From contig ONGE01000017.1 in assembly GCA_900317325.1 (NCBI GenBank), positions 1-64,000 on the forward strand: a DNA stretch of 64,000 nt, written 5' to 3'. Position 1 is the stretch's first letter, and every line of letters begins with the position of its first letter. Shown here in pieces: positions 1-64,000 of the stretch. Position numbers and translations under genes: made by a program. The stretch is from an uncultured Prevotellaceae bacterium. Its GTDB lineage: Bacteria > Bacteroidota > Bacteroidia > Bacteroidales > Muribaculaceae. The notes beneath the pieces are model-generated. The model saw nothing but the letters and a program-made list of their open reading frames with translations, had not been told where the DNA came from and did not search any database.

Positions 1-254
1 GTGTGGGTAAGCCGCATTAACTTTGCAGCGGAAAGGCAAGGGAGGCGACGGTGAACAAGTGAAAGTATGTTTGGCTTGTTTTTCAGGGGCAACATGGCAG
101 ATTCTTCCTGCAAGCGGTTGCGCCCAAGACGGCGCAGGTGTCAAGAGCAGAAAAAGTGCCACCGCTGTCCCAGCGACGGCACTTCAGATTCATGTATCAG
201 AGCTTACTTATTTATTAACTTTTAAATCTTTAGCCTATGAAAAAATTATTATAC
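1..254 (+). other. Non-coding leader-like stretch with promoter and hairpin
   Basis: No convincing gene is visible here. A good Bacteroidetes -7 box (TAACTTTG) lies at 18-25, so a rightward transcript could begin near 30. A strong hairpin follows at 154-184: outer arms AAGTGCC and GGCACTT, inner arms GCTG and CAGC. It has no clear T-run, so it looks more like a structured leader or small RNA than a terminator. The transcript would run into the 3' end of the leftward gene at 255-677. An ATG at 237 opens a frame, but that frame is antisense to the better-supported leftward gene. The role is unknown. Confidence 0.3.
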
Positions 255-677
255 TTATGTCGTTGTGCACGGAATGAGCGATTTCTGGGCATAGAGCGTC
301 ACCTCATAGGTGCGGACTGCGGGATCGCCGGAAGGCGTTCCCGTGTGTCCGCTTTCCTTGATGATGGGGCGCGGCTTCTCATGCTGGCCGATGACATACG
401 TCTGGTTGTTGCAGTCGGTCACGACGAAGGCGATGTGCTGGTAAAGGGGCACGTCGTCCAGCGTCTGGAAGCGCAAGGTGGTCTGCTCTACCCTGCCGTT
501 GTTGTTATACGTCGAAACGGCCTCGCAGGTGGGCACGCCGACAAACGCTATAGGCGTCACGTTGGTGAAGATGCCCACTGGGATTCCAGCGAGGTGTTTG
601 TACATGATTTCTCGTTGCAGCCGTTCGGCTGGGATATAGCCGATGGCCTTGATTCCTGGGAGTGATAGTCTGTCCAT
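255..677 (-). CDS. Hypothetical phage-element protein (140 aa)
   Basis: Small soluble protein at the end of the leftward early operon of the phage-like element. It has no signal peptide and no membrane segment. The sequence has the ordinary composition of a folded beta-rich protein, with alternating hydrophobic residues through the middle. I do not recognise a named domain. Its place downstream of the helicase loader and next to the iteron-like repeat suggests an accessory replication or recombination role, but that is inference from position only. The ATG at 677 is the first in the frame and lies about 20 bases from the repeat. A rightward frame (237-665) on the other strand overlaps it and is treated as a shadow. 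Confidence 0.55.
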   Translation of the reverse strand: MDRLSLPGIKAIGYIPAERLQREIMYKHLAGIPVGIFTNVTPIAFVGVPTCEAVSTYNNNGRVEQTTLRFQTLDDVPLYQHIAFVVTDCNNQTYVIGQHEKPRPIIKESGHTGTPSGDPAVRTYEVTLYAQKSLIPCTTT

Positions 678-697
678 TTTAATTAATATACTGTTTG

Positions 698-751
698 TGG
701 GTTACACTGGGTTACAGTGGGCTACACTGGGTTACACTGGGTTACACTGGG
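698..751. repeat. Five tandem 10-bp iteron-like repeats
   Basis: The unit TGGGTTACAC is repeated head to tail from 698 to 747 with no spacers; two of the five units carry one substitution each (TGGGTTACAG and TGGGCTACAC). A partial sixth unit follows. An AT-rich stretch (GAATTTTTTA) is adjacent at 751-760. Tandem direct repeats near one helical turn, beside an AT-rich run and in the same operon as a replication initiator and a helicase loader, are what an iteron-type replication origin looks like. Simple slippage expansion is the alternative. Confidence 0.6.
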
Positions 752-788
752 AATTTTTTATGCCTCGAAGTAGTGCAATTAAAAAATG

Positions 789-1301
789 TTAAGAGGAGTC
801 TTTTCGACGCCTTTTCTGCTGTTGATAAGCCTTACGCTTACGGGTATAGATCTTTGAGATGACGAGCCAGTTGGTTTCTGTGTCATCTATATCGTGGGCG
901 TCCATCCAGGCATATATCAGGTCCTGCTTCTGGATGCCGATGTTGCCGAACTTGTACAGGTCATTCCAAAGGGCGATTGCAAATCGTATCTTCAGACAAT
1001 GGATGAGATGCTCCTTTGAACTATCGGAAAGATAATTGTAGTATCTGACATCCTTGTGCTTGAAGAAAGGCAAAACAACGGGGAATTTTCCTTCTCCCGG
1101 GAGATCAACCTCCTCATCATTGTCGTCGTCTCTTATCTTTAAGCCGAGCTCAATGATGTCGTTCTCGATAGAGCCCCTTGGGAACCTGATGGGGAGGCCG
1201 TGCTCATGGGAAACCCATTGCGCAAGGTATGGCTCCAACTTCAGGTACACCAAAAAGTTGCTGTATTCGCCGGGCTTGTTATTTTGCTTGTCCTCTGCCA
1301 T
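789..1301 (-). CDS. Hypothetical phage-element protein (170 aa)
   Basis: Acidic in the middle (a DDDNDEE run near residues 57-63) and strongly basic at the C-terminus (KRKAYQQQKRRRKD), so nucleic-acid contact by the tail is plausible. There is no signal peptide or membrane helix. It begins three bases after the stop of the DnaC-like gene, so the two are almost certainly co-transcribed and perhaps translationally coupled. I do not recognise the family. Position right after the helicase loader suggests a replication accessory protein. Confidence 0.6.
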   Translation of the reverse strand: MAEDKQNNKPGEYSNFLVYLKLEPYLAQWVSHEHGLPIRFPRGSIENDIIELGLKIRDDDNDEEVDLPGEGKFPVVLPFFKHKDVRYYNYLSDSSKEHLIHCLKIRFAIALWNDLYKFGNIGIQKQDLIYAWMDAHDIDDTETNWLVISKIYTRKRKAYQQQKRRRKDSS

Positions 1302-1304
1302 CTC

Positions 1305-2021
1305 TCATCGGTTGAGTCTTCTGTAGCTGATGTCCTGGAACCTGATGACCTCCAGCATCTCGTTGAAGCGGTCGGCGATGCGGGCACCGTACTTCTCCCT
1401 GATTTCCTTTGGGGTGAGGTTGGTTGTGACGACCGTGAACAACTGGTGGTTGTATCGGTACTCGAGCAGGTCAACTACTGGACTGACCACGTTTCCGAAG
1501 TTCAGTACCTCGGTCGGCTCCTTGCCCAGGTCGTCAATGGCTAGCATCTGCTGGAATCGGTATTGCTTGAGCTCATCGAGGTCTTTGGCAATCTCGGTGA
1601 TGTCCTTGGCGTCCACAATCCTCAAGCCGATGCGGAACTCCTTGCCCAGGAATTCGAAATGGCCACACCGATGCAGATCATTGATGGCGCTCTGCAGGGT
1701 GTAGAGAAGCGTAGTCTTGCCGTTGCCACAGGTGCCGCACATCATCACGCCGAACTTCGGGTCTGGCTGCGTGAGGTATCGGGCCAGCGCAAGCAGGTTG
1801 GCCTCAGTGTTCTCATCAAACAACGGGTTGCCATGCCGCCGTTGCACCTCCAGCGCATAGTGGGCAGCAAGCACATTCAACGCCTGAAAGGAGGTCATGT
1901 TGAACCTAAAACGTTGAATCGTAATCTTCCGCTGTGTGATCTTTCGCGTCAGTTCCTCTACGATTCGCATATCGATCCTGGGAGTTTCCTCCGCCGCCTT
2001 TCTTTGATTTTCCGTTTCCAT
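1305..2021 (-). CDS. DnaC-like AAA+ helicase loader / ATP-binding protein
   Basis: A 238-aa P-loop ATPase of the DnaC/IstB type, predicted to load the replicative helicase on the element's origin. Walker A is seen as GTCGNGKTT (residues about 96-104) and Walker B as MLAIDD (about 159-164), followed by a typical sensor region with a VTTNL motif and a C-terminal DRFNEM segment. The start at 2021 is chosen because a GGAAA ribosome-binding site lies just upstream. This start makes the gene overlap the end of the upstream replication gene by 116 bases in another frame; a later ATG at 1898 would remove the overlap but has no clear ribosome-binding site. The residues preceding Walker A look like a helicase-contact domain. 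Function by family is well supported; the partner helicase would be the host DnaB. Confidence 0.85.
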   Translation of the reverse strand: METENQRKAAEETPRIDMRIVEELTRKITQRKITIQRFRFNMTSFQALNVLAAHYALEVQRRHGNPLFDENTEANLLALARYLTQPDPKFGVMMCGTCGNGKTTLLYTLQSAINDLHRCGHFEFLGKEFRIGLRIVDAKDITEIAKDLDELKQYRFQQMLAIDDLGKEPTEVLNFGNVVSPVVDLLEYRYNHQLFTVVTTNLTPKEIREKYGARIADRFNEMLEVIRFQDISYRRLNR

Positions 2022-2706
2022 TGGGTTTTTCCTTTCTTAGATACTGTCTCGACCAGTTGATGAAGTGGCTCTTGAAGTCGTTGAAGTCGTCGTGCCTCTT
2101 GGATATGAAGTTGCTGTCGTTGACAAACATATCGAGCAGCTCCAGCACCTTTTCTTTTTCGCACCTCAATGCGACTACCGCCTGCTCCATCGCAAGGTCG
2201 TTGGACTTAATCTGTTCAACAAATTCAAAATTTTGCTCCTCCACGGATAAGAGAGAAGAGTTTATATTATTATTTATATTATTATCTTCTTTAGATTGTG
2301 ACCCTTCGCGTTGTCTGATGCGTTTCCCCATCTGTTCCGCAGGAGTGGTTTCAAGGATGGCGCCACCCACATCATGAGGGTCTCCCTGGTAGATATCATA
2401 ATTGAGAATTGTGATGATAGTGTGGGTTGTAAAGGTCTCTACCTTGATCAGGTTTTCTGACTCGAGGTCAGCAAGAAAATCGGAAACGTACCTGCTGCTG
2501 GTTTTCCAGCGGTGCATGAGCGTCCTTACACTGGTGACCTGCTGGCCCCTTTCCAGCCATCCCTTGACGTTGCCGAATCGGAACTTCGTGCGTACCCATG
2601 TGGCCTCCATGACGAGGTCATTCCACCGCTTGTACTTGTTGGCGTCGTCCCATAACCAGTGGTCGCGGATATTGCGGGGCAAAAAGACTTTACCGATGTT
2701 GAGCAT
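1906..2706 (-). CDS. Phage replication initiation protein (winged-helix N-terminus)
   Basis: A 266-aa protein of the kind found directly upstream of DnaC-like loaders in phages and integrative elements. The N-terminal part (about residues 1-110) has the pattern of a winged helix: an opening with W and charged residues (DHWLWDDANKYKRW), a segment on parallel response to DNA (TSVRTLMHRWKTSSRYVSDFL) and a beta wing (ENLIKVETFTTHTIITI). The middle is acidic and low in order, and the tail is a Gly/Lys/Asn-rich linker. It probably binds the origin and recruits the loader encoded next. The gene starts five bases after the preceding HTH gene, in the same operon. Origin binding is inferred; the DNA-binding fold is seen only as a pattern. 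Confidence 0.7.
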   Translation of the reverse strand: MLNIGKVFLPRNIRDHWLWDDANKYKRWNDLVMEATWVRTKFRFGNVKGWLERGQQVTSVRTLMHRWKTSSRYVSDFLADLESENLIKVETFTTHTIITILNYDIYQGDPHDVGGAILETTPAEQMGKRIRQREGSQSKEDNNINNNINSSLLSVEEQNFEFVEQIKSNDLAMEQAVVALRCEKEKVLELLDMFVNDSNFISKRHDDFNDFKSHFINWSRQYLRKEKPNGNGKSKKGGGGNSQDRYANRRGTDAKDHTAEDYDSTF

Positions 2707-2711
2707 GGCCG

Positions 2712-2909
2712 TTACAGTTGGGAGCGCCAGAAGCGCAGGATTTCACTGCCGAGATAGAACTTCCTTCCGTTGACCCGGTGATAACCGCAGCGGATCTTTC
2801 CCTTGTTGGTATAGCGGCGCAGCGTGTGCCGATGAACACCGAGGATAGTGCAGGTCTCATCGATGTTATACCTGCTTGACAACTTGATTTGTGGTTCATT
2901 GCTTCTCAT
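2712..2909 (-). CDS. Small helix-turn-helix protein (MerR/excisionase type)
   Basis: A 65-aa protein that is nearly all one DNA-binding domain: a helix-turn-helix (DETCTILGVHRHTLRRYTNKG) followed by a wing (IRCGYHRVNGRKFYLGSEI). This is the pattern of the MerR-like helix_turn_helix family used by excisionases and small regulators of mobile elements. The start is taken as the ATG at 2909, giving a 14-base overlap with the preceding gene; the longer frame from 2942 would add 11 residues inside that gene. Likely roles are excisionase or operon regulator; the sequence does not decide between them. Confidence 0.7.
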   Translation of the reverse strand: MRSNEPQIKLSSRYNIDETCTILGVHRHTLRRYTNKGKIRCGYHRVNGRKFYLGSEILRFWRSQL

Positions 2910-3135
2910 CGCTGCTGTTATCTGAATTGGGGAACAACACATTAACAGGCGTCTTGTAGTGCCTGGAAAGCTGGTGCTTGATATTGGAGTCGGGTTCGGA
3001 GATGCCGACGACCCACTTCCTAACCGTAGATCTTGAACGATGGGTTAGTTCACAGACTTCTTTGATAAAGGCCTCACATGGAGTTGGTTTACCCTTAGCA
3101 ACTCGATACATTTCGACAAATGATAGCTGATACAT
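2896..3135 (-). CDS. Small HTH protein, first gene of the leftward early operon
   Basis: A 79-aa protein with a helix-turn-helix-like centre (CELTHRSRSTVRKWVVG) and no signal or membrane segment. It is transcribed divergently from the XRE repressor at 3307, the position of Cro-like regulators in temperate phages, and is the first gene of the operon leading to the replication genes. It probably binds the operators between the two genes and favours the lytic or replicative state. The ATG at 3135 follows an A-rich stretch suitable for initiation in Bacteroidetes. Confidence 0.65.
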   Translation of the reverse strand: MYQLSFVEMYRVAKGKPTPCEAFIKEVCELTHRSRSTVRKWVVGISEPDSNIKHQLSRHYKTPVNVLFPNSDNSSDEKQ

Positions 3136-3306
3136 AATAAATTTTTTTAAAAAATATGGAAAATATTTGTTCCGTTTCGGAAAAAATTCTTACCTTTGCG
3201 GAAAGAATTTATTCCAAATTCTTGCCAATTTTGACAGAAACAGCGGCAAATATACTATTTATTTTCCGTGTATATAAAAATTTTACCAATAATTTTCCTT
3301 AAAGAA
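3136..3306. promoter_or_regulatory. Divergent switch region with promoter and two palindromes
   Basis: The region separates the Cro-like gene (leftward) from the XRE repressor (rightward). A complete Bacteroidetes promoter for the repressor is visible: a -33 TTTG at 3166-3169 and a -7 TACCTTTG at 3191-3198, spaced 21 bases. Two palindromes bracket the -7 box: TTCCG/CGGAA at 3170-3182 and a perfect AAGAATTT/AAATTCTT at 3203-3223 with a 5-base centre, which covers the expected start site. These are the likely operators of the repressor and Cro-like protein. The leftward promoter is not clear. Confidence 0.6.
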
Positions 3307-3711
3307 ATGGCAAAATTAGTGCGAAGACTTAACATCCAAAGGATTAGGTCAGAGAAAAAGATTACTCAAAAGGAACTGGCAGAGAAGACCGGTTTCCCCC
3401 AGGGCTACATCTCTAAGATGGAGCGCGGAATCGTTTCGACCTCAGAGATGTTCATCAACAAGGTGAAAGAGGTCTTCGCAATTGAAAACATCGACGACTA
3501 CGTCTCCTTCAAAGAGCAAGATGCTGAAATAGCGGACAATGAGCAGGAGTTTCCCATAGAACCTCCTGTCATGCTGAACCGCCATGGCATGAATGACAAG
3601 ATGATGATCGAGCGCCTGTTCAATATCATCGACAGGAGAGACGCGCGCATCGAGAAGCTTGAATTAGAGAACGAGCGACTGAGAAAAGAAGTGGAGAAAT
3701 ATAAGTCGTGA
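3307..3711 (+). CDS. XRE-family (CI-like) repressor with coiled-coil tail
   Basis: A 134-aa repressor. The N-terminal half carries a classic XRE helix-turn-helix (KKITQKELAEKTGFPQGYISKMERG, helices near residues 18-42). The C-terminal third (RRDARIEKLELENERLRKEVEKY) is a heptad-pattern coiled coil, the probable dimer interface. No peptidase or RecA-cleavage domain is present, so induction would have to work by another route such as an antirepressor. The ATG at 3307 is preferred to the frame's earlier start at 3268, which would lie in the leader. It faces the Cro-like gene and sits next to the element's right end, so it is best read as the element's master repressor. Confidence 0.8.
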   Translation: MAKLVRRLNIQRIRSEKKITQKELAEKTGFPQGYISKMERGIVSTSEMFINKVKEVFAIENIDDYVSFKEQDAEIADNEQEFPIEPPVMLNRHGMNDKMMIERLFNIIDRRDARIEKLELENERLRKEVEKYKS

Positions 3712-3790
3712 CGAGCGAAAAGACGAGCGACTTTTAATATAAATTTTGTAATATACTCATTATTAACCGCTGGAATAATGTTGTCATATA

Positions 3791-3842
3791 CCTTCTAAGC
3801 TGTGGGTCTTGGGTTCGAATCCCAACAGGATCACGCTTCCAA
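3791..3842 (+). repeat. attachment site: 3' half of tRNA-Arg(TCT)
   Basis: The stretch 3791-3833 reads as the 3' half of a tRNA: second half of an anticodon loop containing TCT (CCTTCTAA) with the 3' stem GCTGT, a perfect T-arm (TTGGG 3809-3813, loop TTCGAAT, CCCAA 3821-3825), the 3' acceptor strand CAGGATC and discriminator A. The 5' half is absent: the bases before 3791 do not pair. This is the duplicated tRNA end produced when an element integrates into a tRNA gene, so the intact tRNA should lie to the left, outside the window. Bases 3820-3842 recur exactly at 10207-10229. Confidence 0.75.
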
Positions 3843-3850
3843 AACGAGGT

Positions 3851-3886
3851 CCCTCGAGTCGGTTTTTCTGACTTGAGGGGTTTCAC
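3851..3886 (+). terminator. Rho-independent terminator after the tRNA fragment
   Basis: Stem CCCTCGAGTC (3851-3860) pairs with GACTTGAGGG (3870-3879), nine of ten pairs, followed by a T-rich run. It lies where a tRNA terminator should be, just after the attachment-site fragment. Confidence 0.6.
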
Positions 3887-4346
3887 TTTTTTAGGACCGC
3901 ATCAGATAAGATGCCGCCCGTCTCCACCTCCTTGCGGGTGATCATGCCGAAGATGTCAAGGTTCTGCGGACAGTCTGCCAGGGGCAGTTCTATCTTCATT
4001 GAGTAGTCCTCGTCGGTGAGCACGCTGGCACGGGTGCGTGTGGCCGGGCCGATGGCGAGCGTGAGCGACGAGGTGGCCCCGTCGAGCAGGCTACGTGCCA
4101 CCAGTGACAGGATGACGTTGCTGTGGTCATCGACGTTGCGCTGCTGGATGTCGTAGAGGAAACGGAACTGCCTTTCGTTTCCTTCCAGAAGCGGATGATG
4201 TTGTACTCGGTCTCGCTGGTGGCGGTGGCCAGCAGGTCGGCGATGGCCTGAAGGATGGAGCCGACGGTCTCGGGCGAGATGCTTTCTTTCTCGGTCTCGA
4301 CGCGGAATGCGGAGATCAACGATGTCAATTGTTGGATGTCAATCAT
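3883..4346 (-). pseudogene. Phage structural (tail-type) gene, frameshifted
   Basis: The N-terminal part reads cleanly from the ATG at 4346 (MIDIQQLTSLISAFRVETEK, then SISPETVGSILQAIADLL), a motif common at the start of Bacteroidales phage structural proteins. Near 4170-4190 the frame breaks: the sense continues one frame over as QFRFLYDIQQRNVDDHSNVI and on through SLLDGATSSLTLAIGPATRT to the stop at 3883. A single-base loss explains this. The end (YSMKIELPLADCPQNLDIFG) matches two other fragments in the window (30181-30411 and 31283-31410), which carry the N-terminal part of a related tail gene. The gene is therefore both frameshifted and possibly fused from two phage genes. A sequencing error could mimic the frameshift, but neighbouring phage genes are also broken. 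Confidence 0.65.
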
Positions 4347-4391
4347 AATCAAAATAGCTTTGCGATTTTACGACGCAAAGCTACTTTGATT
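4347..4391 (-). promoter_or_regulatory. Promoter inside a near-perfect inverted repeat
   Basis: Eighteen-base arms at 4347-4364 and 4374-4391 are complementary at 17 of 18 positions, with a 9-base centre. On the minus strand the upstream arm is AATCAAAGTAGCTTTGCG and contains the -7 box TAGCTTTG. The downstream arm ends exactly at the ATG of the phage structural gene (4346). The transcript would start inside the palindrome. Confidence 0.65.
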
Positions 4392-4411
4392 GAGCGGTGT
4401 GGTAAAAGACA

Positions 4412-4436
4412 CGAAAAAGCCTACCGAAGTAGGCTT
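4412..4436 (-). terminator. Terminator after the ABC permease gene
   Basis: Arms AAGCCTAC (4417-4424) and GTAGGCTT (4429-4436) with a four-base TTCG-type loop; on the minus strand a T-run follows. It lies 12 bases past the permease stop. Confidence 0.7.
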
Positions 4437-4448
4437 AATTATCTTTGA

Positions 4449-5147
4449 TTATATTAATGTTGCTTTCCTTCGAAAAATAATATATGATAATGCCCATGCT
4501 ATTAGAGTGAATATTACATAGACATAGTTGTATGCAATCAGAATATCTTGATTCTTTGCCTGTAAAGCATAAAAGAACAGAGCAATTGAAATACCCACAA
4601 TACATAAGAACGTTTTAATAAAAGGGAATTTCCGCCAATATGTGCTTCCAATCATAAAACATGATTGAACAGTTAAGAAAAACAAGAATACACTATTTTC
4701 ACCTTTCGCAAACTCAATAAGTTTTTTTGTAACCGATATGTTCTCAATACTTTTTGTGGATTCTACAGAGAAATGAAGAATAGCAACAAGGAGTTTTACC
4801 GATAATTCTGATAACAACAAAAATATAAATGGGAATAACAAAACGTATACAAACCACTCAATAATATACTTCTCAAACTTGGTGGTCGGGAAGCATATAT
4901 AGGCTATTCTCGTTCTTCGATTTCTTAACTCCCGAAACATGATGCTAGCACTTAAGCAGCCAAATACAAATAACAAGAAGATGGTTATTTGCATTATCTC
5001 TGTGGTATAATTAAGATTAGATTGAGGTCTCGATAAGATCGGTATAATTGCAAATATCAAGTACGAAAGCAACATTGTCGCAAACATCAATGAAGCATAA
5101 TAAAGCAATCGTCTGGCATTTTCGTGAAGAAACTTACTGAATGCCAT
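4449..5147 (-). CDS. ABC-2 type transporter permease
   Basis: A 232-aa integral membrane protein with about six hydrophobic segments (roughly residues 13-35, 46-68, 98-120, 145-165, 172-192, 202-222) separated by short charged loops. It lies 15 bases downstream of an ABC ATPase gene, and the pair forms a two-gene exporter typical of Bacteroidetes. Base composition is AT-rich compared with the flanking phage and chromosomal genes, consistent with recent acquisition. The substrate cannot be read from the sequence; such pairs export peptides, lipids or drugs. It ends in a strong terminator, so the operon is nuclease-ATPase-permease. Confidence 0.75.
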   Translation of the reverse strand: MAFSKFLHENARRLLYYASLMFATMLLSYLIFAIIPILSRPQSNLNYTTEIMQITIFLLFVFGCLSASIMFRELRNRRTRIAYICFPTTKFEKYIIEWFVYVLLFPFIFLLLSELSVKLLVAILHFSVESTKSIENISVTKKLIEFAKGENSVFLFFLTVQSCFMIGSTYWRKFPFIKTFLCIVGISIALFFYALQAKNQDILIAYNYVYVIFTLIAWALSYIIFRRKATLI

Positions 5148-5162
5148 AAAAAATGATTGAGT

Positions 5163-6002
5163 TTATTTTGTGAGTTCATAATAAATAGTTTCTGCAATGC
5201 TTGGATTGTGTACCAACATATTATACAACATCTCCAAATCTATTCTCGTATTGCTCCGGGCCGCTCGTAATGAGAATTTTCTGTTCGCATCTTGTAGCAC
5301 TGCCAAGCTGTTTCTGTCATTCATTTGTGCCTCATCATGCTCTATAACAAATCTTCGTGATAATGATTCGCAATCAGTTTGAAGAATTATATGTTTGTCA
5401 TGTAAGATAACAACATCATCAAACAAAACATCAACATCATTAATCTGATGAGTGGAAAGAATTATACATTTGTCACAATTCTTCTTGGTTTGAGCAATGA
5501 AATCCCGGAATTGCTGCTTGCTTACAATATCCAAGCCATTAGTCGGCTCATCAAGGATAAGTAAGTCGGTATTCGTAGAATGAGCAAAACATAAATAGAA
5601 TTTCTTCCTTTGCCCCATCGATAACTCTCCCAATCTATTATCATAATCAATTCCAAAAAGGCTGAGATATTGAAAGAAATCATCTCGGCTGAACTTTGGG
5701 TAGAATGGAGCGTTTATTTTCAGATAGCTTCTAATACTGATATTTGGTAAATCAAATTCTTCAGGAACAAAGAAAAAGTCTTCAATCTTATTCTGCCAAT
5801 TTCCATTGGCTGAATTCTTATATGAGATTGTTCCTTGTTGTGGACGCAATAAGTTGGTAATCAAATATAATAATGTGGATTTGCCGACACCATTCATTCC
5901 CAACAGTCCATAAACACGAGAAGGCATCAATTGAAGATTGATGTCTTGGAGTATATATTTTTGTTTCTTGTATCCGAATGATACATTCTCCAATCTAACC
6001 AT
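5163..6002 (-). CDS. ABC transporter ATP-binding protein
   Basis: A 279-aa ABC ATPase. Visible motifs in order: Walker A GMNGVGKST (about residues 35-43), Q-loop region (FFVPEEFDLPNIS), signature LSMGQRKK (about 123-130), Walker B LLILDEPTNGLD (about 146-157) and the switch histidine in LSTHQ (about 183-187). It would energise the permease encoded just downstream. The C-terminal third (about residues 215-279) is a small extra domain with no motif I recognise. The gene lies 43 bases after the DUF1016 nuclease gene and has no clear promoter of its own, so the three genes probably form one operon. Confidence 0.85.
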   Translation of the reverse strand: MVRLENVSFGYKKQKYILQDINLQLMPSRVYGLLGMNGVGKSTLLYLITNLLRPQQGTISYKNSANGNWQNKIEDFFFVPEEFDLPNISIRSYLKINAPFYPKFSRDDFFQYLSLFGIDYDNRLGELSMGQRKKFYLCFAHSTNTDLLILDEPTNGLDIVSKQQFRDFIAQTKKNCDKCIILSTHQINDVDVLFDDVVILHDKHIILQTDCESLSRRFVIEHDEAQMNDRNSLAVLQDANRKFSLRAARSNTRIDLEMLYNMLVHNPSIAETIYYELTK

Positions 6003-6045
6003 TTTTAGACTGATATATAACTGATGAACAGTTGTAGACGATAAA

Positions 6046-7134
6046 TTATTGTTCAGTATCTTCTTTTACAGACTTATTGTGTTGCAGATAAAAGATTTCT
6101 TTTTGCTGCTCAATCTCACGTCTCAAGACTTCTTCCGACGGCAGGTAAGTCAAATACTTGGCGGCAAAGAGTTGCTTGCTGTCATGAAGCACGGAGTATT
6201 GTGCTATGTCTTTACTTGTGTCGGAGCAAAGCAGCAAGCCTATGGTTGGATTGTCTCCGTCTGTTCGCTTCAAGTCATCGAACATTCGTACATACATATC
6301 CATCTGTCCGACATCTTGATGGGTCACTCGTTTTGTTTTGAGGTCGATAAGTACGTAGCATTTCAATACCACATTGTAGAATACCAAGTCAACAAAGAAA
6401 TCGCCGGCATCGGTGCTAATGTGGTATTGCTCGGCCATGAATGCGAATCCACGACCCATCTCAAGCAAAAACTCTTTCAGGTGACGGATGATAGCTTTCT
6501 CGAGTTCGGTCTCGGTGAACGAAGAGTTGGACGGAAGTTGCAGGAACTCAGCTACGACAGGATCTTTGAGAAAACCTTGTGGCTCATCTTTCAATGGTGC
6601 GGTGAGCTGTAGCATTTCTTCAATTACGGCCTCTTTCTTGGGTGATTGCAGTAATCGGTGATAATACTGAGAGCCAACGTTACGTGCCAAAGTACGCACA
6701 CTCCACGATTCTGCAGAGGCTTCTCTAATATACCAGTATCTTGCGTCTTCACTTGTGACCGACAATACAGTGCGATAATGTGACCATTTAAGATTTGGTA
6801 CACGCGTGTACCAAATTTCCAAATCGCTGAAGCATAGATACAATTGACGGTAATTGCGCAAATCACGCGCAGAAAAGCCGTGGGCGTATTCCAATGACAA
6901 CTCTTCGGCAAGCAGCGTTATCAGTCTGCTACCATATTCAGCCCTGCGATTTCCATGTTGTTCTTCCTCTACGATACGACGGCCAATCTGCCAGTAGGTA
7001 TGGATAGCAACAGTGTTAACCTTGTCATAAGCGTCACGAATGCCACGCTCTACAATCTGTTTAACATCATTGACCAATTGATTTGGCAACATCGGTTTGT
7101 CTTGGAGTTGATCAAGATTCTTATTGTCTTCCAT
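6046..7134 (-). CDS. DUF1016/YhcG-type PDDEXK nuclease domain protein
   Basis: A 362-aa protein with the two parts typical of the YhcG (DUF1016) family. The helical N-terminal domain (about residues 15-180) has the family pattern AVHTYWQIGRRIVEEE and ARDLRNYRQLY. The C-terminal PDDEXK nuclease-like domain has the expected acidic and lysine residues in GDFFVDLVFY and VLIDLKTKRV. The start at 7134 is chosen over 7152 because a TACCTTTG promoter (7139-7146) would otherwise lie inside the gene. Family members are often found in defence islands and beside restriction systems, but their activity is poorly known. Here it sits as cargo inside a decayed prophage, ahead of an ABC transporter, which fits a defence or stability role by inference. 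Confidence 0.8.
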   Translation of the reverse strand: MEDNKNLDQLQDKPMLPNQLVNDVKQIVERGIRDAYDKVNTVAIHTYWQIGRRIVEEEQHGNRRAEYGSRLITLLAEELSLEYAHGFSARDLRNYRQLYLCFSDLEIWYTRVPNLKWSHYRTVLSVTSEDARYWYIREASAESWSVRTLARNVGSQYYHRLLQSPKKEAVIEEMLQLTAPLKDEPQGFLKDPVVAEFLQLPSNSSFTETELEKAIIRHLKEFLLEMGRGFAFMAEQYHISTDAGDFFVDLVFYNVVLKCYVLIDLKTKRVTHQDVGQMDMYVRMFDDLKRTDGDNPTIGLLLCSDTSKDIAQYSVLHDSKQLFAAKYLTYLPSEEVLRREIEQQKEIFYLQHNKSVKEDTEQ

Positions 7135-7138
7135 ACCG

Positions 7139-7146
7139 CAAAGGTA
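7139..7146 (-). promoter_or_regulatory. -7 box TACCTTTG, four bases from the ATG
   Basis: The box ends only four bases before the ATG at 7134, with TTG-type bases upstream as a -33 candidate. Transcription should therefore begin at or next to the start codon, giving a leaderless or nearly leaderless message. Confidence 0.6.
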
Positions 7147-7180
7147 CAACAATTCTCATAATAAAAAATATTATCATCCA

Positions 7181-7211
7181 AAAAAGCAGGCGGCGCTCAC
7201 GCGTGACCTGC
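7181..7211 (-). terminator. Terminator after phage gene 7254-7691
   Basis: Arms GCAGG (7186-7190) and CCTGC (7207-7211) enclose a further GC-rich inner stem, and the minus strand continues into TTTTTT. It separates the phage genes from the nuclease operon. Confidence 0.6.
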
Positions 7212-7253
7212 CCAAACCATAAACACTTCTTTAATATGTACACATAAACAACA

Positions 7254-7691
7254 TCATTGATTTTGTCTAAAATTCTTCGACAAAGCTGAACTAATTATGC
7301 CACAGAATTCGGCTCCGATGTTCTCTTCAAGGAACTCCTTCAAGTTCATGACTGAAGCGTAATACTTGCGGGAGAACCATCGGCGGCGTTGGCGTTTCTT
7401 GGCTCTGCCAAGATCGCCACTGTTACCACGGGGAGTCTCGCGGCCCGTGCCGTAGTCTTGCCACAAGCCATATTCGAGGAAGGACTGGGACAATCCCACC
7501 TCGAAGAAGCGACCATCGGCCCGCAACGGCAACGCCTTGGGCGACGCCAGCAGTGCCCCGGTGTCGATGACACCGAGCAGTGTGATCTGCTCCTGCCAAA
7601 TCTTGAGCATCGTGTCGTTAAAGGCGGTAACGAACTTCTGGCGCTCCTGCAACGCCTGTTGTTCGGTAGGCTTATTCCCATTCATCGGCAT
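7254..7691 (-). CDS. Phage structural/tail-completion-like protein
   Basis: A 145-aa protein of a kind seen in Bacteroidales prophages: a helical N-terminus with a QEQITLLGVIDTGALLAS segment, a middle that includes FLEYGLWQDYGTGRETPRG, and a basic stretch (RAKKRQRRRWFSRKYY). The IDTGALLAS ... YGTG arrangement resembles tail-completion or HK97 gp10-like proteins, where a short helix leads into a beta core; this is a resemblance, not a proof. It has no signal peptide. Its start overlaps the end of the preceding phage gene (pseudogene 7672-8290), as is common in phage morphogenesis operons. It appears intact, although both its phage neighbours are broken. Confidence 0.55.
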   Translation of the reverse strand: MPMNGNKPTEQQALQERQKFVTAFNDTMLKIWQEQITLLGVIDTGALLASPKALPLRADGRFFEVGLSQSFLEYGLWQDYGTGRETPRGNSGDLGRAKKRQRRRWFSRKYYASVMNLKEFLEENIGAEFCGIISSALSKNFRQNQ

Positions 7692-8290
7692 TGTATCTCA
7701 AGTCGGTATAGACATCTACGGCTATCTGAAAAAAAGCGCAAGCGCATCCGCTGAAGAAGTATCGGTCAATCTCGTTGAACGATATCCTCGGGTCGAGGTA
7801 GATGCAGTGCTGCTCCAGCTTGGTCTTCTCCAGGATCAGCAGCGACATGTACTGGCGGAAGTGCTCGCGCAGGGTCGTCAAGCAGCGCGTCCTCCTTGGC
7901 CGAGAGATAGCCCTGGTAGAGGTTGTCGCAGATGATGAACGTCTCAAAGGGGACTTTCTGGAAGTCTGCTGTCAATGCACGGTGTTTGCCGATTCGTGAG
8001 ATGCGCACGGGCTTTGAGGGAAGCGAGTCAATCCAGTCGAGCGCAGCGATGGCCGCATTGACCTGCTCAGCCATGATGACAAATTCGTCGTCAGCGAATT
8101 TGCACCACCATCCCTTGCCGTACTTGTGCATGACCTGCATGCCTGTCCAACGGAAAAGGCAGTAGGTCTTGACCTGCGGCGAGGGAAAGCCCTGGGCCAG
8201 CAGGCCGAACACGTAGCGCAGCTGGTGGTCGTCCAGTTTATCCCATCCCGTGGGAACAGTGAGATTGATTGTAGGTTTGTCTTGTTGCAT
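7672..8290 (-). pseudogene. Phage hypothetical gene, +1 frameshift
   Basis: From the ATG at 8290 the frame reads well for about 140 residues (TINLTVPTGWDKLDDHQLRY, WWCKFADDEFVIMAEQVNAA, PFETFIICDNLYQGYLSAKE). At about 7875-7880 it slips: one extra C in the run GACGACCCTG moves the good sequence into the next frame, which continues LREHFRQYMSLLILEKTKLE and CIYLDPRISFNEIDRYFF to a stop at 7672. The restored protein would be about 205 aa. I do not recognise a named family; its place just before the tail-completion-like gene and its size suit a phage morphogenesis protein. Assembly error at a homopolymer is the alternative explanation. Confidence 0.65.
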
Positions 8291-8297
8291 AATAAAA

Positions 8298-8330
8298 GCG
8301 GTTATCGTACTGCGAAAGTACGGTAACCGC
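8298..8330 (-). promoter_or_regulatory. Promoter inside an inverted repeat (copy A)
   Basis: Arms 8298-8310 and 8318-8330 match at 12 of 13 positions. On the minus strand the upstream arm reads GCGGTTACCGTAC and the centre carries a -7-like TACTTTCG. The palindrome ends seven bases before the ATG at 8290. Outer arm bases GCGGTT/AACCGC are shared with copies B and C; the inner bases differ but remain complementary. Confidence 0.6.
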
Positions 8331-8371
8331 CTCTATGCTTAAAAGACATGGAAAAAGTGTTGTCTGACGTT

Positions 8372-8758
8372 TTACCAAACACACGATACAATGACAACAG
8401 AAAAAAATGACAGAATGCAATATATGGCAATCAGCCAGCCTTTAAGTTCTCTATACTGGTCGTTTTTATATTTAGCCTCTAGCTTCTTGTATGCTTTTTT
8501 GTCCTTTGAATGTAAAAAGAAAACACTCACTATCATCAGTGGGATATAGATTGTCTTTAAGAAGAAATCAATGGTTTCACTAGGATAAGCGCCTGTAATT
8601 GCATAACGTAATATTGAAAAAATCAGCAAAGCATTGAAAACAATACATGTTTCCAAAACCACTGATGTGTAGCCATGATATGTATTTCTGCCCCATGAAC
8701 TGGCATTCCAGAACACACTAGCTATTCGAAAGTAAACATATTGAATGAGATTTGTCAT
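8372..8758 (-). CDS. Small three-helix membrane protein (paralogue 2)
   Basis: A 128-aa protein with three predicted membrane helices (about residues 33-51, 64-83 and 107-126). It has an amphipathic N-terminus (IQYVYFRI), a charged cytoplasm-type loop (DKKAYKKLEAKYKNDQYREL) and the C-terminal motif KGWLIAIYCILSFFS. It is clearly related to the preceding gene (8765-9157) and to 31492-31899, which share the (Y)xYxRI opening and the KxxR-x-(I/L)KG-x-L motif. It begins six bases after its paralogue's stop, so the two form one operon. No known family is recognised. Location within decayed prophage DNA suggests a cargo role such as superinfection exclusion or a small toxin/immunity function; that is inference. 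Confidence 0.65.
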   Translation of the reverse strand: MTNLIQYVYFRIASVFWNASSWGRNTYHGYTSVVLETCIVFNALLIFSILRYAITGAYPSETIDFFLKTIYIPLMIVSVFFLHSKDKKAYKKLEAKYKNDQYRELKGWLIAIYCILSFFSVVIVSCVW

Positions 8759-8764
8759 ACTGCT

Positions 8765-9157
8765 TTAAGCAAATATAATAATAACGGCAATGAATGAGAA
8801 AAAAGACAGAATACAATAAATAAAAACCAACCATCCTTTAATGACTCGATGCTTTTCTCCCTTATATTTCTGATCCAACAATTCATAAGTTTTATCATCG
8901 GGCCATATTCTCCATATTACAATCATACATATTATGACAATGGCAACTAAATACTTACTATAAAACAAATATGAATCATGAATAGATATATTGAATACCC
9001 ATTCACAGATGAGCATTGTTATAAGAGCAATGTTGGACACAATGCATAATGACAAATAAGTCATGGCATGAACATCATAGTAGTCCTTTTCCCATTGATT
9101 GAGATTTAACAAAGCATGAGCTATACGATAATACAAGTATTGAATGATATTTGTCAT
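8765..9157 (-). CDS. Small three-helix membrane protein (paralogue 1)
   Basis: A 130-aa protein of the same family as its downstream neighbour. Membrane helices are near residues 33-53, 64-84 and 108-129, with the charged loop DDKTYELLDQKYKGEKHRVI before the last helix and the motif KGWLVFIYCILSFFS. The start at 9157 (MTNIIQYLYYRI) is chosen because it aligns with the paralogue's start and because a TACCTTTG promoter (9179-9186) lies between it and the longer start at 9214. The gene is more AT-rich than the flanking phage genes. The function is unknown; the two genes together look like an independently expressed cargo unit (a phage moron). Confidence 0.65.
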   Translation of the reverse strand: MTNIIQYLYYRIAHALLNLNQWEKDYYDVHAMTYLSLCIVSNIALITMLICEWVFNISIHDSYLFYSKYLVAIVIICMIVIWRIWPDDKTYELLDQKYKGEKHRVIKGWLVFIYCILSFFSFIAVIIIFA

Positions 9158-9178
9158 TATGATTCTCTTATGAACACG

Positions 9179-9186
9179 CAAAGGTA
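9179..9186 (-). promoter_or_regulatory. -7 box for the small membrane protein pair
   Basis: TACCTTTG on the minus strand, 21 bases before the ATG at 9157. The same arrangement occurs at 31929-31936 before the third paralogue. Confidence 0.65.
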
Positions 9187-9255
9187 CACAATATTTCCCA
9201 TTTCGGGCCGACAAATCTCTCTAATCACTAATCTCTAACCTCTAACCTTCGAGAA

Positions 9256-9846
9256 TTAGAAGAAATAGCCGGAGGCTTTCTTCTTATTCTCGAATATAGG
9301 AGGCTCGAAGAGTTTGTAAGTGTTTGAATTGCGAAAGTGCGGGAACGAAGTCTCGTTCTTGCGCATCAGGTCAACGATGTCACGCAGCGACTGAATGGGC
9401 ACCTGGTTGCCCTGCAGGGCGGTGACAACGATCTGCCGCAGCTGCTCGATAACACGGAAATGGTGCGACGTGGCCACTGTCAGGTCACTGAGCATGGTCA
9501 TCACCTCGCTACGGAACACCGCCATTTGCTCTGGCGAGATGTATTCCTCTGCGAGGCGTTGCTCCACTTCTATCGCCTTCGAGCGCAGGCCCAGGTAGTT
9601 CGCCCACCGGTGTTCGTTGAAACCGCACAGATTGGCGAGATCGATGTTCGGGAACAGCGTTGCGCTGAACCATTGCCGCTTGGGGCTGGCGCTCCATGTG
9701 CTGTTGAGGAACAGGTTGTGAATCAGCTGCTCGATGGCGATATCCCGGCTCGTTTCCAGCGAGCCAAGGAGCCTTGATATCCTATGAGGGCTTGCCGGAG
9801 CGATATTCTGGTTGCTCACAATGCCGAATCCGTTCGGCGTGAGCAC
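9256..9846 (-). CDS. Phage-type hypothetical protein, probably truncated at its start
   Basis: A 196-aa, mostly helical, soluble protein (RSKAIEVEQRLAEEYISPEQ, VMTMLSDLTVATSHHFRVIE, LRDIVDLMRKNETSFPHF). No domain is recognised. Codon use and composition match the neighbouring phage genes and not the AT-rich cargo. The sequence upstream of 9846 shows no promoter or ribosome-binding site and passes quickly into an AT-rich stretch, so the beginning of the gene may have been lost when the element decayed. It may be a portal- or scaffold-region remnant, but nothing in the sequence settles this. Confidence 0.45.
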   Translation of the reverse strand: MLTPNGFGIVSNQNIAPASPHRISRLLGSLETSRDIAIEQLIHNLFLNSTWSASPKRQWFSATLFPNIDLANLCGFNEHRWANYLGLRSKAIEVEQRLAEEYISPEQMAVFRSEVMTMLSDLTVATSHHFRVIEQLRQIVVTALQGNQVPIQSLRDIVDLMRKNETSFPHFRNSNTYKLFEPPIFENKKKASGYFF

Positions 9847-9870
9847 CAGGTCGAGTGTTTTAAAAATGTC

Positions 9871-10146
9871 CTAAAGTAATTCTTTGCTTTTTTCATAATT
9901 AAGCATTACATTGTTTATATCTGAGGCAAAATTACAATTATCATACCACCCCCGCAATGACATCCATAGTTGTGGGACGATATGAGTTATTATGATACGA
10001 CAAGACACTTTATAGGTGTTGAATGATATCTTGTCGGTGCAGCAATTCCTCTTGATGGACAGCGGATTTTTGGGGGATACAATGTACCCCCCTTTTGTTG
10101 TATAACAAGGGTTTTCGACAATTATTACGGGATGGCGATCAGTCAT
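9871..10146 (-). CDS. Doubtful small ORF containing a dispersed repeat
   Basis: A 91-aa frame without a recognisable domain. Part of it (IIVENPCYTTKGGYIVSP) is simply the translation of the 76-bp repeat at 10051-10126, whose second copy at 19684-19759 has a one-base difference that breaks the frame. That argues against selection on the protein. It also overlaps another short repeat (9989-10027). It is listed because the frame is open, but it is probably non-coding. Confidence 0.2.
   Translation of the reverse strand: MTDRHPVIIVENPCYTTKGGYIVSPKNPLSIKRNCCTDKISFNTYKVSCRIIITHIVPQLWMSLRGWYDNCNFASDINNVMLNYEKSKELL
9989..10027. repeat. Dispersed repeat of about 40 bp, copy 1
   Basis: Begins ATTATGATACGACAAGA and ends GTTGAATGAT. 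A second copy, about 85-90% alike with two small indels, lies at 30138-30178 next to another phage fragment. The 11-base core GTTATGATACG also occurs inverted near 10172-10182. Confidence 0.5.
10051..10126. repeat. 76-bp dispersed repeat, copy 1
   Basis: About 90% identical to 19684-19759. Both contain GGATTTTTGGGGGATACAAT followed by GTACCCCC, an inverted repeat (GGGGG/CCCCC with TACA/TGTA). The copies lie in intergenic DNA 9.6 kb apart, one inside the decayed prophage and one after the lactonase gene. Confidence 0.7.
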
Positions 10147-10206
10147 AAATCACAAAACCACAACACCTTAACGTATCATAACGACTTTTAAAGTACTATC
10201 CGAAAG

Positions 10207-10229
10207 TCCCAACAGGATCACGCTTCCAA
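10207..10229 (+). repeat. Second attachment-site copy (tRNA-Arg 3' end)
   Basis: Twenty-three bases identical to 3820-3842: the end of the T-arm, the acceptor strand and the bases just beyond the tRNA (TCCCAACAGGATCACGCTTC then CAA). Upstream of 10207 similarity to the tRNA is lost. This is the expected outer boundary of a second element integrated at the same tRNA. Confidence 0.75.
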
Positions 10230-10232
10230 TTT

Positions 10233-10280
10233 AGGCACTGGAATTCAGAGATTTTTCGATGAATTTCGGTGCCTTTTTTT
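10233..10280 (+). terminator. Terminator beyond the second att copy
   Basis: Arms AGGCACTGGAATTC (10233-10246) and GAATTTCGGTGCCT (10261-10274), twelve of fourteen paired, then a run of Ts. It is probably the original chromosomal tRNA terminator. Confidence 0.7.
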
Positions 10281-10324
10281 ATATCATTTCCTCAGGATTT
10301 TTGATACATCCTCCTTTATCTATG

Positions 10325-10357
10325 AAAAAGCCCCGGAACGCTTTTCGTTTCCGAGGC
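10325..10357 (-). terminator. Terminator for the M6 protease gene
   Basis: Arms GCCCCGGAACG (10330-10340) and CGTTTCCGAGGC (10346-10357); on the minus strand five Ts follow. It lies about 40 bases past the protease stop. Confidence 0.7.
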
Positions 10358-10399
10358 CATGAAGAACATTTTTCCCTTGAAAATGGTTATGTTATGGTA

Positions 10400-12583
10400 C
10401 TATTGGTTTAGAATCATATCTATGATTGCGTTTATATCGGCGATATTCACTTCGCTATCGCTGTTCACATCGCCATTTTCGTTAGGATTGCCTGAGAGGA
10501 TCATATCTATTACAGCATTTATATCGGCGATATTCACTTCAAGGTCCCCATTGACATCGCCCTTTAGGACAGCCACTGGGGCTATCGCCTTGACCTCATC
10601 AAGGAACATGCGTTTCTGCGGCGTAATATTGACTGTGATTGTGCCACTGCCTGTGAGAGTGGCCTCGCATCGAGTCCACTGCCCTTTGCTCAGGGTGAAT
10701 GTGTTTGGTGATACACTTGCAGTGCCATTGACCGACAAAGTGAGTGCCACGCCATCGTTGCCGAATGGAGCGGCCACGAAGCTGAATGTCGCAATGCTAT
10801 CGATGTGAAACTCAGGAGTTGTCATCTGCCCTGACTTGGTGTTAGTGCCTGACTTGACACATCTATTGGCACCGCTCATCGCTAATCCCTCCCAACCATC
10901 GTGGTCGGGCATGAAGGTGCCGATTCCTGTTGAGCCTCCCGAGAAAATGCTATCGTTGCCCCCGATGCCATTGCAGTCATCAAATGACTCATAGAAGAGT
11001 TCACCCGGCTCTGGCTTGTGCACTTTGGTTGAGAAATCCTTGAACTCGAAGCACATCAAGCCTTCACTATCCCGAGAAATGCCCTTGATGGCCACATTGA
11101 GCATTGAGCGGCCGCTCAAGTTCTTGTGATGCAATGTGGCGGCAGGGGTACTATAGTTGCTCAGGCTGTCATTGCCACGGTATGGGTACAGGTCTGTCTC
11201 TTCGGTTGTTTTATAGTATGTACCAGTCATGGGGCTGAAATAATTGTAGTCGTCATCATTGTCGGCATGAATGAGGGTGATGCGCTGGTGGTCATTTTTC
11301 ACCCCAGGGAATACTGCTCCAAAGTCACCGATGGTGTTGACCACATTGCACGCCCACAAGGTGGAGTCAAAGTCGATGTATGTCACCATCATCCCTTCAG
11401 CGGGGAGACAGCTGTCCCAGCCATTCTTGGCACGGTATTCAAGCATGTAGAACTCATCGCGATAGCCCTTGTTGTAGATGATGAACGTATTTCCGCCATC
11501 GGATGTTGCCTTCAGACCTGTGACAGACGTATCCCCTAAAAGTTCGACAGGCTCCATCCATCCGCACATCATCCGCTCATAGGCCGAGTAACCCACGGGG
11601 CAGAAACCGTCGCCGGCATAACTACCATCACACATCAGGTCCCAGTTACCCATGCCGAAGTTGCCAGAATAGAGTATATCGTACATGTCAGGAAATCCCA
11701 TGCAATGCGAGAACTCATGGCACATCGTGCCGATGCCCTCATGGGTACCGTCACTCTTGGCCTCGTTGCTGCACGCATAGGAGTTGACCATCACCCCGTC
11801 GATCAAGAGAGGCGCTCCGTGATCTGACTCCTCGAGCGTCCAAGCGTGAGGCCAAATGGTATTGCCATCGAGCGACTCGTGCTCACCCTCACCAGCATAG
11901 AGGAGATACACCTGGTCAACCATCCCGTCGTTGTTCCAGTCATAGTCAGCATAGTTGACCTGGTCGGCAACGGCCATACATGCGGTGACTACCATCTCAC
12001 CGGGATACAAGTCTTCACCCTCCCCATCATTGGTGCCGTAGTAGGCATAGCCGTGAGGCATCATAACGGGCCCCACAACATCAAAGTCAAGGGTGAACTG
12101 GCCATAACTCTGGTCATGGAAGTAGTCGCGCATGCTGCCCCTGAAACCATACTCGTCGTGGTAGCCCGGCTCATTGGCCACTCGATTCCAGAAGGCCTGG
12201 TCGTTTCCCGGCATGAAATGTTTATCAGGAAACTCGACAAGGATAATCAGTCCGTGTTGTGTGCCTTGGAATATATCCTTGTCCACCACTCCTATGCGGC
12301 GGGGTGCACGGGCTGCCACGGCTGCACTTTTTGAACGCTTGCGTTGCAGGCGCCAGCGCAGTTGCTGTTCATTCACTGGCCGGAATGCGCCGTTTAGGTC
12401 AGCGACAAAGCGCTGGCCAGAGGCAGACACATAATAGTGCAGATTCTCGTCACCACACAGCTGTGCCTCTACTGTCGTGCCATCAGTCAACGGAATCGTG
12501 CGCCAAACTCCGCGCTTGGCAGGGACGGCAAGCGCCAGCAGAGAGATGATTACAAACGATAATAGGGTTGTCGTTCTTTTCAT
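10400..12583 (-). CDS. Secreted M6-family metalloprotease with two dockerin repeats
   Basis: A 727-aa secreted zinc protease. A signal peptide covers about residues 1-22 (ATG at 12583; a longer frame from 12628 would run through a terminator hairpin). The catalytic motif HEFSH is at residues 289-293 and is followed by GFPDMYD, the usual M6 (immune inhibitor A type) arrangement, with the third ligand expected in the MYD region. The middle is a beta-rich domain with a jelly-roll look. The C-terminus holds two dockerin-type repeats (GDVNGDLEVNIADINAVIDM and GDVNSDSEVNIADINAIIDM), each a calcium loop plus helix. It is downstream of the 988-aa secreted protein gene, separated by a terminator-like hairpin. 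Protease assignment is firm; what the dockerins bind is unknown. Confidence 0.85.
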   Translation of the reverse strand: MKRTTTLLSFVIISLLALAVPAKRGVWRTIPLTDGTTVEAQLCGDENLHYYVSASGQRFVADLNGAFRPVNEQQLRWRLQRKRSKSAAVAARAPRRIGVVDKDIFQGTQHGLIILVEFPDKHFMPGNDQAFWNRVANEPGYHDEYGFRGSMRDYFHDQSYGQFTLDFDVVGPVMMPHGYAYYGTNDGEGEDLYPGEMVVTACMAVADQVNYADYDWNNDGMVDQVYLLYAGEGEHESLDGNTIWPHAWTLEESDHGAPLLIDGVMVNSYACSNEAKSDGTHEGIGTMCHEFSHCMGFPDMYDILYSGNFGMGNWDLMCDGSYAGDGFCPVGYSAYERMMCGWMEPVELLGDTSVTGLKATSDGGNTFIIYNKGYRDEFYMLEYRAKNGWDSCLPAEGMMVTYIDFDSTLWACNVVNTIGDFGAVFPGVKNDHQRITLIHADNDDDYNYFSPMTGTYYKTTEETDLYPYRGNDSLSNYSTPAATLHHKNLSGRSMLNVAIKGISRDSEGLMCFEFKDFSTKVHKPEPGELFYESFDDCNGIGGNDSIFSGGSTGIGTFMPDHDGWEGLAMSGANRCVKSGTNTKSGQMTTPEFHIDSIATFSFVAAPFGNDGVALTLSVNGTASVSPNTFTLSKGQWTRCEATLTGSGTITVNITPQKRMFLDEVKAIAPVAVLKGDVNGDLEVNIADINAVIDMILSGNPNENGDVNSDSEVNIADINAIIDMILNQ

Positions 12584-12605
12584 GCTGATGTTTTTTTTTG
12601 AAAAA

Positions 12606-12647
12606 TACTGGCAGTCTGGAATCAGCAAGATTCCGTGACTGCCAGTA
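12606..12647 (-). terminator. Strong hairpin between the two secreted-protein genes
   Basis: Arms TACTGGCAGTC and GACTGCCAGTA (11 perfect pairs) with a further inner stem TGGAATC/GATTCC. On the minus strand a T-rich run follows. It ends, or attenuates, the upstream transcript before the protease gene. Confidence 0.75.
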
Positions 12648-12660
12648 GCGAAAAAAGAAA

Positions 12661-15627
12661 TTACTTCACGAACACTTTAGTGCATCTATTACCTACTTGA
12701 ACAATATAGAATCCGTGATCAACAGCAATCTTATGGTATGTTCCCGACAGGCTGTGATAGATGGTCACGCCATTGATGCCATAGATGGCCACAGGCTGGT
12801 TTTCAGCACCGCTGATAACGATGTTGCCGTCTACAGAACTGATTCTAACCTGTTGCATGCTCTTTTCCTCAATGCCAGCCGATTTAGTAGCCACTATCGG
12901 CAACGACTCACCCTCGGCATAGCAAGCGGTAATCTCATACTTGCAATCGGCGTTGGCGGTGTTGTCTTCAAACAGCAAGGTGGCGGCATCGGTCTGACCG
13001 ATCAGTTCTCCATCACGATAGATGTTATAGCCTAATATCTCAAGATGTTCGGGCTGATAAGTGATGTCATCAAGCATGAGCAGCATCTTGTCTTCGGACA
13101 CGCAGCGAACTGCAAAATGACGGCTTCCCTCGGGCAAGGTGTAGGTATATTCGGTCCACTGGTCCGGCACAGGGTTGACGGTCTCTAGCAGGTTGAAGTG
13201 GGTGACATCCTGGTCGCTGGTCGAATACAGGAATTCAAACTTCTCAGGCAGCTCGCCGAAGAGGCTCTTGGCCCACAAGGTGATGGTCTGTGACTCTCCC
13301 GTGAGACGGCGCGAGATGAGCCAATCGTCATTCGTCCTGCCGTCGGTCATTTCGATGTCGGTGGCATAGCAACCCAGGAATTGGCTGCCGCTGTGCGGGG
13401 CAATCATGTAGTTCTCGGTCAGGTCAAGACCCACGGCCTCAGGATTATAGACGATATAGGCCTGCGGCATGGACATGAGCGGATGGTCGACACCGTTGAT
13501 ATAGCAGGTATATCCCTGGTCCTGATCAACCAGATTCCACAATCCCACATAACTTGTAATCCAAGGCGAAACAATCTCAAAGTCCTCGGTTATGGTGTCA
13601 TTCTCGACAGGTTCGTTCCAAGTGATGGTATTCAGGGCGTTTTCGGCTTTGTATTCAGCATTCACGGGCACGGGAAGAGCCGTATTGGGCATGACAGCCA
13701 CCGTAACCGCGGCAGTCGTGTTGTTGTCCAAATCCTGGTCTCCGGCACAGACAACCACGGCCTGGAAAGCGAGTTCTCCTGCTTGAATGACGTTAGGCTG
13801 ATAGATGAAGGTGATTTCGGCACTTTCACCGCGAGCAATTGCAGTCCCGTTTTCGGTAGAGATCTTCTCGTCATTGCAATAGAGTTCCACAGCATATTCT
13901 TGGCAGGTCTCACCGCCCTCGTTGTTCACAGTCACAACGATAGGAGTCACCTCGTTGACGCCGGTCAGCGACGGTGCCTGAATGACTGCGGCCAGGTCTT
14001 GACCAAGCAGATTCTTGATTTCGACGTCATCCAGATAAGGCGAATGCTCTTCATCGCCACAGGTGCCCTTGAATCGGATTACCGTATAGTCGGCATCTTT
14101 CACCGCATTGAGGTCCACATAAGCCTTTATCCAGCCAGCCTCATCGGTAAGTGAGTTGTCATCTATGGTGTACAGCAGCACGTCATCACGCTGCATCATC
14201 GAGCCATAGACTTCAAGCCTGTTGCCGCTGCCCGGGTTGGCATAGTAGGCAAAGGTCAAGTATGGGTTATCCACGCTATTCAACACGAGTTTGCCAGTGT
14301 TGATGGTGCATTGCCCTACTCCACCCCACAGTTGCATGCATCCGTTGTCATTGTCATAACTCATGCTTGAAGTCCCCCACCATGATGGATAAACAAAGTA
14401 GGCACTAAGCCACCAACCCACGTCATTGCCCTGGTATCCACTGGCAAACGAGTCGCTTACCGGCAGATCGCGCTTAGCACCGACAGCAAAATAGGGAGAC
14501 TCGGCAAAATCACTCATTCCTGCCTCGTTCTGGGCGGTCACATAGTACTGTAGCGGGGAATAAGGATAGGTCTCCACGTCCATGTCATCGTCCAGGAGCG
14601 AGAACTCGTCAAGTTCGCCAGCTATCATTTCCTCATTGTAGTTATAGACATTATAGAGCAGAGCATCGACATCGACATATCCGCCGTGAGTACCCACTGC
14701 AGGACTTGCCTCCCACTCGACAGTGATTGTCCTGCCGTTGTCGATGAGACGTACCGATGCTGGTGGCAGCGGCGTATCGATGCCCACATAGGTTTGCACC
14801 TCGGCGGGTCGTCCTGCTGTAGTGCCCATATAAGCGACAGCTTTAATGGTCTTCAAACCCGATGTTGCCACGTTGATGTCACATTCCAGAGCTTCGCCAG
14901 AGGCAGGGTTTTCAAAGGTATAGACAACCTCATCGTCGCACAAGATGTCAATCTTGCTCAACGCGGTGAGTGCCTCGCCGTTGATGCAGACGGTCGGGGC
15001 ATTGAGTGCCACATGCACCGTGAGTGCTCCCAATTCACCCGGTGTACATGACAGCGCGCTGGGCGCATCAGGTGCCGACAAATCAGCTCCAGCGGTGACA
15101 CTGATGTCATCCACACAAATATAGAACAGGTCGGCAGGACTCAAGGCATGGATTCCTACCCGATAGTCACCGGTGGCGTCAACCACGAGTTCGGCGTTGA
15201 AATCCTCATAACTTGACGACATCACCTCGAACGGTTCGGCGATAGTGGCATATTCGGCGGGATTGTCACCCATACCAAAGGCCACTTCCATCATTTCGCC
15301 GGAGCTGTAGCCCCTTCTGTACTTGAATGACAGTTTGTAGGTCGAACCTGCCTCTAAACGGATGAGCGGTGTGAGCAACCAATCATCGGCAGCGTTAGTG
15401 CTGTTGTAGTAGTAGCGGGCGCATTCGTCATAGTTGTACCAGGACCAGGTGCTCCCGTCATGGTTGTTGTCAAGCACCATAAAGCTGCCAAAACTGCTCT
15501 CTAATTCAAAAGTCTCAAGATAGGGCACGGTTTTGACCACTGCCGCAGCACAGGGCTGCGACGTGGCAATCAACCACGCGGGCACTGCCAGTATGAGTGC
15601 CAAATTGAAAAGTACTTTTTTTGTCAT
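12661..15627 (-). CDS. Large secreted protein with choice-of-anchor/cleaved-adhesin domains and T9SS tail
   Basis: A 988-aa exported protein. A signal peptide covers about residues 1-29. The first domain (about 32-180) has the cleaved-adhesin / choice-of-anchor J pattern: YLETFE at the start, then DDWLLTPLIRLEAGSTYKL and a closing VDDISV. A similar jelly-roll recurs near 390-540 and 680-860, separated by fibronectin-like stretches. The C-terminal 70 residues (ending YIVQVGNRCTKVFVK) have the Por/T9SS sorting pattern of short beta strands with a final lysine-rich strand, so the protein is probably secreted and anchored by type IX secretion. Such proteins act as adhesins or host/substrate-binding proteins; no enzymatic motif is visible. 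It is transcribed divergently from the two-component system at 15780. Confidence 0.75.
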   Translation of the reverse strand: MTKKVLFNLALILAVPAWLIATSQPCAAAVVKTVPYLETFELESSFGSFMVLDNNHDGSTWSWYNYDECARYYYNSTNAADDWLLTPLIRLEAGSTYKLSFKYRRGYSSGEMMEVAFGMGDNPAEYATIAEPFEVMSSSYEDFNAELVVDATGDYRVGIHALSPADLFYICVDDISVTAGADLSAPDAPSALSCTPGELGALTVHVALNAPTVCINGEALTALSKIDILCDDEVVYTFENPASGEALECDINVATSGLKTIKAVAYMGTTAGRPAEVQTYVGIDTPLPPASVRLIDNGRTITVEWEASPAVGTHGGYVDVDALLYNVYNYNEEMIAGELDEFSLLDDDMDVETYPYSPLQYYVTAQNEAGMSDFAESPYFAVGAKRDLPVSDSFASGYQGNDVGWWLSAYFVYPSWWGTSSMSYDNDNGCMQLWGGVGQCTINTGKLVLNSVDNPYLTFAYYANPGSGNRLEVYGSMMQRDDVLLYTIDDNSLTDEAGWIKAYVDLNAVKDADYTVIRFKGTCGDEEHSPYLDDVEIKNLLGQDLAAVIQAPSLTGVNEVTPIVVTVNNEGGETCQEYAVELYCNDEKISTENGTAIARGESAEITFIYQPNVIQAGELAFQAVVVCAGDQDLDNNTTAAVTVAVMPNTALPVPVNAEYKAENALNTITWNEPVENDTITEDFEIVSPWITSYVGLWNLVDQDQGYTCYINGVDHPLMSMPQAYIVYNPEAVGLDLTENYMIAPHSGSQFLGCYATDIEMTDGRTNDDWLISRRLTGESQTITLWAKSLFGELPEKFEFLYSTSDQDVTHFNLLETVNPVPDQWTEYTYTLPEGSRHFAVRCVSEDKMLLMLDDITYQPEHLEILGYNIYRDGELIGQTDAATLLFEDNTANADCKYEITACYAEGESLPIVATKSAGIEEKSMQQVRISSVDGNIVISGAENQPVAIYGINGVTIYHSLSGTYHKIAVDHGFYIVQVGNRCTKVFVK

Positions 15628-15779
15628 AGTGGTTTAATTGATTAATATTGATGTTATTAATGGTTAATCGGTAAATGCTGATGCGAAAATAGACAGACAG
15701 GTCTTAACGCAAGGTTAGGCTATGTTATTTTTAGGTTAACGGCCGTTTTATTAGATAAAAAAGATTATCTTTGCCTCCT
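15628..15779. promoter_or_regulatory. Divergent promoter region of adhesin gene and two-component system
   Basis: The rightward -7 box TATCTTTG (15766-15773) sits seven bases before the kinase ATG, so the kinase message is close to leaderless. An inverted repeat AGATAA/TTATCT (15753-15758, 15765-15770) overlaps this box. A related palindrome is found upstream of the giant gene (29678-29697). Two direct AGGTTA repeats start at 15712 and 15733, 21 bases or two helical turns apart, a spacing used by OmpR-type regulators. The leftward promoter is not obvious. Confidence 0.5.
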
Positions 15780-16706
15780 ATGAAAAGCAAAATCTACCGT
15801 ATCATTGCTTTCCTCGCGGTGGCTTCCGTCCTAATCCTTCAAGCATTGTGGATGGTGTACACTTTTGTGCTGTTTGTGCAACGTGGGTCAGGCCAGATAG
15901 CGGATAGCCTTTTTGCGTTTTTTTCCGACAACTGGCTTCTCATCCTTGCCTCGGTACTTATCGACGTGGCCATTATCGTGGGCATTGTTGAGCACATCCG
16001 CTTTGCCGAAAGGCAGAAGCGGCTCGATGACATACGCAAAGACTTTTCATCGGCGATGATTCACGACATGAAATCGCCGTTATCATCCATCGTCATGGGC
16101 ATCAGGGCTTTGCAAAGTGGCAAACTCGATGGCAAGCCCGACATCAAGCGGCAATACTACCGCATAGTCGAGGAAGAGGCTGAACATTTGTTGGGGCTCA
16201 CCAACCGTCTTCTCGCCATCTCCAAACTCGAGAGCCACAATCTCGTCTTGTCGAAGGTGGAGGTCGAGTTGCGCCCCATGGTCGAGGACGTCATTGACAA
16301 GTTCCGTGCTAAGACAAAGAAGAAGCTGACGGTCAAAATGAGTCTGAACGCCGACAGCGTTTGGGGTGATGCCGAGTTAATCAAGGAAATCTTTGTCAAT
16401 CTTATCGACAATGCGGTAAAGTATAGCAAGGACGAGATTGCCATCCACATCGAGTCCTATCACAACAATGGTACCACTCTGGTCTCGGTGAGGGACAACG
16501 GCCAGGGCATTGCTCACGATGAATTGCCATTTGTCTTTGACAAGTTCGCACGTGCCACTTCTCAAGGCAATCCGTCTGGATTTGGTTTGGGTCTCAATTA
16601 TGTATATCAAGTGATGCAGGCCCATGAGGGGCGTGTCACGGTTGAGAGCAGTAAGGGTGAATACACTCAGTTTGTTTTGATGTTTCCCAACAAGGTAGCG
16701 CTATGA
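15780..16706 (+). CDS. Sensor histidine kinase (short, two membrane helices)
   Basis: A 308-aa membrane kinase. Two membrane helices (about residues 7-29 and 44-66) enclose only a short extracytoplasmic loop, so it lacks a large sensor domain and may sense membrane state or a partner. The phosphoacceptor His is residue 95 in MIHDMKSPLSS; the N box is NLIDNAVKYS, G1 is VRDNGQGI and G2 is GFGLGLNYV, all intact. The start is the ATG at 15780; an upstream TTG would overlap the promoter. It overlaps the response regulator gene by the four bases ATGA, so the pair is translationally coupled. It phosphorylates the regulator encoded next. It is shorter than RprX-type kinases, so I do not name it. Confidence 0.85.
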   Translation: MKSKIYRIIAFLAVASVLILQALWMVYTFVLFVQRGSGQIADSLFAFFSDNWLLILASVLIDVAIIVGIVEHIRFAERQKRLDDIRKDFSSAMIHDMKSPLSSIVMGIRALQSGKLDGKPDIKRQYYRIVEEEAEHLLGLTNRLLAISKLESHNLVLSKVEVELRPMVEDVIDKFRAKTKKKLTVKMSLNADSVWGDAELIKEIFVNLIDNAVKYSKDEIAIHIESYHNNGTTLVSVRDNGQGIAHDELPFVFDKFARATSQGNPSGFGLGLNYVYQVMQAHEGRVTVESSKGEYTQFVLMFPNKVAL

Positions 16707-17419
16707 TCAGATTGTTGATAGTGGAGGACGACCAGTCATTGTGTTACATCGAGAAGACAAGCCTGGAGGAAATCATCGGCGGTTATCAAGTGACCACCGC
16801 AGCCAATGGTGAAGAGGGACTCAGGGAGTGGAACACCCATGAATTTGATGTCATCGTTGCCGATATTGATATGCCCGTGATGGATGGGTTTGAAATGGTG
16901 GAGCGCATCCGAGAGACCGATAAGGACATCATCGTGGTTTTCACATCGGCTTTGACTTCTCCCAATGATGTGAAGGCAGGATTCAGGTTAGGGATCAACA
17001 ACTATATCAAGAAACCTTTCATGCCCGAGGAACTGGATGCGCACATCCAAGCATTGCTCAAACTAAAAAACGGGCAGCGGAATTACGTCGAAAAGAACCA
17101 GTACCACATCGGCAAGTTTGTCCTTGATGTGAGCCATGCCACCCTGCGAGACATCCAGACCGATGAAGTGAAGATCATCACACTCAGGGAGGTGCAGATC
17201 CTGCAGATACTTGCCGAGAACATGAACGATGTGGTGCGTCGTGAAGCCATTGTCAACCGGTGCTGGAACCAGCGATATGACTATTTTGTTTCACGGTCGC
17301 TGGATGTGTTTGTGAACAAGTTGCGCAAATTGCTGGCCGATGACCCGACGGTGAGCATAGTCACCGTGCGCGGTGTGGGGCTGCAACTGTCAGTCACTGA
17401 CCAATTGCCGATGCAATAG
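16703..17419 (+). CDS. OmpR/PhoB-family response regulator
   Basis: A 238-aa regulator. The receiver domain (about residues 1-120) has the acidic pocket in VEDDQS, the phosphoacceptor Asp54 in VADIDMPVMDG, and the conserved Thr/Ser-Ala (TSAL) and Lys (KKPF). The C-terminal winged helix (about 135-232) shows the trans_reg_C pattern TLREVQILQILAENMNDVVR and VFVNKLRKLLADD, ending VRGVGLQL. It works with the kinase encoded upstream. Candidate sites are the AGGTTA repeats and the AGATAA/TTATCT palindrome in its own promoter. The 3' end overlaps the convergent CPBP-like gene by 30 bases. Confidence 0.88.
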   Translation: MIRLLIVEDDQSLCYIEKTSLEEIIGGYQVTTAANGEEGLREWNTHEFDVIVADIDMPVMDGFEMVERIRETDKDIIVVFTSALTSPNDVKAGFRLGINNYIKKPFMPEELDAHIQALLKLKNGQRNYVEKNQYHIGKFVLDVSHATLRDIQTDEVKIITLREVQILQILAENMNDVVRREAIVNRCWNQRYDYFVSRSLDVFVNKLRKLLADDPTVSIVTVRGVGLQLSVTDQLPMQ

Positions 17420-18151
17420 CCATAGCACGGGCGGAATCATAACCACACTTGCTATACCCATCCACCACGACGGCGTGTTACCCAGCACCATCCACAACAC
17501 ATAGTCGCCGACGACCGGACCGACCACTGCCGGCCAGATGCTTCGCATGTGCAGGTACAACCACCCTTCGATCAGCCCCGAAGCAACAGCGAACAAAAAC
17601 ATGACCACGCCCACGGTCCCTTCTTGAAGGTTGGGCAAAGCCACTGTCACAGCAACAATGATCAGGGCTAACCAGTGACGGCGCAGCGAGGAAACCAATT
17701 GACGCAAAATGCTGCTCAAGAATACGGTTTGAACAGTCACATACATCATGACCAGAGTCACCAGTGTGATTAACGGATGTGAACGATAGAGCGACATCAA
17801 CTGTGTGTATTCGTCGCTGAAGGGCTCTAAAAGATGATGGCAGCAGAAAGCCAATACGTCAACGGCTATAAACAGCACCGCACTCAGGGCAACGACCGAA
17901 ATACGGCGAGAGGCACCAAGATTTCCCCAAGAAAAAGATCCGTAACCATTGTGCACAAACAGCCAGCAAGTGCCCAATGACCACAAAACGCCCATCAACA
18001 TGATGACAAAAATCACCACCTCGTCCTTGGCTATCCCAACATGGTCATAGAGGCCTTGGCTCACTATAAAGCCAGCCAAGAGCATGCCACAGCCTATCAT
18101 CAGCAAAGTAATGCAGACGAACAGCATGAAGTATAGGATCGCTTTGCCCAT
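17390..18151 (-). CDS. CPBP/Abi-fold membrane protein lacking the catalytic residues
   Basis: A 253-aa protein with about eight hydrophobic helices. The C-terminal half follows the CPBP (CAAX protease and bacteriocin-processing) layout: a helix in the motif-1 position (TVFLSSILRQLVSSLRRHW), then ALPNLQEGTVGVVMFLFAVA, then SGLIEGWLYLHMRSIWPAVV, the usual segment before motif 3. The paired glutamates expected in motif 1 (EExxxR) are replaced (FLSSILR keeps only the Arg), and the histidines of motifs 2 and 3 are missing (VVGDYV in place of HxxxN). It therefore looks like a pseudoenzyme of the family. The promoter is at 18178-18185. It overlaps the 3' end of the response regulator gene on the other strand. 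Family assignment is moderate. Confidence 0.6.
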   Translation of the reverse strand: MGKAILYFMLFVCITLLMIGCGMLLAGFIVSQGLYDHVGIAKDEVVIFVIMLMGVLWSLGTCWLFVHNGYGSFSWGNLGASRRISVVALSAVLFIAVDVLAFCCHHLLEPFSDEYTQLMSLYRSHPLITLVTLVMMYVTVQTVFLSSILRQLVSSLRRHWLALIIVAVTVALPNLQEGTVGVVMFLFAVASGLIEGWLYLHMRSIWPAVVGPVVGDYVLWMVLGNTPSWWMGIASVVMIPPVLWLLHRQLVSD

Positions 18152-18177
18152 TACTCACAAAACTGATTTGATAGCGC

Positions 18178-18185
18178 AAAGGTAC
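18178..18185 (-). promoter_or_regulatory. -7 box of the CPBP-like gene
   Basis: TACCTTTG on the minus strand, 26 bases before the ATG at 18151. Confidence 0.65.
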
Positions 18186-18560
18186 ACAAATAAATCTGTT
18201 TAAGCATTTAGTATAACGTTACTATTAAGTTAATTCATCAATCCTGCCGAGAGAACAGCACACTCTGTTTCCCGTATTCCATTTTAATGAATTTCCCGCA
18301 GTTAAAGTCGGCTCACCCTCGACTTTACTTATCCGCAACAGATATTATGGCTACAGAAAGCCGTGAAAAAGGGCTGTCAAGCATTGTGGGGATAAAACTA
18401 TAGCACAAAAATAATTATATTTGCAAACTAAATCTGCTGCGAAAAAGCGGGCTTTATCACGGGGGAGAACATCTGCATCAACGGCGGCATAACCCACCTG
18501 ATGATTTACCATGGCGATCATGGTTGAAAGTTAGAGCAATAAGATAAAACGAATAATAAT
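18186..18560 (+). promoter_or_regulatory. Intergenic region with lactonase promoter and leader
   Basis: A -7 box TATATTTG lies at 18416-18423, giving an untranslated leader of about 130 bases before the ATG at 18561. Upstream, a hairpin with perfect 8-base arms TAAAGTCG/CGACTTTA lies at 18303-18327. I see no small gene here, and the leader does not match a riboswitch I know. Confidence 0.5.
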
Positions 18561-19640
18561 ATGAAACTAAAGGGTGCATTAATCATGCTGTTGTCCTGCA
18601 TCGGTATAGTGCAGGCCCAAGAGATGGAAATGATGTTTGTCGGGACGTACACCGACGGCGGCAGCAAGGGCATCTATTCCTATCGGTTCAATCAACAGAC
18701 CGGCAAAGCCGAGGTGCTGGATTCTCTTGAAATGAGGAATCCTTCCTATTTGACCCTGTCTCGTGATGACCGGCTTATATATGTCGTCAGCGAGACCCAT
18801 GACGAGAAAGCGTCGCTCAACATCGTCAGAATCACCAAGAACGGCGGCATGCGCCTCATCGATACGACACCTACCGAGGGCGAAGACCCCTGCTATGTGG
18901 CCACCAACGGCGACATAGCCCTCACCGCCAATTATTCAGGGGGGACGATGAGCGTATTCCAACTGACACAATGCCGAACGCTTGCCAAACTTGCCAAGAA
19001 ATTCCCCGGAGCAACAGCAGGTCCCGACCCTGCACGGCAACAAGCCCCCCACGTTCACTGTGCCTGTTTCACGCCCGACGGGAAATATGTGCTGGCCACT
19101 GACTTCAGCGCTGACCGCATCCTGTCGTTCTGCGTCAAGGGAAAAAATATAATCGACAACGGCATAGCCGCTTATGTCAGCGCCGATTCCGGACCTCGTC
19201 ACCTGACGTTCAGCAACGATGGCCGATTTGCCTATCTGATGAGTGAACTATCAGGCAAGGTGACGGTATTCGCCTATCACGAAGGACGGTTAGAAACGCT
19301 CCAGGAAATCGTCTCGGATAGCGTGGGGGCGCGAGGCGGAGCAGATATACATCTCAGTCCCGACGGCCGATTTCTGTATTCCAGCAATCGTCTGAAAGCC
19401 GAGGGCATCGCCATCTTTGCCGTCGACAGCCAGACTGGACTGCTCACGCGCATCGGCTACCAGCCCACAGCAGCCCACCCCCGCATGTTCAATATCACGC
19501 CCAACGGCCGTTTCCTGCTATGCTGCTGCCGCGACAGCAACAAGATCCAAGTCTTCATGCGTGACAGCAACACAGGCCTCCTCACCGACACCCATCAAGA
19601 CATCCCCCTCAGCAAACCCGTCTGCGTCCAATTCTTCTAA
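18561..19640 (+). CDS. Secreted lactonase-family (YbhE/Pgl-like) beta-propeller
   Basis: A 359-aa protein of the lactonase family, the seven-bladed propellers related to E. coli 6-phosphogluconolactonase YbhE. Family motifs are visible: FVGTYTDGGSKGIYSYRF at the start, NPSYLTLSRDDRLIYVVSE, GEDPCYVATNGDIALTANYS, APHVHCACFTPDGKYVLATD, GPRHLTFSNDGRFAYLMSE, and HPRMFNITPNGRFLLCCC near the end. A signal peptide (about residues 1-19, ending VQA) makes it periplasmic or exported, which fits the Bacteroidetes members and argues against a role in the cytoplasmic pentose phosphate pathway. The substrate is unknown; sugar lactones are the family expectation. It is probably a single-gene transcript. Confidence 0.8.
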   Translation: MKLKGALIMLLSCIGIVQAQEMEMMFVGTYTDGGSKGIYSYRFNQQTGKAEVLDSLEMRNPSYLTLSRDDRLIYVVSETHDEKASLNIVRITKNGGMRLIDTTPTEGEDPCYVATNGDIALTANYSGGTMSVFQLTQCRTLAKLAKKFPGATAGPDPARQQAPHVHCACFTPDGKYVLATDFSADRILSFCVKGKNIIDNGIAAYVSADSGPRHLTFSNDGRFAYLMSELSGKVTVFAYHEGRLETLQEIVSDSVGARGGADIHLSPDGRFLYSSNRLKAEGIAIFAVDSQTGLLTRIGYQPTAAHPRMFNITPNGRFLLCCCRDSNKIQVFMRDSNTGLLTDTHQDIPLSKPVCVQFF

Positions 19641-19683
19641 GCATATAACACTCTACATAATAGTGCTACAGCAGTAAAATCCA

Positions 19684-19759
19684 CTTGATAGACTCCGGAT
19701 TTTTGGGGGATACAATGTACCCCCTTTTGTGGTATAACAGGGGTTTTTCAACGATTATT
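19684..19759. repeat. 76-bp dispersed repeat, copy 2
   Basis: Matches 10051-10126 with few substitutions and one base fewer in a G/C run. It lies between the convergent lactonase and giant-protein genes. Confidence 0.7.
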
Positions 19760-19771
19760 GGACCCAATAGG

Positions 19772-19807
19772 TCAAAAAATATCCCCCATGGTGTGAACAT
19801 AGGGGAT
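19772..19807 (-). terminator. Terminator of the giant LamG protein gene
   Basis: Arms ATCCCC (19781-19786) and GGGGAT (19802-19807), extended by CAT/AT pairs, with a T-run on the minus strand at 19772-19780. It lies 28 bases past the stop. Confidence 0.65.
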
Positions 19808-19834
19808 AAAACGATGGGTTATAAGGTCTAGGCT

Positions 19835-22800
19835 TTACAGACCAGGCGTCAGAATGATGCGTTCAACACGACGTTGTCCGCTACTGGTCACCGCTTCAAT
19901 GAAGTACACGCCGGGAGCGTTGCCGCTCAAGTCAATAGATGACTTGTAAAGCTCGTTGCTGGTTGCGTAACTCGAGTGGTGTATCAGAGCACCTCCAGCC
20001 GAGTAAACGGCAACATGCGTCAATTGTTCGGTTGACAGGATGTTCACGATGCCGCTTGTCAATGTCGGCGTAATCTTGATAATCGCTTCATTCATTGATA
20101 TCTCATTAACGCCACTGGTGTTGACTCTAATGGGATACAGGTCGTCCAGATCTCCAACCAAAGCATCGCTGACGAATGTGACATAACTGTCGGCTGCATA
20201 AACCTCGCCGTCGATAAATGTGCGGAACTGAACTTTCTTTCCTGACTCATCGGCATTGCCTGCAATGGTGAGGAAATAGATGCCATCCTTGGCCCGCACG
20301 ATGCCGCGGCATTGGCCATCAATGAATGCGGCAACAACAGCTGTGTCAACGCGTTCATCTTGTACCCAGAGGTTGGCAATGACATTCATGTTGTCGCTGA
20401 AGTTCTGGTGAGGTACAGGGGTGAAGGGAGACCAGGTGTCCTCAGGCATCTCACGCAACGGGGCATTTTTCTTGGCCCTGCCGCTGGGATAGAAGAATGA
20501 CTTGTCATCATCGTTGCTGTAGTAGTAATAACCCTCGCCGGGGATGATGGCATTGAGCAAACCTTCCCATTTGTAACCATTGTAGATAGAGATGCGCTCC
20601 TTGCTCTTGACCACATCGCCCTTTTGGGGGCCGAGGTCGGCAAATGCCTCATCGATTGTCAGATTATAGATTGACAGCGGACCAATCCAGTTCCAGCCAT
20701 TGTGGATCTCTTGTGGTGTCTCCCTGGGGTCAATATATGTACCATTGACGTGAGTTGTCACATTATCGGTCAATCTCACCTTATACATCTTACCAGCGTC
20801 CAGGTGATCAAGGGATCCAAGCCAACCATTACCGTCACACAGGCTAAAGCCATCATTCTTGCTGTTGATTCGCTTGAAGGCGATGTCGTGACCGAAGGCT
20901 TCCTCAGGTCCCATTGGCTTTTCATAGGGATCAACATAGAAGGAGATCCAGTTCCATCCTGCCCTGAAGTTAATCGTTTGCTCAATCTTGTCACCAACGA
21001 CCCAAATCAACGGTGTGTCATAAGTGCCAATCAGGGCATTGGGCTGGAAATTGACAGGAGTTTCTACATTGTTCAAGAGCGTTATCACCTCGTCATAAAC
21101 GACGCCCTCGTTACCACTGTAGATCTTGAAGACGACAGGCTCGGTCAGCGACATGTCATCATCGCCATATACAGTCAAGTTGACGAAGTAGGCATCACGC
21201 GATACCATGAGTTGAGGAGATGCCACTCCACGACACTGACCATTAACAAAGGCAGCAACCTTAGTATTGGGGTTCTGGTCAATCTTATCGTCGAGATAGA
21301 ACTGCCCAATAATGTTCATACTGCTCTCGTACTGACTAACATCCACGTCCCATGACGGCTCGTTGCCCTTGACGTCAATCACCAGGAGCATGGGAGTATA
21401 GACTTCCTCGCTGTTACGAGCATAGATTACCACATCATGCCTGCCGACGGGTGCACCGGCTTGGAGTGTGAACCTGATGTTGGCGTTGCTGCCCAGATCG
21501 ATGTTGCCCTCGGTGGGAGACATGAGTAGCCATGATGGGTTACCGCTGAGGCTGTAGGTTTCATCTCTGCTACCGGTATTGCACAGCGTAGCATTTAACG
21601 TGTAAGTATCGAGACGATCTACCGAGATTTCCACCTTAGGAACTAGCCACTCGAGCGTATTATAATCGGCAACAGCGCTCCAGGTGATGTTCTCGCTCAA
21701 GTTGTCACAGTCATCACGCACGTTCTTCAGACGGAAGTTGATGACATTGCCGTGCAGGCGTGACGGCCGTTCACGCAAGGTGATATAGATTTCACGGTCG
21801 CTGGCCGAAAAGTCAAAGTCGATATTCTGTTCATCGGGTGCACTCTTCAATGCCGGTGCGGTCATCGCTTGTGTAGGCATTGCATGAGTGGGTATCAGAG
21901 TGAACATCGGCAGAACCTTATTCTCCAAACTGAATTCGGTCACGATATTTCCGTTGTTGTCCAATCGGGTTCGTTGCATCGGGAAGTAACCCACAAGGCC
22001 CACCGCACTAGCAGTGTCCACCATTGAGTAGCACTGACTGGTGACTGTGGTAGCATCGGTAGCAACACTCCAAATTCGCACCTCGTCGATGTCACCCTTG
22101 AAGAAGAACTGGTCCTGAATCTCGGAACCGACCTGTCGCTGCATGGATCCAATATAGAGATAGTCGCCACGAGGAGCGGGAATCACCTGCTCGGACAGCG
22201 TGCGGACGGCTTGTCCATCAATGTAAACGACTGCACTCACACCACGGTGCACATTGAGGGCGAAGTGGTGCCAGTTGCCGTCACAGTAGTCGTTCTCTGT
22301 AATCAGGAAGTGATTGCCCCACGTTGACATTGATGACAGGTCACCGTTATCGTAGGTGCGCAGTAACATTTCACCATTCTCACCAAATCCAATAGACATA
22401 TTGTCGGTGATCGAGAATAGCGTGGCGTTGACATTGCTGTCAGGCACTCCACGGAACCACGTTTCTATCAGGTAACTGTCGGTAGAGCGAGAGTTCATCC
22501 TTGAGATGTCGGCCTTCAACGAGGTGGTGCCATCGAGATGTGCAGCCAGGTTCACATTATCGATGTTCCACTGCTCGCTAGTCAATTTCATATTGCGCTG
22601 CCGTGCATAATCGTGTACTGTCAAACCATGTCCCTCATCCATCTTCCAGTAGGCGACGATGCCAGGCGTGTAAGGCGGGAAATTCTTCAGCTTGTTCTCA
22701 AGAATCTCGGCCTTGGTTGCTGTCTTATTCCATAACGACAATTGATGCATGGCGCCATGGACTTCATTACCCACACTGAAGCGTCCCACACTCGTGTATG

Positions 22801-25800
22801 GAGGAATTGCAGTGTCTTCAAACAGATCTATGACTTGGCCTTCAAGCTCATAGAACAAATTGAAGTAGTGATCATCTTCCTGATGGAAGTTTGCACCGAT
22901 GAATACCCACTTGTCGGCAGGTATCGTCTTATCTGATATCATCTTTTTGCCTGACATGTCAAGCACTGCACGACCATCGTCGGTAATCTCCATAGCAATG
23001 TAATTGTCATCGGTTCCGTGCTTGAGAAGCCTGCCACCTGATTGCCGTTTCAGCCAGAAACTGAGTGAGAAATCCTCGTCATTGATGGACAAGTAAGATT
23101 CAGTACTGATTTCCTGTCCGTTGAGCTGCAACGATACTTCATGATTGATGGGTGAGTCATTGAGCACACCCGTGATGGAGAAGTTCTCATCCTTAGTGAG
23201 ATAACTCTCGCGGATGGACTCGTTGAAGCGCGCATAAATGTCATCCGTTGGTTTGAGTATACCCATGTTAGGATAAGCCTGTCCCAAGAGCTTGGGCCCG
23301 CGGGTATCGAGAATGACTTCCTGCTCGTCGGTGGCATTCACTACCGAGGGGCTGCAGTAACTCTCGGCCTTAACCAGATAGCGACCGTCAAAGCTGGGCA
23401 ATGACAATTCATAGTTGATACTGGATACCTCAGCCGGCATCAGGGTCTGAACATCAGTTTCATGCCCCTCAGACAAGTATTGTTCGCTGGTTACCCAGTC
23501 ATGAGCTGTTGTCCATGTATTATCACCGATGAATCGATATTTCAACCTGACACCTTGCAGGCCAGTGAAGTGGCGATTGATGTCGCTGATTGTCGCAAGG
23601 ATTTTCTCTCCTGCCCGCACAGCATTCTGATTCAAGATGTTCTTGTCAAGATGCAGCGTTACTGCGGGTGCGGCAGGCACAAAGTGAGCCGAGAATGTAA
23701 TCTCGTCGAATGTCTTATCGGGCTGACACGGGCTGATGAGTTGCAGCTTGATGTCATTATAGTCAAGAATAGCCGGGTTACTCTGATAGATGGTAAGCGT
23801 CTGTTCAAGCGTCTGGCCATAAGGAATCCAGATTTCATTGGCTTGAGACAGTGGTGCACCGTCAAGCAGCACGACCAGTCCATCGGGATTGCTGACAGGA
23901 TCAAGATAGAGATTCACGATGTTGTATTCAAACTGAGTCTCGCTCTCGTTGGTCAGCCACAATTTGACGTTGGTTTGCTGTCCAGCAGGAATATTGACAA
24001 TATTGCGTTCAGGCATATCCACTTTGGGATTGTCGACTTTCATCGTCCCGTAGTTGAGGATATGCTTCCCCTTCTCAAAGTACTTGGTGCGGACCTCTGG
24101 TTCATAGGGACATCGTGTCTGTCCGGCTCGGGTCCTGAAAATGGTGCCCCAGTTGCGCGGCGATTTATAGATATCAACCGTGTGGGCCTCACCCTTGTTG
24201 TTGTCATTCAAGTTGTAGCTGAACACCTGCTTGAATTTCTTCTCGTCAACCGTATTCCGGGTATAGTTGTAGCCGGCTGTGACGCTCGTCTCGATTTGCC
24301 ATCCAGTTCCGCTAGTTTCCCAACCGCCCAACGAGTTCCACACACCTCCGGCCTTGAACTTGAAGGTCCGATCGCTTTTCCTCACGCTATCGGTTGCAGC
24401 CGATGCGCTGACCGTCTCGCCCCATTCAAATGAGACATTGCCTTGCTTGTACTTGGCTTCGTTGCTGAAGGCTTCAACCTTGTCTTGTTCGTTGAGACTC
24501 AATTGTGCCTCCCACAACCTGACGGACTCATTGAGCCACTTGACACTGTCGCAACCGTTATAGGTGAGCGGTGTCCTGAAGTAGTAGCTGGGCATCTCGC
24601 CAGTCGAACCGTCATTGGCCAACTCGCCCCACACTTCCTCGTCGTCATTGGATGAGCCAAAGTTGGGGTCATTCTCGTCCAGGAGAGTATAATAGGTAGG
24701 AACCGAGGGATGTTCTTCTATTTCGGTCAAGCTGTTGACATGCTTGAGTTTACTGTTCCTGGTTGCCTTGATATTGGGAATGAGAGTGCCCTCAATATAC
24801 TTTTGTGTATAATTGAATTGAGTGGCAAACTCTTCTCCCATGCTGATGCATCGGTCATTCCCCAGCTTGTAAGTGCCATCTTCTTGGGGCATGAGGTCAA
24901 CCTCATTGGCAGCACCGATGATGAAGTTGGTGGAATGCCCAATGAACACATCACCATCGGCACCAACAAATGTGGCAGCCGAGGACGTGGTCACACTGTG
25001 TGAGTTGGTGTAGGTTGTATAGCGCGCGTTAGTCCAATCTTCAGACAAGTCAGCCCCAACGTCAACAGTCTCTTCATGCTTAAGTTTTGACGTGATAATA
25101 GTTGCCACGCCGAGACCGAATGAATTGATAAGTTCCAGACCAGTGGAATACTTAACCTTGAGGTGGGCGCCTCCGTACGTGCCGTGAGTTGAGTAACTGT
25201 ATTTAGATGAAACCGTGTCAGTGCCCCATGTAGCGGTCGATGATGAGCCGGGCGGGTCGCGCAGCACCATGTCCACATAACTGGGACCGGCGGTAATGAA
25301 ATTGTTACCAGTGGGAACGACACCCAACACAACGCCAGCCATCGACTGCGGCAGCCAGTTAACGGATTTGTCAACCACAATGGTCGAAATGTTCATGGTG
25401 CGCAGGTAGGGGGCAGTCAAATTGGGCATGCCTCCCGTCCAGCGATAAGTTGCCTCACCTGCATGATCGAGCTGGATCTGATCAGGTTCCAGTTCGACGA
25501 TGGTTCCGGCCTTGATCTCATGTCCATCTTGGACGGCATCCTCGGCAGCGACAGCAACCCCATCGCCCATCTCATTATTGATGGTGATAATCGAGTCGGC
25601 CAGAAAATCTTGATAAACTCTGCCCTGTGGATCCCGATCGTAGTTCACATAGGGCTCATAGAGCTTGATCTTGTACTCATATTCGCGATGTTGCTGGAAA
25701 ATGGGATAGCCATAAGTATAGTTAACGGCACCTGTTTGTTCATCAACGGTGTAAAGCGGCAGTGCAATCTCGTGGTTATCACCCATGAAGATGGTGTCGG

Positions 25801-28800
25801 TGCCAAAAGCGCCGGCTGGAGCGCCCGTCTGCATCACTTCAAACACCGGCTGGCTGCGATAGGTGAGCATCATGCGCTTGTTAGAGCGGTAGAGTGGCAA
25901 GTAATTGGTGCGAGAATCGTTCCACAGGGTGTCAGGACGGACACTGTCTAGCGGGTTGGTCAGATCGATGGCAGCCAGGTTGCGGAACATATCGTCATTG
26001 CCCAGCTCGCTGTTGCTGGCAAACTTCACACTCTCTACCGTGTATCGCAATGGCGGCAGCATGGCGCTGAACTCGCCCGTGAGGCTGTCGGTAGTGATGT
26101 ACACGGCCTTTACCTCGTCGGGGTCATTGTAACCGCGCCATGAATAGCTCCTGATATCGTTGCTGGCCGATGGGGCCTCAACGGGATCAGGATTATCAAT
26201 CCACTCGACTGTGGTGCCCTGAACACGTTTCAAGACATTGATGCGTCGCTGTGGATGATCAAGCATGGTGAGCTTGATGGTTGCTTGGCCAATGGTGTTC
26301 TCGCTCTTTCCATATCCCAATGGGACATTACCCTGAGTGGCACCACCGGTGATACGGCCCGAGAAATTGACGAGCGTATTGTCAAAGAAATCCAGGTGGG
26401 TCTCAGACCTGAAGTCAAAGCGTTGTGGATATACTGCAGGATAACGCCCGTCATTCTCAAAGGTGTGGCCATTGCGCTTGATCTCAATGTAATGCTCACC
26501 AATGGGTACCGAAATGGTGTATTCGCCATTCGCGTCGCTGTAGATGGTCTTGCCGTCGCGTGTGCAGGGCGTGCCGTCCACATAGAACATCACGCTGTCC
26601 ACCGGCACGGTAGTGCCTGCATAGCGGATGGTGCCACTCACGGCGAAACTCGACACGTCGGAGAAATCATAACCGTTCAACGACAGTGAACTGGCGCTGA
26701 TGAAGCCCGTTCGGCTCGTGGGCGAGAATTCATGCTCTCCCAGCAGCGGGCGCACCGTGTAGCCCGTGCCACTGCCGGTGAAAGGAATTCCGCGGATGAT
26801 ATACTCACCATTGTTGTTAGTGATTCCATACAAGCTGAGTTGATCGGCGCTGGGAGTATTGTAGCTCGGGCGAGTGTTAAGACCCAGCTCGGGGTGGTTG
26901 CTGTTGGGGACGCCATTGGTATAGGAAGCGTCATAAGCATAACGGCTCAGGTTTTCATCAAATGTATAATAAGCCTTCAGGCCGTTCTCACGACCGTTGA
27001 GGATGCGATGTATGTCCTCTCCGATTTCATCGTTGGAGAGCGCCCTGTTCCATATTCTGACATCGTCAATGTAGCCCGTGAAGCAGTGATACATATCTTC
27101 CCCACTGTGGCCTCCGAACCAGATTTCGGCCTTGCCGTCATGGTTGGTAAGTGCGTAACTCTCAGTAACATTTACCGTGGTGAATGTCTTGCCATTGTGA
27201 ATCAGGTCATAGTTACCGTCTCCGTTATATCGGATGGTGATGTGGGAGAACATGCCAAATGGAGCCGTTGCTAACGTCTTCCTGGGTTGGGTGTCTCCAG
27301 CCATATAAAATTCTATTCTATGACCCTCGGCATCGGGGTACAATCTCACCTCAAACAGTCCGTCGAGTGACAACAGCTTGGCATACTCAGCTGGATTTCC
27401 ATCTACATCATCGAAAGATTCATCAGGATTAAACCACAACTGCACTGTGTAGGGTTTGTCTGCGGCAAAAATGTTTTGCGCATAGCTCATTAACGGGGTC
27501 CATGTGATGCCATCGCCGGGCTCCATGATTTGTCGGCTGGAGAATTGGTGCTGGCTGTCATTTTCATCATCGTTGCGTTGCAGTGACACTTTCACTCCAC
27601 TCACTGCTGTTCCCGTTTCAAAGGTCACTCGTCCAGCAATCACACCCGACGATTGACCGAATCCACTCTGTTCCATGTAGTTGCTCACCACCATGTTGCC
27701 CATGCCATCACAGTCGGTGCCATAGGCAGTCACGCGGTACTCATAGTAGCGCCCTACCTCAGCGGTCTCGTCCATGAAGGTGTATTCGCTGCTGGTACCC
27801 TGGGTTGAGTAGATCGTGATCCACTCTCGGTCGCCGATGAAGCGCCTCTTCACGTCATAGGCTGTGGCTAACGAACCCACCTGCTTGGCTGTCCACGTGA
27901 TGCGCACGCCACTCGAGTAATTGCCCTTGGAAACCGTCATTCCAGTGACCACACTGCCTTCGAGCACGTGGGCACTGATGGTATCGCTGCTGTAATGCAA
28001 CGCATCATCGACCAAGCTCGTCGTGACATAATAACTATAGACGTCACATCGACTCTCAGGTGTGGTGTCCTCAAAGGACGCTTTGCCGTCGGTACGATTT
28101 GCTACAACAGTGCCATAATTGAGATTCACTGTGCCGTCAGGGTCAATGCGGTTAACGGCAAAGGTGACCGTGTTGTGACGGTTAGGAATGCCGCCAAAGT
28201 CCCAGTTGAGTTTCACCCTATCGGTAGCGGTAGCATCCTGCATGAGCTTCAATGGAATGACAGGCATGGTGTTCACCCATGCCTCGCCGGCAGGGGGTGA
28301 GGTCAATGTCTCGGGAGAAGTCGGCACCTGCACATCACCCCAACTATTCTTGTGCTGGAACACTTCGTAGCGGTAGCGCTTGTCATACTCCAGGCCTTGC
28401 TCCGCACCATCAGTGTAATTATCACGGGCGGTCGTCGCCAGCAACTTGCGGTTGGTCTTGTAGTTACCGTACTCGTCAACAGTGGTGCGGTAAATCTTGA
28501 AATCTCCCTCGTCTGGCGAAACCTGACCTTCCCAGGACAGACGCACGTCACCCGTGACCTGATTGAACGATGCTGTCAGTTCCAGCGGATCGTTATTATA
28601 GGAAGTGTAACTTGTGATAGTGCCTGGGATGTTCTCGGTGATGTTCCAGTAGGTGCTATAATCATCCCGGCTCCAGTAGTTGATGCGCATCTTCACTGCC
28701 GTGCTGCGCTGCACATTTATCGTGAAGCTCTTGTCGAGCGGGACGTTGATATCGATTGTCTTGGCAGTATTACCGGTGTGCTCGTAGGTCACTGGCGCCT

Positions 28801-29641
28801 CAATGACATTACCATTGGCGTCAAGAACCGACACCTTATAAATACCACTATAAATATACTCACCGTCTGCAGTTCCAATACCGTTGCGGTGCTCGGGATT
28901 ACCAGTGCCCAAGTTGCGGTGATACTGGTCGGCATCTGGATCGGGGACGGCCGAGTGGTCCATGGTCAACTGCACAAGTCCCGGTTTACTCCATGTCATG
29001 GCAGGCTCGGGCACACTGGTGTAATCCATGGTAATGTCCTTGTCGTAACGGTAATAAATTACCATATTACGATCCTTAGACCAGAAATTATCCTGATGGT
29101 AATAGGCAAAGCCGATTACCACAATGGATTTGATGTTCCGGTCAATAGACTTTTGATTTAAGAACATGCGGAAACTGCCCCATTTCTCGTTTCCTCTATC
29201 ACTAATAGAAGGGCTGACGAGCGTGGCATAGGCTGGCTCGTCGTTAACCAAGCGCACGCTATCCAGCCCCTTGTGACCGATCTTCTTCCATGAGCCATCT
29301 GCCATATAAACATAGACCCAGTATTCAGTGTCCTCAAAATCCCAATCATTGGCTTGCGGATAATGACAGCGGAAGCTGAGCTTGATGCCTGGTCTGGCGG
29401 TTGTCGCCACAGCTCCATTCTCACTCTCAAAGCCGATGAATTTACCCATGGCATCGTTTCCGTTCTCGCCTGTGCACCACTCATAGGACATGTTGTCGGT
29501 CGTACGGTAGCAGTAGACGTCGGCATGGTACCTACCTCCACCGTTGTCAGTGTAATCGCCTGATACGGCATAGGACAACTGTGGCAAGCAAATCATCGCC
29601 ACAAGTACTATGCATAAAGAAATACATTTTAATTGTTTCAT
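19835..29641 (-). CDS. Giant (3268 aa) secreted LamG/fibronectin protein with T9SS tail
   Basis: The largest gene in the window, uninterrupted. A signal peptide covers about residues 1-25. Fibronectin-like domains occupy about 340-660. A LamG/concanavalin jelly-roll is seen near 720-900 (PYTVQLWFNPDESF ... GYIDDVRIWNRALSNDEIGE), preceded by a carboxypeptidase-regulatory-like strand set (GRVTFETGTAVSGVKVSLQR). Two more LamG domains lie near 2175-2540 (DFSLSFWLKRQSGG and DSYLIETWFRG ... GDIDEVRIWS). From about 2700 come beta domains with WNWISF and WNWIGP repeats. The last 80 residues (IVNILSTEQLTHVAVYSAGG ... RRVERIILTPGL) match a T9SS sorting domain. It is probably a surface-anchored binding protein or adhesin; no catalytic motif is visible. 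The 5' region holds a palindrome at 29678-29697. Confidence 0.8.
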   Translation of the reverse strand: MKQLKCISLCIVLVAMICLPQLSYAVSGDYTDNGGGRYHADVYCYRTTDNMSYEWCTGENGNDAMGKFIGFESENGAVATTARPGIKLSFRCHYPQANDWDFEDTEYWVYVYMADGSWKKIGHKGLDSVRLVNDEPAYATLVSPSISDRGNEKWGSFRMFLNQKSIDRNIKSIVVIGFAYYHQDNFWSKDRNMVIYYRYDKDITMDYTSVPEPAMTWSKPGLVQLTMDHSAVPDPDADQYHRNLGTGNPEHRNGIGTADGEYIYSGIYKVSVLDANGNVIEAPVTYEHTGNTAKTIDINVPLDKSFTINVQRSTAVKMRINYWSRDDYSTYWNITENIPGTITSYTSYNNDPLELTASFNQVTGDVRLSWEGQVSPDEGDFKIYRTTVDEYGNYKTNRKLLATTARDNYTDGAEQGLEYDKRYRYEVFQHKNSWGDVQVPTSPETLTSPPAGEAWVNTMPVIPLKLMQDATATDRVKLNWDFGGIPNRHNTVTFAVNRIDPDGTVNLNYGTVVANRTDGKASFEDTTPESRCDVYSYYVTTSLVDDALHYSSDTISAHVLEGSVVTGMTVSKGNYSSGVRITWTAKQVGSLATAYDVKRRFIGDREWITIYSTQGTSSEYTFMDETAEVGRYYEYRVTAYGTDCDGMGNMVVSNYMEQSGFGQSSGVIAGRVTFETGTAVSGVKVSLQRNDDENDSQHQFSSRQIMEPGDGITWTPLMSYAQNIFAADKPYTVQLWFNPDESFDDVDGNPAEYAKLLSLDGLFEVRLYPDAEGHRIEFYMAGDTQPRKTLATAPFGMFSHITIRYNGDGNYDLIHNGKTFTTVNVTESYALTNHDGKAEIWFGGHSGEDMYHCFTGYIDDVRIWNRALSNDEIGEDIHRILNGRENGLKAYYTFDENLSRYAYDASYTNGVPNSNHPELGLNTRPSYNTPSADQLSLYGITNNNGEYIIRGIPFTGSGTGYTVRPLLGEHEFSPTSRTGFISASSLSLNGYDFSDVSSFAVSGTIRYAGTTVPVDSVMFYVDGTPCTRDGKTIYSDANGEYTISVPIGEHYIEIKRNGHTFENDGRYPAVYPQRFDFRSETHLDFFDNTLVNFSGRITGGATQGNVPLGYGKSENTIGQATIKLTMLDHPQRRINVLKRVQGTTVEWIDNPDPVEAPSASNDIRSYSWRGYNDPDEVKAVYITTDSLTGEFSAMLPPLRYTVESVKFASNSELGNDDMFRNLAAIDLTNPLDSVRPDTLWNDSRTNYLPLYRSNKRMMLTYRSQPVFEVMQTGAPAGAFGTDTIFMGDNHEIALPLYTVDEQTGAVNYTYGYPIFQQHREYEYKIKLYEPYVNYDRDPQGRVYQDFLADSIITINNEMGDGVAVAAEDAVQDGHEIKAGTIVELEPDQIQLDHAGEATYRWTGGMPNLTAPYLRTMNISTIVVDKSVNWLPQSMAGVVLGVVPTGNNFITAGPSYVDMVLRDPPGSSSTATWGTDTVSSKYSYSTHGTYGGAHLKVKYSTGLELINSFGLGVATIITSKLKHEETVDVGADLSEDWTNARYTTYTNSHSVTTSSAATFVGADGDVFIGHSTNFIIGAANEVDLMPQEDGTYKLGNDRCISMGEEFATQFNYTQKYIEGTLIPNIKATRNSKLKHVNSLTEIEEHPSVPTYYTLLDENDPNFGSSNDDEEVWGELANDGSTGEMPSYYFRTPLTYNGCDSVKWLNESVRLWEAQLSLNEQDKVEAFSNEAKYKQGNVSFEWGETVSASAATDSVRKSDRTFKFKAGGVWNSLGGWETSGTGWQIETSVTAGYNYTRNTVDEKKFKQVFSYNLNDNNKGEAHTVDIYKSPRNWGTIFRTRAGQTRCPYEPEVRTKYFEKGKHILNYGTMKVDNPKVDMPERNIVNIPAGQQTNVKLWLTNESETQFEYNIVNLYLDPVSNPDGLVVLLDGAPLSQANEIWIPYGQTLEQTLTIYQSNPAILDYNDIKLQLISPCQPDKTFDEITFSAHFVPAAPAVTLHLDKNILNQNAVRAGEKILATISDINRHFTGLQGVRLKYRFIGDNTWTTAHDWVTSEQYLSEGHETDVQTLMPAEVSSINYELSLPSFDGRYLVKAESYCSPSVVNATDEQEVILDTRGPKLLGQAYPNMGILKPTDDIYARFNESIRESYLTKDENFSITGVLNDSPINHEVSLQLNGQEISTESYLSINDEDFSLSFWLKRQSGGRLLKHGTDDNYIAMEITDDGRAVLDMSGKKMISDKTIPADKWVFIGANFHQEDDHYFNLFYELEGQVIDLFEDTAIPPYTSVGRFSVGNEVHGAMHQLSLWNKTATKAEILENKLKNFPPYTPGIVAYWKMDEGHGLTVHDYARQRNMKLTSEQWNIDNVNLAAHLDGTTSLKADISRMNSRSTDSYLIETWFRGVPDSNVNATLFSITDNMSIGFGENGEMLLRTYDNGDLSSMSTWGNHFLITENDYCDGNWHHFALNVHRGVSAVVYIDGQAVRTLSEQVIPAPRGDYLYIGSMQRQVGSEIQDQFFFKGDIDEVRIWSVATDATTVTSQCYSMVDTASAVGLVGYFPMQRTRLDNNGNIVTEFSLENKVLPMFTLIPTHAMPTQAMTAPALKSAPDEQNIDFDFSASDREIYITLRERPSRLHGNVINFRLKNVRDDCDNLSENITWSAVADYNTLEWLVPKVEISVDRLDTYTLNATLCNTGSRDETYSLSGNPSWLLMSPTEGNIDLGSNANIRFTLQAGAPVGRHDVVIYARNSEEVYTPMLLVIDVKGNEPSWDVDVSQYESSMNIIGQFYLDDKIDQNPNTKVAAFVNGQCRGVASPQLMVSRDAYFVNLTVYGDDDMSLTEPVVFKIYSGNEGVVYDEVITLLNNVETPVNFQPNALIGTYDTPLIWVVGDKIEQTINFRAGWNWISFYVDPYEKPMGPEEAFGHDIAFKRINSKNDGFSLCDGNGWLGSLDHLDAGKMYKVRLTDNVTTHVNGTYIDPRETPQEIHNGWNWIGPLSIYNLTIDEAFADLGPQKGDVVKSKERISIYNGYKWEGLLNAIIPGEGYYYYSNDDDKSFFYPSGRAKKNAPLREMPEDTWSPFTPVPHQNFSDNMNVIANLWVQDERVDTAVVAAFIDGQCRGIVRAKDGIYFLTIAGNADESGKKVQFRTFIDGEVYAADSYVTFVSDALVGDLDDLYPIRVNTSGVNEISMNEAIIKITPTLTSGIVNILSTEQLTHVAVYSAGGALIHHSSYATSNELYKSSIDLSGNAPGVYFIEAVTSSGQRRVERIILTPGL

Positions 29642-29677
29642 CTTATATAATTATTGATTATTAATTTCTATCAATGA

Positions 29678-29697
29678 ATTAGATAAAATTATCTAAT
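29678..29697. promoter_or_regulatory. Palindrome upstream of the giant gene
   Basis: Perfect 8-base arms ATTAGATA and TATCTAAT around AAAT, centred about 46 bases before the ATG at 29641. The half-sites resemble the inverted repeat that overlaps the promoter of the two-component system (15750-15770), so one regulator may bind both. Confidence 0.45.
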
Positions 29698-29749
29698 AGG
29701 TCATAGGGGCGTTCGACACCATTGGGCATATCGCTTGAACACGAAGTCA

Positions 29750-30025
29750 TCACGCTGTCGTTTGCCATAAGTGAAGTACACGGCGTGTGTGTTTCACCAA
29801 CCTGTGGTCCACGTTAGACGACAACACCATTGCAAGCATAACTACGGCGAATGTGACCGCCAAGGCCACAGTGATGAGTTTAAGGATAAGGAGATCTTGC
29901 ATTTGTTTGTCGGTAATTGGTTTTCGTGATTCAATCACAAAATTACTATTATTTCGAATAGGGTCCCGACAATATGATAAAATTACCCGTTTGTATATCA
30001 ACCAAATCGGCTGCAAAGCGACCAA
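29750..30025 (-). CDS. Possible small membrane protein, perhaps broken
   Basis: A 91-aa frame with one strong hydrophobic helix (LILKLITVALAVTFAVVMLA, about residues 45-66). The residues before it look random, so a start at an internal ATG near 29900 is possible. After the helix the other frame reads better (AVYFTYGKRQRDDFVFKRYA, then QWCRTPL and a stop near 29700), which hints at a frameshift around an ACACAC run near 29790. I do not recognise it. No promoter is clear. It lies in a region of phage debris. Confidence 0.25.
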   Translation of the reverse strand: MVALQPIWLIYKRVILSYCRDPIRNNSNFVIESRKPITDKQMQDLLILKLITVALAVTFAVVMLAMVLSSNVDHRLVKHTRRVLHLWQTTA

Positions 30026-30137
30026 ATCGCTTATTTTGCATAAAAAGGACCTATATCTTCAACCGTTTAGTCCTCTTTTTTTTAAAACTCAATCCCATTC
30101 AAACATGTACATGATTCCCTATAGGATGACATGATTC

Positions 30138-30178
30138 ATTATGATACGACAAGAGACTTTTATAGGGCGTTGAATAAT
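30138..30178. repeat. Dispersed repeat of about 40 bp, copy 2
   Basis: Counterpart of 9989-10027 (ATTATGATACGACAAGA ... GTTGAATAAT). It directly abuts the 3' side of a phage gene fragment (30181-30411) and so may mark a recombination boundary. Confidence 0.5.
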
Positions 30179-30180
30179 CA

Positions 30181-30411
30181 GATCATGCCAAAGATGGCAA
30201 GGTTCTGCATTCAGTCAGCCAACGTCAGTTCTATCTCCATGGAGTAGTCGCCGGCATCGGAGAAGATGCGGTTCTCCGAAAATCAGTGCAAGCCGAATGC
30301 AAAGTAAAGCTTGCTTTAACTTTGTTGAGGTGCCGCCTGATTTATCCATACATACTCTATCGAAGAGCCTTTCCTGAGGGCTGCTTGCTGCCCGTTGATA
30401 GTGAGTATCAT
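30181..30411 (-). pseudogene. Phage tail-type gene fragment with a small insertion
   Basis: From the ATG at 30411 the frame reads MILTINGQQAALRKGSSIEY, the same opening as the fragment at 31410. After EYV it is interrupted by about 64-68 extra bases with stops, then resumes as SENRIFSDAGDYSMEIELTL. It has a stop in place of the Cys of ADCPQNL and ends at NLAIFGMI near 30181. The last part matches the end of the pseudogene at 3883-4346. It is a clear remnant of a phage structural gene, non-functional through the insertion, an in-frame stop and truncation. Confidence 0.7.
30280..30343. mobile_element. Miniature insertion with inverted ends
   Basis: Comparison with the uninterrupted copy at 31283-31410 shows about 64-68 extra bases here. 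The insert begins AAATCAG and ends CTGATTT (perfect 7-base inverted ends) and has an inner near-palindrome (CAAAGTAAAGC/GCTTTAACTTTG). It is far too short to encode anything. It looks like a MITE or REP-like element; a palindrome-driven rearrangement is the alternative. Confidence 0.5.
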
Positions 30412-30420
30412 AAAGCAAAA

Positions 30421-30452
30421 GCGGTTGTTCTCCACAAAGGTAGAACAGCCGC
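30421..30452 (-). promoter_or_regulatory. Promoter inside an inverted repeat (copy B)
   Basis: Arms 30421-30431 and 30442-30452 pair at 10 of 11 positions (minus strand GCGGCTGTTCT and AGAACAACCGC). The -7 box TACCTTTG spans the upstream arm's end and the centre. The palindrome ends nine bases before the ATG of the phage fragment at 30411. Confidence 0.6.
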
Positions 30453-30522
30453 CTAAGTCTTGAAAAGACCTTAAAGAATATTCACTTATCTTCGAGTCAC
30501 GGATGAGGTCTCATCGCTCTTT

Positions 30523-31194
30523 TTATTTGTTGATATACATCAATACTTGCTGTGCAATTGACCTCATTCCCTTTACGGTGGGATGATTCAGTTTCTTGTC
30601 AATATCTTTTAGCTCTATATATGGAATGTCGTAATGGTCACAAATCACTTTGGTCGATTCCTTAAAATCTTTATCCAGTATGTCATTGATGAGAAAGAAG
30701 ATTCTGACATTGGGATACCTCTCCTTTGCCTGCTGGAGCAGGTAAGCCAATGCGGGACGATAGGTGAAGAAGTCGGCCTGAGCGAAATCATCATATTGAT
30801 AAACGCCCAATTCTGCTCCCGCCCAGTCGTCATTAGTGGCTCCAAAGATGAAAATCACATCAGGGCTGCCCAGGCGAGGCAATCGGGTGACAAACGACCT
30901 GTAACTGTAATCTTCATTGTTGTATCCGTGGTTGCTGACCGTGGCACCGCTGTAAGAGTCAATTTTCTCAATGAGGCAGCCAGCCTGATTGATGACCTGC
31001 CACCACCAGGTCTGAGTGACATTGTCCACATCGGTTCTTGAAGTGTCGGCCGGGGTATAGTACCATGTCTCGTTTCCCTCGGGTATATACCCCTGAAATG
31101 TCGAGTAAGAGTCACCCAAAACCGAAACGCGTAGTCGATTCTGTGCACTGGCAAGCAGCGGAATCAGCAGAATGAGAAGCAAGACTTTTTTCAT
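30523..31194 (-). CDS. Secreted SGNH/GDSL-family hydrolase
   Basis: A 223-aa exported esterase-like protein. A signal peptide covers about residues 1-18 (LIPLLASAQ). The SGNH blocks are seen in order: block I VSVLGDSYSTFQG with the nucleophile Ser in GDS, block III FIFGATNDDW with the Asn, and a block V His in NHPTVKGM. The Asp normally two or three residues before this His is not evident (KKLNHP), which is a departure from the usual DxxH. Likely activity is de-esterification of an acylated or acetylated glycan or lipid. The promoter is at 31225-31232. The gene stands alone among phage fragments and does not look phage-derived, so the fragments may have inserted around it. Confidence 0.75.
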   Translation of the reverse strand: MKKVLLLILLIPLLASAQNRLRVSVLGDSYSTFQGYIPEGNETWYYTPADTSRTDVDNVTQTWWWQVINQAGCLIEKIDSYSGATVSNHGYNNEDYSYRSFVTRLPRLGSPDVIFIFGATNDDWAGAELGVYQYDDFAQADFFTYRPALAYLLQQAKERYPNVRIFFLINDILDKDFKESTKVICDHYDIPYIELKDIDKKLNHPTVKGMRSIAQQVLMYINK

Positions 31195-31224
31195 AACTAA
31201 CAATGATTGATGTTATTAATAGCA

Positions 31225-31232
31225 CAAAGGTA
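31225..31232 (-). promoter_or_regulatory. -7 box of the SGNH hydrolase gene
   Basis: TACCTTTG on the minus strand, 30 bases before the ATG at 31194. Confidence 0.65.
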
Positions 31233-31282
31233 GTGATTATTCCCCAAAAACGCTGATATTTCACTTTGATTTTGGTGATTTT

Positions 31283-31410
31283 TCAAGCGGGCAGTTCAAT
31301 CTCCATGCTGTAGTAGCCGGCATCGGTGAAGATGCGGTTCTCCGATACATACTCAATCGAAGACCCCTTCTTCAGCGCTGCCTGCTTTCCATTTATCGTC
31401 AGTATCATAA
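31283..31410 (-). pseudogene. Truncated phage tail-type gene (42 codons left)
   Basis: Reads MILTINGKQAALKKGSSIEY then VSENRIFTDAGYYSMEIELP and stops after one more residue. It is the uninterrupted version of the fragment at 30181-30411, cut before the segment seen in 3883-4346. It still has a promoter-like palindrome in front. The remnant is too short to be a functional structural protein. Confidence 0.65.
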
Positions 31411-31419
31411 AGAATAGCG

Positions 31420-31450
31420 GTTGATTTGCCACAAAGGTAAATCAACCGTA
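31420..31450 (-). promoter_or_regulatory. Promoter inside a perfect inverted repeat (copy C)
   Basis: Ten-base arms CGGTTGATTT and AAATCAACCG (minus strand) pair perfectly around ACCTTTGTGGC; the -7 box TTACCTTTG straddles the junction. It ends nine bases before the ATG at 31410. The segment before it (GTCTTTTCACAGCATA) is shared with the other copies. Confidence 0.65.
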
Positions 31451-31491
31451 TATGCTGTGAAAAGACGGTAGTATTGTTGTCGATTACATAA

Positions 31492-31899
31492 TCAGATAAC
31501 TATTATACCCAAACTTATGAATACTATCATAGTAAGAACATAGTACAGAAATACCAAAACGCCTTTTAATTGTCTATACTTTTCACATCCATATTGAGTG
31601 TTTAGTTCATTATAAAACTTGTCATTGTCATTATCATTAATAACAACTATTTTACTCATTAACAAGAATGTTATCAAGAGACAAGGAATCGCTATAGAAT
31701 AATACATCATATTTGTGTTGTCTTTAATCGGACCAACTGCCAAATAGACACATAATAATACAATCGATATGAGATTGAATAATATACTTCCCCCAACATT
31801 ACTGAAAGAGCAGTGAGATGAAAATCTATAACTCCATCCAAAATTCAAATATGCGTGGAGAGTACGATAATAAATGTATCTGAAGAATGCCAGTATCAT
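31492..31899 (-). CDS. Small three-helix membrane protein (paralogue 3)
   Basis: A 135-aa relative of the pair at 8372-9157. It keeps the opening RYIYYRTLHAYLNF, three hydrophobic segments (about residues 38-56, 66-86 and 112-134), an acidic loop (NDNDNDKFYNELN) and the C-terminal KYRQLKGVLVFLYYVL. The start at 31899 is chosen because a TACCTTTG box at 31929-31936 lies between it and the longer start at 31956, exactly as for paralogue 1. It is AT-rich and lies among phage fragments, 22 kb from the other two. No known family is recognised. Confidence 0.65.
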   Translation of the reverse strand: MILAFFRYIYYRTLHAYLNFGWSYRFSSHCSFSNVGGSILFNLISIVLLCVYLAVGPIKDNTNMMYYSIAIPCLLITFLLMSKIVVINDNDNDKFYNELNTQYGCEKYRQLKGVLVFLYYVLTMIVFISLGIIVI

Positions 31900-31928
31900 G
31901 TCATTAAGAAGAAAAAATGTTTCATCGA

Positions 31929-31936
31929 CAAAGGTA
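31929..31936 (-). promoter_or_regulatory. -7 box of the third small membrane protein gene
   Basis: TACCTTTG on the minus strand, 29 bases before the ATG at 31899. Confidence 0.65.
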
Positions 31937-31990
31937 GCGAAAATTTCGCTAAACACTCATTTTCTTTTAGATTTCGGTGATTTATTGTTC

Positions 31991-32063
31991 ATGAGGCGCT
32001 GGTACGCGACCTGACTTTTATAATTTTAGAAAAGTTGCTCAACCGATTATGCCTTGAAAAGAC
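31991..32063 (-). repeat. 73-bp direct repeat, copy 1 (phage gene scrap)
   Basis: Nearly matches 33189-33262. On the minus strand it translates as SVEQLF(stop)NYKSQVAYQRLMNN, a broken version of the other copy. The two repeats bracket the gene 32113-33093. Confidence 0.65.
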
Positions 32064-32112
32064 GTGCCGAATGGTAATATTTTCTTTTGCTGTTATATCT
32101 ATAAGTCATTGT

Positions 32113-33093
32113 TTATTGGTTGCGCATCACAATTCTTTTAATCAGTTGTAAAAGCAATCCAAGTAGCAATAAAATAATTAAAAGTGGAATTGATGGTATA
32201 AAAATAAGATAGAAGTAATTGCTGAGGAAATAACTTCCCATGATGTCATCAAGCTTTGAATAAAAAGCGTTCTTCGTTGATTGCCGATCATACTGACAAA
32301 TGCGGTCAAGATAGTGTCTAGCTATATATTTTTCAACCATTGAGTCCTGAGTTCTTCCCAACAGCAATCTCAACGGCTGGTCATCAACAACCGTTACTGA
32401 CATTAGGAATTTACCTTCATAGGCCTTGTTCCCTCTGTCAGTAAAATTACATTTATGAGAATACTTGTTTACGGCTCCGACGCTATCGAATGGCACAAAG
32501 AAACTGAAACAGTAACATAATGGGCCTGTCTTATTTTCTACGAATAAAAATGTGCCCACGGACAAGGTATCGATATCATTATCATCGAAATCTGATGGAA
32601 TAAGACCTTCAGATATTCTATACCCAAGACTTGGAATCCGTGATTGATGAACCGTGGTGTCAACAATGAAAACATCAGGAAAATCATTCAATAACAGATT
32701 ATTATTCTGATGTTTTGTTTCTTGTTTTACTTGTGACTTTTCCACGGTAACAGTCTCAGTAAGCACACGGCCATTTCCTGCCACTGAGTCAACATCAGAT
32801 TTCACATGATGCTTGAAAGTAGAGATTCCATAGTGTGCAACCGTATCTTGCGCCAAGAGATCTGCGAACTTGGAAACAAACTCTTTTTGAGTTATTCCAA
32901 GTAACAGGTACTCAGTATCATCAACACTATAATTATATTTAAAGGGTTGGGCAGGATGTTCATATTGCGTACGATTCGTACCGTCGATGAGATTACATAT
33001 AGTGGACAGCGCAATGATACATAACACTTCCAATGCCACGAAAATTGCAAAAAATTTCACAACGGCCCAATAGACTTTCATAAACTTCTCCAT
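32113..33093 (-). CDS. Hypothetical protein with membrane helices at both ends
   Basis: A 326-aa protein with an N-terminal helix (about residues 9-31, FFAIFVALEVLCIIALSTIC) and a C-terminal helix (about 295-318, LIFIPSIPLLIILLLLGLLL) followed by a basic tail (QLIKRIVMRNQ). The 260 residues between them would be on one side of the membrane, and the basic tail places the ends in the cytoplasm, so the middle should face the periplasm. The start at 33093 (MEKFMKVYW) is chosen over 33135. There is no recognisable domain. It is flanked by 73-bp direct repeats derived from a phage gene, so it may be cargo that inserted by, or was duplicated with, that segment. Confidence 0.55.
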   Translation of the reverse strand: MEKFMKVYWAVVKFFAIFVALEVLCIIALSTICNLIDGTNRTQYEHPAQPFKYNYSVDDTEYLLLGITQKEFVSKFADLLAQDTVAHYGISTFKHHVKSDVDSVAGNGRVLTETVTVEKSQVKQETKHQNNNLLLNDFPDVFIVDTTVHQSRIPSLGYRISEGLIPSDFDDNDIDTLSVGTFLFVENKTGPLCYCFSFFVPFDSVGAVNKYSHKCNFTDRGNKAYEGKFLMSVTVVDDQPLRLLLGRTQDSMVEKYIARHYLDRICQYDRQSTKNAFYSKLDDIMGSYFLSNYFYLIFIPSIPLLIILLLLGLLLQLIKRIVMRNQ

Positions 33094-33188
33094 AATTGTT
33101 ACATCTTTTTCTTTATAACGGAAAAGACACCTCATTATTACTCAATGATAAGTTGATCCAATTTGTTGGTTTTTGTGAGTAATTCTTC

Positions 33189-33262
33189 TTGAGGCGCTGG
33201 TACTCGTCCTGACTTTTATGATTTTGGAAAAGTTGTTCAACCGCTTTTATCTTGAAAAGATG
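33189..33262 (-). repeat. Direct repeat, copy 2 (phage gene scrap)
   Basis: On the minus strand it reads LFKIKAVEQLFQNHKSQDEY followed by QRLKKN, an open and sensible C-terminal fragment. Copy 1 at 31991-32063 has two in-frame stops. It starts with the same GTCTTTTCAAG-type sequence that precedes the palindromic promoters. Confidence 0.65.
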
Positions 33263-33270
33263 AGGCTACT

Positions 33271-34707
33271 CTAATTCTGTGTGATGCGCACAGCACGCAC
33301 GGGGAACCCGATGTATCGTTCGTTGCCGTAGTTGCCTTTATGGTCATCTAAATAGAAGAAAAGAATGACAGCAGAATACGAATGATTATCGTCATAGAGC
33401 GTGCGTGCCCAAAATTGGCCGAATGAACCTAAGTCGCCACTGGTATTATTGTATCGCTCGCCCGCAGCGGGAAGGAACATAGATTGGCCATTTGGCCCAG
33501 TTACCAATTGGCCAGTCACGCCGTTCCTTGTCGTCTGCTGCCATGTGCAAGATTGACAAAGCTCTAAACATTGTTCTCTGGATGGCATACGCCATGACGA
33601 ACCCCAATTGACATAAGCGGCATCATCTTCAAATTCTAGAACTGTCTTGTTGTCAACAGTGCCAAAATCGTTGTTTGTGCAGTACTTGGTGATAGAACTT
33701 TTAGCACCGTTACACCACTTGTAAGTTTCCCATGTATAGACCTCCTTGGGAGCGGTCTCGCCCCAAGCGAAGTAGTCGCCGTACTGCTCTGGGGTGTTGG
33801 CGCCCAGGTTGCACGTTGCCCATAGCGTACCACTAGGCAACCCAAGGTCAACATATTCATGATTATCTTGAGGTGCACCGCCACCCAGGATGAGGTCGAT
33901 GAGGGCATTGACATCGGCAATGTTGACTTCATGATCTAGATTCACGTCGCCAGCAGTGAGATTACCACTACCGCTCAAGATGATGTCAATGACAGCATTT
34001 ACATCGGCAATATTGACCTCGTAATCACTGTTCACATCTCCAATTATGCTACTACCACCATCTCGTGAGACAATGATGTGAGTGGCACGATTTCCATCTC
34101 CTCGAGCGATGAAGTTACCATATTCATCGTGTTCGACATAGGCATCCTCTGGAAAAGTGATAGCGCAGTTCAGGAAAGTAATGGATTCGCCGAATCTTTC
34201 TACTACACCATTGATATCTGCTTGTACGTTGTCAAACTTAAGCGCACACAGCACACCATCTCCACAATTAATGCCTTTGGTTGTCTGCAGGGTGATATCT
34301 TTGATAGTCAGGCGAGTGCATTTGCAATAAATGCCACGCATAGTGCTGGAAAGGTAGAGCTTGCCATTGCCCTGAATAGTCACGCTTTTACTATTAGTGC
34401 CTTCAAAGCCTATAGCCACAAAGCCCGTAGTGGTCAGTTTACATTCACCTTGGATGATAATTGTCGCCTCATCTTCAGTAATACGGATAGGATAAACATA
34501 ATCGTAGGGTGTCTCGCTACTGTGTTCTACAACAGCATTGTTCAGCGTGAGCGTGCGGTTGTCTTTGTCCCAGATGATGCTTCCGCTCTTAATATAAGGG
34601 CAATTGAAATGTCCGTTAGCATCAGGGTTCACGTCGCAAACGGTAATCTCGGCAACTGCACCGAGTGCCGCTACCAGTGATAGGCAAAGTAAGAATAGTT
34701 TCTTCAT
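33271..34707 (-). CDS. Secreted protein with two dockerin repeats and a FISUMP-like domain
   Basis: A 478-aa exported protein in three parts. A signal peptide (about residues 1-20) is followed by a beta-helix-like domain (about 21-215) with repeated short strands (RITEDEATIIIQGECKLTTT, IKDITLQTTKGINCGDGVLC). Two dockerin-type repeats (GDVNSDYEVNIADVNAVIDI and GDVNLDHEVNIADVNALIDL, about 218-272) sit in the middle. The C-terminal half (about 280-478) begins YVDLGLPSGTLWATCNLGAN and ends FPVRAVRITQN, the pattern of the Fibrobacter-type major paralogous (FISUMP) domain common in Prevotella surface proteins. The promoter is at 34793-34800. The role is unknown; dockerins here are internal, unlike the protease where they are terminal. 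Confidence 0.75.
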   Translation of the reverse strand: MKKLFLLCLSLVAALGAVAEITVCDVNPDANGHFNCPYIKSGSIIWDKDNRTLTLNNAVVEHSSETPYDYVYPIRITEDEATIIIQGECKLTTTGFVAIGFEGTNSKSVTIQGNGKLYLSSTMRGIYCKCTRLTIKDITLQTTKGINCGDGVLCALKFDNVQADINGVVERFGESITFLNCAITFPEDAYVEHDEYGNFIARGDGNRATHIIVSRDGGSSIIGDVNSDYEVNIADVNAVIDIILSGSGNLTAGDVNLDHEVNIADVNALIDLILGGGAPQDNHEYVDLGLPSGTLWATCNLGANTPEQYGDYFAWGETAPKEVYTWETYKWCNGAKSSITKYCTNNDFGTVDNKTVLEFEDDAAYVNWGSSWRMPSREQCLELCQSCTWQQTTRNGVTGQLVTGPNGQSMFLPAAGERYNNTSGDLGSFGQFWARTLYDDNHSYSAVILFFYLDDHKGNYGNERYIGFPVRAVRITQN

Positions 34708-34935
34708 ATCGTTATATTTTAATTGGTTAATTGACTAAAGGGCAATCACCTTGACGGCTCGCCGTCGTGGCTAGGTGATATCTTAGGATATGCAAATATA
34801 GCGAATATCTTTCGTCTAAACAGTCACTTTCTCTTACATTTTGGTGATTTGGCTAAATTAAAGATAAATAACTTCTTATATGCGGGATTTTTCGAAATTT
34901 AATAGTAAATTTGTACGTTTATAGCGTAATTTAAA
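34708..34935. promoter_or_regulatory. Divergent promoters between dockerin protein and GH31 operon
   Basis: Leftward -7 box TATATTTG at 34793-34800, with a hairpin in the leader (ATCACCT/AGGTGAT outer arms, ACGGC/GCCGT inner, 34744-34780). Rightward -7 box TAAATTTG at 34906-34913, 23 bases before the GH31 ATG. Confidence 0.6.
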
Positions 34936-37881
34936 ATGAAAAGAGCCCTACAACTGTTTATGATGGCGGCATTTGTGCTGTATGCCACTATGGCACAGGC
35001 TGCTGTCAAGACCGAAGGCAACTTCGTGACAATCGACATCGAGAATGCTCAGGCAGGTGCCGCCCGCGTGGTACGCCTGCAAGTGGTGAACGACAACATC
35101 GTGCGCGTGCAGGCCACCTGCGATACACAGCTGCCGGCCAAGCCGGCCAGCCTGATGATTGTGCCGCAGACGTCCAAGCCCAAGTTCACGGTCACCGACA
35201 ATGGCGACAGCTATTGCGTCAAGGCCAAGAACGTGACGGCTATCGTCAACAAGGCCGACGGCCGCATCAAGTTCACCGACGCTAATGGCAAGGTCCTGGC
35301 GACTGAGGCCGTGGGCGGTAAATCGTTCAAGCCATTCAAGGTGCCCGAGCGCGAAATCGGCGTCGGCACCCTGACCGACGATCAGAGCAAGGGCTTGACC
35401 TGGACACTCAAGTTCGAGAACCAGGATGAGGCGCTCTATGGCCTGGGACAGCACCAGTCGGGCGAACTCAACATGAAGGGCAAGAACGAGGACCTGTTCC
35501 AGTATAATACCAAGGTGAGCGTGCCCATGGTGCTGAGCACCAACGGCTACGGCATCCTGTGGGACAGCTACAGCTATTGCCGCTTTGGCAACCCCGAGGA
35601 CTACCTGCAGCTCAACCGTGCCTTCAACCTCTATGACAAGTACGGCAAGAAAGGCAGCCTGACGGGCACCTATACCGACAAGAACGGCCAACGCCTGGTT
35701 CGCAGCGAGGACTCCCTCTATTATGAGTTTGACATGCCCGCAGGATCGGAACTGGGCAAGTTGACCGAGCCCGGCGGCATCAAGAACCTGCCTAAGGGCT
35801 TTGCCCTGAACGGCGCGACGGTGGTCTATGAAGGCTTCATCGAGCCCAAGGGACGCGTGAGCGAGACCCTGCGCCAGTTCATCCTCTACTATGCCGGCTA
35901 CATCAAGGTGTACATTGGCGGCGAGGAAGTGGTTCCAGAGCGCTGGCGCACGGCATGGAACCCCAACGCATGGAAATTTACCGCCCAGGTGCCTTCAGGC
36001 AAAAAGACGCAGCTGCGCATCGAGTGGCAACCCGACGGTGACGTGTCATATTGCGGACTGCGCGTGTCGGCACCCCGCAGCGCTGCCGAACGTGAGCAAC
36101 TCACCGTGTGGAGCGAGATGAGCCGCGACATGGACTACTACTTCATCGCCGGTCAGAGCTTTGACGAAATCATCTCGGGCTATCGCACCCTCACGGGCAA
36201 GGCTTCGTTGTATCCCAAGTGGGTGCTGGGCTTCTGGCAGAGCCGCGAGCGCTACAAGAGTTCGCAAGACATCGAGCAGACGCTTGCCGAGTTCCGCAAC
36301 CGCCGCATCCCCATCGACAACATTGTGCAGGACTGGAATTACTGGAAACTGGAGAACTGGGGCGACCACACCTTTGAGGCCTCGCGCTACCCCACCCCGC
36401 AGGCGATGCTCGACTCGGTCCACGCCATGGGCGGCCGCTTCATGATCAGCGTATGGCCCAAGTTCTATGAGACCGTCGACAATTACAAGGCGCTTGATGC
36501 CAAAGGCTGGATCTACAAGCAAGCCATCGTTGACGATATCCACGACTGGCTGGGATTCCGCGGTTCGTTCTATGATGCCTATGACGCAGGTGCCCGCAAG
36601 CTGTTCTGGAAACAGATGAACGACAACCTGTACAAGAAATACAACTATGCTATCGACGCCTGGTGGATGGATGCCAGCGAGCCCAACATACGCGACTGCA
36701 CACCCATGTGGTATCGCAAGGCCCTGTCCGGCCCCACCGCATTGGGCAGCTCGACCGAATACTTCAACGCCTACTCCATCGTCAATGCTGACGCTATCTA
36801 TACCGGCCAGCGTGCCACGGGCAACAACAAGCGCGTGTTCCTGCTCACCCGCAGCGGTTTCGCCGGCGAACAGCGCTACTCGACCGCCACGTGGAGCGGC
36901 GACATCGGCACCCGCTGGGAAGACATGAGGGCCCAAATGACGGCCGGCCTCAACTTCTCGATGTCGGGCATCCCCTTCTGGGGCATGGACCAGGGCGGAT
37001 TCTGTGTCGAGAACCGCTATGTGGCCGCTCAGCAAGAGTTTGACCAAACGGGCCGCGAAAACAGCGACCTGACCGAATGGCGCGAGCTCCAGACCCGCTG
37101 GAACCAATTCGGTTGCTTCATCCCCCTGTACCGTGCCCATGGCCAGTGGCCCCTGCGCGAGGTGTTCAACATCGCCCCCGAGGGTCATCCCGCCTATGAA
37201 AGCATCGTCTATTACCACAAGCTGCGCTACCGCATGATGCCTTACCTCTACTCGATGGCTGGTTGGGCCCATTTCAAGGACTACACGCTCATGCGTGCCC
37301 TGGTGATGGACTTTGCCAGCGACAAGAACGTGCTCGACATCCCCGACCAGTGGATGTTCGGTCCCGCCTTTATGGCCTGCCCCGTCGCCACCTACAAGGC
37401 CCGCAACCGCCAAGTCTATTTCCCCGAGCAGAGCGGCTGGTATGACCTGTACAGCGGCCAGTATATCAACGGTGGCCAAAAGCTGGTGGTCGATGCCCCC
37501 TATGGCCGCATTCCTGTGTTTGTGCGTGAAGGCAGCATCATCCCCTTCGGCCCCGAGTTACAGTGGAGTGACGAGAAACCCGCCGAACTCATCAACCTGT
37601 ATGTCTACACCGGTGCCGACGGCCAGTTCCAGCTCTACGAGGACGAGGGTATCAACTACAACTACGAAAAAGGCAAATATGCCACCATCGACTTCAACTA
37701 CAACGAAGCCACACGCACGCTCACCATTGGCGAGCGCAAGGGCTCGTTCAAGGGCATGCTTAGGGCACGCCGCTTCAACGTCGTTGTCATCACCCGCGAC
37801 AATGCCCGCGAGCTCGACCTCGAGAATCCCGCAGGGCAGATGGTAGAGTACAACGGCAAGCAAGTGACCGTCAAACTATAA
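34936..37881 (+). CDS. GH31 alpha-xylosidase/alpha-glucosidase with PA14 insert
   Basis: A 981-aa secreted GH31 enzyme. The signal peptide is about residues 1-22. An N-terminal beta-sandwich is followed by a PA14-like insert (about 230-390, TLRQFILYYAGYIKVYIGGE), then the TIM barrel from about 420. The nucleophile Asp is about residue 578 in WWMDASEPN and the acid/base Asp about 656 in WSGDIGTRW; a DUF5110-like C-terminal sandwich ends the protein. A PA14 insert in GH31 is characteristic of Bacteroidetes alpha-xylosidases acting on xyloglucan oligosaccharides (for example the Bacteroides ovatus BoGH31A type), so release of alpha-1,6-xylose in the periplasm is the best guess; alpha-glucosidase is the alternative. 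It is the first gene of the GH31-GH3-GH43-AraC operon. Confidence 0.85.
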   Translation: MKRALQLFMMAAFVLYATMAQAAVKTEGNFVTIDIENAQAGAARVVRLQVVNDNIVRVQATCDTQLPAKPASLMIVPQTSKPKFTVTDNGDSYCVKAKNVTAIVNKADGRIKFTDANGKVLATEAVGGKSFKPFKVPEREIGVGTLTDDQSKGLTWTLKFENQDEALYGLGQHQSGELNMKGKNEDLFQYNTKVSVPMVLSTNGYGILWDSYSYCRFGNPEDYLQLNRAFNLYDKYGKKGSLTGTYTDKNGQRLVRSEDSLYYEFDMPAGSELGKLTEPGGIKNLPKGFALNGATVVYEGFIEPKGRVSETLRQFILYYAGYIKVYIGGEEVVPERWRTAWNPNAWKFTAQVPSGKKTQLRIEWQPDGDVSYCGLRVSAPRSAAEREQLTVWSEMSRDMDYYFIAGQSFDEIISGYRTLTGKASLYPKWVLGFWQSRERYKSSQDIEQTLAEFRNRRIPIDNIVQDWNYWKLENWGDHTFEASRYPTPQAMLDSVHAMGGRFMISVWPKFYETVDNYKALDAKGWIYKQAIVDDIHDWLGFRGSFYDAYDAGARKLFWKQMNDNLYKKYNYAIDAWWMDASEPNIRDCTPMWYRKALSGPTALGSSTEYFNAYSIVNADAIYTGQRATGNNKRVFLLTRSGFAGEQRYSTATWSGDIGTRWEDMRAQMTAGLNFSMSGIPFWGMDQGGFCVENRYVAAQQEFDQTGRENSDLTEWRELQTRWNQFGCFIPLYRAHGQWPLREVFNIAPEGHPAYESIVYYHKLRYRMMPYLYSMAGWAHFKDYTLMRALVMDFASDKNVLDIPDQWMFGPAFMACPVATYKARNRQVYFPEQSGWYDLYSGQYINGGQKLVVDAPYGRIPVFVREGSIIPFGPELQWSDEKPAELINLYVYTGADGQFQLYEDEGINYNYEKGKYATIDFNYNEATRTLTIGERKGSFKGMLRARRFNVVVITRDNARELDLENPAGQMVEYNGKQVTVKL

Positions 37882-37931
37882 TGTGTGAGTTCATAACAAA
37901 AGACGATAACCAATAACCAAAACAAGAGATA

Positions 37932-40133
37932 ATGAAAAGAATCATTTCGACCATTGCCATAGCCCTTATGCTGGCAACGACCACCGTATCGGCACAAAAA
38001 AACAAGCCGATTTACCTGGATAACAACGCCCCCCTCGAGCAACGCGTCGAGGATGCGCTGTCGCGCATGACGCTGCATGAGAAAATCCAGGTCATCCATG
38101 CCCAGAGCAAATTCACCAGCGCCGGCGTGCCCCGTCTGGGCATCCGTCAACTCAACATGGACGACGGCCCTCACGGCGTGCGCGAGGAGCTGGAATGGAA
38201 CACCTGGTCACCTGCCAAGTGGACCAACGACAGCATTGTGGCCTTCCCGTCGCTCACCTGCCTGGCAGCAACCTGGAACCGTGACTTGGCAGCGCTCTAC
38301 GGCAACGCCCTGAGCGAGGAGTTCGCCTTCCGCGGCAAGGACATACTGCTGGGCCCCGGCGTGAACATGGCCCGCTTGCCATTGAACGGCCGTGCATTCG
38401 AGTACATGGGCGAAGACCCCTATCTGGCCGGTGAGATGGTTGTGCCCTACATCAAGTCCGCTCAAGCCAACGGTGTGGCCTGCTGCATCAAGCACTTCTT
38501 CATGAACAACCAGGAGGTGGATCGCTTTGCTGCCAATGTCAACGCCAGCGAGCGTGCCATCAACGAGATTTATCTCCCCGCCTTCAAGAAGGCCGTCGAG
38601 GAAGCCCACGTGTGGAGCGTCATGGGCAGCTATAACATGTGGCAGGACATCCACTGCTGCAACAACGACTCGCTGCTGAACGGCATCTTGAAGCGCCAGT
38701 GGGGGTTTGACGGAGCCGTCATCAGCGACTGGGGCGGCACGACCGACACCTGGCAGGCCGCTACTGGAGGTCTTGACATCGAGATGGGCTCCTATACCGA
38801 CGGCAAGACCAAAGAATCGGAATATACCTACGACGACTACTATATGGCCCGCCCGATGGAGACGCTCATCAAGGAGGGCAAACTCGACGTGTCGTATCTC
38901 GACGACAAGGTTCGCCGCGTGCTGCGCACTATGTTCCGCACCTGCATGAACCCCGACAAGGTCATCGGCAAGCAGTGCAGCGAGGATCACTACGAGGCCT
39001 GCCAAGCCATCGGCGAGGAAGGCATCACCCTGCTGCGCAACGAGAAGAACATCCTGCCCATTGCCCCCGAGCGTTACAAAAAGATTCTCGTTGTGGGCGA
39101 GAACGCCACCCGCAGCCTCACTCAGGGCGGTGGCTCATCGGAACTCAAGACCCTGCGCGACATCAGCCCGCTCGAGGCCATCAAGAAGCTCTATGGTGCC
39201 AAGGTCGATTATGCCCAGGGTTATCTCTCGGGCCGAGCCCTGTATGACCAAGTGGACGAAGTCATCCCCTCGGAGCGCGTGCGCCTGAGAGAAGAGGCCC
39301 TGCGCAAGGCCAAAGAGGCCGACCTCATCATCTACATAGGCGGCTTGAACAAGAACCACAAGGAAGACTGCGAGAACGGCGACCGCTTGGGCTATGACCT
39401 GTCATTTGAACAGAACGAGCTCATCGCGGACCTGGCCAAAATCCAGAAGAATATGATTGTCATCACCTTTGGCGGCAACCCCTTTGCCATGCCTTGGCTC
39501 GACAACATCAAGGGCTTGCTGCATTGCTGGTACCTGGGTTCAATGGCCGGCGACGCGCTGGCCGGTGTGCTCAGCGGCAAGGTCAACCCCAGCGGCAAAC
39601 TGCCCGTCACCTTTGCTAAGACCATCGAGGACTATCCCTACTATGAATACGGCAAGAAGGCCTATCCCGGCGTGAACAAGCAGGTTTACTACAGCGAGGG
39701 CATCTACATCGGCTACCGTCACTTCGACACCCGCAAGGTTGAGCCGCAGTTCCCCTTTGGCTACGGCCTGAGCTACACCACCTTCAAGTATGGCGAACCC
39801 ATGCTCTCCTCGCCCAGCATCACCAACGACTCCCCCATCACTGTGAGTGTTCCCGTGACCAACACGGGCAAGGTGGCCGGCAAGGAAATCGTACAGCTCT
39901 ACATCGGCGACATGGAGTGCAGTGTTGACCGCCCGCGCAAGGAGCTCAAGAACTTCGTCAAGCTCGACCTTGCTCCTGGCGAGACCAAGATGGCCGAGTT
40001 CACCATCACGCTCGATGACCTGAAGTATTACAGTGAGACCATCCACGGCTGGGCCGTTGAACCCGGCACCTTCCGTGCCTACCTGAGCACCAACTCCAGC
40101 GACGAGGGCTGCTATGTTGAATTCAACTATTGA
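37932..40133 (+). CDS. GH3 beta-glucosidase (periplasmic)
   Basis: A 733-aa enzyme with signal peptide (about residues 1-22, ending VSAQ). The GH3 N-terminal barrel shows the substrate-binding motifs MGEDPYLAG, CIKHFFMNN and the nucleophile Asp266 in VISDWGGTTD. The alpha/beta sandwich (GEEGITLLRNEKNILPI onward) and the C-terminal fibronectin III-like domain (GKVAGKEIVQLYIGDMECSV) are all present, so the protein is full length. It should remove terminal beta-linked glucose (or xylose/mannose) from the non-reducing ends of imported oligosaccharides. It lies 50 bases after GH31 and 18 bases before GH43 in one operon. Confidence 0.88.
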   Translation: MKRIISTIAIALMLATTTVSAQKNKPIYLDNNAPLEQRVEDALSRMTLHEKIQVIHAQSKFTSAGVPRLGIRQLNMDDGPHGVREELEWNTWSPAKWTNDSIVAFPSLTCLAATWNRDLAALYGNALSEEFAFRGKDILLGPGVNMARLPLNGRAFEYMGEDPYLAGEMVVPYIKSAQANGVACCIKHFFMNNQEVDRFAANVNASERAINEIYLPAFKKAVEEAHVWSVMGSYNMWQDIHCCNNDSLLNGILKRQWGFDGAVISDWGGTTDTWQAATGGLDIEMGSYTDGKTKESEYTYDDYYMARPMETLIKEGKLDVSYLDDKVRRVLRTMFRTCMNPDKVIGKQCSEDHYEACQAIGEEGITLLRNEKNILPIAPERYKKILVVGENATRSLTQGGGSSELKTLRDISPLEAIKKLYGAKVDYAQGYLSGRALYDQVDEVIPSERVRLREEALRKAKEADLIIYIGGLNKNHKEDCENGDRLGYDLSFEQNELIADLAKIQKNMIVITFGGNPFAMPWLDNIKGLLHCWYLGSMAGDALAGVLSGKVNPSGKLPVTFAKTIEDYPYYEYGKKAYPGVNKQVYYSEGIYIGYRHFDTRKVEPQFPFGYGLSYTTFKYGEPMLSSPSITNDSPITVSVPVTNTGKVAGKEIVQLYIGDMECSVDRPRKELKNFVKLDLAPGETKMAEFTITLDDLKYYSETIHGWAVEPGTFRAYLSTNSSDEGCYVEFNY

Positions 40134-40151
40134 TTCCTAATCAAGCACAAA

Positions 40152-41714
40152 ATGAAGTTTCATCGATTGATATGGCTCGCGGCAAGCATCGTAATGGCCT
40201 TGCAGCTCACAGCACAGCCCGCAGGAGCCTATCTGAATCCCGTCATACCGGGCTTCAACCCCGACCCGTCGATTTGCCGCGTGGGTAACGACTACTATGT
40301 CGTCAATTCCACTTTCCATTACTTCCCCGGCGTGCCCATCTATCACAGCACCGACTTGGTGAACTGGGAGCAAATCGGCAACGTGCTCACCCGCGAATCA
40401 CAGCTGCCGCTCAATCAAGCCTCATCGTGGCTGGGCATCTATGCCACCACCATCCGCTATCACGAGGGCACCTTCTACATGATCACGACCAACGTGGGTA
40501 ACGGCGGCAACTTCATGGTCACCGCCACCGACCCGCGCGGCCCGTGGAGTGAGCCCATCTGGCTCAAGCAGCAAGGCATCGACCCGTCGCTCTACTGGGA
40601 AGACGGCCATTGCTACATGGTGAGCAACCCCGGCGACAAAATCTGGCTGTGCGAGATAGATGACAAGACGGGCGAACAGCTCACCGAGAGCGTTGCCCTG
40701 TGGTGCGGCGACGGCGGCCGTTATCCCGAGGCTCCGCACATCTATAAAAAAGACGGCTACTACTATCTGCTCATCTCGGAGGGCGGCACCGAGCTCGCCC
40801 ACTCGCTCACGATAGCCCGCAGCAAGAACATCGAGGGTCCCTACATCTCCAATCCCGCCAATCCCATCATGACCAACTGCAGCCAGAAGGGGCAAGTCCT
40901 GCAGGTGCAGGGCACGGGGCACGGCGACTTTGTGCAGGCCCCCGACGGCTCGTGGTGGGTGGCCTTCCTGGCCTACCGCAACTTCGGCGGCAGTTATCAC
41001 CACCTGGGCCGCGAGACCTATCTGGCTCCCGTACAATGGCCCGAGGGCGGCTGGCCCGTTGTGAACGGCGGTGAGCCCATCGACACGCTGATGCAAGCCA
41101 ACCTGGGAGGCACCCCTGTGCGCAGGCTGCGCACGGTTACCCACGAGGACCTCATGGCCTGGCCCGAGCGCCCCATGTGGATGCACATGCAGAGTCCCAT
41201 CGAGGCCAACTATGAACGCACCGACGGCCGCCTGCGCCTGCATGCCGGGCTGCCCGTTGCCAAGACCGACCATCCAACCTTCATCGGCATGCGTCAGACG
41301 AGCGAACGCATGACCGTACAGGTCGATGTGGATGCGGCCCATATCAACGAGGGCGACGAAGCCGGAATCATCGCCTATCAGATTGATGACGGATGGCAAT
41401 CGCTGTCATGCACCCGCCAGAACGGCGAACTGATCGTGAAGCTGGATTGCCGCCTCAAGACGATGAACGACATCAAGACCTACAAACTTGACCAGTCCAA
41501 GGCGAAGCTGCGCATCTCCAGCGACGGCCTCACCTACCGATATGAATGCTCGACCGACGGCGGCAAGACCTGGCACGAGCTGGGCAGCCAAAGCTGCACA
41601 CTGTTGAGCACCGAGATGGCCGGAGGCTTCACGGGCGTGGTCCTGGCCTTGTACGCACAAGGTTCCAAGGACTCCTATGCCGACTTCACCAACTTCGGCT
41701 ACCAAGAGTATTGA
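40152..41714 (+). CDS. GH43 beta-xylosidase/alpha-L-arabinofuranosidase
   Basis: A 520-aa exported GH43 enzyme with a signal peptide of about 25 residues. The five-bladed propeller has the three catalytic acids: base Asp in GFNPDPSICR (about residue 38), pKa-modulating Asp in GIDPSLYWEDG (about 144) and acid Glu in GRYPEAPHIYKK (about 195). The C-terminal beta-sandwich (about 330-520) matches the xylosidase C-terminal type. It resembles GH43 subfamily 12 enzymes, which occur in xyloglucan loci with arabinofuranosidase activity, but the specificity cannot be read here. Eighteen bases separate it from the GH3 gene. Confidence 0.85.
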   Translation: MKFHRLIWLAASIVMALQLTAQPAGAYLNPVIPGFNPDPSICRVGNDYYVVNSTFHYFPGVPIYHSTDLVNWEQIGNVLTRESQLPLNQASSWLGIYATTIRYHEGTFYMITTNVGNGGNFMVTATDPRGPWSEPIWLKQQGIDPSLYWEDGHCYMVSNPGDKIWLCEIDDKTGEQLTESVALWCGDGGRYPEAPHIYKKDGYYYLLISEGGTELAHSLTIARSKNIEGPYISNPANPIMTNCSQKGQVLQVQGTGHGDFVQAPDGSWWVAFLAYRNFGGSYHHLGRETYLAPVQWPEGGWPVVNGGEPIDTLMQANLGGTPVRRLRTVTHEDLMAWPERPMWMHMQSPIEANYERTDGRLRLHAGLPVAKTDHPTFIGMRQTSERMTVQVDVDAAHINEGDEAGIIAYQIDDGWQSLSCTRQNGELIVKLDCRLKTMNDIKTYKLDQSKAKLRISSDGLTYRYECSTDGGKTWHELGSQSCTLLSTEMAGGFTGVVLALYAQGSKDSYADFTNFGYQEY

Positions 41715-41745
41715 AACAGGATATAGAACCAGAAAGGACAAGACG

Positions 41746-42642
41746 ATGAAATCAGACACTAAAGTTCTGCACGAAATCACGCCGCTGGGCGACAGGGACT
41801 TCATGTATGTCGCCGACCGCTACAAGAGCGAGTTCAACTATCCCATCCACTGTCATGACATGATGAACATGATGGAACTGAACTTTGTGGAGAATGCCGC
41901 CGGCTGCCTGCGCGTGGTGGGTGACAGCAACGAGGTGATAGGCCCCTATGACCTCGTGCTCATCACCAGTTCCGAGCTGGAACATGCCTGGGAGCAGAAC
42001 GGCCGTCCGGCAACCGACATCCACGAAATCACGATTCAGTTCCGCCTTGATTTCGACCGCGAGAACAGCGCATTCCTGACCAACCCGTTCGACTCCATCT
42101 ACAAGATGCTGGTGCGGGCGCGCAAGGGTCTGGCATTCCCCATGTCATCCATCATGCGGGTCTATCGCCAGCTCACCAATCTGTCGAGCATCAAGGAGGG
42201 CTTTGTGGCCGTGCTGGAACTGCTCGACATCCTGTATGAACTGTCCAAGGGCGAAGCCACCGAGCTCTCGTCGTCGGCCTTTGCCCAGGTGCCTGTGACC
42301 AGCGACTCGCGCCGAGTACTCAAGGTGAAGAACTACATCGACGCGCACTACATGGAGCCACTGCGCCTCACGCAACTGTGCGACCTAGCCGGCATGACGC
42401 CGAGCGCCTTCTCGCGTTTCTTCAAACTGCGCACCGGCAAGACGCTCAACGAGTACATCATCGACGTGCGCTTGGGCTACGCCACCCGCATGCTTGTCGA
42501 TACCACGAGCACCATCGCCGAAATCAGCTACAGCTGCGGTTTCAATACATTGAGCAACTTCAACCGCCAATTCAAGAAAGGCAAGGGCTGCAGTCCGTCG
42601 GAGTTCCGCAAGAAATACCGCAAGACCAAAATCATCATCTAG
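41746..42642 (+). CDS. AraC-family regulator with cupin-like sensor domain
   Basis: A 298-aa transcription factor. The N-terminal part (about residues 1-150) has the AraC cupin pattern NYPIHCHDMMNMMELNFVEN and GPYDLVLITSSELEHAWEQN. The C-terminal part has two helix-turn-helix units typical of AraC: LTQLCDLAGMTPSAFSRFFK, and IAEISYSCGFNTLSNFNRQF followed by GCSPSEFRKKYRK. The start at 41746 follows an AGAAAGGA ribosome-binding site; the longer frame from 41677 would overlap GH43. As the last gene of the GH31-GH3-GH43 operon, and with no hybrid two-component or ECF/anti-sigma regulator near, it is the best candidate for control of this region, probably sensing a breakdown sugar. Confidence 0.85.
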   Translation: MKSDTKVLHEITPLGDRDFMYVADRYKSEFNYPIHCHDMMNMMELNFVENAAGCLRVVGDSNEVIGPYDLVLITSSELEHAWEQNGRPATDIHEITIQFRLDFDRENSAFLTNPFDSIYKMLVRARKGLAFPMSSIMRVYRQLTNLSSIKEGFVAVLELLDILYELSKGEATELSSSAFAQVPVTSDSRRVLKVKNYIDAHYMEPLRLTQLCDLAGMTPSAFSRFFKLRTGKTLNEYIIDVRLGYATRMLVDTTSTIAEISYSCGFNTLSNFNRQFKKGKGCSPSEFRKKYRKTKIII

Positions 42643-42805
42643 TATATTATTCAAGTTTCTAAAGTAGCTACACCACTTTAAAAACTTGAAGTTTAGAGGT
42701 TAGAGGTTAAAGTTTAGAGTGGCATCCGCACCCTAAGGTCTAAAGTCTAACAACTAACAATTTGCGAAACTTAAATATATAACAAGAATTCAAATAATCA
42801 ACACT
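42643..42805 (+). other. Intergenic linker with short imperfect repeats
   Basis: AT-rich, made of imperfect direct repeats such as GTTTAGAGGTTAGAGGTTAAAG. Similar low-complexity linkers occur at 9215-9250 and 58863-58945. No gene or clear terminator; a weak CAATTTGC sequence could serve as a -7 box for the esterase gene. Confidence 0.3.
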
Positions 42806-44242
42806 ATGAAAAGAAACTTAAGTTTATTATTGCTTGTGGCATTATGGGCAACCGCCCAGGCTGACATCAAACTGCCCGAAATCATCGGTAACGACATGGT
42901 GCTGCAACAACGCACCCAGGCCCGCTTGTGGGGCAAAGCCAATGCTGACGCCACCGTGAGCGCCGATGCCGACTGGCTGGGCCAGCCGGTGACCACCCAA
43001 GCCGACAAGAACGGCAACTGGTCACTGATGCTGCCCACACCCGCTGCCGCCAAGCAGGAACACCGCATCACGCTCAGCGAGAACGGCCATCAACAGGTCG
43101 TGCTGGAGCGCGTGCTCATCGGCGAGGTGTGGTTTGCCTCGGGACAATCCAACATGGAGATGCCCCTGAACGGATTCTGGAACTGTCCCGTCGAGAACTC
43201 CAACGAAGTGATTGCCACCGCTAGTGAGAACCGCTGGCTGCGCGTAGCGCAAATCAGGCAAAACGGGCAGACCAAGCCCGTCGAGGAAGTGCCCGGCTCG
43301 TGGCTGGTGCCCTCACCCGATACCGCGCCATGGATGAGCGCAACAGGATTCTTCTTCGGCCAGATGCTGCAACGCGTGCTCGACATCCCCGTGGGCGTGA
43401 TTGCCTGCGCCTGGGGCGGCTCGAAAGTCGAAGGCTGGATTCCCGAGGAAATCGTCAAGACCTATGATGACATCGATATCGCCAAGGAGCAAAAAGAAGG
43501 CAAGAGGGGCTCCTCGTGGCATTACTATACCCCCGTCATCATGTATAACGGCATGCTGCACCCCCTGCGCCACTACACCATCCGCGGCTTCATCTGGTAT
43601 CAAGGCGAATCCAACGTGGGCAAGGAGCAGACCTATGCCCAGCGCATGAAGGACATGGTCGACAGCTGGCGCAAGGACTTTGGCGGCACGGCCCAGCAAC
43701 TGCCGTTCTATCTGGTGGAAATCGCACCTTGGGGCGGCTATGGCGAATGGCTGAGTTCACCGCTGCTGCGCGAGGCCCAGCACAATGCCGCACACCTTAT
43801 CGAGAACTGCGGCATCGTCTCGACCAACGACCTGGTCAAGCCCTACGAGATCAAGCAGATACACCCCGCGCAAAAGCGTGAGGTGGGCAACCGCCTTGCC
43901 TATATGGCCTTGAACCGCACCTACGGCTACAAGAGCATCGCCTGCGAGTCGCCCGAGTATGACCACATGCAAATCAAAGGCAACGAAATTGAGGTATTCT
44001 TCAAGAATGCCGATGACGGCCTGTCGCCCTGGCAGGACATCAAGGGCTTTGAGATAGCCGGTGCCGACGGCGTGTTCAAGACCGCCAAGGCCACCCTTAA
44101 CGAGGGCCACAAGTCAATCATGGTGTCCTCGAGCGAGGTGCCCGAACCAGTAGCCGTGCGCTACTGCTTCAAGTCGTTCCAAATCGGAAACCTGAAGAGC
44201 ATGCGCGGTCTGCCCGTTGTTCCTTTCCGTACCGACAAATAA
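42806..44242 (+). CDS. Sialate O-acetylesterase-type carbohydrate esterase
   Basis: A 478-aa exported SGNH esterase. After a signal peptide (about residues 1-19) comes the standard opening DIKLPEIIGNDMVLQQ and a small beta domain, then the catalytic domain with block I EVWFASGQSNMEMPL (nucleophile Ser in GQSN), block II/III IACAWGGSKVEGW and IRGFIWYQGESN, and a late block V region. This is the family annotated as sialate O-acetylesterase; members in plant-glycan loci deacetylate hemicellulose (the CE20 type acts on acetylated xyloglucan). Here removal of acetyl groups from xyloglucan or glucomannan oligosaccharides is the natural role. It is transcribed in the same direction as the operon before it but with a 160-base gap. 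Confidence 0.8.
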   Translation: MKRNLSLLLLVALWATAQADIKLPEIIGNDMVLQQRTQARLWGKANADATVSADADWLGQPVTTQADKNGNWSLMLPTPAAAKQEHRITLSENGHQQVVLERVLIGEVWFASGQSNMEMPLNGFWNCPVENSNEVIATASENRWLRVAQIRQNGQTKPVEEVPGSWLVPSPDTAPWMSATGFFFGQMLQRVLDIPVGVIACAWGGSKVEGWIPEEIVKTYDDIDIAKEQKEGKRGSSWHYYTPVIMYNGMLHPLRHYTIRGFIWYQGESNVGKEQTYAQRMKDMVDSWRKDFGGTAQQLPFYLVEIAPWGGYGEWLSSPLLREAQHNAAHLIENCGIVSTNDLVKPYEIKQIHPAQKREVGNRLAYMALNRTYGYKSIACESPEYDHMQIKGNEIEVFFKNADDGLSPWQDIKGFEIAGADGVFKTAKATLNEGHKSIMVSSSEVPEPVAVRYCFKSFQIGNLKSMRGLPVVPFRTDK

Positions 44243-44286
44243 TCAGACAATAACGATATAGCATTTGGCCACCCATCAAGTTATAT

Positions 44287-44403
44287 TAACCGCCCTGCGG
44301 GCGGGAAATTAATCAAATTATATTTAATATTTTTTTTATAAACCATTGTACTATCAATTTTAATTTAAAAATTTGTTTAATTTCCCGTGCGTAAGCACGG
44401 TTA
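44287..44403. repeat. Nested hairpin repeat, copy 1 (117 bp)
   Basis: Ends TAACCG and CGGTTA. Inside are a GC hairpin (CCGCCCTGCGGGCGG), an inverted pair GGGAAATTAA/TTAATTTCCC around an AT-rich core, and a second hairpin (CCGTGCGTAAGCACGG). Its relative at 46006-46094 shares all parts but has a shorter core. It lies upstream of the GH5 gene. Confidence 0.75.
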
Positions 44404-44472
44404 TAGTAGCGACATTCAGTAGCAGGACTGGCAACTATATCATTGCCTAACCATACAAAATCATTTAGCATT

Positions 44473-45954
44473 ATGAAAAATTTCCATTTTTTAGCATTCA
44501 TCCTGCTGGCCGCATTGGCCCTCGGTTTCTCGGCCTGCGGCAGCGACGACGAACCCGATGAACCCAAGCTGGCAGCACCTGCCGTGGTCAGCACATCGCC
44601 CGAGAATGGCTCGACGACCGTAGAGCCCGGCGCCATCAGCGTCACCATCACCTACGACAAGACGATCACCATGACGTCAAGCGACATCAGCAAGATTCAG
44701 GCTACCGGAGCCACCATCAGCAACGTGCGCACCATGAAAGCCGACCTGATGCTTACCGCCACCTGTGCTGGAGAGGGCCAGGCCGTGACCATCACCATTC
44801 CCGCCGGAGTCATCAAGAACACCGACGGCGTGGCAGCAGCGGCTTATACACTGAGCTTTACCACCAAGAAGACCGAGTTACCCAACCCCGATGCCCCCGA
44901 CGGACACGAGTCGGCCGCTCGGGCTGTCCTCAACATGACCCCGGGCTGGAACTTGGGCAATACGCTCGAGAGCTACGGTGACTGGATCGGTAACCACCAG
45001 GAGCCCTACAAATATGAGACCGCATGGGGTCAGCCCGTCACCGACGCCCACCTGATGCAGGCCTTCAAGGAGAAAGGTTTCAAGGGCATCCGCGTTCCCG
45101 TGACCTGGTACCAGCACATGGATGCCCAGGGCAACGTGGACGAGGCTTGGATGAACCGCGTGCAGGAGGTTGTGGACTATGTCATCAACCAGGGCATGTA
45201 TTGCATCCTGAATGTGCACCACGACACCGGTGCCCACAATGCCGCATGGGTTGTCGCCAGCTCCACGTTGCAACTCGACCGCTATGCCAAGTTGTGGACA
45301 CAGATTGCCACCCGCTTCCAGAACTACGACCACCACCTGCTGTTCGAGGGCTATAACGAGATGCTCAACACTGCCCAGCAGTGGAACCAGCCGAGCAATC
45401 TGTCCGATCTCGTGTACGTGAACCAGCATGCCGCCAAGTTTGTCGAGGCAGTGCGCGCCACCGGTGGCAACAACACCTACAGGAATCTGATCGTTTCGAC
45501 CTATGCTGCCGCCCATGGCACCGCCGTGTTGAGCGGTCTCGTCATCCCCTCCGACCCGTGCGGCAACCAGAGCCACATCGCCGTCGAGGTACACTCCTAT
45601 GATCCCTGGGATTGGTTGCACGTCTACAACATGACCTGGACCAGCGAATGCCGCGAGGTCCTCAATAGCATGTTCAGGGATTTGGAAACCTACTTCATCT
45701 CCAAGGGATATCCCGTTATCATCGGCGAGTATGCCACCAACGGTGCCGGCGAAATCACCATTGACAAGAACAGCACCACTGCCCAGAAGGCCGAGGCTGG
45801 CAAGCAAGCCGGCGACATGAACCGCCTGTGCAAGAGGTATGGTGCCGCCTCGTTCTACTGGATGTTGCTCGTTGACGGAGCCGACCGCAGCGAGGCCACC
45901 TTCCGCTGGTCGATGGAACAAGTTGCCGACTCCATTGTCAACGTGTACAAATAA
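44473..45954 (+). CDS. GH5 endo-beta-glucanase lipoprotein
   Basis: A 493-aa surface lipoprotein. The lipobox is GFSAC with Cys22, followed by an acidic GSDDEPDEP stretch of the kind that directs surface export in Bacteroidetes. An Ig-like (Big_5 type) domain covers about residues 35-130. The GH5 barrel follows (about 140-490), with GWNLGNTLES at its start, the acid/base Glu296 in EGYNEM and the nucleophile Glu419 in VIIGEYATNG. The pattern is closest to GH5 subfamily 4, which includes endoglucanases, xyloglucanases and glucomannanases. The start at 44473 gives a clean signal peptide. It probably makes the first surface cuts in a beta-1,4-glucan or glucomannan backbone. It is isolated by repeats on both sides. 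Confidence 0.88.
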   Translation: MKNFHFLAFILLAALALGFSACGSDDEPDEPKLAAPAVVSTSPENGSTTVEPGAISVTITYDKTITMTSSDISKIQATGATISNVRTMKADLMLTATCAGEGQAVTITIPAGVIKNTDGVAAAAYTLSFTTKKTELPNPDAPDGHESAARAVLNMTPGWNLGNTLESYGDWIGNHQEPYKYETAWGQPVTDAHLMQAFKEKGFKGIRVPVTWYQHMDAQGNVDEAWMNRVQEVVDYVINQGMYCILNVHHDTGAHNAAWVVASSTLQLDRYAKLWTQIATRFQNYDHHLLFEGYNEMLNTAQQWNQPSNLSDLVYVNQHAAKFVEAVRATGGNNTYRNLIVSTYAAAHGTAVLSGLVIPSDPCGNQSHIAVEVHSYDPWDWLHVYNMTWTSECREVLNSMFRDLETYFISKGYPVIIGEYATNGAGEITIDKNSTTAQKAEAGKQAGDMNRLCKRYGAASFYWMLLVDGADRSEATFRWSMEQVADSIVNVYK

Positions 45955-45976
45955 TGAGGATTTAGAAATTATTTAG

Positions 45977-46126
45977 GCTGTGTCATCATTCAATTGCAAG
46001 AATTATAACCGCCCTGCGGGCGGGAAATTAATCAAATTAATTATAAAATTTTAATTTAAAAATTTGCTTAATTTCCCGTGCGAAAGCACGGTTATATTAC
46101 CATGTAGCAATTAAATGATGACACAG
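45977..46126. repeat. Nested hairpin repeat, copy 2, within a 150-bp inverted repeat
   Basis: The core element is 46006-46094 (ends TAACCG/CGGTTA, two GC hairpins, AT-rich centre). It is enclosed by 21-base outer arms at 45977-45997 and 46106-46126 that are complementary at 20 of 21 positions. The whole lies between the convergent GH5 and GH26 genes, where it could stop transcription from both sides. Confidence 0.75.
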
Positions 46127-46135
46127 CGTTAATAA

Positions 46136-46170
46136 AAAACAGGGAGGGCGCCCTATGGCGTCCTCCCTGC
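46136..46170 (-). terminator. Terminator of the SusC-to-GH26 operon
   Basis: Arms CAGGGAGGACGCC and GGCGCCCTCCCTG at 46140-46170, with a run of Ts on the minus strand. It lies 29 bases past the GH26 stop. Confidence 0.8.
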
Positions 46171-46198
46171 ATAAAATCATACTGAAATGTCCGTGCCT

Positions 46199-47644
46199 TT
46201 ACTTGAGGTCGGGCAGTTGTTCACGGGTGATGACATAGGCATTGGACATGGCGTTCTTCCACCATGCATCGCTGCAGAAGTTGCCGCCATACCACACCAT
46301 GAACGAACCCCACTTGGCTCCAGCACCCCAGATGTCGGAAATGTTGGCAAAGCTGGTGTTGCCGTCAACGCCGCACTCGCCCAGGATCACCATCTTGCCG
46401 CTATAGGTAGCCTGAATCTCATCAAACTCCTGCTTGTTCTGTGCAGCGTTGTAGCCGTACAGGTCTCGGGCAATGATATCCACATACTGGTTGCCGGGAT
46501 ACCAATCGGTGTCTTGGTTGTACTTGGAGCTGTCGCCGTTGTAGTTCTGAGTGGTCCATACCCAAATGAGGTTTTTCACACCCTTCTGCTTGAAGTAGTC
46601 AAACATGGCAACCCACAACTTCTTGTAGGTATCGGCGCCGTCATATCCCCACCAGAACCAAGCCTTGGTCCAAGAGGCCTGTTGCTTGGCACATGCATTG
46701 CCAGCGCCCTCGTGGTAGGGACGCCACATGGCAGCGATGCCTGCATCCTGCAACTTGAGCAAGACGTCAATCACCTTATCCATCTGGCCATAGAACCACT
46801 GGTTTTCCCAAGTGCCGCTGATCAAGGCATTGGATGCCTGGAAAGTGGTCTGACTGGGCGTGCAGGTCACGCCTGAGCCATCGCTACCGGGAACAGTGCT
46901 CGATGTGAGAGGCACGTTGAAATGCCACATGAGCTGGACGATACCACCGGCGTCGGACCACTCCTTGACAGGCGTGATATTGCTGTAGTCGATCCAGTTG
47001 TTCTGGGGAACATAGATTTGGATGAAGTCATAGCAGTTCATGGCCGGATACTTACCGGTCACGCCCTTCACATAGTCGGCCAAACGATGATTCCAGTTCA
47101 CGTCGGCCATGACGCTCGAGATGGTCTTGCTGCCATACTGCGACCACATGTAGGCCAGCAGTTTCTTGGCGGGTTCGGTAGTGGCAAACACGGGTTCCTG
47201 TCCTTCGGCAGGAGGAATCACGGTGGCCTTCTTGGTCTTGAAGTTCAAGGTGAACTCTGGTGCCGATGCCGAAGCGTCGGTAGTAGAAACGATAGCGCCC
47301 TTGGACACCTTGACCGTATAGTCGGTGCCCGCAACGAGCGATAACGGAATATCTACCGCCATTGTCGTCTGGGCATTGCTCTTAGCGGCAACAGCAGCGC
47401 CGTTGAGCGTGATGCCAGTCGAGGATGCGACCTTGACCGTCGTGTTATAGGTCAGCGTGAGCACAACGGTGGTTTCAGCATCCACCTCGGCCCCCTCGGC
47501 AATGGTCTGCCCTCGCAAGACCACGGTCACGCTGGGCGTGGGTTCATCCGGCTCGTCTTCACTGCCACACGAGGAGAAAGTGAAAACCGCTGGTAATAGC
47601 ATAAGGGCCAGTAACGCAAGCTTAACGAGATGATTTCTTTTCAT
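46199..47644 (-). CDS. GH26 endo-beta-1,4-mannanase lipoprotein
   Basis: A 481-aa lipoprotein. The lipobox is FSSC with Cys26, then GSEDEPDEP, the same surface-export style as the GH5 protein. A beta-sandwich module of about 110 residues comes next. The GH26 barrel (about 165-481) shows the acid/base Glu312 in WRPYHEGAG and the nucleophile Glu423 in VILGECGVD, plus the conserved WFWWGYDG and WVWTTQNY segments. The expected product is mannobiose or mannooligosaccharides, which fits the epimerase and GH130 encoded at 58946-62760. It is the last gene of the leftward operon; its start overlaps the preceding lipoprotein gene by 23 bases. Confidence 0.9.
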   Translation of the reverse strand: MKRNHLVKLALLALMLLPAVFTFSSCGSEDEPDEPTPSVTVVLRGQTIAEGAEVDAETTVVLTLTYNTTVKVASSTGITLNGAAVAAKSNAQTTMAVDIPLSLVAGTDYTVKVSKGAIVSTTDASASAPEFTLNFKTKKATVIPPAEGQEPVFATTEPAKKLLAYMWSQYGSKTISSVMADVNWNHRLADYVKGVTGKYPAMNCYDFIQIYVPQNNWIDYSNITPVKEWSDAGGIVQLMWHFNVPLTSSTVPGSDGSGVTCTPSQTTFQASNALISGTWENQWFYGQMDKVIDVLLKLQDAGIAAMWRPYHEGAGNACAKQQASWTKAWFWWGYDGADTYKKLWVAMFDYFKQKGVKNLIWVWTTQNYNGDSSKYNQDTDWYPGNQYVDIIARDLYGYNAAQNKQEFDEIQATYSGKMVILGECGVDGNTSFANISDIWGAGAKWGSFMVWYGGNFCSDAWWKNAMSNAYVITREQLPDLK

Positions 47645-48254
47645 TGTCTTTACCTTGTAATGTTGTGCATAATCGTTCTACTCGGGCAGTGATCGACGCG
47701 ATGTAGCGGGCACGGCATTGCTCGGGCACCGTCTGCGCCATCTGGTGCAGGCGCTCCTGATAGGATATCCACGCCCGGCGGGCATGGCCTATGGCCGACT
47801 TGCGCTTCAGCCCGCTCTGACCGATGAGTTTGAAATAAGCGCTGTCGATGGGAGCCATATCAGGCCACTGGCCAATCTCGGCGATATCGTCGGCACCATA
47901 GAGTGCATCATTCAAGATGGCGTCGAGACTCATGACTTGCGTCTTGGTGCCCACACGGGCTACGGCCTCCATTTCCTGCCATTCTTCATAGGCCTTCTTG
48001 GCCTTTTTGGCGGCATGGTAGAACTCGGGATAGTGGCGCAACACATCATCGACGCGTGCCGAGCACAGCGTGTCGCCGGGCTCCACAGCGATGGTGTCGA
48101 TGCCATAACCCTCGATATTGGCAATGAGGTCTTCCTCCTGATGAGAGTTATCCTTTTCCTCCTTGTAGTAATGACATGAAGTCAGCATCAAGGCTAACGA
48201 CACGACAACCAACAAAGAGAGGACCCGCCGACAATTAAATAGCGATTTCATCAT
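47622..48254 (-). CDS. Lipoprotein of unknown function in the SusCD operon
   Basis: A 210-aa lipoprotein with lipobox LTSC (Cys27) and a following charged stretch (HYYKEEKDNSHQEED). The body is mostly helical and charged (HAAKKAKKAYEEWQEMEAVA, KRKSAIGHARRAWISYQERL), unlike the beta-rich glycan-binding proteins before it. No domain is recognised. A start at the second Met (48251) is equally possible. It overlaps the GH26 start and follows the hairpin at 48272-48304. It may assist export or assembly of the outer-membrane complex; this is only a guess from position. Confidence 0.6.
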   Translation of the reverse strand: MMKSLFNCRRVLSLLVVVSLALMLTSCHYYKEEKDNSHQEEDLIANIEGYGIDTIAVEPGDTLCSARVDDVLRHYPEFYHAAKKAKKAYEEWQEMEAVARVGTKTQVMSLDAILNDALYGADDIAEIGQWPDMAPIDSAYFKLIGQSGLKRKSAIGHARRAWISYQERLHQMAQTVPEQCRARYIASITARVERLCTTLQGKDNEKKSSR

Positions 48255-48271
48255 TAGTGTGTTTATAAATT

Positions 48272-48304
48272 ATTCCCGCCGCCATAAGATGTAGCGGCGG
48301 GAAT
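48272..48304 (-). promoter_or_regulatory. Intra-operon hairpin
   Basis: Perfect 11-base arms ATTCCCGCCGC and GCGGCGGGAAT, without a strong T-run. Located between the binding-protein genes and the lipoprotein/GH26 genes, it probably protects or partly ends the susCD message, lowering expression of the downstream pair. Confidence 0.55.
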
Positions 48305-48330
48305 AAGATAGAGATTGAATGTCAATTGGA

Positions 48331-50193
48331 TTACATGGGAGCTACGGTCACCTTGGTCAAGATGAAGTTCTGACCCTGGACGATGAACGTGCCACCCCAC
48401 CATTGCTGGGTGTAAGCCGCATCGAGCATAGCCTGAGTGAGCGTCATCTTGATGCAGTTGCCGTTGCCAGCAAAGTCATAGGCACTGAACTCGCCCTCGG
48501 CAGCCTCGGCAACAGCCAGATAGGTGGGACCCCAGTGGCCCTCAACAATCTTGGCCTGCCAGCCAGCGCCAACCTCGCCATAGAAGCGAACCACGCTGCC
48601 TTCCTGCGGGTTGCAAGCAGCCAGCTCGGGCGACGTATCGCTACCGATGGTGATGTTGTTACCCCAGCCGCTGGTGTCCTCACGGCCTTCCCAGATAACC
48701 AGTTCGGCACCTGCACCAACAAACTTCACGTACTGCAGCTTGATGCCGTCACCCCAGATAACCATACCTGCGCCGCCGTTGCCAAACATCTGGGCAGCTT
48801 CCTCGCCAGTGATGTCAAACACGAGGTCGGTGACATTGGTGCCAGGCCGGATGTTGCCATCATCACCGTACATGCCTGCCAGGCCACTGAGCGGAGTGCT
48901 CCAGTCACCCATGCGGAAGTTGAAGACAGGACTACTGTTGGTAGCGACAAAGTGAACGGTCATCTGACCAGGACCAGTGATGGCCTCTTGGAACTTGGTC
49001 CACAGGTCGCCGCTCCAGTTGAATACGCCCCAGCTGCTCCAGCCACTCAGTTCCTCATTACCCTGCCAGATAACACCGGCGAGCTTGCGGATCTCGAGAG
49101 GATAGGTAGCAGTGATGTTGGAGTTCTGCTTAACCACTACATCACCATCAACCAGATACTCGGGAACGGTAAAGGTCAAAGTGTTGTCGACGATGGAGTA
49201 TTCATTGGCGCTCAAGGGAGCAGAGCCACCAGGCAAGGTCACCTCGATGATGCGGTCGAAGTTCTCACCATACAGGGTGACAACGTCGCCAGCAACGAGG
49301 TCGGTGTGCTGTGATGCACCAGTGATGACAACGGTGGGAACCGAGAAGGCATCGGTCTGCAGTGCATTGCCCGAATAGAGCAGCAGCGAGATAGCACCCG
49401 ACTTACACTCGGTGGGAACAGTCGCGGTAATGGTCCTGTTGTCTTCCGAAACAGTGAAATCGGCAGCAATACCACCGGCGAACAGCACTTGCTCTACCGT
49501 GTGCAGGTTGGTACCATGAATCATGATCTGCTCGCCGAAGTCGGCTGCGGTAGGCTCAAGGCTCAGATAGCTGGCCGAAACGATCTCGAGCGGAGTCTCG
49601 AAGGTGTACTCCCAGTCAGCACCGTCATTCATGGTGATGGTACCGGTCTCGGCAGCCAGAGGCACGCGAACGCGGATCTCGCGACGCGAAACATATTCAA
49701 AGTCTTCGGCAAACACCGAGGCGCTCCTGGTGAAGATAACCTCAGCAATGTTGTAGACATAGTCACCCGTGATGGAGATGATGTCGCCTGCATTCAGGCC
49801 AGTGACGGGAGTCACATTGACCACATCGATGGGCTCTTCAAACACGAGCGTACCAATCGAAACGATAGTATCGTTGCCGGCAACCAACTTGATGTGACCG
49901 GGAACGGTCTCGTCGGGCACGTTGCAATAGATGTTCTCGTTGTCGCTGCGGTTGAAAGACGAGCGCTCAACGATGGCATTACCCGGGAAGATGACTTTGT
50001 CCACCTTCTGCATATTGGTACCCGTGAGGCGGATTTCAGTATTGCGCAGGATGGGCGACGGTCCATAGGCCAGCAGGTTCACACCCGACTTGCTATAGGG
50101 GTCGGTGACCAGGTCCTCATCATTACAGCTTGTGAGCGACACCCCCACGAGGGCTACCACAAACAGGATGAAAATATTTCTGAACTTTTTCAT
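48331..50193 (-). CDS. Surface glycan-binding lipoprotein with IPT/TIG domains (SGBP)
   Basis: A 620-aa lipoprotein with lipobox LTSC (Cys23) and an acidic NDEDLVTD start, expected at the cell surface. Repeated IPT/TIG-type Ig domains occupy about residues 38-380: opening with GVNLLAYGPSPILRNTEIRL, then VVNVTPVTGLNAGDIISITG, then EPTAADFGEQIMIHGTNLHT and HTDLVAGDVVTLYGENFDRI. The C-terminal 230 residues form a distinct domain rich in W and G (GWSSWGVFNWSGDLWTKF, QQWWGGTFIVQGQNF), which should carry the glycan site. It sits third or fourth after SusC, the usual place of SusE/F-like proteins. It would present chains to the SusCD importer. Confidence 0.8.
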   Translation of the reverse strand: MKKFRNIFILFVVALVGVSLTSCNDEDLVTDPYSKSGVNLLAYGPSPILRNTEIRLTGTNMQKVDKVIFPGNAIVERSSFNRSDNENIYCNVPDETVPGHIKLVAGNDTIVSIGTLVFEEPIDVVNVTPVTGLNAGDIISITGDYVYNIAEVIFTRSASVFAEDFEYVSRREIRVRVPLAAETGTITMNDGADWEYTFETPLEIVSASYLSLEPTAADFGEQIMIHGTNLHTVEQVLFAGGIAADFTVSEDNRTITATVPTECKSGAISLLLYSGNALQTDAFSVPTVVITGASQHTDLVAGDVVTLYGENFDRIIEVTLPGGSAPLSANEYSIVDNTLTFTVPEYLVDGDVVVKQNSNITATYPLEIRKLAGVIWQGNEELSGWSSWGVFNWSGDLWTKFQEAITGPGQMTVHFVATNSSPVFNFRMGDWSTPLSGLAGMYGDDGNIRPGTNVTDLVFDITGEEAAQMFGNGGAGMVIWGDGIKLQYVKFVGAGAELVIWEGREDTSGWGNNITIGSDTSPELAACNPQEGSVVRFYGEVGAGWQAKIVEGHWGPTYLAVAEAAEGEFSAYDFAGNGNCIKMTLTQAMLDAAYTQQWWGGTFIVQGQNFILTKVTVAPM

Positions 50194-50208
50194 ATTCTTC
50201 TTACATTA

Positions 50209-51594
50209 TTATTTATTAGGAACCACACGGATGTTGTCAATCTTGATGATGGGGGTGCAATCTACACCATCAACGCCACAGCTCGAGACGAAGATCCACA
50301 TGCTGGTGAAGCTCTCGGCAGTAAGCGTTCCGCTGGATACCGAACCGTCCCAACCATAAACGAAGTTGGCTGCGATGGGCAGAGTTACGGTTACCCACTC
50401 GCCACCGGTGTCGTAGCTGCCCGTCGAGCTGGTTGACCAGGGACGGTACAGGGCACGAGGATTGGCATTGTTGGTCATGTAGGTGTTGTTAGCACCAGCC
50501 ACGGTCTTGCCATAGATGTCGACACCTGCACCACCGAAGGTCACCTTATCAACGCCAGCGAAGCAAATCTGCATGGCTGCATTGCTCCAAGGATACTCGC
50601 TGGGGATGCACATCTCAAATTTGAGAGCCAATTCACTCCAGTCGCTGAAGTCGGCAATATCCGTCAGACGGATACCGTTCTCACCTTCATCATCATAGTT
50701 CTCGGGTGAGTTCCAGCTGCCGGGCCAGTAAACGAACGAGAAGTGTTGCTCGTCCCAGGTCTCTCCATTCAGAACCGCGCTACCGTCACCAAGCTGGATG
50801 AACCTGCCGCTCAATGCGGTATCATCGATCGTGCTGCTGTGACCGTTCCAACCGTGGTTGTCCAAGCCGTTGGTGTCGAAGTCGAACAGCATGCCGCGCG
50901 AATCCTTGTAATAGAAGCTCGTCCTGGTAGTTCCGTAAACCGAAGTCACATAGATGGGACCCTCGACAGCACCCTCGGGAACAACGAAGGTCACCTGGGT
51001 GTAATCGGGCGAGATGTCAACGATATCGGCAGGAACCATAGTACCACCGGCACCAGTAAAGTTAACGGTCAGCAGCGTGCCGGGATCGTCGATGAAGTAG
51101 TTACCCGTCAGCGTCTGTAATGAGCCTACAGGTGCATACTCGTTGCCCATGCTGATGATTTGCGGAGCTGAGATCACAACGTGGAAGTCATAGGTCACAG
51201 TATCCTTGTCCTTAGTGATCATGTAAATCTTGTCGGTAACTGTTTCGGGTACCGAGCGGGGGATTTGCACGATGAGGGTGTTATCAGTGATGTAGCTCGA
51301 GTTGAGAATAGCCTTCTTATCGTTGAAGTAGATCTCATAGACACTACGCAGGTTCTTACCCACAAGGCAAACGATGCTTTGAGGAGAGGCCTCGGTCACC
51401 AGCTCACCATTGGTGTAGTGCATGTCGGGGTCGTCGTTAGTGCCTTCAATCTCGGTGCTCAGACAGCGCACATAGCTTACCGAAGGTAATCCGCTTGCCA
51501 CCTCATACTTGTCAGGCTCGTCGGCACATGAGAACAAACCCAATGCCATAACGGCAAGTGCCATGAGGATGAAATTATATTTGAAATTTTTCAT
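50209..51594 (-). CDS. Surface glycan-binding lipoprotein (SGBP-B type)
   Basis: A 461-aa lipoprotein with lipobox LFSC (Cys23). Ig-like IPT domains fill about residues 35-230 (SIVCLVGKNLRSVYEIYFND; GNEYAPVGSLQTLTGNYF). The C-terminal part (about 235-461) is a jelly-roll-like domain with many aromatic residues (HFSFVYWPGSWNSPENYDDE; MWIFVSSCGVDGVDC) and fits the glycan-binding domain of SGBP-B proteins from Bacteroides xyloglucan and mannan loci. It follows SusD by 40 bases and precedes the larger SGBP by 15 bases. Expected role: holding polysaccharide at the surface for GH26/GH5 attack and import. Confidence 0.82.
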   Translation of the reverse strand: MKNFKYNFILMALAVMALGLFSCADEPDKYEVASGLPSVSYVRCLSTEIEGTNDDPDMHYTNGELVTEASPQSIVCLVGKNLRSVYEIYFNDKKAILNSSYITDNTLIVQIPRSVPETVTDKIYMITKDKDTVTYDFHVVISAPQIISMGNEYAPVGSLQTLTGNYFIDDPGTLLTVNFTGAGGTMVPADIVDISPDYTQVTFVVPEGAVEGPIYVTSVYGTTRTSFYYKDSRGMLFDFDTNGLDNHGWNGHSSTIDDTALSGRFIQLGDGSAVLNGETWDEQHFSFVYWPGSWNSPENYDDEGENGIRLTDIADFSDWSELALKFEMCIPSEYPWSNAAMQICFAGVDKVTFGGAGVDIYGKTVAGANNTYMTNNANPRALYRPWSTSSTGSYDTGGEWVTVTLPIAANFVYGWDGSVSSGTLTAESFTSMWIFVSSCGVDGVDCTPIIKIDNIRVVPNK

Positions 51595-51634
51595 TTTCTT
51601 TAATCTTTAATTGAATAGGTGTCAAACTAAAGTA

Positions 51635-53422
51635 TCAATAGCTATAGGTTGCTCTCACGTCAACATGGACACCGTCAACATTGCTGCCCAGGTTGGGATT
51701 GAACACAACGTCTTCCTGCGGGAAGGGCATGAAGAAGTAACGCTTGCTGCCGTCGGGGCTGGTCTTCATCATAGCCTCGGGATTGGGAGCAGACTGTGCA
51801 TCGTTATAGCCAGCCGACGAGGTGATCGACCAGATACCGGTCTCGGCATAAGTCTTGTAAATGTCGCTCAGGCCATAGAATGTGCTGCGCTTCTGGGCCC
51901 TGAGTTCGGCAACGCAGAAGTCGGGATCGTAGTAAGATACGCGCACGTAGTCAAACCAGCGGTCACCCTCGAAGGCGAGCTCCAGGCGACGCTCTTTCCA
52001 GATGTCGTCAAAGGTGATGACACTGGGACGCTGAGCGTTCCTGATTGCGCGGTGGCGCACTGCATAGAATGCGTCGATGGCGCTACCGTCGGAGGTCGAC
52101 TTGGAAGTACCCATCTTGGCCTCGGCATAAATCAGATAAATGTCGGCAAGACGCAGCAGGTGGGTTGACAGCGAGCTGGCCATGCGGTCATCAGAATGTC
52201 CGAACTCAGCGATGTGGTCGGCAGTGTTGCCATAGAGGTGCTTCACACAGTTGGAACCGGTAGCCGAGTTGAGCTGGCCACCAGCCGACTTGTTATAATC
52301 GGTGTCGAACATGAACTTCAGATAATCGAAGCCCATCTCGTGGGTAGTGCTGTTCATCTCATGATCACGCCAGAAGTAGGAATAGGTGAAACCGGGCAGC
52401 ATCATGGTAGCCTTCAGGCGAGTGTCAACGTTGTTGAGCCACATGTCGGGGCTGTTCTCCAGCAGCTTGATGCCAAAGGCTTCCTGCAGGTCAACCGAAG
52501 GATCGGTCCAGTCGCCCCAAGTGGCGCTGTAGCCCTCGAAGCCGGTCAGACCCAGGTCACTCTCGAGCGAGTTCTGAGCAGTCCAGACGTTACCGTCGGC
52601 AGTCCAACGCCAAGCGATAAGGCTCTCGGCGCAGTTGTTGTTGTGACCGCGGAAGATGTCCTCATAGTTATCCATGAGCGTGCGACCACTGTTGTCAATC
52701 ACTTCCTTGGCATACTGGGCAGCCATGGCCATGTCGTCACCATTGATGGTGCCGCTGATACCAGCCTTCATCCAGTAAACCTTGGCCAGCAGACCAGTTG
52801 CCGAATAATAGTCAACACGGCCATTGGTGGGCGTCTTGATACCAGCAAGGAGTTCACGGGCTTTTTCGAGCGTCATGATGATGTACTCATAGACGTCGGA
52901 ACGCCAAACTTTCTCCTTGGTATTATAGGCACCGGCAAGTTCCTCGGTGTTGTTGTGCACGATGGGCACCTCACCGAATGAGCGAACCAGATAGAAATAG
53001 GCCATTGCCTTCCAAACGAGGCACTCGCCCATCGTCTGGTTCTTAACAGCCTGCGAAGGACCGTTGCTGCCGTTAATGTAGTTATAGACGGTGCTTGCGT
53101 GACCGATAACGGCCCACAGCGAGTAAGCCATGTTCACCAGGTCCTGGTCGGTACCGTTCAGGGTGAACTCACAGTAAGGCGAATTGCTCATGTAGAGGTT
53201 GCCCGAAAGGCCCTCACCCACTTTAAAGAAACCACGCTGGTAGTCATACCAGGGAGAGTTGTACAGGTAGTTGACACCTGCAATGCACTGCTCGTCGGTC
53301 TTGTAGTAGTTCCCTGCGTTGTAGCTGTCCTCATTGGGTCGATCGAGGAAGTCCTCGCACGAAGTCATGGTCAGCGCAACCAGTGCCAGAGCAATGATAT
53401 ATTTAATCTTGAATAGTTTCAT
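51635..53422 (-). CDS. SusD/RagB-family outer-membrane lipoprotein
   Basis: A 595-aa lipoprotein with lipobox MTSC (Cys22) followed by EDFLDRPNEDS, the usual SusD opening. The body is rich in helices with the TPR-like SusD layout (ECLVWKAMAYFYLVRSFGEV is the family signature segment; YLIYAEAKMG near 460 is another) and the C-terminal DIWKERRLELAFEGDRWFDY motif is present. It forms the lid over the SusC barrel and binds the oligosaccharide. The start at 53422 gives a clean signal peptide; the frame's first Met at 53461 would overlap the SusC stop. It lies 44 bases downstream of SusC. Confidence 0.92.
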   Translation of the reverse strand: MKLFKIKYIIALALVALTMTSCEDFLDRPNEDSYNAGNYYKTDEQCIAGVNYLYNSPWYDYQRGFFKVGEGLSGNLYMSNSPYCEFTLNGTDQDLVNMAYSLWAVIGHASTVYNYINGSNGPSQAVKNQTMGECLVWKAMAYFYLVRSFGEVPIVHNNTEELAGAYNTKEKVWRSDVYEYIIMTLEKARELLAGIKTPTNGRVDYYSATGLLAKVYWMKAGISGTINGDDMAMAAQYAKEVIDNSGRTLMDNYEDIFRGHNNNCAESLIAWRWTADGNVWTAQNSLESDLGLTGFEGYSATWGDWTDPSVDLQEAFGIKLLENSPDMWLNNVDTRLKATMMLPGFTYSYFWRDHEMNSTTHEMGFDYLKFMFDTDYNKSAGGQLNSATGSNCVKHLYGNTADHIAEFGHSDDRMASSLSTHLLRLADIYLIYAEAKMGTSKSTSDGSAIDAFYAVRHRAIRNAQRPSVITFDDIWKERRLELAFEGDRWFDYVRVSYYDPDFCVAELRAQKRSTFYGLSDIYKTYAETGIWSITSSAGYNDAQSAPNPEAMMKTSPDGSKRYFFMPFPQEDVVFNPNLGSNVDGVHVDVRATYSY

Positions 53423-53466
53423 ATCTTTAAATCCTTTGAATAATTTAAAACCGTTAACCATGAATG

Positions 53467-56400
53467 TTAGAAAGTAACATTAACGCCAAAGCTATAGGTC
53501 GTGGGCGACGGATAGCGGCCGTTGTCAAGGCCCATCACATGGTTAGATGCCGTGCTGGCACCGATTTCGGGATCGTAGCCCTTATAACCAGTAATAGTGA
53601 GCAGGTTCTGGATGTTCACCTGCAGACGCAGGGTCTCAAGACCGAGCTTGCCTACGAGGAGCTTGGGGAAGGTGTAACCCAAAGTGATGTTCTTCAGACG
53701 GATGTAGCTTCCGTCCTCGATGTAACGGTCGCTGATGCGGTCGTTGTCGTTCGGGTCCATGATCGAAGCGCGAGGCAGTTTGCCTTCCTTGTCGATGCGC
53801 ACATTGGTGATGTCATCATACCAGTTCCAAACGAGCTGGCCATCGCCGCGGTCAACGCCTGCCGAGTAATCCTTATTAGGATCGATGGGAGCCAGCGTGG
53901 TGCAGTCGAGCACGTCAACAAGCTGGTTGGTCCAGGTCGAGTTCATGTGGGTGAGCTTCATCTTCATGTAGTTGAACACCTTGTTGCCATAAGAGCCGTT
54001 GATGAAGATGCTCAGGTCGAAGTTCTTGTAACGGAAGGTGTTGGTCCAACCGAAGGTGAACTTGGGCAGCGGCGAGCCGATGTTGGTGCGGTCGTTCTCG
54101 TCGATGATGCCGTCACCGTTCATGTCCTTATACTTCACGTCGCCAACCCAAACGGTGGTGTTCTTCGAGAACACGCCGTTGCTGGGATACTTCTCGGCCT
54201 TAGGCGAGGTCTGGATGTCCTCGAGCGAGGTGTAAACACCGTCGGTCTTATAGCCGTAGAAGTTGAACAGGCTCTGACCCACATTGGTCACGCTGACCAC
54301 GTCGGTCCACTGACCGTAGCCCACGATCTGGGCATTGTCGGTACCGTCAAGAGCGATAAGTTTATTCTTGTTGAACGAAATCTGAGCCTCGGAATCCCAC
54401 TCAAACGCGCCAACGATGGGGTGAGTGGTCAAGGTGATCTCGACACCAGTGTTGCGGATGTGGCCATAGTTGCCCATGGGAGCGGTCAAGGCCGAAGATG
54501 CATTACCCGAGGTGCCCATGTAAGACGGCAACTGCAGGTTCATCAGCATGTCCTTCGACTCCTTGCGATACCAGTCAACAACGAGGCCGATGCGGTCGTA
54601 CAGGAAGCCCAGGTCGAGACCGACGTTGAACTGCTCCTGCTTCTCCCACTTCACACTCTCGTTGGGAAGGTTCTGAGGCTTATAGCCCGTTCCCAGCGAA
54701 GACTTGATCATAGCAATGGTGGTGCCCCAAAGGTAACCACCGATGTTGGAGTTACCAGTCTGACCCCAACCCAGACGCAGCTTACCGTTGGTGAGCCAAT
54801 TCACGTTCTCCATGAACTTCTCGTTGGTAAAGCGCCACGAACCGGCGAGCGAGTGGAAACCTGCCCAGCGGTTAGAGGGACCGAAGTTGGAGCTACCGTC
54901 ATAGCGGTAGGTGTAGGTCGCATTGTAACGGTTATCAAAGCTGTAGGTCCAACGGGTAAAGAACGAAGCCATCGACGAGCTGCCAAAGCCGTAGTTGATT
55001 TGGGGCGAGCCCTGACCCAACTTGGGATTGTGAACCTCATCAGAGGGCAGGTTGGTGTTGGCGATACTCGAGTAGTCATATTTCGACTCCCAGCACTCTT
55101 GACCCAGCATGGCGGTCAGGTTGTGACGTTCGGCTATGGTCTTGGTGTAGGTCAAGTAGTTCTTCAACTGCCAGAAGGTGCTTGAGTTCTTCTGAATCGA
55201 GCTACGGTTGGTGGTACGGTGCCAGGTACCCAGGTTAACGGTGGGTTCCCACTGTTCACCCTTCGACGACGAGATGTCGTAACCGAGCTCGGCGTGCCAA
55301 ACGATGTCTTTCAAGAAACCAGGGTTAATCTCAAAGAAGATGTTACCGGTCAATTTCTTACGGTTCAGCAGGATCTCGTCGAGCAATGCCAGAGCAACAG
55401 GGTTGGGGTTGGTGTAACCTTCCTGCGAGATGCTGCTGTAGCTGCCGTCAACATTATAAATAGGAATCGAGGGAATGGTGGTCAACGAGTAGTTGATGAT
55501 ACCCTCGTCACTGTCGGCGAGCTTCAGGTTATCGTTGGTATTAGAGAACGTGGCGTTCAAACCCAACTTCAACCATTTGTTGAGCTGAGCGTCAAGGTTG
55601 GTACGAACCGAGAAACGGTCGAACTTAGAACCGATGATAGTACCTTCCTGGCTCATGTAAGAACCCGAAACGTAGTACTGAACCTTATCGGTACCGCCCT
55701 GAGCACTGAGCTGGTGGCTATGCTGGATAGCAGTACGGAAGACTGCATCTTGCCAGTTGGTACCCTTACCCAGGATCGAAGGATCGCTGTAGTAGGCATT
55801 GGCCTGAGTCTCACCCTGTTGTACCAGATTGTTGTAGAACGTACCAAACTCACGCAGGTTCATCATGTCAAGACGCTTGGTCTGGCGGTTCATGGCCACC
55901 ATACCGTTGTAAGAGAACTTAGCCTCACCGGCCTTACCGTGCTTGGTGGTAATCAGGACAACACCGTTAGCACCCTGTGCACCATAGATGGCGGTTGCCG
56001 AGGCGTCCTTCAAGATTTCCATCGAAACGATGTCGGCGGGATCGATGGTCGACAGCGGGGAGATGGTCGAAACCGAACCGTTACCCAGCGCGTCACCCAG
56101 ACCGAAGTCGGCACCCGACGAGCCACCGCCTTGAACAATCACACCGTCGATGACGTAGAGAGGTTCAGCGTTGGCGTTGATCGTTGCGGTACCACGCACG
56201 CGGATTGAAGAACTTGAACCAGGAGCACCACTGGTCTGAACAGCGGTAACACCAGCTGCACGACCTTGCAGAGATTGGTCAAGCGAGGTGATGATAGAGC
56301 CCTTCACAGCACTTTCGCCCAGTGATACACTGGAACCGCTGATGTCGCTCTTCTTCATCGTACCATAACCCACTACGACAACTTCGTCGAGAAGCTTTTT

Positions 56401-56751
56401 GTCTTCCTCAATGAAAATGTCGTAGTTGTTCTGCTGGCCAACCGTCACCTCCTTGGTGAGATAGCCCACATAAGTCACTACCAGTGTCTGGCCCGGGCTG
56501 ACGTTGAGCGAGAACCTTCCGTCATTGTCGGTGCTGGTGCCGTTGGTCGTACCCTTAACGGCAACCGTGGCTCCGATAACCGGACCCATGGCATCGCTCA
56601 CCACACCCGTAATCCTCTTGGTCTGCTGTGCCGACTGCTGAGGAGCACCCGCTCCCCCGCCGCTGGCTGCAAACGCTTGCGGCGCCACGCTAAGCACAGC
56701 TAGCGAGCATAAGGCCGCAATCATAGATTTTTTACAGTAATTGAAAATCAT
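53467..56751 (-). CDS. SusC/RagA-family TonB-dependent transporter
   Basis: A 1094-aa outer-membrane importer. A signal peptide (about residues 1-28, ending AFA) leads to a carboxypeptidase-like beta domain (KRITGVVSDAMGPVIGATVA, then VVTYVGYLTKEV), the plug with the family signature (LDEVVVVGYGTMKKSDISGS; GRAAGVTAVQTSGAPGSSSS; IRVRGTATINANAEPLYVID) and a full beta-barrel ending in YSFGVNVTF with the terminal aromatic residue. Together with SusD it takes up large oligosaccharides using TonB energy. First gene of the leftward operon; the promoter lies at 56860-56867 with a leader of about 105 bases. No STN or sigma-signalling domain is seen at its N-terminus, so control is probably not by an ECF/anti-sigma pair. 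Confidence 0.95.
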   Translation of the reverse strand: MIFNYCKKSMIAALCSLAVLSVAPQAFAASGGGAGAPQQSAQQTKRITGVVSDAMGPVIGATVAVKGTTNGTSTDNDGRFSLNVSPGQTLVVTYVGYLTKEVTVGQQNNYDIFIEEDKKLLDEVVVVGYGTMKKSDISGSSVSLGESAVKGSIITSLDQSLQGRAAGVTAVQTSGAPGSSSSIRVRGTATINANAEPLYVIDGVIVQGGGSSGADFGLGDALGNGSVSTISPLSTIDPADIVSMEILKDASATAIYGAQGANGVVLITTKHGKAGEAKFSYNGMVAMNRQTKRLDMMNLREFGTFYNNLVQQGETQANAYYSDPSILGKGTNWQDAVFRTAIQHSHQLSAQGGTDKVQYYVSGSYMSQEGTIIGSKFDRFSVRTNLDAQLNKWLKLGLNATFSNTNDNLKLADSDEGIINYSLTTIPSIPIYNVDGSYSSISQEGYTNPNPVALALLDEILLNRKKLTGNIFFEINPGFLKDIVWHAELGYDISSSKGEQWEPTVNLGTWHRTTNRSSIQKNSSTFWQLKNYLTYTKTIAERHNLTAMLGQECWESKYDYSSIANTNLPSDEVHNPKLGQGSPQINYGFGSSSMASFFTRWTYSFDNRYNATYTYRYDGSSNFGPSNRWAGFHSLAGSWRFTNEKFMENVNWLTNGKLRLGWGQTGNSNIGGYLWGTTIAMIKSSLGTGYKPQNLPNESVKWEKQEQFNVGLDLGFLYDRIGLVVDWYRKESKDMLMNLQLPSYMGTSGNASSALTAPMGNYGHIRNTGVEITLTTHPIVGAFEWDSEAQISFNKNKLIALDGTDNAQIVGYGQWTDVVSVTNVGQSLFNFYGYKTDGVYTSLEDIQTSPKAEKYPSNGVFSKNTTVWVGDVKYKDMNGDGIIDENDRTNIGSPLPKFTFGWTNTFRYKNFDLSIFINGSYGNKVFNYMKMKLTHMNSTWTNQLVDVLDCTTLAPIDPNKDYSAGVDRGDGQLVWNWYDDITNVRIDKEGKLPRASIMDPNDNDRISDRYIEDGSYIRLKNITLGYTFPKLLVGKLGLETLRLQVNIQNLLTITGYKGYDPEIGASTASNHVMGLDNGRYPSPTTYSFGVNVTF

Positions 56752-56859
56752 AGGTTTTGGTTTGAAAATTAATTAAAATTTTATATGGATTTGAATTATA
56801 ATTCTTGCAATCTCAGGACCGCATTCTTTTTAATGGCAATTATAATAATAAAATCGATG

Positions 56860-56867
56860 CAAAGTTA
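56860..56867 (-). promoter_or_regulatory. -7 box of the SusC operon
   Basis: TAACTTTG on the minus strand, with TTG about 20 bases further upstream as the -33 element. It gives a leader of about 105 bases before the SusC ATG. Confidence 0.7.
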
Positions 56868-57572
56868 ATGTGAATTATCCAACATAATAAACTATTTTTT
56901 GCTCTATATTGACACTTTCTTAACATTTTGAGTGAAAACCGTTGCTAAATAAGGGTCAGGTCACTATAACCAAGAAACGCAATGTCATACCCGTTACCGC
57001 CTCGTCAGAATTCAGCAACTATTCAGAGAAATGCCCTTTGGAATGCCTCGCGCTATGGCACCAGGCGCCAAGATGTCACATTCAATCAATGGCTTCTTGC
57101 CTATGAGACAAACCATCATACTATTATAAATCAATGCTATGGCAACTGCACATTATATATTGTCACAAACAACTTTATAATAGAAGCTTGGCGCCATTGT
57201 GCCTTTGCGTGGGGCAAATGACCGAATAGTTACCATAATTCCACAATAAAGTTAATCAACTAAAGTGTGATGAGAGTTTGAGAATGATCTATGTGCCGAG
57301 ACACTGATGAATCAGTATGATTCTTTAAGCGACCAGACGATGTGACATGACGCGAGATGCCACGCCAGCATATATCGACAAGTCACTCATTAAAATTTTC
57401 AATCAAATTCATAACAAAATCTTGTTTTTCATGATAATTTACCCGCTGTTGATTAATTTGAAGGCCCCAAAATATTAAAAAAGTACAAGAGTTAGTAAAA
57501 ATAGTACCACTCCAATTAGGGAAATATACTTAATTTTGCCACATTAAAAAATAACCTAATAACATTTTCTAG
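56868..57572. other. Long intergenic region between SusC and the deacetylase operon
   Basis: About 700 bases, AT-rich, between divergent operons. A 79-codon frame at 56982-57221 has no domain, promoter or plausible composition and I do not call it. The only clear signal is the rightward -7 box TAATTTTG at 57531-57538, 35 bases before the deacetylase ATG. Operators for the regulator are expected here but none is obvious by eye. Confidence 0.4.
57531..57538 (+). promoter_or_regulatory. -7 box of the deacetylase-GH130 operon
   Basis: TAATTTTG followed by CC, about 35 bases before the ATG at 57573. Confidence 0.6.
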
Positions 57573-58862
57573 ATGAAACGTCAACTATTGTGCTTATTGC
57601 TGCTCTTAGTGGTACTGCCGCTTGGAGCGCAAATCAGAGGTAACAACATCGTGGTCACCGTGGAACCAGACCATCAGGACTGGAACTATACAGTGGGTGA
57701 AAAATGCAAGTTCAATGTCGAGGTGCGCCGCTCGGGCACATTGCTCGACAACGTGGACATCGACTATGAAGCCGGTCCTGAGATGTATCCCGACGTGAAG
57801 AAATCAACCACCTTGAAAAAGGGGACGATGAGTTATACGGGCCAGATGACTACTCCTGGCTTTTATCGCCTGAAAGTCACCGCCCACGTGAGTGGCAAGG
57901 ATTACTCGGCATGGTGCACCGCAGCCTACTCGCCCGAGAAACTGCAGCCCACGACAGTTGACCCGAAAGATTTTGACCAGTTCTGGGCAAAAGCCATTGA
58001 GGAGGCCCGCTGGACCAAACTAGAGCCCACCAAGACGTTGCTGCCCGAGCGCTGCACACAAGACGTGAACGTCTATCAAGTCTCGTTCCACAACGTGCGT
58101 TGGGGAAGCCGCACCTATGGCATCCTGTGCGAGCCTGTCAAGCCCGGCAAATACCCTGCCCTGCTGCGTGTGCCCGGTGCCGGTGTGCGTCCCTATCAAG
58201 GCGACGTCTATACAGCATCACAAGGTTTCATCACACTCGAAATCGGCATCCACGGCATCGACGTGACCACGCCGCAGAGCGTCTATGACAATCTGGCGAA
58301 TGGCGCTCTCAACTGCTATTGGGAATTCGGCATGGACGACCGTGACAAGAGTTATTACAAGCGCGTCATCGTGGGTTGCGTGCGTGCCATCGACTACATT
58401 GAACAATACACCGACTGGGACGGCAAGAACCTGGGCGTGACGGGCAGCAGCCAAGGCGGTTTCCTGTCGCTGGCAACGGCCGGACTCGACAAGCGCGTGA
58501 GCTGCTATGGTGCAGTGCACTCGGCCCTGTGCGACCACACGGCATCGCTCCAGGGCGTGGCTTGCGGTTGGCCCCATTATTTCTACTGGATGTCGCCCGA
58601 GCAGCGCAAAGCCAGTCAGGACAAGATTGAGACCTCGCGTTATTATGATGGCGTGAACTTCGCCCGCCGCATCACCTGCCCGGGTTGGTTCTCGTTTGGC
58701 TACAACGACGACGTGGTGCCTCCCACGACCGCCTATGCAACCTACAACGTGGTAACTGCCCCCAAGACGTTGAGTGTCTATCAGCAGACAGCCCACTTCT
58801 GGTACCAGGAGCAATGGGACGAATGGCTCGAGTGGCTCATGAACCAGTTGAGGAGCAAATAA
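57573..58862 (+). CDS. CE7-like acetyl xylan/mannan esterase (exported)
   Basis: A 429-aa exported alpha/beta hydrolase. The signal peptide is about residues 1-19. A beta-sandwich (about 25-120) comes before the acetyl-xylan-esterase domain, which opens DPKDFDQFWAKAIEEARWTK and includes the family turn YGILCEPVKPGKYPALLRVP. The triad is visible: Ser293 in GVTGSSQGGFL, Asp in GYNDDVVPPTTAY and His in QQTAHFWYQ. Family members (CE7) remove acetyl groups from xylo-oligosaccharides and other short acetylated sugars; in this operon, next to GH130 and an epimerase, acetylated mannan or glucomannan oligosaccharides are the likely substrate. First gene of the operon. Confidence 0.85.
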   Translation: MKRQLLCLLLLLVVLPLGAQIRGNNIVVTVEPDHQDWNYTVGEKCKFNVEVRRSGTLLDNVDIDYEAGPEMYPDVKKSTTLKKGTMSYTGQMTTPGFYRLKVTAHVSGKDYSAWCTAAYSPEKLQPTTVDPKDFDQFWAKAIEEARWTKLEPTKTLLPERCTQDVNVYQVSFHNVRWGSRTYGILCEPVKPGKYPALLRVPGAGVRPYQGDVYTASQGFITLEIGIHGIDVTTPQSVYDNLANGALNCYWEFGMDDRDKSYYKRVIVGCVRAIDYIEQYTDWDGKNLGVTGSSQGGFLSLATAGLDKRVSCYGAVHSALCDHTASLQGVACGWPHYFYWMSPEQRKASQDKIETSRYYDGVNFARRITCPGWFSFGYNDDVVPPTTAYATYNVVTAPKTLSVYQQTAHFWYQEQWDEWLEWLMNQLRSK

Positions 58863-58945
58863 AAACTAGCAGTGAACAGTGAACAGTTGGCGGATGCCAA
58901 CTAGAAACTAGGGACTAGGGACTAGAAACTAAAAACTACAAAATA
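58863..58945 (+). repeat. Linker with short repeats and a hairpin
   Basis: Contains a doubled GTGAACA motif, a hairpin AGTTGGC/GCCAACT at 58886-58903 and repeated ACTAGGGACTAG units. It resembles the low-complexity linkers at 42680-42770 and 60150-60172 and may modulate the message between deacetylase and GH130. Confidence 0.4.
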
Positions 58946-60118
58946 ATGAGTGAATTCAAGAATAGAATTACCGCTTTGCGCAAGCATCACGAGGAGCTGC
59001 TGAACCGCAAGAATGAACCCCTCGCTTGGGGCAACGGCATCTACGAGAAATACAAGAATCCCATCCTCACCGCCGAGCATACTCCGCTGGAGTGGCGCTA
59101 TGACTTCAACGAGCAGGACAACCCCTACTTGATGCAGCGCATCATGATGAATGCGACGCTCAATGCGGGCGCCATCAAATGGCAAGGCAAATATGTGCTT
59201 GTTGTGAGGGTTGAAGGCGCCGACCGCAAGTCGTTCTTCGCTGTGGCCGAGAGTCCAAACGGTGTGGACAACTTCCGATTCTGGCCCGAGCCCGTCACGA
59301 TGCCCGACGATGTGGTTCCCGCCACCAACATCTATGACATGCGCCTCACGGCTCATGAAGACGGCTGGATCTACGGCGTCTTTTGCGCAGAACGTCACGA
59401 TGACACTTGCCCGAGCGACCTGAGCGCCGCCACGGCTACTGCCGCCATTGCCCGCACCCGTGACCTCAAGACCTGGGAACGCCTGCCCGACCTCAAGAGC
59501 AGGAGCCAGCAGCGCAACGTGGTGCTTCACCCCGAGTTTGTAAACGGCAAGTATGCCTTCTATACCCGTCCCCAAGACGGCTTCATCGATGCCGGCAGTG
59601 GCGGAGGCATCGGCTGGGCACTGGTGGATGATATCACCCATGCCGAAATCGTTGACGAGAAAATCATCAACGCGCGCCACTATCACACCATCATGGAAGT
59701 GAAAAACGGTGAGGGTCCCCACCCCATCAAGACTCCACAAGGCTGGCTGCATCTTGCCCACGGCGTGCGCGGCTGCGCTTCGGGACTGCGCTATGTATTA
59801 TATATGTATATGACAGCACTCGATGATCCCACGCGCGTTATTGCACAACCAGGCGGCTATTTCCTCGTTCCCGAGGGTGACGAGTATATCGGTGACGTGA
59901 TGAATGTGGCCTTCTCTAACGGCTGGATTGCCGACGAGGACGGACGCGTCTTCATCTACTACGCCTCGAGCGACACCCGCCTGCACGTGGCCACCTCGAC
60001 CATCGACCGCCTGGTGGACTACTGCATGAACACGCCGCAAGACGGCCTGACCACCACGGCCAGCGTGGAGACTATCAAGCGACTCATCGAGAAGAACCGA
60101 TCAATCAATAAAGAATAA
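58946..60118 (+). CDS. GH130 4-O-beta-D-mannosyl-D-glucose phosphorylase
   Basis: A 390-aa cytoplasmic enzyme (no signal peptide) of GH130 subfamily 1. The opening EPLAWGNGIYEKYKNPILTA and the core HTPLEWRYDF match the mannosylglucose phosphorylases. The general-acid Asp is residue 131 in NIYDMRLT, the same number as in the Bacteroides fragilis enzyme, and phosphate-binding residues are expected in RSQQRNVVLHPEF and ARHYHTIMEV. Reaction: Man-beta-1,4-Glc + phosphate gives alpha-mannose 1-phosphate + glucose. The substrate is produced by the 2-epimerase encoded at 61522, so the two genes define a mannan disaccharide pathway. Length is that of the family. Confidence 0.9.
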   Translation: MSEFKNRITALRKHHEELLNRKNEPLAWGNGIYEKYKNPILTAEHTPLEWRYDFNEQDNPYLMQRIMMNATLNAGAIKWQGKYVLVVRVEGADRKSFFAVAESPNGVDNFRFWPEPVTMPDDVVPATNIYDMRLTAHEDGWIYGVFCAERHDDTCPSDLSAATATAAIARTRDLKTWERLPDLKSRSQQRNVVLHPEFVNGKYAFYTRPQDGFIDAGSGGGIGWALVDDITHAEIVDEKIINARHYHTIMEVKNGEGPHPIKTPQGWLHLAHGVRGCASGLRYVLYMYMTALDDPTRVIAQPGGYFLVPEGDEYIGDVMNVAFSNGWIADEDGRVFIYYASSDTRLHVATSTIDRLVDYCMNTPQDGLTTTASVETIKRLIEKNRSINKE

Positions 60119-60176
60119 ATAATAACGAATCATAAACGAGGAGCGGTAAACTACTCCTAACTCCTAACTAACAGAA

Positions 60177-61520
60177 ATGGCAAGTTTAAAAGAAAAAATC
60201 GGCTACGCCCTTGGTGATGCGGCAGCCGGTGGCATTACCTGGAAAGTCATGTCAATCGCTTTCCCGTTGTTTTTCACCAACGTCTTTGGCCTCACGGTTG
60301 CCGACACGGCAACGCTGATGCTCATCGCCCGCATGTTTGACGTCGTTACCGACCCCTTGATGGGAAGTCTGGCCGACCGCACACAGTCGCGCTGGGGCAC
60401 CTATCGTCCCTGGCTCATCTTCGGCGCCATCCCCTTGGGCCTGATATTCGCATTGTTGCTTTACACCCCCGACTTCGGTCCCATGGGCAAGCGCATCTAT
60501 GCCTACACGCTCTATCTGCTCATGATGGCCGTTTACACTGCCGTCAACGTGCCTTACGGCTCGCTGCTGGGTGTGATGACCGATGATGACAACGAGAAGA
60601 ACCAGTTCTCGTCATTCCGCATGGTAGGCGCCTATGCCATGGGCTTTATCACCCTGCTCTCGTTCCCCTATCTGCAGAAGATGGTAGGCGGCACCGAGGC
60701 ACATCAATATGCCGTGCTGGGCGCTGGTCTCGGCTTCGTGGCCACAATCATGACACTGGCCTGTGGTCTGCTGACCAAAGAGCGTCTGAAACCCATTCGT
60801 GCCGAGAAGTTCTCGTTCAAGCCTTTTGCCGACCTGTTCAAGAACAAGCCCTGGATTTACCTGACGCTCATCGGTATCTGCACCAACTTCTTCAACGGCT
60901 TCCGCTATGCCGTGGCCGGTTACCTGATGGAATACTGCCTGCACGGTGACGTGACCGTGAGCGGCCTGATCATCAACTACACGGTATTCATGACCTTTGG
61001 CGAGGTGACCTGCATGATCTTCGGTGGCCTGTCGCCCAAGTTCACCCAGTGGATGGGCTCAAAGCGCAAAGCCTTTGCCGTTGCAGCCATCATCTGCATG
61101 GTGTTCTCCATCGCCTTCTTCTTTGTGCCGATGGATCCCAAGTACATTTGGGTACTGGTGGGCATCGTTATCCTCACTTCGGTTGGCGTGGGCCTCTATT
61201 CCCCGCTGCTGTGGTCGATGTATGCCGACGTGGCCGACTATGCCACCGAGAAGAACGGCACCTCTTCGACAGGCCTCATCTTCTCGTCGGGTACGATGGC
61301 ACAGAAGTTTGGCACTGCCATCTCGGGTTCACTGGTTGCCCTGCTGCTGGGCATCGCCGGTTTCATCTCGGGTACTGACCCTGCCACGGGCCAGACGGTG
61401 GTAACCATCACCGACGAGGAATCAGTTCGCAACATGGTGTGGGCACTGTTCTCGCTCTTCCCTGCTGCCATTATTGTCATCATGCTTTACCTGCTCCATC
61501 TGTATCCCATCAAGAAGTAA
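60177..61520 (+). CDS. GPH-family sugar:cation symporter (MFS)
   Basis: A 447-aa inner-membrane transporter with about twelve hydrophobic helices. Family marks: GYALGDAAAGGITWKVMS at the N-terminus, FDVVTDPLMGSLADRTQSRW (the conserved loop of glycoside-pentoside-hexuronide symporters), PYGSLLGVMTDDDNEKNQ, and the central MYADVADYATEKNGTSSTGL. It is the expected carrier of mannobiose, mannosylglucose or cellobiose from periplasm to cytoplasm, between the SusCD importer and the phosphorylases. It lies 58 bases after GH130 and one base before the epimerase start, in the same operon. Confidence 0.9.
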   Translation: MASLKEKIGYALGDAAAGGITWKVMSIAFPLFFTNVFGLTVADTATLMLIARMFDVVTDPLMGSLADRTQSRWGTYRPWLIFGAIPLGLIFALLLYTPDFGPMGKRIYAYTLYLLMMAVYTAVNVPYGSLLGVMTDDDNEKNQFSSFRMVGAYAMGFITLLSFPYLQKMVGGTEAHQYAVLGAGLGFVATIMTLACGLLTKERLKPIRAEKFSFKPFADLFKNKPWIYLTLIGICTNFFNGFRYAVAGYLMEYCLHGDVTVSGLIINYTVFMTFGEVTCMIFGGLSPKFTQWMGSKRKAFAVAAIICMVFSIAFFFVPMDPKYIWVLVGIVILTSVGVGLYSPLLWSMYADVADYATEKNGTSSTGLIFSSGTMAQKFGTAISGSLVALLLGIAGFISGTDPATGQTVVTITDEESVRNMVWALFSLFPAAIIVIMLYLLHLYPIKK

Positions 61521-61521
61521 G

Positions 61522-62760
61522 ATGAACGACGATATCAAGACGCTGAAAGCCGAAGTTCAAGATGTGCTGGAAAACAACATCCTGGACTTTTGGCTGTCCA
61601 ATATGATAGACGACGAGCACGGCGGCTTCTACGGCCAGATGACCGGTGAGGGCCATCTCGTCAAAGACGCCGACAAGGGCGGCATCCTCTCGGCCCGCAT
61701 CCTGTGGGCTTTCTCGGCTGCCTACCGCGTGCTGGGCGATCCCGAGTACCTGATGGCGGCAACACTCATCAAGGACTACATCATCGAGTATTTCTACGAC
61801 AACGAGTTCGGCGGCACCTACTGGTCGGTGGACTATCTGGGCCATCCCAAAGATACCAAGAAGCAGTTCTACGCCATCGGGTTCATGATCTATGGCCTGA
61901 GCGAATATGCCCGAGCTACGGGCGACCAGCAGGCGCTGGATTATGCCATCAAATTGTTTGACTGCATCGAGCAACATTCGCTGGACAAGGTGAACAACGG
62001 CTATATCGAGGCTCAAACGCGCCAGTGGAACGAGATTGCCGATATGCGCCTGTCGGAACTCGATGCCAACTTCCCCAAGTCGCAGAACACCCATCTACAC
62101 ATCATCGAGCCTTACACCAACCTGTACCGCTGCCTCAAGGAATGCGGCGAAGCCTGCCCAGTGTCTAGCGACGTTGTGGAGCGTGTGGAGAAAGCCCTGC
62201 GCAACCTCATCGACATTTTCACCGACAAGATTCTTAATCCCGAGACGCATCATCTGGACCTGTTCTTTGCCATGGACTGGACCCGCGAGGCCGGGGCTCT
62301 CGAGAGTTACGGGCACGACATCGAGTGCTCATGGCTCATGCACGAGGCGGCACTGGTGCTGGGCGACCAGGCCGTGCTTGACAAGGTGGAACCCATCGTG
62401 AAACTCGTGGCCAAAGCCAGCGAGAAAGGCTTGAATGCCGACGGGTCGATGGTACACGAGGCCAATCTCGACACCGGCTATGTCGATGACGACCGCCACT
62501 GGTGGGTACAGGCCGAGACTGTGGTAGGATTCATCAACCTGTATCAGCACTTCGGCGACGAGAGCGCGCTGCTGAAGGCGCTGCACTGCTGGCAATACAT
62601 CAAGGACAACCTCATCGACCGCGAGGGCGGCGAGTGGTTCTGGAGTCGCGATGCCCAGGGCAATATCAACCGCCGCGACGACAAGGCGGGCTTCTGGAAA
62701 TGCCCTTATCACAACTCGCGCATGTGTCTTGAAATCATGGAACGCAATTTCGAACAATAA
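61522..62760 (+). CDS. AGE-family mannobiose/cellobiose 2-epimerase
   Basis: A 412-aa cytoplasmic (alpha/alpha)6-barrel of the N-acylglucosamine 2-epimerase family. Motifs with catalytic-type histidines and aromatic residues: LDLFFAMDWTREAGALESYG, HDIECSWLMHEAALVLGD, DDDRHWWVQAETVVGF and FWKCPYHNSRMCLEIM. The start at 61522 follows the symporter stop by one base (TAAG ATG); the longer frame from 61474 is inside the symporter gene. In this neighbourhood it should convert mannobiose to Man-beta-1,4-Glc for the GH130 enzyme, as in Bacteroides fragilis. It may also epimerise cellobiose in the reverse sense, given GH94 next door. Specificity is inferred from context. Confidence 0.85.
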   Translation: MNDDIKTLKAEVQDVLENNILDFWLSNMIDDEHGGFYGQMTGEGHLVKDADKGGILSARILWAFSAAYRVLGDPEYLMAATLIKDYIIEYFYDNEFGGTYWSVDYLGHPKDTKKQFYAIGFMIYGLSEYARATGDQQALDYAIKLFDCIEQHSLDKVNNGYIEAQTRQWNEIADMRLSELDANFPKSQNTHLHIIEPYTNLYRCLKECGEACPVSSDVVERVEKALRNLIDIFTDKILNPETHHLDLFFAMDWTREAGALESYGHDIECSWLMHEAALVLGDQAVLDKVEPIVKLVAKASEKGLNADGSMVHEANLDTGYVDDDRHWWVQAETVVGFINLYQHFGDESALLKALHCWQYIKDNLIDREGGEWFWSRDAQGNINRRDDKAGFWKCPYHNSRMCLEIMERNFEQ

Positions 62761-62769
62761 TTATAAGAT

Positions 62770-64000
62770 ATGGATAACAAAAGATACGGTCACTTTGACG
62801 ACCAACACCGCGAATATGTCATCACCGACCCGCAGACGCCATGGCCCTGGATCAACTACCTGGGCAACGAGGATTTCTTCTCACTGATTTCCAACACGGC
62901 CGGCGGCTACTGCTTCTACAAGGATGCCAAGTTCCGTCGCTTGACGCGCTACCGCTACAACGGCGTGCCTATGGACAACGGCGGCCGCTACTTCTACATC
63001 AACGATGGCGGCACCGTGTGGAATCCGGGATGGAAGCCCTGCAAGACGCCGCTCGACAGCTATGAGTGCCGTCACGGCATGAACTACACCCGCATCACGG
63101 GCAGCAAGAACGGTGTCGAGGCATCGGTGCTGTTCTTCGTGCCCCTGCACACCTGGGCCGAGGTGCAGAAGCTCACGCTCACCAACAACAGCAATGAGGT
63201 GAAGCGCCTCAAGTTGTTCTCCTTTGCCGAGTGGTGCCTGTGGAATGCGGCGACCGACATGGAGAACTTCCAGCGCAACTTCTCGACCGGTGAGGTCGAA
63301 ATCGAGGGCTCGGTCATTTACCACAAGACCGAATACCGCGAGCGCCGCAATCACTACGCATTCTACGGTGTGAACGTTCCTATCCAGGGCTTTGACACCG
63401 ACCGTGAGACGTTCATCGGCCTCTATAATGAGTTTGCCAATCCCGATGCCGTCATCGAAGGCCGTCCGCGCAACAGCCATGCCCACGGCTGGAGCCCCAT
63501 CGCTTCGCACTACATCGAGGTGGAGCTGCAGCCCGGCGAGAGCCGTGACTATATCTTCCTGCTAGGCTATGTCGAGAACAAGCAAGAAGAGAAATTCATC
63601 GCTCCGCAGGTCATCAACAAGACGCAGGCCAAGGGTATGATGGCACGCTTCGACACCAGCGAGAAGGTGGATGCCGCTTTTGCCGAACTGTGCAACTATT
63701 GGGACAACCTGCTCAACATCTACACGGCAAACACGGGGAACGACAAACTCGACCGCATGGTCAACATCTGGAACCAATATCAGTGCATGGTCACCTTCTG
63801 CATGTCACGCTCGGCCTCTTTCTTCGAGAGCGGCATCGGACGCGGCATGGGATTCCGCGACAGCAACCAGGACCTCGTGGGCTTTGTTCACCTCATCCCC
63901 GAGCGTGCCCGTGAGCGCATCATCGACATCGCCTCGACGCAGTTCCCCGACGGCGGCTGCTATCATCAGTATCAGCCATTGACCAAGCGCGGCAACAACG
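62770..64000 (+). CDS. GH94 cellobiose phosphorylase (cut by window edge)
   Basis: The first 410 codons of a GH94 enzyme, about half the usual 810. There is no signal peptide. The family opening [20 protein letters not shown] and [20 protein letters not shown] is followed by [20 protein letters not shown], all as in cellobiose phosphorylases. A substrate-binding Arg/Asp pair is seen in [14 protein letters not shown] (Asp364). The catalytic Asp, expected in a GRADWNDC motif, lies beyond the window. It phosphorolyses cellobiose to glucose 1-phosphate and glucose. Together with GH130 this would clear both disaccharide types released from glucomannan. It begins nine bases after the epimerase stop. 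Confidence 0.9.

Follow-up and report, generated by a model that had tools for sequence, protein, structure and literature searches.

The window, the entire stretch of 64,000 nucleotides analyzed in this study, contained three palindromes on the minus strand, each located behind a passenger (cargo) gene and in front of a broken phage gene (Table 1). All three had been reported in an earlier note on this DNA and were found to be real, with the third lying slightly apart from the 31420-31450 given there. As had been claimed, an ATG followed closely, 7, 9, and 8 nt behind copies 1, 2, and 3, respectively. The outer arms had been described as GCGGTT/AACCGC; this was broadly the case, but the plus strand read AGCCGC in copy 2 and AACCGT in copy 3. 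The inner arms were unlike between the three copies and complementary within each, and a -7 promoter box lay inside every palindrome. The common upstream segment was also present and contained a -33-like box (GTCTTTT) of what is apparently a phage late promoter, starting exactly 18 nt ahead of CGGTT in all three copies. The downstream phage genes were remnants, as expected from the note: 31 and 41 aa were left of a protein of ~650 aa behind copies 2 and 3, and 174 aa of one measuring 256 aa when intact behind copy 1.

Table 1. Features of the palindrome-bearing regions in the 64-kb window (box sequences as read on the minus strand).
Feature	Positions	Strand	Remark
Fourth apparent late promoter	4347..4410	-	GTCTTTT 4404-4410, box TAGCTTTG 4376-4383
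MQQ phage gene, truncated	7766..8290	-	behind copy 1
Palindrome copy 1	8298..8330	-	slot 1 (DUF6712 gene / MQQ gene)
-7 box of copy 1, TACTTTCG	8313..8320	-	
GTCTTTT box of copy 1	8341..8347	-	
Slot 1 cargo gene, small membrane protein	8372..8758	-	look-alike at 8765-9214
DUF6712 phage gene, upstream border of slot 1	9256..9846	-	PF20459, E 1.7e-12
31-aa remnant of ~650-aa phage gene, interrupted by short repeat	30316..30411	-	behind copy 2
Palindrome copy 2	30421..30452	-	
-7 box of copy 2, TACCTTTG	30435..30442	-	pattern match 30435-30469
GTCTTTT box of copy 2	30463..30469	-	
Cargo gene, GDSL hydrolase	30526..31194	-	ends before copy 2
41-aa remnant of ~650-aa phage gene	31283..31408	-	behind copy 3
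Palindrome copy 3, -7 box in loop and upper stem	31417..31449	-	precedes broken 650-aa phage gene
-7 box of copy 3, TACCTTTG	31432..31439	-	pattern match 31432-31466
GTCTTTT box of copy 3 (apparent late promoter)	31460..31466	-	20 nt upstream of -7 box
Cargo gene, small membrane protein	31495..31899	-	ends before copy 3
A-type cassette joint: left half of element fused to tape-measure gene end and promoter	31929..32063	-	
Second A-type cassette joint	33170..33260	-	

Hairpins with at least 11 of 12 pairs were matched 16 times in the window, with overlaps, including two of the three palindromes, and 0, 0, and 1 times in three mononucleotide shuffles; the copy at 30421 scored 10 of 12. The fourth apparent late promoter carried a 17-pair hairpin (arms 4374-4391 and 4347-4364) that abutted the ATG at 4346. 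The source genome held palindrome copies additional to the three in the window. Other observations in the window were an AT-rich hairpin on the plus strand at 3180-3214 with TACCTTTGCGG in its loop and no GTCTTTT, a YhcG/DUF1016 nuclease at 6046-7152 that is a possible defense gene, and a single ORF of 3268 aa on the minus strand at 19835-29641, in a region with dockerin-bearing proteins.

A search of other genomes, as the earlier note had proposed, revealed a family. The loose pattern CGGTTNNNNTANNTTYGN{6,11}AACCG occurred in 71 of 101 genomes of one ruminant-gut Bacteroidales genus, with 2 matches to the reversed pattern, and a stricter pattern had no match in 392 genomes from other genera. 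A scan of public genome contigs yielded 102 stretches, mostly from metagenome assemblies and many of them ruminant, which depositors had named Muribaculaceae, Prevotellaceae, Porphyromonadaceae, or Bacteroidales; a scan of IMG/VR yielded 10 stretches. Removal of copies with identical 60-nt flanks or too near a contig end left 137, from which 11 matches in other taxa were set aside as chance, their inner arms being complementary at just 0-4 of 7 pairs. The remaining 126 copies represented 39 distinct arm pairs and the consensus GTCTTTT-N11-GCGGTT-NNNN-TAC-YTTTGNN-GTA-N'N'N'N'-AACCGC-T-rich-ATG, in which GCGGTT-NNNN-TAC and GTA-N'N'N'N'-AACCGC form the stem and the loop is mostly YTTTGNN. Measured from its first base, GTCTTTT preceded CGGTT by exactly 18 nt in 105 of the 126 copies. 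An ATG lay 7-9 nt past AACCG in 82 of 126 copies (8 or 9 nt in 76), which would place the start codon next to the helix in read-through RNA; 32 copies had no ATG within 25 nt. Many copies preceded broken genes. The loop or the whole palindrome was inverted in some broken loci (L218:1671-1700, L047 near 10830, and L014:5427-5457).

The two boxes also occurred as a pair outside the palindrome family. With recognized elements of the family excluded, TAnnTTYG followed GTCTTTT 45 times at a distance of exactly 20 nt (N20), and at most once at each other distance from 8 to 40; seven of the 45 looked by eye like diverged copies of the element. Four altered boxes used as controls gave no spacing peak. 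Across the genus, exact matches were present in 94 of 101 genomes (elements included), with ~550 matches in total against 16 for the reversed pattern; of the six in the single-contig genome G077, five lay inside a 29-kb stretch of one strand. Most genomes from the order's other genera had counts at the control level. The genes behind this pattern included tape measures, a head maturation protease, and relatives of a portal-like protein (PHROG E 1.4e-4). Judged by its sequence, GTCTTTT-N20-TAnnTTTG is a spacing-exact promoter before virion genes and apparently the late promoter of these phages, and we infer its late action from the kind of genes that it precedes.

Pairing around the -7 box was common at these promoters. 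Among 101 late promoters, about six of which were diverged copies of the element and several of which were the same promoter in related phages and thus not independent, 57 had a stem of at least 8 pairs that included the box, compared with 11% when the downstream part was shuffled, 112 of 812 at other boxes, and 21 of 130 among other boxes with TTT or TTG at -33. In a set of 94 promoters, 49 had no CAAA in the leader; in the other 45, the two bases following CAAA complemented the variable -7 bases in 19 cases (shuffled mean 4.0, maximum 11). At other TAnnTTTG boxes, the leader complement was found in 25 of 218 cases versus a shuffled mean of 18.6. In some other late genes, the leader arm abutted or contained the ATG.

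The position of the element in phage genomes was tied to the presence of cargo. In an intact prophage, the order was tape-measure gene, cargo gene, element, ~650-aa gene, and an integrase gene on the opposite strand; PHROGs matches were obtained for the tape measure and one integrase, the latter at the prophage end. The ~650-aa protein matched no Pfam or PHROGs family, and its predicted structure (pLDDT 34) was too low in confidence to be used. A 69-kb IMG/VR record had two cargo-bearing slots and exactly two elements, slot 1 lying between the DUF6712 and MQQ genes and slot 2 between the tape measure and the 650-aa gene. A third position was upstream of the DUF6712 gene (three elements, loci L127 and L136 among them), and a fourth lay ahead of a 213-aa gene (L171); in the 69-kb record, the relative of that gene overlapped its upstream neighbor and preceded a terminase-like gene. 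Palindromes upstream of the tape-measure gene (L175 and L236) were considered as a further cargo slot and rejected; no cargo was seen there, and they resembled plain late promoters.

Slots were compared at loci collected by protein searches, so that the palindrome did not choose them: 29 best-match MQQ loci and the 42 listed 650-aa matches that started at residue 3 or earlier and covered most of the protein. A slot was scored as empty when the flanking genes abutted and as filled when the gap exceeded 100 nt, and the element was sought within 140 nt of the gene start. Gaps were -17 to +23 nt in empty slots (one of 100 nt) and at least 332 nt in filled ones. Of these 71 slots, 32 were filled and 26 empty. 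The element was present in 29 of the filled slots and in no empty one, and the exact GTCTTTT-N20-box pattern in 30 and none, respectively. For the remaining 13, no upstream border was located; 8 of them had the element. The three filled exceptions comprised L241, with the promoter and a weak hairpin (8 of 12 pairs), and L248 and L250, with neither; in L250, the 650-aa relative stood immediately behind an MQQ-type gene. When all loci were counted however they had been fetched, after removal of rows with less than 35% identity and of a single false match in the window, the element was found in 64 of 67 filled slots, 0 of 29 empty slots, and 28 of 41 whose state was unassigned. In a null set of 3000 random windows, 27 scored 9 or more, and some of these were not chance, as the source loci contain real elements. 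The palindrome was linked to inserted cargo, not to phage genes at large, and one palindrome form stands at the end of almost all passenger genes inserted among the virion genes.

The cargo itself was diverse. An ORF ended within 250 nt upstream of 84 of 92 elements, with a median of 12.5 nt from its stop codon to GTCTTTT, and the 84 cargo proteins formed 59 families (single linkage, E 1e-5). Pfam matches among the 59 representatives included nucleases, hydrolases, an HTH protein, a response regulator, and a TonB C-terminus, and PADLOC matches among the cargo included PD-T4-3, RmrA, and several candidate families. In locus L127 (2354-3008), the ORF pair ahead of the element resembled by eye a nucleotidyltransferase/HEPN pair, possibly defense genes. 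These genes agreed with morons in being inserted between genes that are adjacent in relatives, and in having a candidate promoter of their own, TAnnTTYG, a weak motif, between the phage gene stop and the cargo ATG in 40 of 47 readable cases. Since some families were found in both slots while the inner arms remained slot-typical across loci, cargo seems to be swapped against a resident element.

Single-gene cassettes also stood in tandem arrays parted by A-type joints, as in the window at 30523-33260 and in L008, L045, L046, L024, L028, and others. An A-type joint consisted of the left half of the element, a short piece found only at joints within the collected loci, and the end of a tape-measure gene with a promoter. 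Such joints occurred in 23 loci and bounded 37 cassettes; one 1.1-kb cassette was 99-100% identical in three genomes, each with a different next joint. The arrays were integron-like in appearance, perhaps without an integron. The half-sites of an integron attC site follow the order RYYYAAC ... GTTRRRY. An attC reading was considered on account of the arrays, the palindromes abutting ORFs, and the variable complementary stems, and was rejected because the half-sites here run the opposite way (GGTT ... AACC). A ~70-bp repeat of the GGATAAATCAGGCGGC...CGGCTTGCACTGATTTTC type was seen in phage gene remnants (window 30280-30349, with similar copies in L049, L104, L152, and L091), in some copies in the opposite orientation, and is perhaps a small mobile element of this genus.

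The hairpin had the form of an intrinsic terminator, combining a stable stem of up to 13 bp with a T-tract. In the first 7 nt past the stem, the frequency of T was 0.74 across 89 elements versus 0.27 ahead of the ATG in 1542 long ORFs from those loci, and at least five T were present in the 7 nt before the ATG in 79% of 84 elements with a readable ATG versus 5% of controls. A simple terminator scan of 30000-33400 reported none of the palindromes, missing the copies at 30421 and 31417. In predicted folds, the mean minimum free energy was -16.4 for the hairpin and -0.4 for RNA, with ten A added, that began 5 nt past the box.

We lean toward a reading in which the palindrome punctuates the downstream side of a moron, here a cargo gene set into a phage late operon, and joins a terminator-like hairpin to a copy of the phages' own late promoter, whose -7 box lies within the loop and upper stem. 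RNA from the cargo promoter would contain both arms and fold, so that it would be terminated or would leave the next phage gene untranslated. RNA from the embedded late promoter would begin past the box, without the 5' arm and unable to fold, and would restart the interrupted virion genes. Ordinary late promoters may follow the same logic, with the -7 box itself serving as the 5' arm. For a temperate phage, separately transcribed cargo would thus be kept from driving virion genes, and induction would restart them. In these prophages of rumen bacteria, the palindromes that enclose the start signals of many virus genes probably silence run-through RNA in this way and admit only properly started messages.

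The covariation of the arms bears on this reading and on its rivals. It was examined in 87 distinct rows with at least 9 of 12 pairs, in which elements were found via the downstream gene at loci however fetched. The earlier claim of covarying arms held for the stem as a group: in a tree-aware test, with the tree built from the same short element sequences, Watson-Crick pairs made up 0.898 of pair cells (null mean 0.709, maximum 0.842, 400 replicates), and both partners had changed on 12-13 branches (null mean 2.2, maximum 8, 400 tree-based replicates). At individual positions, an R-scape-like test found no single stem pair significant (best E 5.6). On the sense strand there was no wobble bias, with 20 G-T and 21 A-C cells in 38 distinct arm pairs, and antisense hairpins were on average more stable (-17.9 versus -16.4, the sense hairpin being better in 26 of 89). 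Because A-C mismatches were about as frequent as G-T and the antisense hairpin was not weaker, pairing in RNA is not favored over a function at the DNA level. Under a DNA-operator reading, the palindrome over the -7 box would be the binding site of a dimeric phage regulator, and its capacity to form a hairpin a by-product. This would accord with these mismatches, with the centering of the palindrome on the box, and with outer pairs that were less variable than the inner four in the gene-located set. Even so, we regard it as unlikely, since the inner arms, and in a few copies also the outer arms together (CGATT/AATCG and CAGTT/AACTG), had changed while remaining complementary, which a fixed binding site does not need, and since it leaves the T-tract and the restriction to filled slots unexplained.

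Complementary arms could also arise by mutation, through template-switch correction of quasi-palindromes, with no selection for pairing. The inverted loops in the relics L218 and L047 (near 10830) are a possible product of such switching; those seen were, however, in broken loci. The absence of the element from 26 of 26 empty slots and the enrichment of box-leader pairing at late promoters, unlike other TAnnTTTG boxes, make this origin quite improbable. Nor is there support for palindromes as a general design of host promoters: among 1155 distinct TAnnTTTG boxes in the collected loci, flanking hairpins of at least 10 of 12 pairs were nearly all this element or diverged copies, with four exceptions by eye. 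A plain terminator of the cargo gene with a -7-like box in its loop by chance would suit the long stem, the T-tract, and the nearby cargo stop, but is very improbable given the fixed 18 nt to GTCTTTT and the same box pair at N20 ahead of virion genes that have no GCGGTT palindrome. The virion RNA polymerase of phage N4 reads an extruded DNA-hairpin promoter, and a conserved YTTTG loop on a variable but complementary stem would suit such a mechanism here, yet we find it hardly credible, as a box 20 nt from GTCTTTT is what an ordinary double-stranded promoter would show, and a box-covering stem of at least 8 pairs was lacking at 44 of the 101 late promoters.

The punctuation reading offers a proposed route by which virion genes stay silent despite separately expressed cargo upstream in the same operon. 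The study also defines a sequence-recognizable, probably late promoter for uncultured Bacteroidales prophages, and the element, as a marker of cargo boundaries, offers a means of finding phage accessory genes in metagenomes, here from 59 families, some of them defense-like. More tentatively, the late genes might form a regulon of self-masking promoters, in which the leader at many late starts would contain a sequence complementary to the start's own -7 box or to flanking arms. Virion genes would then be expressed only from promoters fired at induction, not by lysogenic transcripts reading through, and the operon would tolerate passengers; cargo might be swapped freely in at least four slots between a promoter and a resident hairpin-promoter, and accumulate on the chromosome in arrays resembling integron cassettes, perhaps with no integron involved. 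A search of titles and abstracts in the open-access literature found no paper on this promoter or element, which is weak evidence, as subscription papers lay outside its scope.

Several known systems share parts of this design. Lambdoid phage morons are extra genes between conserved late genes. The ant moron of P22-like phages (PMC2629481) likewise involves extra genes between conserved late genes that are absent in some relatives, and is thought to affect read-through into the tailspike gene, suggesting that such interference matters. Unlike lambdoid and P22-like morons, one common module ends the cargo of 59 families here and carries a late promoter that possibly restarts the operon. The -7 box TAnnTTTG is that of the Bacteroidetes sigma-ABfr promoters (PMC7366714), whereas GTCTTTT, always 20 nt away, takes the place of their -33 TTTG. 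The stem-loops of IS200, as covered in part of PMC3196728, similarly terminate incoming RNA and mask the ribosome site, but there a transposase is shielded from outside transcription, and those pages mention no hairpin promoter.

The closest parallel is phage T4, and the statement in the earlier note that no described promoter has this design is not supported, because T4 e and I-TevI use similar leader hairpins. In the sections of PMC3014915 and PMC2988022 at hand, e, soc, 49, and I-TevI are described as having inhibitory leader hairpins in long RNA, and the late promoters of e and I-TevI as being placed so that their own transcript has no 5' part of the hairpin. The geometry in our phages is compatible with this logic: longer read-through RNA could fold at the gene start, and RNA of the late promoter would have no 5' arm. 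The T4 late promoter is TATAAATA, used with the T4 late sigma factor, whereas TAnnTTTG and GTCTTTT were found here, and the T-tract has no counterpart among the T4 leader hairpins as described in those sections. Unlike T4, the phages of this study are temperate and infect Bacteroidales, the arrangement extends to several late genes, and one form of it is linked to inserted cargo. The self-masking regulon, if real, would broaden an idea known from several T4 genes, applying it across a large part of the late regulon of phages in another phylum.
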